Part shown: piece after piece, positions 1 to 26,755 of the stretch
Layout of the letters: each line of letters opens with the position of its first letter
Numbering within the stretch: the stretch's first letter is position 1
Source: a virus
IMG/VR virus record: IMGVR_UViG_3300031758_000478
Location: 1-26,755 of that record
Reading direction: 5' to 3' (one strand)
Length of the DNA stretch: 26,755 nt
The notes under the pieces: generated by a model
The model's input: the letters and a program-made list of their open reading frames with translations, nothing else
Database searches by the model: none
Told to the model about the DNA's origin: nothing
Translations under genes and position numbers: made by a program

Positions 1-175
1 CTTGTTCAGGATGATTGATAGCGCCTCCTACATTGACCCAGTTAAAATGTTGAGCTGTGTTTAAAACTAATTCTCGAGCAACTGTTGCTACTCCACTGTG
101 TACTCTTATATCATCACATATAAGAAGTATCTTTTTCCTCTCATTTTGAGGTAAATACGCAAAACTTGAATTCAT
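1..175 (-). CDS. Glycosyltransferase, N-terminal part (runs off the window)
   Basis: The first 58 residues of a protein that continues past the left edge. After a short leader the sequence reads KKILLICDDIRVHSG at about residues 14-28, followed by VATVARELVL and later NWVNVGGAINHPEQ. This beta-strand plus Ser-Gly-(V/I)-A loop at the N-terminus is typical of phage GT-B glycosyltransferases of the GT4 kind. The catalytic C-terminal half is not visible, so donor and acceptor are unknown. It is the last gene of the run that starts at the clamp loader. The 8-bp gap to the upstream small gene suggests co-transcription. In T4-like phages such enzymes may act on DNA bases or on surface glycans; nothing here decides between them. 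Confidence 0.6.
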   Translation of the reverse strand, partial: MNSSFAYLPQNERKKILLICDDIRVHSGVATVARELVLNTAQHFNWVNVGGAINHPEQ

Positions 176-183
176 AAAACTGT

Positions 184-363
184 TTATCGTTCTAAATTAT
201 TATGATTGTGAATTGATTTTCTAAATTCTTCGTCTGTAAGATATAAATGAATTGTGCGCTCGGCAAGCTTTTGTAAAGAAAATTTATGTTTAACACAACT
301 TACTTTAAAATCTTCCCATAACGATTCATCTATTTTAACAGATGTTGTATGTTGATTTTTCAT
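184..363 (-). CDS. Small ribbon-helix-helix-like protein (59 aa)
   Basis: A complete 59-codon frame from ATG at 363 to TAA at 184-186. The N-terminal strand TTSVKIDES is followed by an amphipathic helix (LWEDFKVSCVKHK) and a second helix (SLQKLAERTIHLYLTD). This strand-helix-helix order and length fits the Arc/MetJ ribbon-helix-helix DNA-binding fold, which works as a dimer with the strand in the major groove. The start is preceded by ATAGTTATATG, the same start context as the clamp loader gene. It sits 33 bp after the nuclease gene and 8 bp before the glycosyltransferase. A role as transcription regulator is an inference from the fold pattern only; no operator can be identified. Confidence 0.6.
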   Translation of the reverse strand: MKNQHTTSVKIDESLWEDFKVSCVKHKFSLQKLAERTIHLYLTDEEFRKSIHNHNNLER

Positions 364-396
364 ATAACTATATTTTTGTATATAAATATATAGGAT

Positions 397-1329
397 TTAC
401 TTAGGACATAAATCCTTTTTATCATTAAATGGACAGTACTGGCAGTTTTTACTAGGAATGAATGGGTGGTTAGTATCTTTAAATGAGCCATCTGTATTAA
501 AACATTGTTCTATAAAGTTACTAAAAGCGGTCATTGCTTTTTTTACTTTTATTTTACCACTTGGAGGAGCAAACTCTTGAATACGACTTTGAGGATAATC
601 ACTATTTTCCCATATTTTTCTTTTTACTATAAAGAATTCAACTTCAATTTCATCCTCAGGAATATTATAAAGTTTACTAAAATAATGCTTATAGATAATA
701 AGTTGGAATTGTTTTAATTCGTCTTTTTTAGTTTTAGCGTCCCATCCTTTAGTAGATGTTTTTATATCTATGATTCTAAATGTTTTAGTGTTCTCATTAT
801 ATAATACTAAATCCAAATACCCTTTATAGTATAAATTTGATATTTTATTATTAGGAATTAATATAAGAGGTAATTCACATTTTACTAAATGCCATCCTTT
901 CTTATTAAAATACTGACCTTTTTTCTTCTTAAAAGTATTTAAAATAGCAATCCCATCATCAAAGAATTCTCTCATCTCAACAGCATTGCTAATATGAGTT
1001 TTATTGTTTTTATTATATACATCCATGTATATAGTTCTGAATCTATCCTCAAAATACTCTTCTAAATCTATATTATCCGCTGCTACTGTTGAAACATCAT
1101 ACATTGTAGTTAAATAATGTTGGATAGCTTCATGTATTGCTGTACCAAAAATAGTATTGATGGTAGATTGATATGTATCTAATCCTTCTCTATATTGCAA
1201 TTGCCATTTGAGAGGACAGCCGGTGAAAGTAGAAAATTGACTATAAGATATACTTTTTTGAAAAGCATAATTAATTTCAGTCAATGGATGAGTCTGAATA
1301 TATTTTACTATATCTGGAGTTTTATTCAA
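397..1329 (-). CDS. Cas4/RecB-like PD-(D/E)XK nuclease with probable 4Fe-4S cluster
   Basis: 310 aa. An N-terminal SYSQFSTFTGCPLKWQLQY segment (residues ~29-47) contains Cys38. The nuclease core follows: GTAIHEAIQHY, then YKGYLDLVLY with the metal-binding Asp, then RIIDIKTSTKGWD with the D-x-K catalytic pair, and a downstream QFQLIIYKHY helix. The C-terminus carries Cys296, Cys299 and Cys308. One upstream Cys plus a C-terminal C-x2-C-x8-C is the arrangement that holds an iron-sulfur cluster in Cas4 and AddB-type nucleases. The expected role is single-strand DNA exonuclease or end processing in recombination and replication. The start overlaps the preceding gene by 4 bp. Family assignment is confident; the exact substrate is not known. 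Confidence 0.82.
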   Translation of the reverse strand: MNKTPDIVKYIQTHPLTEINYAFQKSISYSQFSTFTGCPLKWQLQYREGLDTYQSTINTIFGTAIHEAIQHYLTTMYDVSTVAADNIDLEEYFEDRFRTIYMDVYNKNNKTHISNAVEMREFFDDGIAILNTFKKKKGQYFNKKGWHLVKCELPLILIPNNKISNLYYKGYLDLVLYNENTKTFRIIDIKTSTKGWDAKTKKDELKQFQLIIYKHYFSKLYNIPEDEIEVEFFIVKRKIWENSDYPQSRIQEFAPPSGKIKVKKAMTAFSNFIEQCFNTDGSFKDTNHPFIPSKNCQYCPFNDKKDLCPK

Positions 1330-1586
1330 AACTTTTTAAATGTTTCTCTGATTAATATTCCTAATTCTTGATCATTAGGATTTTCTTCTATCATTTTCTG
1401 AATCATAGGAATAATAGACATTTCTTTTTTAGCATATTGAGCTGCATCTAACAATTCCTCATAAAGATGATTCATATAGTCATCTTTGTTATTTTGGTCT
1501 AAAGTGGTGTTATATTTTTTAATACCACGCTCACTTCTAGATTTTAGATCTTCAATAACTGCTTCTGTTATTTTATCTCTCCTCAT
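1326..1586 (-). CDS. Small MazG/MazZ-like nucleotide pyrophosphohydrolase
   Basis: 86 aa. The core GIKKYNTTLDQNN (residues 21-33) followed by HLYEELLDAAQYAKKE (40-55) matches a widespread small phage family in which the E-E-x-x-D helix binds magnesium in an all-alpha NTP pyrophosphohydrolase fold. Members are annotated as MazG-like or as dATP/dGTP diphosphohydrolase (MazZ). Conserved features visible are K24-Y25, Glu43, Glu44 and Asp47. It overlaps both neighbours by 4 bp (ATGA type), so translation is probably coupled within the clamp-loader operon. Because the window also encodes 7-deazaguanine synthesis, a role in trimming the dNTP pool is plausible, but the substrate cannot be read from the sequence. 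Confidence 0.62.
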   Translation of the reverse strand: MRRDKITEAVIEDLKSRSERGIKKYNTTLDQNNKDDYMNHLYEELLDAAQYAKKEMSIIPMIQKMIEENPNDQELGILIRETFKKF

Positions 1587-1993
1587 TTTAATAACTTTTT
1601 AATTTCTTTATCTTCAACACCTAATTGTTTTAAGATAGTGAACGCACCATTATTACCTAGTATATCAACATATTCTTCAGCCTCACCTAGAGAACATTCA
1701 TAATAAGCAGCTACGTGCTTAAGCAGTGTTTCTTGTTTTTTAGCTTTATTTGATTTAATATACTTTAACCACATATCTTTTTTAGGTATCGTATATAAAT
1801 ATATATTATATATTCTTTCTTTACTAGTATATGGAACTGTTTGTACAGTGTTTACAAAGTCCACATAATCAGGATTCATACTGAGGAAGCGATGAATCAT
1901 ATATGGGTTAAATGATTCTTTGTCTTCCTCAGTAAATGAATTCCATGGTGACTTGTTGTAGGTTATTTCCTTCAACCAGTCAAAAATTGACAT
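1583..1993 (-). CDS. Clamp loader small subunit, gp62-like
   Basis: 136 aa from the ATG at 1993. A longer frame from 2029 adds 12 residues but would overlap the upstream gene by 32 bp. The 1993 start gives MSIFDWLKEITYNKSPW, the typical opening of gp62-like proteins, 4 nt after the upstream stop. Next come FNPYMIHRFLSMNPDYVDFVN and IPKKDMWLKYIKSNK, motifs I associate with phage clamp loader A subunits. In T4, gp62 joins four gp44 ATPase subunits to open and place the gp45 clamp. Here it lies one gene downstream of the gp44 homologue, like the 44-62 order of T4. The sequence is short and divergent, so the call rests on motif pattern plus position. Confidence 0.72.
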   Translation of the reverse strand: MSIFDWLKEITYNKSPWNSFTEEDKESFNPYMIHRFLSMNPDYVDFVNTVQTVPYTSKERIYNIYLYTIPKKDMWLKYIKSNKAKKQETLLKHVAAYYECSLGEAEEYVDILGNNGAFTILKQLGVEDKEIKKLLK

Positions 1994-1997
1994 TTTT

Positions 1998-2258
1998 TTA
2001 CTTACTTCTTTCTTGGTTGTACGTTTCATACTCTTCTCTTAATTCTTTAGGAAGCATTTCCACTAGTACTTGTCCGTTTGTTGGATCAAAGAAACAAGGT
2101 ACTGGTATAACTGCATCTTCAGGTGTACCTGCTACAAATTTAGATACTTTTCTTAAAATTACACCCTCAGTAAATACTTGATTACCATTTGGAGCTGTAA
2201 TAGGCTGAGTAGCCTTAATGTCAATGTTGACATTTAATTGTTGTTGTTTGTTATTCAT
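1998..2258 (-). CDS. Unknown small protein between clamp loader genes (86 aa)
   Basis: 86 aa, not recognised. After a Gln/Asn-rich start it has a predicted beta-rich stretch (NVNIDIKATQPITAPNGNQV, EGVILRKVSKFVAG) and an acidic C-terminus ending in KELREEYETYNQERSK. No signal peptide, membrane segment or metal motif is visible. The start overlaps the gp44 stop by 4 bp and the stop is 4 bp before the gp62-like start, so it is translated as part of the clamp-loader operon. Insertion of an extra gene between 44 and 62 differs from the T4 order. It could be an accessory replication factor by location only. Confidence 0.75.
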   Translation of the reverse strand: MNNKQQQLNVNIDIKATQPITAPNGNQVFTEGVILRKVSKFVAGTPEDAVIPVPCFFDPTNGQVLVEMLPKELREEYETYNQERSK

Positions 2259-3169
2259 ATTGTTTGTAAAATTTTGCTAATTAATGCCATTAAATTGATT
2301 TCTTTGTCTATTCTAAAATTAGCATGGAACATATACTCTTCTATAATAATGGTAATAATCCCTTTATTCATATCATCTTTCACATACTCATCCATACTAT
2401 CATATAAGAATCTAAATACATCTTCAAAATCATCAATATTAGAATCAGCAATTATCTGTCTAATGTTTTTGAAAGTAGATTTATTAGGTGATTTAAGCTC
2501 TTTAAGTAATTTATCTTTATAACTAGATGTTAGTATTGATTCATCTATTTTAAGATTATCTCCAATAATATTAGTTTGGCATGTATTAAGTATCTTTCTA
2601 ATATCAGGATAGTACTTATTAACTACTAATGCTAGATTAGATATTTCATAGTTTACACCTTCTGTATCTAAAATATTAGCTACATGTTGTGCTGTTTCTT
2701 TTTTAGATGGAGGATTAATTTTTAATACCTGGCATCGTGATTGAAGAGGATCAATAATACGCTCAAGATAATTACAGGTTAAAATAAATCGAGTAGTACG
2801 TGAATAAGTCTCAATAATATTTCTAAGTGATGCTTGAGCTTGAATTGTTAAGAAATCAGCCTCATCTAAAATAATAACTTTAAGTGATTTAAAAGTAGCT
2901 GATGAAGCAAATCCTTGTACTTTATCTCTAATAGTATCAATACCTCTCTCGTCTGATGCATTTATATATAGATAATCACAGTCAATATTATTAACTATAA
3001 TTTTAGCAAGTGTTGTTTTACCTGTTCCAGGTGTACCATACAATAGAAGATGCTGAACATCATTGGTTTCAATATATTTACCAATAATTTGTTTTAGTTG
3101 TTCATTACCAACATAATCTTCTAATGTTTGGCTTCTATATTTTTCTACAAATAAACTATTTTTTTTCAT
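2255..3169 (-). CDS. Clamp loader ATPase large subunit, gp44-like
   Basis: 304 aa AAA+ protein. Walker A GTPGTGKT at residues 45-52, Walker B VIILDEAD at 98-105, sensor-1 region RFILTCNYLERIIDPLQ around 128-143 and the SRC motif at 144-146, which supplies the trans-acting arginine in clamp loaders. Its role is ATP-driven loading of the gp45 sliding clamp at primer ends. I choose the ATG at 3169: a TTG at 3187 would also be in frame, but it falls in the downstream edge of a hairpin and between promoter boxes. The promoter at 3178-3206 lies directly upstream with only 8 nt between the -10 box and ATG. First gene of a run ending at the glycosyltransferase. Confidence 0.93.
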   Translation of the reverse strand: MKKNSLFVEKYRSQTLEDYVGNEQLKQIIGKYIETNDVQHLLLYGTPGTGKTTLAKIIVNNIDCDYLYINASDERGIDTIRDKVQGFASSATFKSLKVIILDEADFLTIQAQASLRNIIETYSRTTRFILTCNYLERIIDPLQSRCQVLKINPPSKKETAQHVANILDTEGVNYEISNLALVVNKYYPDIRKILNTCQTNIIGDNLKIDESILTSSYKDKLLKELKSPNKSTFKNIRQIIADSNIDDFEDVFRFLYDSMDEYVKDDMNKGIITIIIEEYMFHANFRIDKEINLMALISKILQTI

Positions 3170-3177
3170 ATAACTAT

Positions 3178-3206
3178 AATATAACAAAGAAGGCCTGGTT
3201 TCCCAA
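3178..3206 (-). promoter_or_regulatory. Promoter of the clamp loader operon (TTGGGA-N17-TATATT)
   Basis: On the minus strand TTGGGA (3201-3206) is separated by exactly 17 nt from TATATT (3178-3183). The same arrangement precedes the polymerase, clamp, folE, dpdA-like and 20568 genes. The -35 box lies inside the terminator hairpin of the upstream gene. Only 8 nt separate the -10 box from the ATG at 3169, so the predicted transcript starts within about 2 nt of the start codon. Confidence 0.65.
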
Positions 3207-3210
3207 GCCT
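3181..3210 (-). terminator. Terminator-like hairpin with GAAA loop
   Basis: Minus strand: 8-bp stem AGGCTTGG/CCAGGCCT (one T-G wobble) closed by a GAAA tetraloop at 3191-3210, followed by TCTTTGTT. It starts 3 nt after the stop of the 3214 gene and overlaps the promoter of the next gene. The segment 3169-3214 is almost identical to 11391-11435. Confidence 0.65.
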
Positions 3211-3213
3211 AAT

Positions 3214-4107
3214 TTAATTTACTTCATTTTTTGGTATAAGATAATATGAATCTTTAGTAAGTCTTTCATTAAAATAATTGTCAGGAGGTATAACTTTTTT
3301 CCATGTTTCTCTCCATTTAGGGTCATTAAACATAGGCATAGGAATAAGTTTAGTGTTTAATTTTTCACCTTTTGAGTTTACCCATTCTCTGTCATTTTTA
3401 TAATCAGATCGATCTGCTATAAGATAATAATCTGGGTATTCGGAGGATATACCTGCTAGTATTCCTTTATCTTGAGTAGGTAGTGTATTTTTTAAAACAT
3501 TTAGGTTAGCATATACCTTAATAAAAGTTGTTTTCATATTAGGATAATACATTTCCTTTTTAGTATATGTTCTTTTTTCAGGAATATTTCCTATATTAAT
3601 ATCTTCAGGATTACCAGTTTTAGGTTGGCTATAGGGAATGTTAGATATAGGTGTACCTTGATATACTTTATAAGGTATATTAGCTTTTTCTAAAAGTTCA
3701 AGTATTTTAGGATTTACTGTTTCTTTTTTATTTAGAAATATATCTATACGTTTAAGATAAGGAATAAAATTAAATCTATCACCAGGTATCATTATTTGTT
3801 CTTCACCTAAATCTTCAGGATCATCTGAGTTAAAGGCTCCATCATAAGCAAAAGGGCGAATTTTATATTTGGTACTAATTTTATCTCCATCAAACATCAA
3901 TCTTGCTATTGATTTTGTTTTCATGTTTTGAAGATAACTAGTTTCCATATTTGGACGTATAGAAGTAGATACATATCCTTCTTCATTAGCAAAAATATAC
4001 CTAGTCTCTAAGATTTTTTTTAGATTTGATAAAGGAGTAAAATGATACAAGTCGCCTACTTGTTTGGCTTCAGTAATTTCCTTTAATAGATCAGTTAGTT
4101 TTATCAT
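3214..4107 (-). CDS. Possible ADP-ribosyltransferase-fold protein with N-terminal capsid-targeting-like tag
   Basis: 297 aa. Residues 1-13 (MIKLTDLLKEITE, then Ala14) end in I-T-E, matching the [L/I]-x-E site of T4-type prohead proteases. The next part reads DLYHFTPLSNLKKIL (19-33), GYVSTSIRP (44-52), ARLMFDGDKIS (68-78) and LGEEQIMIPG (100-109). A His in a first strand, an S-T-S strand and a later E-E-Q recall the three-part active site of ADP-ribosyltransferase and RNA 2'-phosphotransferase folds. I recall similar phage proteins, but the assignment is not secure. The C-terminal half (~150-297) is not recognised. The gene stands alone between two hairpins. T4 Alt, an ADP-ribosyltransferase packaged in the head by a similar tag, is the closest known analogy. 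Function is an inference. Confidence 0.5.
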   Translation of the reverse strand: MIKLTDLLKEITEAKQVGDLYHFTPLSNLKKILETRYIFANEEGYVSTSIRPNMETSYLQNMKTKSIARLMFDGDKISTKYKIRPFAYDGAFNSDDPEDLGEEQIMIPGDRFNFIPYLKRIDIFLNKKETVNPKILELLEKANIPYKVYQGTPISNIPYSQPKTGNPEDINIGNIPEKRTYTKKEMYYPNMKTTFIKVYANLNVLKNTLPTQDKGILAGISSEYPDYYLIADRSDYKNDREWVNSKGEKLNTKLIPMPMFNDPKWRETWKKVIPPDNYFNERLTKDSYYLIPKNEVN

Positions 4108-4112
4108 GTTTA

Positions 4113-4141
4113 TAAATATTAAAAAAGGCCTGATTTCTCAA
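4113..4141 (-). promoter_or_regulatory. Weak promoter candidate for the 3214 gene (TTGAGA-N17-TATTTA)
   Basis: TTGAGA (4136-4141) and TATTTA (4113-4118) on the minus strand show the same 17-nt spacing as the stronger copies elsewhere, but the -10 box is poor. It lies over the hairpin at 4126-4145, and the ATG follows 5 nt after the -10 box. Without it, the gene would depend on read-through of the hairpin. Confidence 0.35.
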
Positions 4142-4145
4142 GCCT
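4119..4145 (-). terminator. Terminator-like hairpin with GAAA loop and T-run
   Basis: Minus strand: AGGCTTGA/TCAGGCCT 8-bp stem (one wobble) with a GAAA tetraloop at 4126-4145, followed directly by TTTTTT. It ends the clamp-GroES-GroEL run about 25 nt after the stop of the 101-aa gene. Confidence 0.72.
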
Positions 4146-4170
4146 AATTTGAAATATGTTTTAAAAATAA

Positions 4171-4476
4171 TTATAGATTATTTCTAATTTCTCTTTCCAA
4201 CATACCTATAATTTGGTCTTTATCATAATAACTCTTTATAAACTTATCTAACATCAAAAGTGTTTGTTCATCTTCCCAACCCCAATAATCATCAATAATT
4301 TGTTTTAATTCATCAAAAGATTGAGCGTTAGAAACATCTACATCTTGATCACCTTCTTGAAGATAATCTATTACAAAGTTTTTTAAAGATTGAAAAAAAT
4401 CATTTTGGTTTTCAATAATTTGACTTTCTGTAATCAGACCAGCCAACTTCTGCATTTTATAGAATTCTTTATTCAT
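4171..4476 (-). CDS. Small acidic protein with MQKLAGLI-type N-terminal tag (101 aa)
   Basis: 101 aa. The first 17 residues (MNKEFYKMQKLAGLITE, then Ser18) form a tag seen again in the 9139-9612 protein (EFKRMQKLAGLIKE). Both end in I-x-E, a T4 gp21-type cleavage signature. The rest is acidic and probably helical, with FFQSLKNFVIDYLQEGDQDV, a WGWEDEQ stretch and a basic C-terminal IGMLEREIRNNL. The body is not recognised. It is the last gene before a terminator, at the end of the sliding clamp-GroEL run. The proposal that the tag targets it to the prohead, where it is cut after Glu17, is an inference from the motif; the molecular function is unknown. Confidence 0.75.
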   Translation of the reverse strand: MNKEFYKMQKLAGLITESQIIENQNDFFQSLKNFVIDYLQEGDQDVDVSNAQSFDELKQIIDDYWGWEDEQTLLMLDKFIKSYYDKDQIIGMLEREIRNNL

Positions 4477-4503
4477 TGTGTTAAATATGTTTTATTATAC
4501 ATA

Positions 4504-4740
4504 TTATCTATCTCCGTAAATATTATACTTTTTAGGAGGTGTAGGTACATCTTCTGCCTCTACAACAGCATAAATTTTACCTTGAAATGGAGACAAATGA
4601 AATTCTTTATATCCATTTTCTTGAAAAATATATTCTAAAGCCTCTGTTAGTGATTCTAAAATTGGAGTGTTAGTACCAGCAGGTGACCAACGGTCACCTG
4701 GTGGAACTCTATTTAATATTTCAATTTTTTGAGTGGCCAT
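4504..4740 (-). CDS. Unknown small protein downstream of GroEL (78 aa)
   Basis: 78 aa, not recognised. Its ATG shares one base with the GroEL stop (TAATG), so translation is probably coupled. Visible pieces: a Pro/Gly-rich PPGDRWSPAGTNTP near residues 13-26, a helix SLTEALEYIFQENGY, and a strand-like GKIYAVVEAEDVP. A perfect 9-bp inverted repeat lies in its coding sequence over the GDRWSP codons. No membrane segment or catalytic motif is visible. Its place right after the chaperonin genes could mean a chaperonin-related role, but there is no sequence support for that. Confidence 0.72.
   Translation of the reverse strand: MATQKIEILNRVPPGDRWSPAGTNTPILESLTEALEYIFQENGYKEFHLSPFQGKIYAVVEAEDVPTPPKKYNIYGDR
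4680..4700. repeat. Perfect inverted repeat, 9-bp arms, inside the 78-aa gene
   Basis: CAGGTGACC and its exact reverse complement GGTCACCTG are separated by 3 bases. The arms are GC-rich in a strongly AT-rich region, so the mRNA would form a stable stem-loop about 40 nt after the ATG of the gene that follows groEL. It has no T-run, so it is not a terminator. Confidence 0.6.
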
Positions 4741-6356
4741 TAAAACATACCTCCCATACCGCCCATCATATCATCCTGCTTTTTATCTTCAGGCTTGTCT
4801 ACTACAGTACATTCTGTTAATAGAATTGTTCCTGCTACTGATGCTGCATTTTCAAGAGCAGTACGAGTTACTTTTGATGGATCAATAATACCTGCTTCTT
4901 TCATGTTAACAAAAGTTTCAGTATCTAAATTATAACCTAACCAATTATTTTTAGAATTAAAATTATTTATTAAGCTATAGATTTCTAATTGATCATATCC
5001 TGCGTTAGTAAGAATTTTTGTAAATGGAGCTGAACATGCTTTATAAACAATTCCACCACCAATACTGTCTTTGTTAGAAATGGCTTCACGAGCATATAGT
5101 AAAGCAGCTCCACCTCCTGGTACAATACCTTCTTCTAAAGCGGCTTTAGTGGCTTGAAGCGCATCATCTACACGATCTTTCTTTTCTTTAATCTCGGTTT
5201 CAGTATTACCACCTACATAAATTATAGCTACTCCTCCGACGAATTTCGCCAATCTTTCTTGTAGTTTTTCTTGTTCGTAAGGGGTCTTTGCTTTTTCGAT
5301 TTGTTGTTGAAGTTCTTCAATACGTGTTTGTATTCCTTCAGATTGTCCTTTTCCATCAACTATTGTTGTTTGGTCTTTATTTACAGTTACTAGGCGAGCT
5401 TGACCAAACCAGTCCCAACTGAATTTATCAAGTTTCATGCCTTTATCAGTACTAAATACTTGACCTCCTGTTAAAATAGCAATATCATCTAAAACAAGTT
5501 TTCTACGATCACCAAAGTCAGGCGCTTTAACAGCACATACTTTAATTGTGCCTCTCATTTTATTTACAATCAATGTTGCTAAAGCTTCACCATCAATATC
5601 TTCTGCTATGATAAGTAAAGGACGAGACTGACTACCTACACCTTCTAGAATTGGTAACAATTCTTTTACTGATTGGAATTTTTTATCAGCAATTAAAATG
5701 TATGGATTCTCTAAAGTACAAGTCATTGAATTGTTATCAGTTACAAAGAAGTGTGATTTGTAACCTCTATCAAATTGCATACCTTCTACTGTTTCAAGAT
5801 ATGTGTCTTCAGATTTTGCTTCTTCAATATAAACAACACCCTCACGACCTACTTTTTGCATTGCAGTTGCAATTAATTCACCTACTTCAGGATCATTATT
5901 TGCTGAAATAGTAGCAATTTGTTTTAATTGATCTTCAGAACTAATATCTTCAGATATGTTTTTACGAAGTTCAGTTACTACTTCTTTAACTGCTTTATCA
6001 ATGTCACGCTTGATTCTAACCGCGTTAGCATCATTGTTTAGGTGAGTTAGACCTGATTTAACCATTTCTTGAGCCAACAATGTTGAAGTTGTTGTACCAT
6101 CACCTGCTCCATCAGCTGTTTTAATAGCAGCTTGTTTAACAAGTTGTACACCTAATTCTTCAATTGGATCTTCAAGTGAAATGCTTTTAGCTACAGTCAC
6201 ACCATCTTTTGTAGACTGTGGGTAGCCTTGATTATTTGAAATAACAACATTTCGACCATTAGGTCCTAATGTTGATGTAACTGCATTTGCTAGTTTATCA
6301 ATACCTGTTACTAATTTTTTTCTTGCTTCGGGTCCGAATTCTATAATTTTACTCAT
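4740..6356 (-). CDS. groEL: GroEL chaperonin
   Basis: 538 aa, close to the full length of bacterial GroEL (about 545). The equatorial ATP site is present: LGPNGRNVV (30-38), DGVTVAK (51-57) and GAGDGTTT with Asp86, the equivalent of the catalytic Asp87. The second half of the site, EEGIVPGGGAALLYA, is also intact, and the protein ends in a flexible GGM-type tail (MMGGMGGMF). It should form a double-ring cage that folds proteins with the GroES encoded 2 nt upstream. T4 encodes only a GroES analogue (gp31) and borrows host GroEL; here both partners are phage-encoded. The gene belongs to the run that starts at the sliding clamp. Capsid or polymerase proteins are likely clients by analogy only. 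Confidence 0.95.
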   Translation of the reverse strand: MSKIIEFGPEARKKLVTGIDKLANAVTSTLGPNGRNVVISNNQGYPQSTKDGVTVAKSISLEDPIEELGVQLVKQAAIKTADGAGDGTTTSTLLAQEMVKSGLTHLNNDANAVRIKRDIDKAVKEVVTELRKNISEDISSEDQLKQIATISANNDPEVGELIATAMQKVGREGVVYIEEAKSEDTYLETVEGMQFDRGYKSHFFVTDNNSMTCTLENPYILIADKKFQSVKELLPILEGVGSQSRPLLIIAEDIDGEALATLIVNKMRGTIKVCAVKAPDFGDRRKLVLDDIAILTGGQVFSTDKGMKLDKFSWDWFGQARLVTVNKDQTTIVDGKGQSEGIQTRIEELQQQIEKAKTPYEQEKLQERLAKFVGGVAIIYVGGNTETEIKEKKDRVDDALQATKAALEEGIVPGGGAALLYAREAISNKDSIGGGIVYKACSAPFTKILTNAGYDQLEIYSLINNFNSKNNWLGYNLDTETFVNMKEAGIIDPSKVTRTALENAASVAGTILLTECTVVDKPEDKKQDDMMGGMGGMF

Positions 6357-6358
6357 AT

Positions 6359-6694
6359 TTATTTATTAGTGATTTCTAATTCAATTTGATTTTGTTCTGT
6401 ATCTTCTATAATTGCTAGTACCTGATTTTCAGGACACACCCAATATTCTTGGCCTTCTAATTCTATTTTGTTAGGGCCTAGAGGTGGAAGCATTACTTCC
6501 ATTCCTACTTTCATTACTGTAGGAATAAGTTCTCCATTCATAACTGATGGTTGTCCTGGACCTACAGATACAATTGTACCAATAAGTGCTTTTTCTTTAC
6601 CTAAATCTGGTACTACAATGTTACCATACATTGCCTCATTTTCTTCTCGAGGCTTAACTATAACTGCGTTAAATGTTGCTTTTAATTGTTTCAT
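6359..6694 (-). CDS. groES: GroES-type co-chaperonin
   Basis: 111 aa. The GroES beta-barrel pattern is clear: KATFNAVIVKPREE (5-18), the mobile loop NEAMYGNIVVPDLGKEKA (19-36) in which G-N-I-V-V replaces the usual G-G-I-V-L that docks on GroEL, then GTIVSVGPGQ (39-48), KVGMEVMLPPLGPNKIELEG and EYWVCPENQVLAIIE. It caps the GroEL ring during ATP-driven folding. The stop is 2 nt before the groEL start and the ATG overlaps the upstream stop by 4 bp. It is longer than E. coli GroES (97 aa), mainly by a C-terminal acidic tail (EDTEQNQIELEITNK). The altered loop suggests pairing with its own GroEL. Confidence 0.92.
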   Translation of the reverse strand: MKQLKATFNAVIVKPREENEAMYGNIVVPDLGKEKALIGTIVSVGPGQPSVMNGELIPTVMKVGMEVMLPPLGPNKIELEGQEYWVCPENQVLAIIEDTEQNQIELEITNK

Positions 6695-7017
6695 AACTCT
6701 GGGTTTACTATTTGACTAATTTCTTCTTTTACTCTTTTCCATTCAGTAACATATTCTGAGATTGAATTGTATACTGGGCGATTATCTATTTTTAATTTAG
6801 CTATCGCTGATAGACAAGCACCAAATGTAGTATGGAATGATACTGATTTGATACCTTCTTTAGTTCGGGTTTTACGACCACGACCTTTATTATTATTACC
6901 TATTTTTAATGATTCATAGATTGTATAGCTGCTGCTATCTTTACCTATAAAATAAGGTTCGATAAGTGGGTCTTTGATAAGGGTCAATGAGGATAACGCT
7001 TCTTTTTCTTCTTGCAT
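6691..7017 (-). CDS. Conserved phage protein of unknown function (108 aa)
   Basis: 108 aa. An N-terminal ALSSLTLIKDPLIEPYFIGKD segment is followed by a basic GNNNKGRGRKTRTKEG patch (~40-55) and a C-terminal helical part (FGACLSAIAKLKI, SISEYVTEWKRVKEEI). I recall similar phage proteins with a D-P-x-I-E-P-Y-x-I start next to replication genes, but know no function for them. The basic patch could bind nucleic acid. It lies between the sliding clamp (19 bp gap) and groES (4-bp overlap), so it is co-transcribed with both. The start has the recurrent AAATAAATTAGTTATG context. Confidence 0.75.
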   Translation of the reverse strand: MQEEKEALSSLTLIKDPLIEPYFIGKDSSSYTIYESLKIGNNNKGRGRKTRTKEGIKSVSFHTTFGACLSAIAKLKIDNRPVYNSISEYVTEWKRVKEEISQIVNPEL

Positions 7018-7036
7018 AACTAATTTATTTTATAAC

Positions 7037-7777
7037 TTATTGTGATTTTGATACAACATAATAAGTACTATTTAAACCTAATTCATGATTGAATGTTAGT
7101 TTCATAATACCTTGTGAACTCATATATAACTTACTTGATTCAGCTCCTTTATTACAAGCCAAAATAGATTTTAATAATTCTGAATTATAAGTAAGTTTAA
7201 ATTCTAAACCTGGTGATACTAGAAAATCTTTTATAACATATGTGATTTTATTAGAATATTCAATATCACCACCAAATATAAAATCTAATTGATAACCACC
7301 ACCTAAAGAACTAAGAGCATATATAAGTACGTTTTCACTATTACTTAAAGCATTTTTAGCTTTAATAAGTGCTGTTATATGTTCTGGTAATAATTCTATT
7401 TCAAGATCATATACTTCAGGACCATTATACTTACCTGCTTTAGGAACAGTTAATGTATCTGCTAAAGCATAATTCAGATTAAATTGTTTATCTGAAATAA
7501 GTAGTTTTGTAATTACTTTTTGTTCCTTAGTATAATCTAAATACAAATCACCATCAGTAATAGATAATAATTTATCTAGTTGTGATGTGTTATTAATACC
7601 TATTTGAGATTCAGGTAATGGGAAATGAGGAATAGAAACATTACCAATCATTTCTTTTGTCGGAGACATGAAATCAATTGATAATGTTTTATCTTTGTTT
7701 ATTACCCATTTGACGTTCTCTACTAGACCGTCAAGATGATATTTTTCAATAATAGATTGTAACTCTAATTTTGTCAT
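7037..7777 (-). CDS. Sliding clamp (DNA polymerase processivity factor), gp45-like
   Basis: 246 aa, close to T4 gp45 (228). Features include the N-terminal helix KLELQSIIEKYHLDGLVENV, DKLLSITDGDLYLDY, the NYALADTLTVPKAG segment (~102-115) that I associate with marine T4-like clamps, and a C-terminal domain ending KLTYNSELLKSILACNKGAESSKL...STYYVV. Three copies should form the ring that tethers the polymerase. It heads an operon with the 108-aa protein, GroES, GroEL and two small genes. A promoter at 7786-7814 lies just upstream with 8 nt from -10 box to ATG, so translation is probably almost leaderless. Assignment rests on domain pattern and the presence of both loader subunits nearby. Confidence 0.85.
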   Translation of the reverse strand: MTKLELQSIIEKYHLDGLVENVKWVINKDKTLSIDFMSPTKEMIGNVSIPHFPLPESQIGINNTSQLDKLLSITDGDLYLDYTKEQKVITKLLISDKQFNLNYALADTLTVPKAGKYNGPEVYDLEIELLPEHITALIKAKNALSNSENVLIYALSSLGGGYQLDFIFGGDIEYSNKITYVIKDFLVSPGLEFKLTYNSELLKSILACNKGAESSKLYMSSQGIMKLTFNHELGLNSTYYVVSKSQ

Positions 7778-7785
7778 ATAACCTT

Positions 7786-7814
7786 AATATAATAAAACCT
7801 TTTTACTAAGCCAA
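7786..7814 (-). promoter_or_regulatory. Promoter of the sliding clamp operon (TTGGCT-N17-TATATT)
   Basis: TTGGCT (7809-7814) and TATATT (7786-7791) on the minus strand, 17 nt apart. The discriminator AAGGTTAT leads straight into the ATG at 7777. The -35 box begins 3 bp after the stop of the upstream 51-aa gene. A short AAGC/GCTT stem overlaps the -35 box but is too weak to call a terminator. Confidence 0.68.
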
Positions 7815-7816
7815 GC

Positions 7817-7972
7817 TTAAGACTGCATTCCTATGTTTAAGAATATCAGTTTTGTTGTTTTTGATGATATGTCCATACTAATTTCGAAAACAGTTAATTT
7901 ACCAATACGAAGTGTGAATTCGAATTTGTCTTTTTGTTTTCTAGTTGATGTCCAAGAATTTACTAGTTTCAT
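7817..7972 (-). CDS. Unknown small protein downstream of the polymerase C-terminal gene (51 aa)
   Basis: A complete 51-codon frame from ATG 7972 to TAA 7817-7819. It starts MKLVNSWTSTRKQKDKFEF, continues TLRIGKLTVFEISMDIS and ends LIFLNIGMQS. The alternating hydrophobic pattern predicts a small beta-sheet protein; basic residues cluster in the first 16 positions. I do not recognise the family. The frame fills exactly the space between the polymerase C-terminal gene and the clamp promoter, which would otherwise be an unusually long gap. The upstream stretch TAATATTTATTAACACATAAAACACTACAATTATG resembles that of the 9139-9612 gene (shared AATATTTAT and CACTACAAT/TACTACAAT parts). Confidence 0.62.
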   Translation of the reverse strand: MKLVNSWTSTRKQKDKFEFTLRIGKLTVFEISMDISSKTTKLIFLNIGMQS

Positions 7973-8001
7973 AATTGTAGTGTTTTATGTGTTAATAAAT
8001 A

Positions 8002-8886
8002 TTATGAGAATGAGAAAAATTTATTAACATTTTCATTTAGTGGTGGAAAATCCCAAGAAAGATCTTTATACAACTCTTTTAACTTATTTAAAATCATAGA
8101 CTCAAAAATCTCATCTACATCAATATATGTCTTAACAAATTTCTCTATATCTTCAGGCACCTTAGCATTTGGTAATCCTATTGTCTCTAGTTTGTATGGG
8201 TTGGCCTTTAAATTGATAATAAAGATTTTATCACCTTCAATTATGGATTCATACTGTTTATCAAAACGTTTAAACTTTAATAAGTCATTATAACGAACAG
8301 CTGCTTTAGTATTAGCGGGAGCTTTTAGTTTAAACGTGCTAAACATTTCACCTGCGCGAGATGGTGTAGTATATGAACTTATTTGTTTAACTCCAGTAGG
8401 CTTACCTAATTCTCGGGGATCTATTGTTTTTAATGACTTATAGAAGTCAAGTATTGATTTATCAATTTCTGATTTATCTTTACCAAACAAAACATCTTTA
8501 ATAAAATCCTCACCAAACTTTTTAAATCGTTTATTCATATTGGACTTCATTAGTTCAAGTCCTTTCATATCTAGTTCTTCAACAGCAACACCTTCCTTAT
8601 TAGTAACATACATTGCATATCTTCTTTTACCTGTAACTAAAATACTTTTAGCAATTACTTCTTGTTTTAACTGGAAGTAATGTTTAGTAGAGTCAATGTT
8701 GAATAAATCTTTACACATTGTGTTAAGATTATTATTTGCTTCATCTTGTATTTGATTCGCTAATTTTAATATAATCTCATTTTTATTAGTATCATTAATT
8801 TCAATACCTTGAGATTTCATATGTTCTAGGATAGGGCGTAATCCTATATAAACACTATCTGTATCGCTTATAATAACATTTTGCAT
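8002..8886 (-). CDS. DNA polymerase family B, C-terminal fragment (palm motif C and thumb)
   Basis: 294 aa beginning MQNVIISDTDSVYIGL, so the frame opens just before polymerase motif C (Asp8-Thr9-Asp10-Ser11). It carries the K-x-R-Y-like GKRRYAMYVTNKEGV stretch, LDMKGLELMKSNMNK and a thumb-like C-terminal part with SSYTTPSRAGEM. Motifs A and B and the exonuclease domain are absent; they are in the 9643-11391 gene. The two products should associate into one active enzyme, as described for split gene 43 in some T4-related Aeromonas phages. The gene has its own start in the recurrent AAATAAAAGTTATG context. Two unrelated genes separate the two fragments. Confidence 0.9.
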   Translation of the reverse strand: MQNVIISDTDSVYIGLRPILEHMKSQGIEINDTNKNEIILKLANQIQDEANNNLNTMCKDLFNIDSTKHYFQLKQEVIAKSILVTGKRRYAMYVTNKEGVAVEELDMKGLELMKSNMNKRFKKFGEDFIKDVLFGKDKSEIDKSILDFYKSLKTIDPRELGKPTGVKQISSYTTPSRAGEMFSTFKLKAPANTKAAVRYNDLLKFKRFDKQYESIIEGDKIFIINLKANPYKLETIGLPNAKVPEDIEKFVKTYIDVDEIFESMILNKLKELYKDLSWDFPPLNENVNKFFSFS

Positions 8887-8916
8887 AACTTTTATTTAAG
8901 TAAATATATAAAAAAT

Positions 8917-9117
8917 TTAAAGATTTTCTACAAAATTATCAAATCTTTTAATTAATTCTTCTTCAGAATATTTTTGTTTATTTTTTCGGATCCATTTAAG
9001 TTCTTTAAATAAAGAATTCATTTGTAAATAATTATGAGTTTGAAGATTATAATCTTCATATTCATAAATTTGGCTTAATTTAAGCCATAGTGCCCAAGTA
9101 TGTTTATCTATTTTCAT
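8917..9117 (-). CDS. Unknown small protein inside the split polymerase locus (66 aa)
   Basis: 66 aa, helical and rich in Lys, Glu and Tyr, with a Trp-rich start (TWALWLKLSQIYEYEDY) and basic KELKWIRKNKQKYSEEE. It ends EELIKRFDNFVENL. The hexapeptide ELIKRF is also found at the very end of the polymerase N-terminal fragment, in the same codon phase and with 17 of 18 bases identical (8941-8958 versus 9652-9669). No homing endonuclease motif is visible. The start follows AAATAAAAAGGTTATG. Function unknown; it is one of two genes that interrupt the polymerase. Confidence 0.65.
   Translation of the reverse strand: MKIDKHTWALWLKLSQIYEYEDYNLQTHNYLQMNSLFKELKWIRKNKQKYSEEELIKRFDNFVENL
8941..8958. repeat. 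Direct repeat flanking the polymerase insertion, copy 1
   Basis: Plus strand aaatcttttaattaattc, 17 of 18 bases identical to 9652-9669. Both copies encode ELIKRF on the minus strand and lie near the ends of the inserted two-gene segment. In such AT-rich DNA a chance match is possible. Confidence 0.4.
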
Positions 9118-9138
9118 AACCTTTTTATTTAAATAAAT

Positions 9139-9612
9139 TTAAGCTCCTAATGAATCATAAAACACATCATATAATTCATCTTCAGTATATTCTGTTTCAA
9201 TATCTTTTCCACTTTTAGAATATATATACCCTATTACTTCAAATTCAGCATCACTACATCCTTCAGGATCAAGTATTAAACCAGGAATTTCTTTTTCTAA
9301 TTCAGTTTTTGGATCAGGCATACTTAAAATCCATTTTTTATTATCTGGGAGGTCAATAAAATTAGAATATCCTATAACGTATTTTACTTTTTTGTTATCC
9401 TTAGCATCAAAGCCATCTGCTAATCCTTTTTCACAATAAAAAAATTTATAATTTTCTTCATTTTGATAATATTCAGGGGTATATTTTACTGCTAAATCAT
9501 CCTCAAAATTAAAATCTTCTAATTCTCCTTTATTATTAACAGAAGCTTCTTTAATTAAACCGGCCAACTTTTGCATTCTTTTGAACTCTTCAGATATAGT
9601 TTGTTTTTTCAT
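9139..9612 (-). CDS. Acidic protein with MQKLAGLI-type N-terminal tag, inserted in the polymerase locus (157 aa)
   Basis: 157 aa. Residues 8-22 (EEFKRMQKLAGLIKE, then Ala23) repeat the tag of the 4171-4476 protein and end in I-K-E, a T4 gp21-type cleavage signature. The body is strongly acidic (GELEDFNFEDDLAVKY, EKEIPGLILDPEGCSDAEFE, a final TEYTEDELYDVFYDS) with three aromatic clusters. It is not recognised. The upstream AATATTTATAATAAAATACTACAATG context differs from that of the flanking polymerase genes and resembles that of the 7817-7972 gene. The LAGLI string is not a LAGLIDADG endonuclease motif: the catalytic Asp is missing. A tagged, possibly packaged protein placed inside a polymerase gene pair is odd. 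Confidence 0.75.
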   Translation of the reverse strand: MKKQTISEEFKRMQKLAGLIKEASVNNKGELEDFNFEDDLAVKYTPEYYQNEENYKFFYCEKGLADGFDAKDNKKVKYVIGYSNFIDLPDNKKWILSMPDPKTELEKEIPGLILDPEGCSDAEFEVIGYIYSKSGKDIETEYTEDELYDVFYDSLGA

Positions 9613-9642
9613 TGTAGTATTTTATTATAAATATTTATTTTT

Positions 9643-11391
9643 TTATATATTAAATCTTTTTATTAATTCATCTTTATTTAATTGTAAATATTCATTATTT
9701 ATTTTATTATTAACAAATATAATTGAATCTTGGGTTAATCTTTGACCACTATTTGTGATAGCAGCACTACAAATCAATCTACCATCAGTATATCTCCATC
9801 CTGATTTAGCATAAGTACCATACATAGCGTTTTGTAAGATCTTAAAAGCATGTTGGAACAAATCATATAACTTATAATCATCCCACTTTTCATCTTTACC
9901 TGCTGTTTTCTTTAAACCTCTATAATATTCTCGTTTTTCAAACCAACCTTGTAGAATTTTAGAACAAACACTTTGTTCATCTGTTCTAAACATTGCTCCA
10001 GAAGCAGATATTGTATAGTTATTATCTTCAATAATTTTGATTAGCTTTCCTATAGTAGTTTGAGCTGTGGAGGTAGAATATGTTTTCTTATTTAATCTTT
10101 CAATGGTAATAACTTCATTTGGATCTCGTTCTTTGAGTTTCTCTAAACTATGATTTTGTTCATAAGTTGGCCTATGATCCACTTTAACTCTACCTACTAG
10201 TGTTTCAATACCCAGATTAAGTGATTTAATAATAGAAGGATATAGTGAGGTAAAGTCCAAGTCAATAACATCAAAATATAAACCAGGTATAGGTTCTAAG
10301 ATAAAACCACCAGCATATGTTTCTTTGAAATTTCTTAAATTAGGATTGTGAGTTGTAGGTTTATTTGGTGAAATAATACCTTCACGTTTCAAATATTTTA
10401 ACATTGCTCCTTCATTCATAACTGTATTCCAATATATACTTTCATATGGAATGTTACAAATGTGAGAAATCATAATTGTTAAGTTAATGAACTTAAGTTT
10501 AGCCTCTAACGCTTCAATGATTTCAACGTCTCGTAAGTTATAATCAATAAACGCATTTATATCATCTCTGAATAATGTGTTTAAGTTACCTTCATATTCA
10601 ATCTTACCTAAGTTAACATATTTTGTTCCAATGTCACCTAATTTATATGATGGTTCTTCTTTCATAATGTACTTCTTATGAAGTAGCATATAGTCAAGAT
10701 GATTAACACCAGCTATTTTGATTTGGTTTTCACCATTAAAATCACTGTATTGAACCTTTTTAAGTGGGGATAAACGATTAACTTCATTTTCGCCTACAAC
10801 TTGCAATAATCTAAAGTATATGTAAGGTATATCGAAGTATTCTGAGTTATAACCAACTAATATTGTTGGGTCTAACTCTTCAAATTTGGATAAAAATTTA
10901 CTTATTAATTCCTTTTCTGATTTACAAGGTATAATATGTTTACTATTTTGATTGGTTTCTTGAATTTGACCTGTTTTATCAACAATTAAACATATCTTTT
11001 GTTTAGTAGTCACATCAATTAAAGCAATAGATGTAATAGGCATAGGAGCGCTACGAATGTACTCAGGTGTTAAAGCACCACCCATTTCAATCTCAATGTC
11101 AATATAAACTATGTTATGCCATTCAGGAACAACATCATCATACTTATAATACAATTCTCGTAGTATAAGTAATGATTTGTCAATGTCTTTTTCTAATAGA
11201 TTAGAATCATGTTTATCATATTTTTGAGTTGGTATAGCCCAACCTCCAGTTAAAACCGGTTGAGCACCTTCTTGATATTCTTCTACTCGTCTCCAGAATG
11301 TAGGTTTGTATTGGAATTCTAACCAACCTTGTTTATCATCTCTAAGATGATAAGTGTATGTTTGATGATTATAGAAAACTGCTTGATACAT
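9643..11391 (-). CDS. DNA polymerase family B, N-terminal fragment (exonuclease, palm motifs A and B)
   Basis: 582 aa from the ATG at 11391. An in-frame TTG at 11427 lies in the hairpin upstream and is rejected as a start. Exonuclease motif I is NIVYIDIEIEMGG (Asp98, Glu100), motif II LVGYNSEYFDIPYI and motif III NLRDVEIIEALE. Polymerase motif A is DLDFTSLYPSII and motif B is KILQNAMYGTYAKSG. The frame stops after TNSGQRLTQDSIIFVNNK plus about 18 divergent residues, before motif C, which is in the 8002-8886 gene. The product supplies proofreading and part of the palm and fingers; activity needs the second fragment. It is the first gene after the promoter at 11399-11427. Confidence 0.93.
   Translation of the reverse strand: MYQAVFYNHQTYTYHLRDDKQGWLEFQYKPTFWRRVEEYQEGAQPVLTGGWAIPTQKYDKHDSNLLEKDIDKSLLILRELYYKYDDVVPEWHNIVYIDIEIEMGGALTPEYIRSAPMPITSIALIDVTTKQKICLIVDKTGQIQETNQNSKHIIPCKSEKELISKFLSKFEELDPTILVGYNSEYFDIPYIYFRLLQVVGENEVNRLSPLKKVQYSDFNGENQIKIAGVNHLDYMLLHKKYIMKEEPSYKLGDIGTKYVNLGKIEYEGNLNTLFRDDINAFIDYNLRDVEIIEALEAKLKFINLTIMISHICNIPYESIYWNTVMNEGAMLKYLKREGIISPNKPTTHNPNLRNFKETYAGGFILEPIPGLYFDVIDLDFTSLYPSIIKSLNLGIETLVGRVKVDHRPTYEQNHSLEKLKERDPNEVITIERLNKKTYSTSTAQTTIGKLIKIIEDNNYTISASGAMFRTDEQSVCSKILQGWFEKREYYRGLKKTAGKDEKWDDYKLYDLFQHAFKILQNAMYGTYAKSGWRYTDGRLICSAAITNSGQRLTQDSIIFVNNKINNEYLQLNKDELIKRFNI
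9652..9669. repeat. Direct repeat flanking the polymerase insertion, copy 2
   Basis: Plus strand aaatctttttattaattc, inside the last codons of the polymerase N-terminal fragment; pairs with 8941-8958 with one mismatch. Confidence 0.4.
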
Positions 11392-11398
11392 ATAAGAT

Positions 11399-11427
11399 AA
11401 TATAACAAAAAAGGCTTGGTTTCCCAA
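11399..11427 (-). promoter_or_regulatory. Promoter of the DNA polymerase gene (TTGGGA-N17-TATATT)
   Basis: TTGGGA (11422-11427) and TATATT (11399-11404) on the minus strand, 17 nt apart. The discriminator ATCTTAT is followed at once by the ATG at 11391, so mRNA would begin at or within 1-2 nt of the start codon. The -35 box is part of the hairpin at 11412-11431. Confidence 0.68.
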
Positions 11428-11431
11428 GCCT
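11405..11431 (-). terminator. Terminator hairpin after the fibre gene
   Basis: Minus strand: perfect 8-bp stem AGGCTTGG/CCAAGCCT with a GAAA tetraloop (11412-11431), followed by TTTTTTG. It lies about 23 nt after the stop of the 519-aa fibre gene and overlaps the polymerase promoter. Confidence 0.8.
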
Positions 11432-11454
11432 AATTTAAAGTTTATTTTTGTATT

Positions 11455-13014
11455 TTAAGCTACTTGAGTAACTGTTACTATAATAGAAGGTATAGCGGGT
11501 ATATTACCTGCTGCTGCTATATATTGGAATTCAGTATTTGATTGATCACTTTGATAAGCAATTTCTACATATGAACCAGAGGTGAATGTGTCAACAAAAT
11601 TCCAAGCAGGAACATGATATGTATTGTTTGAAGTTGGACCTATTTTAGTAGCTGAGTTGGCTATATTCACACCATTTCTTTTAAACCATATATCTATTGT
11701 TGCACCAGTTTGAGTGAAAGTTTGAACTGAGAATTGTATATTATATATACCTGTATTTGCAAATGTTATTCTACTATTATTTTCAATTGTTATACCACTA
11801 GAAGTAACTAATGTACTATAAATAAATGATCCAGAAACGTTTTGGGTAGGTGTTATACTTGCTGTATGGTAAGCAGATAAAAAGTTAAATTGCTTTTGAC
11901 CATTTATAAATAATCCTGTTCCTGTACCATTACTAGTTAAACTTAAAGAACCAGTAATTGTTTGGTTACCAATATAAACAGATGAACCAGTGTAGAATTG
12001 AGAACCAGTAACTGTGAAAATAGTATTACTAAAATTTGTACTACCACTTACTATTATACTGCCACTTAAAACTGTATTACCAGTTATAGTGTTAGAACCA
12101 CTTAATGTATGTGTTCCTATAAATGAAGTTGAACCTGATATATTTACACTGCCTGTTAAACTAGTAACACCTATTAAAGTATTAGAACCGCTTGTAGTCA
12201 TAGAGCCTGTAAATACAGCAGGACCTATGTTTGTAAAAGTACCTGAACCACTAACTATTAACGATCCAGTTATTATTACATTTTGGTTTAATGGAGTAAC
12301 AGAAGAGGCTGTTGTAGCAAAAGAAGATGTACCATAAAATTGAGGATTACTTGATGTTGAATAATTTAAAATAAGAACTCCATCTAAATCATATAGTTCT
12401 CTAACTCCCCAATCAATAGATGATACATCAGCAGAATCTTTTAAAAGAAGACCATTCCAATCTACAGTGACAATTCCAAGTGGATCTTCTAATGTTCTAT
12501 TTCTCCAATTCACTGAAGTTATACCAGCAGTATCTGCTAAGAATCTATTATTTGAATCAATACTATCAGGAACCAATAATGTTCCACTAATAATTGTAGA
12601 TCCAGTAATAGTTGTAGGTCCATTGATGATAGTAGATCCACTAACTCTTAATGACCCAGTAATAGTTGTAGATCCACTTATATTTGTAGAACCAGTAATT
12701 CTAGTTGTTCCATTGATACTAGTAGGACCAATAAAACTAGAGGTACCTACCATAGCCATAGCTGTAGAAGATATTATAAATAGTGGATCAGCAGATGAAT
12801 CATCTGTTACAAAAAAATTACCTACACTAGTGTCAATAATAGTACTACCTGAAAATACAGTTGAACCTGAGAAAGTAAATGAACCTGCAAAAGAGGCATT
12901 ACCTGTATTACTACCTGATAGATAAAAGTATGATTGGGATAGAAAACGGAAGTTTTCATCCATTTGATTGTATGTTAAAGCTGAACCTGTTACGTTCCTT
13001 AAAGTTATACCCAT
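11455..13014 (-). CDS. Tail-fibre-like structural protein with GS-rich repeats and C1q-like tip
   Basis: 519 aa. The start MGITLRNVTGSALTYNQMDENFRFL is a common opening of phage appendage proteins. Residues ~30-130 and ~235-370 are made of short repeats of the type [F/T]-x-G-S-x-T-I-x-G-S (for example GSTTITGSLRVSGS), which suggests a trimeric beta-helical shaft. Between them lies a segment with three SVDW/NRTL-like repeats (VNWRNRTLEDP, VDWNGLLLKDS, IDWGVRELYDL). The last ~140 residues (FLSAYHTASI, FANTGIYNIQFSVQ, IDIWFKRNGVNIA, GSYVEIAYQSDQ) fit a C1q/TNF-like jelly-roll tip. It is probably a receptor-binding or decoration protein. Terminator-like hairpins on both sides make it a self-contained cassette among replication genes. 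Confidence 0.82.
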   Translation of the reverse strand: MGITLRNVTGSALTYNQMDENFRFLSQSYFYLSGSNTGNASFAGSFTFSGSTVFSGSTIIDTSVGNFFVTDDSSADPLFIISSTAMAMVGTSSFIGPTSINGTTRITGSTNISGSTTITGSLRVSGSTIINGPTTITGSTIISGTLLVPDSIDSNNRFLADTAGITSVNWRNRTLEDPLGIVTVDWNGLLLKDSADVSSIDWGVRELYDLDGVLILNYSTSSNPQFYGTSSFATTASSVTPLNQNVIITGSLIVSGSGTFTNIGPAVFTGSMTTSGSNTLIGVTSLTGSVNISGSTSFIGTHTLSGSNTITGNTVLSGSIIVSGSTNFSNTIFTVTGSQFYTGSSVYIGNQTITGSLSLTSNGTGTGLFINGQKQFNFLSAYHTASITPTQNVSGSFIYSTLVTSSGITIENNSRITFANTGIYNIQFSVQTFTQTGATIDIWFKRNGVNIANSATKIGPTSNNTYHVPAWNFVDTFTSGSYVEIAYQSDQSNTEFQYIAAAGNIPAIPSIIVTVTQVA

Positions 13015-13044
13015 TTGAAATTATTTATTTGGATATAAATATTA

Positions 13045-13072
13045 GAAAAAGGCTCAGTTACCCGAGCCTTTT
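13045..13072 (-). terminator. Terminator hairpin with GTAA loop and long A/T stem
   Basis: Minus strand: 11-bp stem (AAAAGGCTCGG with CTGAGCCTTTT, one G-T wobble) closed by GTAA at 13058-13061, ending in T residues. It starts 4 nt after the stop of the structural remnant at 13076-13230 and precedes the fibre gene. Confidence 0.78.
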
Positions 13073-13075
13073 AAT

Positions 13076-13230
13076 TTAAATTGATGCGGCAATATGATAA
13101 GTAGCTGTTGGAGCGGTCCAAGTAAAATCACCATTAGTATATGTACTAGTAAAATCATTTATAGTAACACCTCTAATATTTGTCCCTAAGGTAGTTCCAT
13201 TTCCTGTTAGCAGCTGCTTATCGCCGCTTA
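13076..13230 (-). pseudogene. 3' remnant of a structural gene
   Basis: Between the 70-aa gene and the hairpin an open frame on the minus strand ends at TAA 13076-13078. It reads SFLVSGDKQLLTGNGTTLG, then INDFTSTYTNGDFTWTAP and ends TATYHIAASI. This Thr/Gly/Asn-rich beta sequence resembles the C-terminal end of a phage fibre or decoration protein. There is no ATG in frame, and the frame runs back only about 39 nt into the 70-aa gene before a stop. The simplest reading is the tail end of a structural gene whose 5' part was deleted. Expression by -1 frameshifting at the CCTTTTTAG end of the 70-aa gene is possible but not supported by a canonical slippery site. Confidence 0.5.
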
Positions 13231-13443
13231 CTAAAAAGGACGCACTACAATCTCTACTTGATCTAGTTGATCTTTATACTCAGCAGGAATATTCATTGAT
13301 GCTGTCATCAACACTGACTTTTCATCAGTTGCTAAGATTGTGTCTAGTGGTTTAACAAGTTTAGATTTTGTACCATCTTCTTTAACTTGTTTTTCTGTTG
13401 GGTGCCAAATAATGGCATACTGAAATAACTTTGATTTTGGCAT
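13231..13443 (-). CDS. Conserved small phage protein (70 aa)
   Basis: 70 aa: SKLFQYAIIWHPTEKQVKED, then KLVKPLDTILATDEKSVLM, and a C-terminal IPAEYKDQLDQVEIVVRPF. I recall this family, with its F-Q-Y-A-I-I-x-H-P start and D-Q-V-E-x-x-V-R-P-F end, as a small conserved protein in many tailed phages. No function is known to me. The beta-alpha-beta pattern suggests a compact ferredoxin-like fold. Its ATG lies 1 nt after the stop of the 51-aa gene upstream. It ends the folE run. Confidence 0.8.
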   Translation of the reverse strand: MPKSKLFQYAIIWHPTEKQVKEDGTKSKLVKPLDTILATDEKSVLMTASMNIPAEYKDQLDQVEIVVRPF

Positions 13444-13444
13444 T

Positions 13445-13600
13445 TTACATTGATTTGATTAATGATACCAGTTTTTCACGAATTTCTTTTTCGTCTTCTA
13501 TTGATAAACCAAAACGATTATTTGTTGGTGTACCATTTTGATCATGATTTTTTTCTAACAAATATGTTAGAGTGTGGATTTTTTGAATTGTTTCTTCCAT
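13445..13600 (-). CDS. Small unknown protein between MazG-like gene and 70-aa gene (51 aa)
   Basis: A complete 51-codon frame, ATG 13600 to TAA 13445-13447. It begins with a coiled-coil-like helix (MEETIQKIHTLTYLLEKNH), then DQNGTPTNNRFGLSIEDE and ends KEIREKLVSLIKSM. Two charged helices joined by a polar loop are predicted. It fits tightly: 12 nt after the MazG-like stop and 1 nt before the next ATG, which is the main argument that it is a real gene. Not recognised; function unknown. Confidence 0.65.
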   Translation of the reverse strand: MEETIQKIHTLTYLLEKNHDQNGTPTNNRFGLSIEDEKEIREKLVSLIKSM

Positions 13601-13612
13601 TTGTTTATTTGT

Positions 13613-14107
13613 TTATTTATTTAAGAATTGTTGTAAATTTGGTTTAAAGTAATTAATACTCTTCATTACTTTTCTGTCATGACTACGATATACTATCCAA
13701 TAGTCACCTTGTTTTTCATAATGACATTGAGTACCTTGTTCTTGTTCTCTAACTCGAACAGTTAGATTAGCTTCTTCTTCAGTTTTACAAGCCTTAGACA
13801 TATTTGATGCTTGTACTTCAGCATATGCATCTTGTACTTTATCTTTTAGACCATGCAACATTGCTCCATTACCTAATGAAACATAAGTAATATCACATAG
13901 TGCATCTAGTACTTCTACAATATTTCCTGTTTCACAAGCATGTTTATATTCTTCTAGTTCCTCTAGAATAAAATTATAAACAAACATCCATTCTTTTTCA
14001 TCTGGAATATTTGGAGTATAATTGTTTGGTTTACCCATTGTAGCATTAAATTCTTCTACCTCGCTAACAAAAGGTACATAATTTTCTTTAGATTGAGACA
14101 TTTCCAT
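13613..14107 (-). CDS. MazG-like nucleotide pyrophosphohydrolase
   Basis: 164 aa. The core is EWMFVYNFILEELEEYKHACE (39-59) followed by NIVEVLDALCDITYVSLGNGAMLHG, the E-E-x-x-E ... E-x-x-D-x-x-x-D pattern of all-alpha NTP pyrophosphohydrolases (MazG/HisE type) that bind magnesium and cut NTPs to NMPs. The C-terminal third (HYEKQGDYWIVYRSHDRKVMKS) is a small beta addition. The first ATG overlaps folE by 20 bp; a second ATG two codons later is equally possible. It is co-transcribed with folE. It may remove unwanted nucleotides or adjust dNTP pools for modified DNA; the substrate is not readable from the sequence. Confidence 0.78.
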   Translation of the reverse strand: MEMSQSKENYVPFVSEVEEFNATMGKPNNYTPNIPDEKEWMFVYNFILEELEEYKHACETGNIVEVLDALCDITYVSLGNGAMLHGLKDKVQDAYAEVQASNMSKACKTEEEANLTVRVREQEQGTQCHYEKQGDYWIVYRSHDRKVMKSINYFKPNLQQFLNK

Positions 14108-14783
14108 TATTAATTTTTAGTGAATCAAAAAACTCTTTACGAGCTAAATTGTCGTTTTCCATAAACACGCCTGATGCTTTAGTAGTAATCATTGCAGCAC
14201 CTTGATGTTTAACACCTCTACAACTTACACAATTGTGAGATGCTACTATTGTTACTACAACACCTTTATTGCCTTCACAAACTTTATCTACTGCTTGATG
14301 AATAGCTGCAGTTAATTGTTCTTGAATTGCACCTCTTCTACCAAAGTGCTCTACAATACGATTTAGTTTAGATAAGCCAATTACTCGACCTTCTTTACCA
14401 GCAACATATCCAATATGAACTACTCCACCAATTGTTTGGTGGTGGTGAGAACACATTGAAGTCAGTGGGATATTACGCTCAATAATTACTCCATCATAAC
14501 CATCTGACGGAAATGAAGTAATATCAGTAAACCCGTTATAACGACCAGCCCATAGATCCTTAACATATGCTTTAGCCACACGACGAGGTGTGTCAGCTGA
14601 ATTAGGATCATTTTGCCAATCACATTTTAATGCTGTTAAGAAGTTACCAAAGTGAACTGTTGCTTCTTCAATCATCTGATTCTTTTCCTCATCTGTTAGA
14701 GGACGATCTAACGCTGAGCCATTAGCAAAACCATGTTTTACACACTCAATGTCATTGTGAAATTTTCTTCTATTTTCTTCCAT
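14088..14783 (-). CDS. folE: GTP cyclohydrolase I
   Basis: 231 aa, full length for the family. It converts GTP to 7,8-dihydroneopterin triphosphate, the first step of preQ0 and folate synthesis. TPRRVAKAYVKDL (65-77), the zinc site SMCSHHHQ (Cys111, His113, His114) and HNCVSCRGV with Cys185 are all present, as is GLSKLNRIVEHFGRR (136-150). The promoter at 14792-14820 lies just upstream with 8 nt from the -10 box to ATG. Genes for QueE, QueD, QueC and a DpdA-like enzyme are in the same window, so the role here is supply for 7-deazaguanine synthesis rather than folate. Confidence 0.95.
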   Translation of the reverse strand: MEENRRKFHNDIECVKHGFANGSALDRPLTDEEKNQMIEEATVHFGNFLTALKCDWQNDPNSADTPRRVAKAYVKDLWAGRYNGFTDITSFPSDGYDGVIIERNIPLTSMCSHHHQTIGGVVHIGYVAGKEGRVIGLSKLNRIVEHFGRRGAIQEQLTAAIHQAVDKVCEGNKGVVVTIVASHNCVSCRGVKHQGAAMITTKASGVFMENDNLARKEFFDSLKINNGNVSI

Positions 14784-14791
14784 ATACTTTT

Positions 14792-14820
14792 ATTATAATA
14801 AATTTTTATCAGACAGCCAA
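14792..14820 (-). promoter_or_regulatory. Promoter of folE (TTGGCT-N17-TATAAT)
   Basis: TTGGCT (14815-14820) and a perfect TATAAT (14792-14797) on the minus strand, 17 nt apart. The -35 box lies in the last codons of the hpt gene. AAAAGTAT then ATG at 14783: predicted leader of 0-3 nt. No hairpin is associated with this copy. Confidence 0.7.
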
Positions 14821-15318
14821 GATATAAGGGATAGATCTTTTATTTCCTTCCTCATCATCCATACCATAACCTACAACCCATTGATCTTTAATTTCAAAAC
14901 CATAAATTGAATTTACAGGCATATTAATTTCATTAATAGCACGTTTAATTAAAGTTACTATACTAACACTTGCAGGATTAAATTCTAAAAATATTTCTTT
15001 TAGTTTTTTCATTGTTACTCCTGAGTCGTAAATGTCATCTATAATATAAACATGTTTGTTTTCAGTGTCAATAGAGGGTTGAAGTAATATTTCTAGATCA
15101 CCTCGTTCTTTACCTTCGTATGATTTTACTTTAATAAAATCACATTGTGGATCAAGTGATGATAGTTTTTCTACTAATTTAGAGTAGAAAACAAAACCGC
15201 CATTTAAAACACATACCAATACAATTGGTATTTGCTCATTTTTATGACGGTTTTCGATTTGGGTAGCGATTTCATTGATTCGCTTTTCAATTTGGGATTT
15301 TTCAAATAGTACTTTCAT
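14809..15318 (-). CDS. hpt: Hypoxanthine/guanine phosphoribosyltransferase
   Basis: 169 aa. The PRPP-binding signature HVYIIDDIYDSGVTMKKL (89-106), the N-terminal VLNGGFVFYSKL and the C-terminal WVVGYGMDDEEGNKRSIPYI loop identify a purine phosphoribosyltransferase of the Hpt type, which makes IMP or GMP from the free base and PRPP. It overlaps the thioredoxin gene by 17 bp and is followed by folE. In this context GMP could feed GTP to FolE, and the enzyme could reuse guanine released when a DpdA-like transglycosylase swaps bases in DNA. That role is an inference; base specificity is not visible. Confidence 0.9.
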   Translation of the reverse strand: MKVLFEKSQIEKRINEIATQIENRHKNEQIPIVLVCVLNGGFVFYSKLVEKLSSLDPQCDFIKVKSYEGKERGDLEILLQPSIDTENKHVYIIDDIYDSGVTMKKLKEIFLEFNPASVSIVTLIKRAINEINMPVNSIYGFEIKDQWVVGYGMDDEEGNKRSIPYILAV

Positions 15319-15577
15319 AGAGACTTTTTATCATATCTAAACCTGGGTAATGTCTTATATTTCCTTTATTGGCTACAATAACGTGAGGATAGTAATCTAC
15401 AGCAAATTCTTGTTCTAGATCTTCATTTTCATTTATTCGTATTGTTCGGAAATTAAGTTTTTCAGAAATTTTTTGAATCATAGGAGCAGCTACTTTACAA
15501 GCGCCACACCAGTCAGCATAGAAAACTACAATGACGTTTTCTTTGTTTAAAGCCTCAGTTAGTAATTGTTTATTCAT
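15302..15577 (-). CDS. Thioredoxin-like protein with CGAC site (91 aa)
   Basis: 91 aa, slightly shorter than usual thioredoxins (about 105). VIVVFYADWCGACKVAAPMI contains the redox site Cys24-Gly-Ala-Cys27; DYYPHVIVANKG holds the usual cis-Pro region (P-H instead of P-T). It overlaps the QueE stop by one base (TAATG). A likely partner is the phage ribonucleotide reductase, which needs a dithiol reductant, but a role with QueE cannot be excluded. The Gly-Ala pair in the active site differs from the Ser-Pro pair of the second thioredoxin in this window, so the two may have different partners or redox potentials. Confidence 0.87.
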   Translation of the reverse strand: MNKQLLTEALNKENVIVVFYADWCGACKVAAPMIQKISEKLNFRTIRINENEDLEQEFAVDYYPHVIVANKGNIRHYPGLDMIKSLYESTI

Positions 15578-16347
15578 TATACTTCTCTTTTAGTGTCATA
15601 AGCGATAATGTGTTCTCTACCTGTAAAATTATATCCATTATTCATACACATTTCCATTACTATAGGATACATTTTAATCAATTCCTCTCTAGTATCACCA
15701 GCTGGCATAACCCATGTTTTCCATTTTGGAATATCCATCTCAACTCTAAATGCTTCAATTTCAGCTAATGTTTCCTCAGTACCATCCCAAACTGGTTTGT
15801 AGTGGTAATCATAATGATAATCTATCATTTTACGAATATTATCTTTATGAAGACGGAATTTGTTATGTTGGTCAATCATTTTCTGATCAACTTCTTTGCC
15901 CTGCGGTGTAAGGACACCAATCCTAGGTACACTATTAGTGAACTTAGGAGACAAAGATACCAAGCCAATTTGATGATCTGTTTCAATGAAATGAGAGCCT
16001 TCTGTTTCTATAGTAATAAATATACCTCTACTATAAGCAAAATGAGTCAATTCATTTACTAGATCAGGATGCATTGTAGGTGAACCACCTGTAAGCATCA
16101 TCTCTCTAATATGAGGATTATTATTATACATTTCAATGATATTATTGAAATTGTATTTGCCTTTTTCAGGATGGATACTAGTATACCAAGAATCACACCA
16201 TCCTCCTTCTCCAAACCAACATCTGTGAGTACATCCTGTAGTTCGAATAACGATAGTAGGCATTCCTGCTCTACTACCCTCGCTTTGAACTGCTGTATAT
16301 AACTCTACAATAGGTAAGGTCTTATTGTAATCTGTTATTCTGTTCAT
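15577..16347 (-). CDS. queE: 7-carboxy-7-deazaguanine synthase, radical SAM
   Basis: 256 aa. It converts carboxytetrahydropterin to 7-carboxy-7-deazaguanine with SAM and a 4Fe-4S cluster. Evidence: PIVELYTAVQSEGSRAGMPT (12-31), the cluster loop TTGCTHRCWFGEGGWCDSW with Cys39, Cys43 and Cys51, REMMLTGGSPTMHPDL and ITIETEGSHF. The Cys spacing C-x3-C-x7-C differs from the usual C-x3-C-x2-C and from the C-x14-C-x2-C of E. coli QueE. I recall the same loop in other phage QueE proteins. A Tyr/His-rich insert (MIDYHYDYHYKPVWDG) and C-terminal extension make it longer than bacterial QueE (about 220). Starts on the stop of the 83-aa gene. Confidence 0.92.
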   Translation of the reverse strand: MNRITDYNKTLPIVELYTAVQSEGSRAGMPTIVIRTTGCTHRCWFGEGGWCDSWYTSIHPEKGKYNFNNIIEMYNNNPHIREMMLTGGSPTMHPDLVNELTHFAYSRGIFITIETEGSHFIETDHQIGLVSLSPKFTNSVPRIGVLTPQGKEVDQKMIDQHNKFRLHKDNIRKMIDYHYDYHYKPVWDGTEETLAEIEAFRVEMDIPKWKTWVMPAGDTREELIKMYPIVMEMCMNNGYNFTGREHIIAYDTKREV

Positions 16348-16598
16348 TAAAGTTTTGCGCTATTAAAATGTAAATAAATCTCATTATTGTCTTCTGTGTA
16401 CTTGATATCAAAACACAAACTACATTTAGGATCAACCATTAATGTTTTAAGATGTTCTGTGGTTTGAAAATCACTCAAATCAGCATTGTTTAGAATCTCA
16501 AGTGCTAACTTGATATCACCAGCATCAGCTGATCCAAGCATGTTCTTAACATTTTCTGTGATTTCACTATCAAGTGTATGGATGTAACTTTTACTCAT
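16347..16598 (-). CDS. Unknown small protein upstream of queE (83 aa)
   Basis: 83 aa, not recognised. An N-terminal helical part (SEITENVKNMLGSADAGDIKLALEILNNADL) is followed by a short segment with a Cys pair (PKCSLCFDIKYTEDNNEIYLHF). The C-x-x-C could bind metal or be redox active, but two Cys alone are weak evidence. It is the first gene after the candidate promoter at 16617-16644 and overlaps queE by one base, so it is co-translated with the queE-thioredoxin-hpt run. Confidence 0.72.
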   Translation of the reverse strand: MSKSYIHTLDSEITENVKNMLGSADAGDIKLALEILNNADLSDFQTTEHLKTLMVDPKCSLCFDIKYTEDNNEIYLHFNSAKL

Positions 16599-16616
16599 AA
16601 CTCTTATTTTTATTTT

Positions 16617-16644
16617 AATATAATAATAATTTTTTTAAAGACAA
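16617..16644 (-). promoter_or_regulatory. Promoter candidate for the 83-aa gene and queE (TTGTCT-N16-TATATT)
   Basis: TTGTCT (16639-16644) with TATATT (16617-16622) at 16 nt (or TTTGTC at 17 nt). Weaker match to the -35 box than the other copies, with an 18-nt gap to the ATG ending in AAATAAGAGTTATG. Confidence 0.45.
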
Positions 16645-16646
16645 AC

Positions 16647-17111
16647 TTATTCTGAAAAACTTGCTGAGTTTCTTTCATGTTCATAAACTTCTACTTTAGT
16701 TACTCGAACACGATTTTCCGTTTCTAGTTTTAGAAAATCATTAATTGTGTTGAATAAGTATTCAGCAAATCGTTCACAACCTACATTGTCTAATATTCGT
16801 AGCTGGATAATACCATCCATATCCATTTGTTTGAAATGTTCTAAATATGGATCATCTTGAGCTATAATTGTGGTGTGGTCTAGTAGATAAGTAAAATAAT
16901 CTTTAGGAGATAGTCCATGTATAGTGTTTTTGGCTCTTTTCATCCCACCAAAATCAAATACCCAATTGCGTTCATCTAAATCACCTTCAAACCATACTTT
17001 AAAAGACACAGCATACCCATGCAAATATTTACAATGGGTATTTTCTGCTTTCCATTGACGGAAACAAGTACTGTATCCGTCAAACAATTTTGTTGATTGG
17101 AATTTACTCAT
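16647..17111 (-). CDS. queD: 6-carboxytetrahydropterin synthase family protein
   Basis: 154 aa. Family features are CKYLHGYAVSFKVWFEG (27-43), WVFDFGGMKRA (50-60), LLDHTTII (76-83) and YEHERNSASF near the end. The enzyme turns dihydroneopterin triphosphate into 6-carboxytetrahydropterin, the second step to preQ0. The catalytic Cys27 and His31 are kept. The usual H-G-H zinc motif is H-G-Y, and the usual F-x-A-A-H ligand is replaced by Cys16 in STCFRQW. I recall the same pattern in other phage QueD-like proteins, so it is probably a subfamily trait. It ends the run that begins at the DpdA-like gene. Assignment is supported by the three other pathway genes. Confidence 0.87.
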   Translation of the reverse strand: MSKFQSTKLFDGYSTCFRQWKAENTHCKYLHGYAVSFKVWFEGDLDERNWVFDFGGMKRAKNTIHGLSPKDYFTYLLDHTTIIAQDDPYLEHFKQMDMDGIIQLRILDNVGCERFAEYLFNTINDFLKLETENRVRVTKVEVYEHERNSASFSE

Positions 17112-17114
17112 GAT

Positions 17115-17375
17115 TTATTTTATAACATCGTTATAAGGTTCCCAAACAATACCATCATGGATTTGTCCATTTTCATCTGTTATAGACTCACCTGTAGGCA
17201 TTGCTAAGACAATATCATTGTTTTCAGTTTTACCAATAGCTATAAATCCAAATCCTTCACAGATAATGGGAGTATAGTAGTTTGGTTCTAAACCATCAGC
17301 AATTTCATTAATATCAAATTCTGAGGTCATTTGTGGATCATTAAGATCACACCATTGTTTGCTAAATTCAGCCAT
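17115..17375 (-). CDS. Unknown small protein between thioredoxin and queD (86 aa)
   Basis: 86 aa, acidic, not recognised. Pieces: QWCDLNDPQMTSEFDINEIAD, then PNYYTPIICEGFGFIAIGK and DIVLAMPTGESITDENG, ending VWEPYNDVIK. A small beta-rich domain is likely. It overlaps the thioredoxin by 8 bp and lies 3 bp before queD, so it is translated with both. No motif suggests a function. Confidence 0.75.
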   Translation of the reverse strand: MAEFSKQWCDLNDPQMTSEFDINEIADGLEPNYYTPIICEGFGFIAIGKTENNDIVLAMPTGESITDENGQIHDGIVWEPYNDVIK

Positions 17376-17622
17376 AATTTAAAAAATCTATTATTTGGTT
17401 AAAAGTTTTTACTCCTGTAAATCTACGAGACTCTTGTCCGTTTTCTAATAAAATTACTGTAGGTATATTTCTGACTCCATATCTTTGGACAATTTGAGGA
17501 TCTGTATAATCCACATTTATCTTTTGAACTGGGATTTGTCTTCGTACTTCATCTAGTACTGGTCCTAGTGTTTGACATGGGCTACACCATTCAGCACTAA
17601 AATATAATAATTGTTTACTCAT
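17368..17622 (-). CDS. Thioredoxin-like protein with CSPC site (84 aa)
   Basis: 84 aa from the ATG at 17622, which overlaps the TGA of the 52-aa gene (ATGA). A frame further upstream would only add residues read out of phase from that gene. LLYFSAEWCSPCQTLGPVLDEV contains Cys13-Ser-Pro-Cys16, YGVRNIPTVILLENGQ has the cis-Pro loop, and RRFTGVKTFNQIIDFL the C-terminal helix. It is a compact thioredoxin lacking the first strand and helix of the longer forms. Likely reductant for ribonucleotide reductase; it sits in the queC-queD run instead of next to nrdA. Confidence 0.88.
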   Translation of the reverse strand: MSKQLLYFSAEWCSPCQTLGPVLDEVRRQIPVQKINVDYTDPQIVQRYGVRNIPTVILLENGQESRRFTGVKTFNQIIDFLNYG

Positions 17623-17777
17623 ACTAATTCCTCCCATATTCCTACTACTTCTGCTAAAGCTAATCCTCCGAATGCTAGTACGGGCATTCCTAGGATTCCT
17701 AAAACACAAGATATAATTCTAAGTCCTGATTTAGCAAAACTAATTTGCTGGTGTAATTTAGGATCTGGTTGTTTCAT
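17619..17777 (-). CDS. Small membrane protein (52 aa)
   Basis: A complete 52-codon frame from ATG 17777 to TGA 17619-17621. It opens MKQPDPKLHQQISFAKSGLR and continues with a hydrophobic stretch (IISCVLGILGMPVLAFGGLA) that can span a membrane, ending LAEVVGIWEELV. I recall a widespread small phage protein with the same layout: H-Q-x-I-S-F-x-K-S-x-L-R, membrane segment, then E-V-V-G-I-x-E-E-L-V. Function unknown. Its start overlaps the queC end by 20 bp and its stop overlaps the thioredoxin start, so it is embedded in the operon. Confidence 0.78.
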   Translation of the reverse strand: MKQPDPKLHQQISFAKSGLRIISCVLGILGMPVLAFGGLALAEVVGIWEELV

Positions 17778-18669
17778 GATTTTCTAATATTTGTTTTACA
17801 TGTTTAACTACTGTTTCCCAACTTACAGGACCAGTCTCATCAGCATAACTTACAGGATCTGGTTTTCCAAGTTTAAGGAATGCTTCAATACGTTCTACAG
17901 ATGAAGCTGATTTATAATCTGAATACCATTCACCAAATTTAGTTCTATGTGTTTCTTCTACTCTAGAAGATGCTGGTTCATATGGTATCCAAATTGGCTT
18001 ATAAGATGTGTTAGTACGGCTATATACCTCGTTAAAATTAAGACCTAGGCACTCACAACACTTGTCACCATCCTCTAGAATAGAGTATTTATCTCCACTT
18101 AAATACGGTGTATAATGATATACTTTTTCAGCTCCCCAATTACCTGATTTAAATGCTTCAAAATCAGCATCTCTAAATTCTTGTCTACAATCAGGATAAA
18201 TAGCATGGTCACCAGCATGAATACCCATTGCAATAGCGCATTCAGTATTCTTTTGTTCAGCAATTGATAATGCAACCGCTTGAATAATAGAACTAAATAT
18301 TTTATTACGATTTGGAACTACTGTTGCTTTCATATTTTCTTCAGCATAATGTCCTTCAGGTACTTCTTCACCTCCAGTCACTAATGCTGAATTTAATAGT
18401 GTTGATAAACCATCTAGTGTAATTACTTGGTGTTTCACTTTAGGGAAATGATGCATAATAACTTCTGATGTTTCTGATTTATGTTTAGTTTCATCAGCTT
18501 TGCTATTAATATATTTAACTAATTCCTTAGCACGTTCTAATTCTACATTATGTTTTTGTCCATAATCAAATGATAGTGCTGTAACTTCATAGCCATTGGC
18601 AAGTAGATGAAGTAATAAAGTAGAGCTATCCATTCCTCCACTCAATGATAATACTGCTTGTTTTTTCAT
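17758..18669 (-). CDS. queC: 7-cyano-7-deazaguanine (preQ0) synthase
   Basis: 303 aa from the ATG at 18669, 1 nt after the upstream stop. The PP-loop SGGMDSS (10-16), DYGQKHNVEL (35-44) and VVPNRNKIFSSIIQAVA (117-133) identify QueC, which uses ATP and ammonia to convert 7-carboxy-7-deazaguanine to preQ0. Bacterial QueC is about 220-230 aa; this one has a longer C-terminal part. The usual zinc region (a Cys near T-x-S-C-Y, then C-G-x-C-G-x-C-V-E-R) is replaced by TNTSYKP and YKSASSVERIEAF, so the ligand cysteines are Ser, Ser and Asp. A CCEC cluster at 204-207 might substitute. I recall a similar form in other phage QueC proteins. Confidence 0.93.
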   Translation of the reverse strand: MKKQAVLSLSGGMDSSTLLLHLLANGYEVTALSFDYGQKHNVELERAKELVKYINSKADETKHKSETSEVIMHHFPKVKHQVITLDGLSTLLNSALVTGGEEVPEGHYAEENMKATVVPNRNKIFSSIIQAVALSIAEQKNTECAIAMGIHAGDHAIYPDCRQEFRDADFEAFKSGNWGAEKVYHYTPYLSGDKYSILEDGDKCCECLGLNFNEVYSRTNTSYKPIWIPYEPASSRVEETHRTKFGEWYSDYKSASSVERIEAFLKLGKPDPVSYADETGPVSWETVVKHVKQILENHETTRS

Positions 18670-18670
18670 A

Positions 18671-18967
18671 TTAACAATATTTTTTATATAAATTTTCAAT
18701 AAATTCTATTTCTTCATTATCCATAGAATGAAATCTAGGGATTAAATCAATCATTTTTGAAGCAAAATCTTTTTGTAAATAAGATAATTTCATAGATTCT
18801 GTATCTACTGTTATTCCATCAACTTTATAATCTTTTAGAAATCCATCTTCATCTAACCATTTAGCCATTTCTTTACAAGATGAATTATCCATCTCTGAAT
18901 AGATTTCATCTAAATCAATATCTACATCTACAGATATACTATTACGACTACTTCTCCATTTTCTCAT
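18671..18967 (-). CDS. Unknown acidic protein upstream of queC (98 aa)
   Basis: 98 aa. A basic start (MRKWRSSRNS) is followed by a very acidic segment (VDVDIDLDEIYSEMD), then helices (KEMAKWLDEDGFLKDY, IEFIENLYKKYC). Phage proteins with a similar R-W-R-S-S-R-N-S start are familiar to me but have no known function. The stop is 1 nt before queC and the start 2 nt after the 73-aa gene, so it belongs to the dpdA-queC run. Confidence 0.75.
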   Translation of the reverse strand: MRKWRSSRNSISVDVDIDLDEIYSEMDNSSCKEMAKWLDEDGFLKDYKVDGITVDTESMKLSYLQKDFASKMIDLIPRFHSMDNEEIEFIENLYKKYC

Positions 18968-18969
18968 AA

Positions 18970-19191
18970 TTAAAAAGGTAATTCATTATTATTAAGTTCT
19001 TTAATTTTAGCAAAATAACTATCTAACCATGATACTGGGTATAGCATTACCTTTCCTTTATATACAGGATTAGATACTTCTCTTTGTTGCATAACTATTT
19101 TATCATGTTTTGCTGTTTCAAAAACAATTTTTCCTAAAGTAGGGCCAGCTGCTTTACCTAAGTATTCAAAAAGTGATTTAAATTCTTCCAT
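18970..19191 (-). CDS. Unknown small protein downstream of the dpdA-like gene (73 aa)
   Basis: 73 aa. LFEYLGKAAGPTLGKIVFETA is followed by VMQQREVSNPVYKGKVMLYP and SWLDSYFAKIKELN. Mixed alpha/beta, basic in the middle, no recognised motif. It starts 6 bp after the dpdA-like stop in the AAATAAAAGGTTATG context. Function unknown. Confidence 0.73.
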   Translation of the reverse strand: MEEFKSLFEYLGKAAGPTLGKIVFETAKHDKIVMQQREVSNPVYKGKVMLYPVSWLDSYFAKIKELNNNELPF

Positions 19192-19197
19192 AACCTT

Positions 19198-19992
19198 TTA
19201 TTTTATATTGTTTATTAATTTGAAATCCATTATGTTGTTATAGATGTAAGACCATTTTCTATTTAGATCTTCAGAAGACATTTCCATAACATCATCTATT
19301 CGAGTTTTAGGCTTTTCATCTAATCCCCAAACATTATATTTTATTCTTTCAATACCCGCCATTATTGGATTTGAAGTGTCAATTGTTTCAATAAATGGCA
19401 TATCTTTATAATAGATAAATTCTTGTGGTACAGCACATCCTAATAAGTGTATTCTGTCATGTTTACTAATAACATCATCATTATATAATTTACTTACAAC
19501 ATGTACTCTACCTAAAGCAGTAGCAATTGCCCTATTTGGATGAGATGATAATTCCTGGTAGTATTTAGCTCCATATGAAAATGCTATTTTTCTATATCCT
19601 AAAGCCTGGTATTTGATATAACATTCTCTAGCTTCATCAATACTTTTAGCTTGTACTACTGCTACTTTAAGTGTGTCTTTAGGTAATTTAATTCTAGACC
19701 ATTCAGAAGCATTATTGATAGAAGATTCCATATCTTCCCAAACATCAGGAACAATAAATTCATCTGGTTTAAGTATTTCAATCCAGTATAATAAACGTTC
19801 TGTATTATATGCTTCTCCTAACTCATGGAGAGAATTGTCCATTATAATATAACGACCTTGTTTTTTAGCATCTAAAAAATATTCTTTATACTGCTCATAC
19901 TTGTCCAATAGGTGAGGCAAACAGTAATCATAATGATTAAAACTAGGACTAGCATTTAATAAATTTAATGGAACCTCGTGAGATATTTTCAT
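19198..19992 (-). CDS. dpdA: DpdA-like DNA guanine transglycosylase (TGT fold)
   Basis: 264 aa. The order of motifs follows tRNA-guanine transglycosylase: RYIIMDNSLHELGE (48-60) in the position of the D-S-G-G substrate site, FIVPDVWED (79-87), AFSYG (137-141) for the glycine-rich strand, HLLGCAVPQEF (182-192) matching the Y-L-M-G-V-G-x-P segment, and IETIDTSNP (201-209), where Asp205 would be the nucleophile. The zinc-binding C-terminal domain of tRNA enzymes is missing, as in phage DpdA proteins that insert preQ0-type bases into DNA. The gene shares an operon with queC and queD. A tRNA substrate cannot be fully excluded. It has its own promoter at 20010-20038 and a leader of about 11 nt. Confidence 0.82.
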   Translation of the reverse strand: MKISHEVPLNLLNASPSFNHYDYCLPHLLDKYEQYKEYFLDAKKQGRYIIMDNSLHELGEAYNTERLLYWIEILKPDEFIVPDVWEDMESSINNASEWSRIKLPKDTLKVAVVQAKSIDEARECYIKYQALGYRKIAFSYGAKYYQELSSHPNRAIATALGRVHVVSKLYNDDVISKHDRIHLLGCAVPQEFIYYKDMPFIETIDTSNPIMAGIERIKYNVWGLDEKPKTRIDDVMEMSSEDLNRKWSYIYNNIMDFKLINNIK

Positions 19993-20009
19993 AACTTGTA
20001 TTTAATATA

Positions 20010-20038
20010 AATATAAAAAATTATAGTTTAAAAGCCAA
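20010..20038 (-). promoter_or_regulatory. Promoter of the dpdA-queC-queD run (TTGGCT-N17-TATATT)
   Basis: TTGGCT (20033-20038) and TATATT (20010-20015) on the minus strand, 17 nt apart. The -35 box lies across the loop and 5' arm of a hairpin that follows the upstream gene. Unlike the other copies it leaves 17 nt between the -10 box and the ATG. Confidence 0.62.
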
Positions 20039-20043
20039 ACTAT
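20014..20043 (-). terminator. Terminator-like hairpin after the 174-aa gene
   Basis: Minus strand: 7-bp stem ATAGTTT/AAACTAT with a 7-nt loop (20023-20043), starting right after the stop at 20044, followed by a run of T. The A/T-rich stem is weak; overlap with the next promoter repeats the pattern seen elsewhere in the window. Confidence 0.5.
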
Positions 20044-20568
20044 TTAAAAAGGACTATCATTATCTTTTTCTTTCATTAACCAATATGAATATTGACGAAT
20101 AACTTCATCAGTAGTACCTTCAGCATAGTTGTTAATAAAATTATCTGTATCTGATTTTGTTCCACCAAATGTTTTTCTAAGACACGTTTTTAAATCTTCC
20201 AATCTATCAAACTCATCTCTTTGAAAATCCTGTCTTAGATTTTTTAGTCTGCGATTATAACTTAGACGAACTTCTCGTTCTTTTTCTTGTTTGGTTTCAA
20301 ATGTGAAATCACTATTACGTATTTCAGCTATTTCCTCAGCCATCCACCAATACTCATATTCAATATATTTGGAATATGGAGAATATTCAAAATCACCATT
20401 TTTGCATTTGTCCCAAATAGGAGTGTTTTGTTTTAGTGGTTTGTGAGTTGTGTATCGTCTGTGCCAATAAAACACATTGAATTTAGGTAATTTAGCGGGT
20501 TTTTTAGGACTTTTACCAATGGTTGTGTATGGTACTAATTCTTTTATAACATCTTTCGCTTTAATCAT
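20044..20568 (-). CDS. Unknown charged protein with its own promoter, upstream of dpdA (174 aa)
   Basis: 174 aa, not recognised. The N-terminal third is basic and Pro/Lys rich (GKSPKKPAKLPKFNVFYWHR), the middle aromatic and acidic (YSKYIEYEYWWMAEEIAEIR) and the rest helical with many Arg/Glu pairs (EREVRLSYNRRLKNLRQDF). It has no Cys-based metal site or membrane segment. The gene stands alone between two hairpins, with the promoter at 20575-20603 only 6 nt from the ATG. Position next to dpdA invites a role in DNA modification, but nothing in the sequence supports it directly. Confidence 0.75.
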   Translation of the reverse strand: MIKAKDVIKELVPYTTIGKSPKKPAKLPKFNVFYWHRRYTTHKPLKQNTPIWDKCKNGDFEYSPYSKYIEYEYWWMAEEIAEIRNSDFTFETKQEKEREVRLSYNRRLKNLRQDFQRDEFDRLEDLKTCLRKTFGGTKSDTDNFINNYAEGTTDEVIRQYSYWLMKEKDNDSPF

Positions 20569-20574
20569 ACTCTA

Positions 20575-20603
20575 AATATAATAAAGAAAGGCCCGAAGGC
20601 CAA
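20575..20603 (-). promoter_or_regulatory. Promoter of the 174-aa gene (TTGGCC-N17-TATATT)
   Basis: TTGGCC (20598-20603) and TATATT (20575-20580) on the minus strand, 17 nt apart, then TAGAGT and ATG at 20568. The predicted start site falls on the A of the ATG. The -35 box shares four bases with the hairpin arm GGCC. Confidence 0.68.
20581..20603 (-). terminator. Terminator hairpin with TTCG tetraloop
   Basis: Minus strand: GGCC-TTCG-GGCC at 20590-20601, flanked by AAAGTTT upstream and TTTCTTTAT downstream; outer AAAG/CTTT can extend the stem. UUCG loops are exceptionally stable. It terminates the run of tagged small genes and overlaps the promoter of the next gene. Confidence 0.7.
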
Positions 20604-20626
20604 ACTTTATATATTTAATTATAATT

Positions 20627-20854
20627 TTATTTCATATTATTTAAAAAAGCAACCACATCTGGTATTTCATCTTTAAAGATGTACATTTGACTATGTACTC
20701 TATATCCATCATTTGAATCTAGTTTTGTAATCCATACACCTTTTTTATCACTTTTTAAAATAACAGTTTTGTTAGGACCAAGTTTAACAGTAGCCTCATT
20801 TAAAATTTTTTCTACTTCTTCTTTAATGATTTGCTTAAGTTCAGATTTTTTCAT
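20627..20854 (-). CDS. Small protein with MKKSEL-type N-terminal tag (75 aa)
   Basis: 75 aa. The first 20 residues, MKKSELKQIIKEEVEKILNE, followed by Ala21, are almost the same as in the next gene upstream (MKKSELRQIIKEEVDKVLKE). The tag ends in L-N-E, a T4-type prohead protease signature. The remaining 55 residues form a predicted small beta domain (TVKLGPNKTVILKSDKKG, VWITKLDSNDGYRVHSQMY) with a C-terminal helix. It is not recognised. The stop of the upstream gene is 4 bp away. If the tag is cut off after Glu20 the mature protein would be about 6 kDa, similar in size to T4 internal peptides or proteins. Confidence 0.75.
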   Translation of the reverse strand: MKKSELKQIIKEEVEKILNEATVKLGPNKTVILKSDKKGVWITKLDSNDGYRVHSQMYIFKDEIPDVVAFLNNMK

Positions 20855-20858
20855 TATA

Positions 20859-21473
20859 TTATTTATTCATTAATAGGTAGTAGTCTTCTAGTACATCTCT
20901 TGTTTTTTTAGTAGGCTTATCATCATAATAGTCTGCTGCAAAGTGAAGAAGGATCTTATCACCATCTATCTTTACTATGTCAGCGAACAGTAAATCATTC
21001 ATTCTAACAATCTCATCACCAACTTTAAGTTTAGTTTGAGGTGTTATTCTTGTCCACTTACCAGCCTTAAACTCCTTTTTTGCTCCATAATTTGCCCAGT
21101 TTGGTATTGCAGTTGGGTCTATGTCATTTTTGATATATGCAATCACATCATCAACAGACTTTTGCATTACATCATTATTACGTCCACCAGCCCCTATTAC
21201 ATTATTAGCTAATTGCTCTGCGGAGTTCATTCGCTTATTCTGTCCTATCTTTTTAAAACCTAGTTTGTAGATAGCGGTAAATAGGTTTATGGTATCCTTT
21301 TTGACTTTAGGATTTTTTGGAAACTTGTTAAAGCGTTCCATAGCTTTGGTAATGATGTTTTTCCACTCATCGCCAGGATTGTTAAAGTCATATGTACTTG
21401 GTATTGATGATGCTTCTTTTAATACCTTATCTACTTCTTCTTTGATGATTTGTCTTAGTTCTGATTTTTTCAT
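20859..21473 (-). CDS. Protein with MKKSEL-type N-terminal tag (204 aa)
   Basis: 204 aa. The tag MKKSELRQIIKEEVDKVLKE (1-20, then Ala21) ends in L-K-E. The body has a helical part (NIITKAMERFNKFPKNPKVKK, TINLFTAIYKLGFKKIGQNK) and, near residue 140-190, a beta part (WTRITPQTKLKVGDEIVRMN, ADIVKIDGDKILLHFAADYY) that resembles a small SH3-like barrel. The N-terminal body is basic, consistent with DNA contact. Not recognised as a whole. Its 5' flank carries the leftover nrdA 3' end (21505-21591), which shows that this gene once followed an nrdA gene directly. Confidence 0.77.
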   Translation of the reverse strand: MKKSELRQIIKEEVDKVLKEASSIPSTYDFNNPGDEWKNIITKAMERFNKFPKNPKVKKDTINLFTAIYKLGFKKIGQNKRMNSAEQLANNVIGAGGRNNDVMQKSVDDVIAYIKNDIDPTAIPNWANYGAKKEFKAGKWTRITPQTKLKVGDEIVRMNDLLFADIVKIDGDKILLHFAADYYDDKPTKKTRDVLEDYYLLMNK

Positions 21474-21480
21474 TTTTTTT

Positions 21481-21591
21481 TATTAAATGTTTATCATACA
21501 TATTTTATCCTTCACAAGAAACGCATTCTGATAATCTTTGTAAGTTATCTCCTCTTAATACTGATTCTGTACGTAGATAATATAATGTTTT
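21481..21591. repeat. Long direct repeat, copy 1 (old nrdA end plus leader)
   Basis: About 100 of 111 positions are identical to 22101-22211 at a fixed offset of 620 bp. It covers the last 28 codons of nrdA, the stop, and the short leader before a tagged gene. Similarity continues less strictly into the tag codons. Confidence 0.85.
21505..21591 (-). pseudogene. Second copy of the nrdA 3' end (28 codons)
   Basis: The minus strand encodes KTLYYLRTESVLRGDNLQ and then RLSECVSCEG before TAA at 21505-21507. This is the same as the NrdA C-terminus except for one Ile-to-Val change. Nine base differences fall in eight codons and seven of these codons are synonymous. The fragment keeps the Tyr-Tyr radical pair and the C-x-x-C tail, but has no start and no upstream nrdA sequence. 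The pattern suggests it is the end of another functional nrdA allele, left behind by recombination, not a decaying tandem copy. Confidence 0.85.
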
Positions 21592-21745
21592 TAGATACAA
21601 TCTGTTTTGTAGCTGGATCAGCAAACTTGCGTTTCTCTGTATCTAATTTAGCTACATAGTCTTTTGTACTAGTAAACCATTCTTTAATATCCGTTAAAAT
21701 ATCATCAAGTTTTTCTGGGCTTTTAGCTATTATTCTATATGCCAT
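21545..21745 (-). CDS. Small protein, probably truncated at a recombination junction (66 aa)
   Basis: 66 aa. The first 50 residues (MAYRIIAKSPEKLDDILTD, then IKEWFTSTKDYVAKLDTEKR) look like a real charged alpha/beta protein. The last 16 (NIILSTYRISIKRR region) are an out-of-frame reading of the nrdA remnant. The original C-terminus was therefore probably lost when the 21505-21591 segment was joined to it. It starts 22 bp after the stop of the 21768 gene. Not recognised; it may be nonfunctional. Confidence 0.5.
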   Translation of the reverse strand: MAYRIIAKSPEKLDDILTDIKEWFTSTKDYVAKLDTEKRKFADPATKQIVSKNIILSTYRISIKRR

Positions 21746-21767
21746 TACGTTGCTTTTTTATATTAAA

Positions 21768-22094
21768 TTACTTTAACATTTTTAATAATACTGCCGCAGC
21801 TTTCTGTTGTGCAGTTACTGGAGCTTCTGCAGTATCACGTAGATTGTCATATGCTTTAATTAGTTTACTATCGCCGCTATCATATACAGCATCAGATGAA
21901 TTGCCTAATTTATCAATGATATTGTCAGTCATATCTTCACCTTTAGCGGTACCAGCCAAAATGTCTGTTACATTGTCTTTAAGATATTCATTATCGTAAT
22001 ACGATAATGATTCGTTAATAGTCTTTTTCGTATTTTCACGCAATACATTGCGAACTTCTTCGCGGATGAGTTTTTTAAATTCTGATACTTTCAT
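21768..22094 (-). CDS. Small protein with MKVSEF-type N-terminal tag, downstream of nrdA (108 aa)
   Basis: 108 aa from the ATG at 22094; a longer frame from 22121 would add MYNKHLIKK, but the tag start aligns with the other two tagged genes. The tag MKVSEFKKLIREEVRNVLRE (1-20, then Asn21) ends in L-R-E. The body is helical and polar (TINESLSYYDNEYLKDNVTD, ILAGTAKGEDMTDNIIDKLG, ending VTAQQKAAAVLLKMLK). Not recognised. The gene lies in the segment between the two nrdA-end repeats, so it probably arrived with the present nrdA 3' end. Confidence 0.72.
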   Translation of the reverse strand: MKVSEFKKLIREEVRNVLRENTKKTINESLSYYDNEYLKDNVTDILAGTAKGEDMTDNIIDKLGNSSDAVYDSGDSKLIKAYDNLRDTAEAPVTAQQKAAAVLLKMLK

Positions 22095-22100
22095 TTTTTT

Positions 22101-22211
22101 TATTAAATGTTTATTATACATATATTATCCCTCACAAGAGATACATTCTGATAGTCGTTGTAAATTGTCTCCTCTTAATACTGATTCAGTACGTAGATAA
22201 TATAATGTTTT
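22101..22211. repeat. Long direct repeat, copy 2 (3' end of the intact nrdA plus leader)
   Basis: Counterpart of 21481-21591, inside and just after the intact nrdA gene. Confidence 0.85.
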
Positions 22212-23849
22212 AATTCCTTGTTTCCAAGCCTCTTTATGTACTTGACTAATCCATTTTGGTGTATCATTTGGATCAAAACATAAATTTAATGAAATTGCTT
22301 GGTCTACATATTGTTGTCTGATACCATTTTGTTTTACAATTTCCAACTGGTTGATTTCTTTGAATGTTAAGAATACTTCTTTTTCTTCAGCGGTTAGAAT
22401 ATAATCTGGTAAGCCATAAACAGAACCTTGATCTTTTAAGATTTGTTCCCAAACACTATCAATGTTGTATCCTTTTTTCTCTAATACTGCCTCTAGTGTT
22501 TTATTACGTTTAATAAACACACCTTTTGCTGTTTTTAGATTATAAACATTAGCAGGAATAGGTTCAATTGAAGGTGATACACCTCCTGAAATATGAGCAT
22601 TTGATACTGTAGGTGCCGGTGCTAGTAAGTGAGTATGTCTTAGACCTGTACCTTTACACCATTCTGGTTCACCATATAGTTCTGCTTGATCTTTAGATGC
22701 TTTAATTGCTTCTTTTTGAATGAAATCAAACATCATTCTAGTATAAGAGTTAGCTTGAATACCTACAAACGGCAATCCTTTTTGTTGTAAAAATGTATGC
22801 CAACCTAAAACACCTAATCCAATTGCTCTACCTTTAGTAGCTGAACGAACTGTGTTTTCCATAAATTTAACATTCTTAGCTCTATCAATAAATTCTTGAA
22901 GTACACCTTCTAAGAACCAAATTGATAATTCAGGTAATGTCATTCCATTTTCGAACTTATAGTCTTTCCATTCTTCCCAACGAGCCAAATTTAAAGATGA
23001 TAAACAGCAAATAAATGAGTGTAATTCATCTGTATATAAAGCAATCTCAGTACAAATGTTAGTCATTGATACTTTTAGATTGTTTTGCTTATATGCTTCA
23101 GGATTTGTATTATTAATATTGTCTTCAAACATAAGATAAGGCTCACCTGTCTCTAAACGTGTCTTAAGAATTTCACCCCATATCTTTAATGATTTAGGAT
23201 CCTTATCTTCTAGCTTATTCATAAAAGTATCATCAATAACAACACATTGATGAAGATTTAGACATTGACGATTAACATCACCTTTTGGTCTTCTAATTTG
23301 TAAAAATTCTTCAATATCTGGGTGATTAATACTTAGATTAACAGAAGCTGCTCCTCTACGAACACTACCTTGGTTAGTGGCTAAGATAGTTGAATCATAA
23401 ATTTTAGCCCATGGAACTACACCTTCTGATACACCATTGTCTCTAATAGCTTTACCTCTACCTCTAATACGAGATAAACCGATTCCAACTCCTCCACCTT
23501 GAGAAGATAATCTCATTAATTCAGAGTTTGCATCTGCAATACCTTCAATGCTATCACCTACATCAATTCCAAAACATGAAATTGGCATTCCACGTTCAGT
23601 ACCCATGTTTGATAATACTGGTGATGCTAAGCATAACCAATTTTTAACTATCGCCTCGTAAAAGAATGGTTGTAAATCTTTACGTTTTAGACGGCGAGCA
23701 GCAAATTTACTTACTCTTTTATAAGCATCAAATACATCTTCATCAGGTAGTAAATACCCTTTAGAAATCATACTTATTGCTATTTCATCCATCCATTCAG
23801 GATAATGTTTCCCCTTAACCCAATTGCTTGTGTCTACTTGTATACTCAT
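22125..23849 (-). CDS. nrdA: Ribonucleotide reductase class I, large subunit
   Basis: 574 aa. It reduces ribonucleoside diphosphates to deoxy forms with NrdB. SCFGIDVGDS (Cys92), the radical loop SMTNICTEIALY (Asn264, Cys266, Glu268), ICCLSSLNLAR with the second redox Cys at 281-282, the Tyr550-Tyr551 pair in KTLYYLRTESV and the C-terminal Cys569-x-x-Cys572 are all present. It lacks the N-terminal ATP-cone of E. coli NrdA (761 aa), so dATP inhibition through that domain is absent, as in many phage enzymes. It lies 13 bp after nrdB. Its 3' end is duplicated 620 bp downstream. The two thioredoxins in the window are likely reductants. Confidence 0.96.
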   Translation of the reverse strand: MSIQVDTSNWVKGKHYPEWMDEIAISMISKGYLLPDEDVFDAYKRVSKFAARRLKRKDLQPFFYEAIVKNWLCLASPVLSNMGTERGMPISCFGIDVGDSIEGIADANSELMRLSSQGGGVGIGLSRIRGRGKAIRDNGVSEGVVPWAKIYDSTILATNQGSVRRGAASVNLSINHPDIEEFLQIRRPKGDVNRQCLNLHQCVVIDDTFMNKLEDKDPKSLKIWGEILKTRLETGEPYLMFEDNINNTNPEAYKQNNLKVSMTNICTEIALYTDELHSFICCLSSLNLARWEEWKDYKFENGMTLPELSIWFLEGVLQEFIDRAKNVKFMENTVRSATKGRAIGLGVLGWHTFLQQKGLPFVGIQANSYTRMMFDFIQKEAIKASKDQAELYGEPEWCKGTGLRHTHLLAPAPTVSNAHISGGVSPSIEPIPANVYNLKTAKGVFIKRNKTLEAVLEKKGYNIDSVWEQILKDQGSVYGLPDYILTAEEKEVFLTFKEINQLEIVKQNGIRQQYVDQAISLNLCFDPNDTPKWISQVHKEAWKQGIKTLYYLRTESVLRGDNLQRLSECISCEG

Positions 23850-23862
23850 AATTTTTTGTGTT

Positions 23863-24813
23863 TTATAAATCGTCCCAATCCGCAGTTGACTTAGCGTATG
23901 ACGTTACGCGTCCTGCAAAGAAATCTTGATGTGTTTTACCTGATGTTAAATGACCAAACCATTCAATTTGTTTTAATAGATTAGGATCAATATCGTTATA
24001 GATTGCTTTATATCCTAATTCAATCATTTTTTCGTTAGCACGGGCTTTGATATAGTTTTTTAATTGTTCTTTATTTAAACCTTCAATATCACCCATCTCA
24101 AATGCTTTATCAATAAAATCAAATTCTAATTGTACTGATAAGTTACATGCTTCAATTATTTTATCTCTTAATTCTTCAGTATTTAATTCTGGTTGTTCTT
24201 CTAATAGTGTTCTGAATAACCAGCATCCTGCTTTAGAGTGTAATGATTCATCTCTAACACTCCATTCTACAATTTGACCTGTACCTTTCATTAAGTTTCG
24301 TAGTTGGAAACTCATTAGAATAGCAAATGATGAAAATAAATTTACACCCTCAGTGAATGCTGAAAATATAGCCAATGATACTGCTTTATCTTCTAATGTT
24401 TCACCTGGTGTTTCTACTAAGCGATCAATTTTAGCTTTTGATACTTCATCTTCTAAAAATGCTCTAAAATCATCTAAACCTAATTCTTCATTTAAACGAG
24501 CATATGCTTCGGCATGTATTGATTCAAAATCAGCAAACACACGAGCCATTGCTTGGATTTCAGGTTTTGGGAACCAAACAGATACTTTAGTTGACCAATA
24601 ATCATTAACGTGTACTTCTGTTTGTGCAAACGATTTTAAAATGTTACCTATTAGATTCTTTTCAGATTCATTTAACTTTAGTTTCCAGTCATTCAAATCT
24701 GATGCGAGTGGAACTTCATCTGCTAGCCAATGTGCTCTATGTTGGTCTTTATAAAAGTCAAACGCTGTTTGATATTCAAATGGTTTGTAATAATTGCGGG
24801 GTTCAATAATCAT
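23863..24813 (-). CDS. nrdB: Ribonucleotide reductase class I, small subunit
   Basis: 316 aa. The di-iron ligands are visible: Glu66 in AQTEVHVNDYW, Glu97 and His100 in FESIHAEAYARL, Glu155 in FTEGVNLF, and Glu189 with His192 in RDESLHSKAG. Tyr104, seven residues after Glu97, is in the place of the radical-bearing Tyr122 of E. coli NrdB, so the usual tyrosyl radical is expected. The C-terminal tail STADWDDL fits the peptide that docks on NrdA. The start overlaps the helicase stop by 4 bp (ATGA), coupling dNTP synthesis to a replication gene. Confidence 0.96.
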   Translation of the reverse strand: MIIEPRNYYKPFEYQTAFDFYKDQHRAHWLADEVPLASDLNDWKLKLNESEKNLIGNILKSFAQTEVHVNDYWSTKVSVWFPKPEIQAMARVFADFESIHAEAYARLNEELGLDDFRAFLEDEVSKAKIDRLVETPGETLEDKAVSLAIFSAFTEGVNLFSSFAILMSFQLRNLMKGTGQIVEWSVRDESLHSKAGCWLFRTLLEEQPELNTEELRDKIIEACNLSVQLEFDFIDKAFEMGDIEGLNKEQLKNYIKARANEKMIELGYKAIYNDIDPNLLKQIEWFGHLTSGKTHQDFFAGRVTSYAKSTADWDDL

Positions 24814-26180
24814 AAATTGTCTTTAATTGAAAAAAATGCTTTTTGTAACTGTTCTCTTTCTAAATTTGTAACATCACTAAATTTATTCACTGGTTTTGAA
24901 GGATTAAAATTTGGTTCATCTTCATCATAATCATCAGTTATATCCATAATACCTGTTGATGTGTCTATTTTAGCTCCAAATGTCATACCGTCTCCACCAT
25001 ATCTGTTTTTCATAATATGAAAACGTCCAGTACCTGCGACTTTATCCTCTTTCTTGCGTGAGAGAGAAATAGCCACATCCGTAATCATGATTTTATCATA
25101 GCTACCTGCGGCTTTGTCGCCTTCGATGATATCATCTTTAGCGCCAGCACGATTAACTTGTGAAACACTCCAAACTGGAACTTTTAACTCACGAGCTAAT
25201 CCTTTTGTGCTTACATAAATATCATCAATTTCTTCTTTTCTATCACCTTTAGATCTTTTAGATCTTAACAAGTCCACATAGTCTATAATGATAAGATCTG
25301 GTTTCACACCTTGATCAATATTCTTTTTAATATGAGCTTCTATAGTTGAAATAGAAGCTTTACCTGGAGAATATTCTTTGATAATCAAATTACCTTCTAA
25401 TTTATCTACAGTGTCTTGTACTTTTTCTTTATAGTCATGAATTAAATTAACAGGTATTCCTGTAAAGAAAGCATCGTAACGTTTACCAACATAACTTTCA
25501 CTTAATTCAAGTGTATAGTGGATTACATTGTAACCCAATTTAACAGCCCAACCACCAAGTGCTATCAGTGACCAAGATTTACCACCTCCCGGATTACCGA
25601 ATATAAGACCAAAATCCCCATTCCCCAAACCTCCTTGGAATAGTTTATTAAAAGTGTCCCAAGGTGTTGGAATAACAATTCGTGACTCTTCTCGATATCT
25701 TGTTTCTACATCTTTATTATATTCTAATCCTAAATTCTTATCACCACCAGCTTTTAAAGCATTATCAACTAAATTTCTAATTGAATCATAATCACCTGCC
25801 TTCAATAATTCTACTGAAGTCATAAGTGCTTTTTTAAGTTGTTGGTTTTTACAAAAATTAGAAAACTCTTCTTCTACATATGCTAGATCATCTTCTGAAG
25901 CTTTGTATGCTTCTTTAAGCTGTTCTTTAATAGATAACTGAAGTATTTCATTGTCAATTTTCTTAACTTCAGTTTTAATAACATCCATTGATGGAGTTGT
26001 ATGATACTTAGTATAGTATTCTAATATTCTAGAGATAATCCATTTATGAGCGGAATTATCAAAATATTCTTCACTCAAGACATCATGGATGTTTATCAAA
26101 AACTCTTTATGTGTCAAAAGTGAGGACAGAACTTTAATTTGAAATCCTGTCCCATATTGGGCGAGTGTATTTAATGTCAT
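24810..26180 (-). CDS. Replicative DNA helicase, DnaB/gp41-like
   Basis: 456 aa. An N-terminal helical domain (1-110) is followed by the RecA-like motor: PTPWDTFNKLFQGGLGNGD (171-189), Walker A GNPGGGKS (195-202), HYTLELSE, Walker B PDLIIIDYVDLLRSKRS, VPVWSVSQVNRAG and the arginine-finger region RFHIMKNRYGGDGMTF. This is the SF4 replicative helicase layout; a hexamer unwinds DNA 5'-3' at the fork, working with a primase outside the window. The start has the AAATAAATAAAAGTTATG context, 9 bp after the exonuclease stop. The acidic C-terminal tail (DDYDEDEPNF) may contact partners. Confidence 0.95.
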   Translation of the reverse strand: MTLNTLAQYGTGFQIKVLSSLLTHKEFLINIHDVLSEEYFDNSAHKWIISRILEYYTKYHTTPSMDVIKTEVKKIDNEILQLSIKEQLKEAYKASEDDLAYVEEEFSNFCKNQQLKKALMTSVELLKAGDYDSIRNLVDNALKAGGDKNLGLEYNKDVETRYREESRIVIPTPWDTFNKLFQGGLGNGDFGLIFGNPGGGKSWSLIALGGWAVKLGYNVIHYTLELSESYVGKRYDAFFTGIPVNLIHDYKEKVQDTVDKLEGNLIIKEYSPGKASISTIEAHIKKNIDQGVKPDLIIIDYVDLLRSKRSKGDRKEEIDDIYVSTKGLARELKVPVWSVSQVNRAGAKDDIIEGDKAAGSYDKIMITDVAISLSRKKEDKVAGTGRFHIMKNRYGGDGMTFGAKIDTSTGIMDITDDYDEDEPNFNPSKPVNKFSDVTNLEREQLQKAFFSIKDNL

Positions 26181-26189
26181 AACTTTTAT

Positions 26190-26755
26190 TTATTTAAAAC
26201 TACTTAGTACTGTAAATGTATTTCTAATCCAATAGTCTACATTCTTTAAAATATTTCCTAAACCATCTTCATTATATAATTTAATAAATTCTGCTACTTT
26301 AAGTTTTTCAATAGGTTGTTCAACTATTGCTTCAACATACAATTTTTCATCTTCATCCATTAATGGATTACTAAGATTCATAATTTTATAGTTGTTACGA
26401 AGTTTTTCTTCCTCAAGTATTATTTTTGAATAAAGAACGTTTTCTTTATATTTAGTAGCACTTATTTCAAATATATCTTCTAAAGTGATTTTAGAATCAA
26501 CTAACTCAGGAAACAACTTAAATAATTTTTTAGGTCCTAATCCAGGAACACCTACTACTTTATCTGAATTATCTCCCATAAGCGTCTTATATAATATAAA
26601 ATTATAAGCTGGAAGGCCAAATTTTTCTTTAACTGCCTTTGGGGTGTAGAATTCTTTAATAATAGGACTATAAACTGTTATGTTATCATTTACAATTTGT
26701 AAAAAATCTTTATCTGCTGATACTATAGTTATCTTACTATTGTATTTAGTTGACA
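26190..26755 (-). CDS. 5'-3' exonuclease, FEN/T4 RNase H-like (5' end outside window)
   Basis: 188 codons are visible; the open frame continues to the window edge, well beyond the internal ATG at 26579. Upstream of that Met it reads KITIVSADKDFLQIVND and KEFYTPKAVKEKFGLP, followed by MGDNSDKVVGVPGLGPKKL. S-x-D-K-D-F and G-D-x-S-D-x-x-x-G-V-x-G-x-G-x-K are the metal site and helix-hairpin-helix of FEN-type nucleases. In T4, RNase H removes RNA primers from Okazaki fragments. The N-terminal metal-binding strand is off the window. The gene leads into the helicase with 9 bp between. Confidence 0.9.
   Translation of the reverse strand, partial: STKYNSKITIVSADKDFLQIVNDNITVYSPIIKEFYTPKAVKEKFGLPAYNFILYKTLMGDNSDKVVGVPGLGPKKLFKLFPELVDSKITLEDIFEISATKYKENVLYSKIILEEEKLRNNYKIMNLSNPLMDEDEKLYVEAIVEQPIEKLKVAEFIKLYNEDGLGNILKNVDYWIRNTFTVLSSFK

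Follow-up and report, generated by a model that had tools for sequence, protein, structure and literature searches.

An ADP-ribosyltransferase-fold protein of an uncultured phage, probably carried in the head behind a cleavable leader

The gene at positions 3214-4107 of the window (the whole 26,755-nucleotide stretch of viral DNA analysed here, IMG/VR record IMGVR_UViG_3300031758_000478) encodes what is, on its predicted structure, a domain of the ADP-ribosyltransferase (ART) superfamily. Its best explanation, in which we have good confidence, is a mono-ADP-ribosyltransferase that becomes incorporated into the phage head, is matured by the prohead protease and delivered with the DNA. The ART fold rests on structure prediction and fold comparison; the activity, the target and the steps of packaging, cutting and injection are what we infer around it. 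In the proposed mechanism, the 13-residue leader would target the precursor to the prohead core and a gp21-type (S77) prohead protease would cut after ITE-13, so that the mature enzyme begins AKQVG. Once injected, the enzyme would draw on host NAD+, through His22, Ser47 and Glu102/103, to modify either a nucleic acid or a protein of the host at an early stage of infection. Phage T4 Alt is known from the literature as a packaged, injected ADP-ribosyltransferase. Since DarT and Tpt1, which have the nearest folds, act on nucleic acids, a nucleic-acid target appears by analogy slightly more probable than RNA polymerase, the target of Alt, and nothing in this analysis implicates RNA polymerase as what the window ART would modify.

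The open reading frame lies on the reverse strand, starts with ATG and encodes 297 amino acids, with the N-terminus MIKLTDLLKEITEAKQVG. The frame is intact, and the protein recurs in two independent contigs (100% identity in L001, 93% in L002). The motifs picked out in the initial annotation, namely MIKLTDLLKEITE followed by Ala, Y21-H-F-T24, G44-Y-V-S-T-S49 and E102-E-Q104, are all present in the translation, and the gene does lie, as was claimed, between two hairpins (Table 1). These form a near-identical, terminator-like pair, two being found against 0.4 expected from shuffles. In L002 the upstream hairpin (positions 1314-1333) is also situated 19 nt before the ATG and its stem bases are altered in a compensatory manner, with pairing preserved. 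The hairpin AGGCTTGxGAAAxCAGGCCT is present three times in the window, at 3191-3210, 4126-4145 and 11411-11432. Sigma-70-like promoter sites around the ART gene were not above the level of shuffled sequence. The gene is placed between clamp-loader and chaperonin genes, in replication/chaperonin surroundings outside any head operon.

Table 1. Positions of the ART gene, its predicted elements and the other leader-bearing open reading frames (ORFs) in the window.
Feature	Position	Strand	Basis or remark
ART gene	3214..4107	-	297 aa ORF; intact in L001, L002
Leader, residues 1-13 MIKLTDLLKEITE, predicted capsid-targeting propeptide	4069..4107	-	Leader common to many unrelated proteins
Predicted prohead-protease site, ITE then A, cut between residues 13/14	4066..4071	-	gp21 motif L/I-X-E; family junction counts
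ART domain, residues 14 to about 165	3613..4068	-	AlphaFold2 pLDDT and structural matches
YHFT, residues 21-24, strand 1, candidate NAD-binding His22	4036..4047	-	Y21, H22, T24 in 53/53
STS, residues 47-49, strand 2, Ser47	3961..3969	-	S47 in 53/53
DGDKIS, residues 73-78, family signature	3874..3891	-	G74, K76, S78 in 53/53
EEQ, residues 102-104, strand 5 start, candidate catalytic Glu102/Glu103	3796..3804	-	E102 51/53, E103 47/53
C-terminal region, residues 166-297	3217..3612	-	Retained in closest relatives; swapped in others, e.g. L003
Terminator-like hairpin 3' of ART gene, AGGCTTGGGAAACCAGGCCT	3191..3210	-	
Terminator-like hairpin 19 nt 5' of ART start codon, AGGCTTGAGAAATCAGGCCT	4126..4145	-	
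Leader-bearing ORF	4171..4476	-	MNKEFYKMQKLAGLITE, then SQ
Leader-bearing ORF	9139..9612	-	MKKQTISEEFKRMQKLAGLIKE, then A
Leader-bearing ORF	20627..20854	-	MKKSELKQIIKEEVEKILNE, then A
Leader-bearing ORF	20859..21473	-	MKKSELRQIIKEEVDKVLKE, then A
Leader-bearing ORF	21768..22121	-	Internal start MKVSEFKKLIREEVRNVLRE, then N, likely

Comparison of the window protein with Pfam, PHROGs, PDB sequences and isolate phages gave no match, and relatives were therefore reached through IMG/VR. Iterated searches there yielded in order L003 and L007-L010, then L012-L018 and then 181 relatives, the large scan finding the latter in 268 candidate stretches, with 80 retained. Conservation was counted over 53 diverse members of the ART family. 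A scan of bacterial and archaeal genome contigs revealed no ART family homologue or prophage at the sensitivity used. Distant domains were found in two isolate phages, Salmonella phage Sen-NF (98% profile probability) and Salicola phage SCTP-2 (97%), where the related proteins are annotated merely as hypothetical, and BFVD gives as its best match an uncharacterised phage protein (57% identity). In the 440-kb SCTP-2 (L020, 2995-4149), the distant ART homologue starts MNLNESLSATVFHYT, with LNE and then S just ahead of the domain and without KQVG. Two copies of the ART domain occur in each of L045 and L076, while L073 has two adjacent copies.

The idea that the protein bears a tag of the head-cargo type is supported by comparison with T4, in which gp21 cuts after L/I-X-E and the head cargo bears capsid targeting sequences of 10-19 residues (PMC9026906). 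Processing of these T4 sequences is prevented when their final position holds Asp. The window junction, ITE-13 followed by Ala, fits the L/I-X-E motif, and T4 Alt is itself cleaved at ITE-6 (PMC5694885), a site that we confirmed in the T4 sequence. Within the family, (L/I)xE followed by A, G or S stands directly ahead of KQVG in 44 of 47 sequence clusters, (L/I)xE precedes the ART domain in 58 of 63 distinct contexts, and the junction columns of the 53 members hold Leu or Ile at P3 in 51, Glu at P1 in 51 and Ala, Gly or Ser at P1' in all 53, although part of this conservation, as well as the invariance of K15 and Q16, is ascertainment, because the search patterns contained KQVGxLYH and, for the early seeds, also EAKQ. 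The later scan alone, with patterns free of P3-P1', gave (L/I)xE in 46 of 51 contexts. The P2 position is variable (N, T, L, K, Q, S, E and others) while P3, P1 and P1' are fixed or nearly so, as would be expected for L/I-X-E.

This site terminates three sorts of upstream sequence: the MIKLxDILxE leader, another leader (as in L091, where the same ART follows RLQELAGIDIHE and then G) and unrelated domains in large ORFs. Where ART domains are embedded in large ORFs and the MIKLxDILxE leader is missing, (L/I)xE is present in 15 of 15 distinct cases; the background of [LI]xE[AGSR] is 0.37% per position. The MIKLxDILxE leader is found, moreover, on 32 unrelated non-ART proteins (after deduplication), 29 of which have (L/I)xE at residues 9-17, compared with 22% of 416 controls (Fisher p 5e-15) and with an expectation of 11.6 on shuffling. 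The modules GTGKKPxGSGRR, RIADRK and DPFGL mostly have (L/I)xE a few residues upstream as well, whether stand-alone or embedded. Such a pattern of leaders and sites would be predicted if a maturation protease acted on exchangeable cargo, and the putative leader and cleavage site are now backed by comparative sequence evidence well beyond that of the initial annotation. The wider suggestion of a tagged set of proteins is also borne out: five further window ORFs (Table 1) have leaders ending (L/I)xE, of the two types xxRMQKLAGLIxE and MKKSELxQIIKEEVxKxLxE, with A, S or N following the site, and the MIKLxDILxE leader is common to many unrelated proteins of related phages. To judge from these N-termini, the five products are probably head cargo.

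No head genes fall within the window, a fragment of 26.8 kb, and the evidence for an S77 protease comes from relatives (L008, long contigs and immuto). In L008 (ART identity 67-68% across the first 170 aa), an S77 prohead protease gene is followed by leader-bearing genes, the ART, a scaffold-like gene and the major head protein, the Peptidase_S77 gene 5' of the ART being recognised with an E-value of 1.5e-27. In L007 the ART gene is upstream of the terminase and portal genes. Of 22 long related contigs, mostly fragments, 11 contain S77. The nearest isolate by helicase (54.5%), Flavobacterium phage immuto (vB_FspM_immuto, host LMO8), has an S77 protease, gp20, gp23 and leader-bearing genes of all three window types; a pattern search detected no ART in it.

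These observations bear on the alternative that an active ART is made in the infected cell and stays unpackaged, acting in counter-defence, host shut-off or superinfection exclusion, with the leader doing something else, for example docking onto a phage complex. The window gene does sit among replication and chaperonin genes, away from head genes, and the Sen-NF and SCTP-2 domains, which are without the MIKLxDILxE leader, indicate that the domain can work leaderless. We nevertheless consider this alternative unlikely: several relatives are found in head or terminase operons, and the junction of (L/I)xE with a small residue persists where other domains replace the leader, in all 15 such cases, a fact that a maturation cut explains and a docking helix does not.

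The proposal of an ART fold was tested by structure prediction and fold comparison, and it stood. An AlphaFold2 model made with the window protein and 53 relatives has a pLDDT of 81.6, with values mostly of 82-97 in the core (residues 20-150) except for a loop near 91-100. The order of elements is strand 19-25 (containing H22), helix 26-35, strand 45-49 (S47), strand 67-73, helix 74-80, strand 82-86, strand 102-106 (E102 first) and strand 118-125, so that H22 falls on strand 1, S47 on strand 2 and E102/E103 where strand 5 begins; residues 1-18 are modelled as a helix (4-10) followed by coil, at a pLDDT below that of the core. Among the VIA-align matches listed, 50 of 50 solved structures are ART-fold proteins, the best of those listed being yeast Tpt1 (Z 10.0, 110 aligned, rmsd 2.8), with DarT1 within 1 Z of it (Z 9.1, 140 aligned, rmsd 3.8) and CC0527 at Z 8.8. 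A second, shallower model led to the same finding. Foldseek returned a probability of 1.00 to Tpt1 and DarT, but with E-values of only about 3e-3, and no single database match is strong alone, the window protein itself being without a Pfam or PHROG match. When members were scanned one by one at E<=0.1, Pfam Tox-ART-HYD1 is matched by 20 of the 53 (best E 1.2e-6), DarT (PF14487) weakly by four (best E 0.031) and Tpt1 by one; the window protein matches neither of the first two. The sequence-profile search with alignment A4 had Tpt1 as its best match (E 0.1). That of the PDB with A5 placed EtpA first, which was rejected as spurious, this being a repetitive protein that aligns to the C-terminal region; DarT there has an E-value of 1.7. 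The family most likely belongs on the DarT/Tpt1/HYD1 side of the ART superfamily.

With Tpt1 leading both the structural matches listed and the A4 search, the protein might be read as a Tpt1/KptA-like (PF01885) RNA 2'-phosphotransferase for phage RNA repair. The likeness is confined to the catalytic domain, however, archaeal Tpt1 chains aligning from about residue 85-90, so that the N-terminal Tpt1 domain is missing from the window protein. Furthermore, the ART family retains a conserved Glu pair at strand 5, which to our knowledge Tpt1 does not use, and a head-targeting leader would be odd for an RNA-repair enzyme. This reading is accordingly improbable.

The residues themselves favour an active enzyme. 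Y21, H22, T24, S47, G74, K76 and S78 are invariant among the 53 members, with E102 in 51 and E103 in 47, and the His, Ser and Glu of the ART pattern are thereby conserved on the expected elements (H22 on strand 1, S47 on strand 2, E102 on strand 5). At this level of conservation the YHFT, STS and EEQ motifs are far from chance. The initial annotation had singled out His22, Ser47 and Glu103; the first two are indeed conserved, but Glu103 is slightly less so than Glu102. The ART domain is thus, from its residue conservation, very probably catalytic. A catalytically dead ART fold, acting as a structural or binding protein of the head core, would suit the location that the leader suggests, but the retention of H22, S47, E102 and E103 at the above frequencies despite wide divergence argues for retained catalysis and makes this alternative very improbable. 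Least probable of all is the toxin of a DarTG-like toxin-antitoxin pair with the 101-aa ORF 4171-4476 as antitoxin: the DarT toxin is among the nearest folds and the small ORF adjoins the ART gene, yet the pairing was rejected because the ORF is absent beside the 93%-identical L002 copy, where the ART directly follows a homologue of ORF 4504-4740, and, in addition, the 101-aa ORF carries its own leader, the neighbours differ in other relatives and a hairpin lies between the two genes.

The favoured reading, a packaged and injected ART, is best compared with T4 Alt. The short N-terminal propeptide ends ITE in each (ITE-6 in T4; ITE-13, as predicted, in the window protein), at the protease site, and each gene stands apart from the main head operon, but Alt is of 682 aa against 297 and, according to the relevant passage of PMC5512222, belongs to the R-S-E clade with Arg on strand 1, where the window family has His (53/53). 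Homology to T4 Alt was rejected, with an hhalign probability of 0.2% over 20 columns, in keeping with the initial suggestion of a different ART subfamily; T4 Alt is not among the structural matches listed, which is uninformative either way. The window ART is most likely Alt-like in its delivery and situated elsewhere in the superfamily. DarT, a DNA thymidine ADP-ribosyltransferase, shares the ART fold (Z up to 9.1) and YHxT at strand 1, whereas the window family is without an antitoxin partner, has the signature DGDKLSxKYKI and a predicted cleavable leader, and gives weak, sub-threshold profile matches. Tox-ART-HYD1 (PF15633) is matched in its first part, around YHxT, by the relatives inspected, but strand 5 of the window family differs in carrying Glu-Glu. 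As regards the leader, the capsid targeting sequences of T4 IPI, IPII and IPIII are also short propeptides that are common to unrelated head proteins and end L/I-X-E (PMC9026906), although their leader sequences and phage group are different and, in the relatives of the window, the cassettes can also be joined within large ORFs, where LxE separates the domains. A further parallel is offered by polyvalent proteins and packaged ARTs, since ARTs are found there in multidomain, probably injected phage proteins (relevant passages of PMC5512222 and PMC9503650).

Large multidomain ORFs that open with an NMN-adenylyltransferase-like domain (PF01467) were seen in L041, L050, L052, L053, L056, L060, L061, L063, L064 and L017. 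The domains that follow vary in combination (zinc ribbon, ART, HExxH protease-like and 5'-nucleotidase-like), and (L/I)xE occurs at several of the junctions. Flavobacterium phage immuto has an ART-less version, a 907-aa ORF of NMN-adenylyltransferase type (gp088; NC_055915, 107131-109854). It is an evenly balanced proposition that a large group of uncultured phages with T4-type heads, having its nearest isolate on Flavobacterium, organises head cargo as modular cassettes. ART, NMN-adenylyltransferase-like, zinc ribbon, HExxH protease and nucleotidase domains would then swap between single genes with interchangeable leaders and (L/I)xE-bounded polyproteins, from which the prohead protease would free an injected arsenal that includes a paired NAD+-making and NAD+-using activity.

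Iyer et al. (2022, PMC9503650) used gene context to predict that phage ARTs, those of myoviruses above all, are packaged; the same had been predicted for polyvalent proteins in 2017 (PMC5512222). In the passages concerned, both papers argue from gene context and fusions and contain no logic of leaders or LxE cassettes; in the text consulted, 'prohead' is absent from the former, and 'prohead protease' appears once in the latter. A search of the open-access literature found no paper tying such leaders or LxE-bounded polyproteins to the window ART family. Packaged phage ARTs in general were already broadly predicted, then, while the unannotated ART family and the interchangeable leader and polyprotein cassettes are new. 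If the interpretation is right, a leader or (L/I)xE boundary together with an S77 protease would allow the probable head cargo of many uncultured phages to be catalogued from sequence alone, something that arguments from context cannot achieve by themselves. An unannotated family of injected ARTs would join the list headed by T4 Alt, and a cultured relative, Flavobacterium phage immuto, could be named for testing the leader and the cutting rule.

Elsewhere in the window, positions 14088-19992 hold QueC/QueD/QueE/GTP-cyclohydrolase-like and transglycosylase-like genes, as in immuto, and these Que-type genes suggest 7-deazaguanine modification of the phage DNA.

Follow-up and report, generated by a model that had tools for sequence, protein, structure and literature searches.

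The short N-terminal segments described here, which end in L/I-x-E and stand before unrelated bodies, are very probably capsid-targeting sequences of the T4 type in a greatly expanded form, and the proteins bearing them would be made late, docked, cut by the gp21 protease and ejected. The best reading of our analysis is that uncultured T4-like phages have expanded the T4 capsid-targeting principle on a large scale and with multiple tags. It draws on features read from the sequences themselves, namely the modularity of the tags, a motif shared with gp21 and gp23, co-occurrence with gp21, a late-type motif before tagged genes and a resemblance to the ends of prohead-core proteins; packaging of the tagged proteins in virions appears well supported.

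The window (the whole stretch of DNA analysed, an IMG/VR virus record of 26.8 kb) is probably a fragment, and head genes are absent from it. Its T4-like replication genes comprise a family B DNA polymerase in two pieces, a clamp loader, a DnaB-type helicase and a ribonucleotide reductase. The nearest isolate found, Flavobacterium phage vB_FspM_immuto (NC_055915; hereafter immuto), carries tags A, B, C-like and D (defined below) along with gp20, gp21, gp23 and the same late-type motif, its tagged proteins being annotated mostly as hypothetical. It shares QueC/QueD/QueE, FolE and GroEL/GroES genes with the window, whereas its DNA polymerase is of family A, unlike the split family B enzyme of the window.

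The initial annotation had described three neighbouring proteins with a common 20-residue start. All three ORFs exist at the positions given, beside the reductase gene nrdA and on the minus strand, and their first 20 residues (tag A) match the proposed pattern exactly:

20627..20854, minus strand, tagged ORF 1, 75 aa, tag A MKKSELKQIIKEEVEKILNE (20795-20854), predicted cut E20/A21
20859..21473, minus strand, tagged ORF 2, 204 aa, tag A MKKSELRQIIKEEVDKVLKE (21414-21473), predicted cut E20/A21
21545..21745, minus strand, untagged 66-aa ORF between tagged ORFs 2 and 3
21768..22094, minus strand, tagged ORF 3, 108 aa, tag A MKVSEFKKLIREEVRNVLRE (22035-22094), predicted cut E20/N21
22125..23849, minus strand, nrdA, ribonucleotide reductase large subunit (phrog_84, E=2.4e-147)

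The three tagged ORFs are clustered as described, but they are not strictly neighbours, an untagged ORF being placed between the second and the third. Their tags are pairwise identical at 16/20, 11/20 and 11/20 residues. The bodies after Glu20 had been called unrelated, and their pairwise local alignment scores (33, 35 and 39) indeed fall within the range of shuffled bodies; scans of these bodies against Pfam and PHROG gave no convincing family match. An upstream ATG considered as the start of tagged ORF 3 (giving MYNKHLIKKMKVSEF) was rejected because it falls within a promoter-like motif and its counterpart ahead of ORF 2 is not in frame.

The frequency of tag A is far above chance. In IMG/VR, at least 120 matches were obtained with a degenerate DNA version of it, as opposed to none for a codon-scrambled pattern of similar degeneracy, which yielded no contigs and was used as the chance control (the control contigs came from looser patterns). 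In 257 Gb of about 85,000 bacterial and archaeal genomes the tag-A pattern has three matches, two of them from one small bin. The only matches to tags A and B in a tblastn search of 50,697 phage records were in immuto phages and in a single uncultured phage of 484 kb, with no cyanophage or enterobacterial T4-like match. Capsid-targeting sequences in metagenomic phages had no prior report in the literature searched, most subscription journals and preprints being outside its coverage.

The proposed length of the tag agrees with the conservation across 148 unique tag-A ORFs, which stops at residue 20 (column information drops from 1.56 bits at residue 20 to 0.46 at residue 21 and is about 0.1 from residue 23 onwards). 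The [LI]xE motif is found, at variable spacing, within residues 16-28 in 118/148 of these ORFs versus 12% of body windows, and is missing from residues 14-30 in 30/148, nearly all of which have I-[KR]-E at 10-12. The latter is a second L/I-x-E match inside the tag (I-[K/R]-E, residues 10-12), and 233 of 235 tag-A proteins have I/L/V-x-E there; because of this second match, cleavage at E20 is favoured rather than the sole option. The residue that follows E is often small or polar, with an excess of A/N/G/S (Ala 20% in tag A and 26% in tag C; Asn 33% and Ser 30% in tag B), compared to about 6% each for Ala, Asn and Ser in bodies. Two loci, L028 (7.4 kb) and L118, are densely packed with tag-A genes (six and eight), the bodies of which are unrelated. 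A tag-A-like core (ELKQLIKEEI..) also stands at the C-terminal end of ORFs L119:5607, L009:18 and L249:6569, as a possible C-terminal tag.

In T4, gp21 cleaves behind L/I-x-E, and proteins gain affinity for the core from their propeptides (PMC9026906). Co-occurrence of the tag profile with a gp21-type protease, a relationship raised in the initial annotation, was borne out: PF03420 is present in 13/13 tag-bearing records of at least 130 kb (including the isolate immuto and the 484 kb uncultured phage) versus 4/20 control records of any size, the control sample being small. In every tag record with a complete T4-like portal/head region the gp21 protease is present; the records without gp21 are fragments, in which the portal gene is absent or runs off the contig end. 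The gp20 gene (sometimes at a contig end) was found in 20/21 tag records of at least 90 kb versus 3/9 controls (p=9e-4), and gp21 in 11/13 large relatives sharing the nrdA of the window. Matching sites stand on the known gp21 substrates of these phages: the propeptide of gp23 ends in ENQA..[LI][VIL]xE/[ASTG] (22/22) and the gp21 N-terminus has [LIV]xE/[SGA] near residue 20 (26/26 versus 75/627 other ORFs), both identified by alignment/position. The mapping of the T4 gp23 site E65/A66 onto immuto gp23, via the solved T4 gp23, is approximate, as the alignment begins a few residues past the site.

Besides the three tag-A ORFs, the window contains three further tagged ORFs of two other types, which had been overlooked. 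Two of them carry tag B, of the form E-F-x-x-M-Q-K-L-A-G-L-I-x-E, and one carries tag C, of the form M-I-K-L-x-D-[IL]-L-x-E, the window copy being extended to ITE, then A; tags B and C also end in L/I-x-E. They are listed together with the copies of a promoter-like motif, TAT[TG]TATAA:

3214..4107, minus strand, tag-C ORF, 297 aa, MIKLTDLLKEITE then A, predicted ADP-ribosyltransferase-fold body
4110..4118, minus strand, motif TATTTATAA, 11 nt before tag-C ORF 3214-4107
4171..4476, minus strand, tag-B ORF, 101 aa, MNKEFYKMQKLAGLITE then S
4495..4503, minus strand, motif TATGTATAA, 27 nt before tag-B ORF 4171-4476
9139..9612, minus strand, tag-B ORF, 157 aa, MKKQTISEEFKRMQKLAGLIKE then A, in the gap of the split DNA polymerase gene
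9625..9633, minus strand, motif TATTTATAA, 21 nt before tag-B ORF 9139-9612
21489..21501, minus strand, longer leader motif, one-mismatch copy (ATGTATGATAAAC), before tagged ORF 2
22114..22122, minus strand, motif TATGTATAA, 28 nt before tagged ORF 3

In immuto this motif lies about 20-33 nt before virion genes, among them those for portal, sheath and tube, and also before tagged genes; judging from the genes that it marks, TAT[TG]TATAA is probably a late promoter. All four intergenic coding-strand copies in the window (22122, 9633, 4503 and 4118) precede tagged ORFs, marking four of the six, and none of the replication and metabolism genes of the window is preceded by it; two more copies fall inside ORF 11455-13014. 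Across the upstream regions compared, the motif was found before 108/581 tagged ORFs versus 91/1113 other ORFs, virion genes being included in the latter. The polymerase gene is split into 8002-8886 and 9643-11427 (PHROG 262 positions 81-573 and 573-852), and its gap holds a 66-aa ORF as well as the tag-B gene with its own late-type motif.

The tags also resemble ends of prohead-core proteins, of which gp22 and gp67/68 were assigned by position and similarity inside this clade rather than by direct comparison with T4. The tag-B core R[MFW][QK][KQ]LA[GNK] forms the gp22 C-terminus in 17/22 phages (e.g. immuto ..IISE..RWQKLAGIIK); over 6,725 ORFs it is N-terminal in 85, C-terminal in 43 and in the middle in three, and among 1,692 control ORFs it does not occur. 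A gp67/68-position protein in L546 starts with MKKSELKQIIKEELKKALQKE then MSTTG, which is tag A, and its relatives retain a degenerate form. Tag C bears a weak likeness to the starts of gp22 (..DLLKEA) and gp23 (..SILNES). The tag-B core (RMQKLAGI) also ends some proteins other than gp22 (L006:10419, L007:12686, L247:3229, L021:1352 and L263:3167), in which it is a possible C-terminal capsid tag.

From these resemblances we infer that the tags would dock their cargo by core-protein imitation. In the proposed mechanism, tagged proteins would be made late, alongside virion proteins, and the tag would dock each of them into the prohead core as an imitation of one end of a core protein (the gp67/68-position N-terminus for tag A, the gp22 C-terminus for tag B and possibly the gp22 or gp23 N-terminus for tag C). 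The gp21 protease would then remove the tag by cutting after [L/I/V]-x-E and free the body inside the head, and the freed body would be ejected with the DNA into the next host. Bodies would be exchanged between phages at hotspots and would probably be early-acting takeover or counter-defence proteins, among them the ADP-ribosyltransferase-fold, Acb1-like, kinase and tRNA-nucleotidyltransferase bodies described below and others of no known function. We also lean, by a modest degree, towards a broader version of this scheme, in which scaffold mimicry would be a general shipping system. Its interchangeable tags would be copied from core ends (the gp22 C-terminus, the gp67/68-position N-terminus and the gp22/gp23 N-terminus) and placed on a large, fast-turnover effector pool, giving each virion a configurable counter-defence payload.

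The suggestion that the tag is a module that can be fused to different cargo was borne out directly, both by body families with different tags and by a variable hotspot of tagged genes beside nrdA. Across the relatives, 587 tagged proteins (tags A-D) fall into 339 body families, including 275 singletons, and in 16/339 families the same body is found behind more than one tag type. Examples are tag A ..RKILTE/AKSENYPF versus tag B ..GLITE/AKAEVYSY, tag A ..KALNE/GKQVGTLYHFTD versus tag C MIKLLDILNE/SKQVGPLYHWTD, and tag C MIKLIDILNE/AEVEKCPAPTQN versus tag D ..KLYE/AVMACPLPTQN. In 93/117 cross-tag pairs, which are not independent, the L/I/V-x-E sites keep register to within one residue, compared to a null mean of 35 and maximum of 51. 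Register spacing was used in place of alignment starts, which gave no clean peak because the alignments extend into the similar sites. Contigs chosen for one tag often carry other tags too.

At the hotspot nrdA is the fixed anchor, beside which the relatives have no tagged gene (42 loci), one (15), two (3) or three (4); the bodies change, and in some cases an ADP-ribosyltransferase-like body behind tag C is found there. In the closest relative (L565, with an nrdA protein 97% identical to that of the window) the homologue of tagged ORF 2 directly follows nrdA and that of tagged ORF 1 lies at +648 from it, while tagged ORF 3 is absent from this place and the third cargo is a different one. Such variability bears on the strongest alternative, according to which the tags do dock into the prohead core but the bodies are assembly, core, scaffold or DNA-condensing proteins kept in the capsid and not injected effectors. 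This alternative, which we regard as unlikely, agrees with the resemblance of tags A and B to core-protein ends and with the presence of the CP-x-x-TQN body (tags C and D) within a longer untagged protein of Actinomycetia phage DSL-LC01, beside a capsid maturation protease gene. However, a repertoire consisting largely of singletons, with zero to three tagged genes at nrdA, is very variable, unlike core structural genes, and the bodies include several enzymes and an Acb1-like protein.

These came from a scan of 129 tagged proteins (window members plus family representatives), among which recognisable bodies are few: an NT5C-type deoxyribonucleotidase, P-loop/zeta-type kinases, a polynucleotide kinase, a tRNA nucleotidyltransferase, an exonuclease-like protein and a nucleotidyltransferase. 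The NT5C, kinase and tRNA nucleotidyltransferase bodies would also fit a role as ordinary intracellular enzymes. A tag-B protein (L252:3425-3988) has a candidate Acb1-like 2H phosphoesterase body, its match to the profile of the anti-CBASS protein Acb1 (E=4.9e-6, 26.8 bits) being just under the Pfam cut-off of 27; L189 and L215 contain relatives. Because T4 Ip1-3 share only their leader and each blocks one GmrSD restriction enzyme (PMC12373910), counter-defence would, by analogy, be the likeliest general role of the cargo.

The tag-C protein of the window (3214-4107) has no Pfam match. Its AF2 model, built with a 12-sequence alignment (pLDDT 74; the model without an alignment, with pLDDT 38, was unusable), gave Foldseek matches to DarT (4.5e-5) and to tRNA 2'-phosphotransferase (4.5e-4, TM 0.71 by target), and the body is accordingly modelled as an ADP-ribosyltransferase fold, the first strand of which starts at residue 19, directly behind the tag. 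In the 12 homologues Y21, H22, T24, P85 and E102 are invariant and S47 is near-invariant, which has an ART-like look.

A second alternative, with a low probability in our assessment, would make the tag an N-terminal amphipathic helix for oligomerisation or for membrane or host-protein binding, with a coincidental L-x-E and no role as a packaging signal. The tag is indeed Lys/Glu-rich and helix-like, and a tag-A-like start with an ..ILLEA site is also present on a conserved baseplate-cluster protein (immuto 81525-81944, G003 79958-80302, L082:1509-1874, L081:3358-3993), for which reason the tag-A helix may not be head-specific. Yet the unrelated tag types share only their L/I/V-x-E end and swap on the same body, this motif also closes the propeptide of gp23 and the N-terminal segment of gp21, and the tags recur at core-protein ends and co-occur with gp21. 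Finally, a functionless relic (diverged paralogues keeping their start, or a repeat copied by recombination, which the similarity of promoter-leader and tag DNA among the three genes, with 38-49/60 tag bases identical pairwise, would favour) is scarcely credible when hundreds of proteins on many divergent contigs keep a protein-level tag with sharp boundaries, homologous bodies carry different tag types, and about 1.16 Mb of control loci contain no tag A, B or D and a single tag C. Capsid targeting, the function originally suggested for the tag, is supported by the co-occurrence with gp21, the swapping of tags and the matching gp21/gp23 motifs.

This capsid-targeting interpretation has close parallels in T4, the IPI, IPII and IPIII proteins of which also combine a short N-terminal leader ending in L/I-x-E with unrelated bodies, several genes per phage and polymorphic cargo; T4 and the tag-bearing phages both have T4-type heads with gp21. 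The first ten residues of T4 IPIII (the CTS) suffice for packaging foreign proteins, and the IPs are ejected together with Alt, an ADP-ribosyltransferase (PMC9026906). On the other hand, the T4 CTS has about 10 residues and is found on few proteins, whereas here there are several unrelated tags, often in one phage, and hundreds of body families. The consensus also differs: tag and CTS are alike only in general form and ending, over too short a stretch for homology to be claimed. Unlike the T4 CTS, tags A and B resemble core-protein ends. Alt, like the tag-C protein of the window, has its ADP-ribosyltransferase behind a short segment ending in I-T-E; Alt is cut at ITE-6 (PMC5694885), and the window protein has ITE-13. 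The latter is smaller (297 aa), has tag type C, and its predicted fold is nearest to DarT/tRNA 2'-phosphotransferase rather than shown to be Alt-like. Many inner-body proteins of phiKZ and SPN3US are likewise ejected, and their N-terminal propeptides are cut after x-x-E by gp21-related S80 proteases (PMC5694885, PMC9026906), but these giant-phage propeptides are mostly much longer and the motif is A-x-E or S/A-x-E.

If correct, the capsid-targeting interpretation would provide a short readable signal that shows which proteins of a widespread uncultured phage group are packaged, and probably injected, and with it hundreds of candidate anti-defence or host-takeover proteins, nearly all without a known function. 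It would also suggest how capsid-targeting signals originate and work, namely as copies of scaffold ends, and would make several new tags available for protein loading into phage heads.

Some further features of the window are of note. Genes of the queuosine-type 7-deazaguanine pathway (QueC, QueD, QueE and FolE-like) occupy 14088-19992, and the ORF 19198-19992 (phrog_19058) and the Que genes are ordered as around DpdA in immuto; because of these genes and their order, the virus is probably a modified-DNA phage. A GroEL gene (phrog_5725) adjoins a GroES-like gene at 4740-6694, the same as in immuto. The ORF 11455-13014 encodes a 519-aa fibre-like protein with many GSTxISG-type repeats and is located amid the replication genes.
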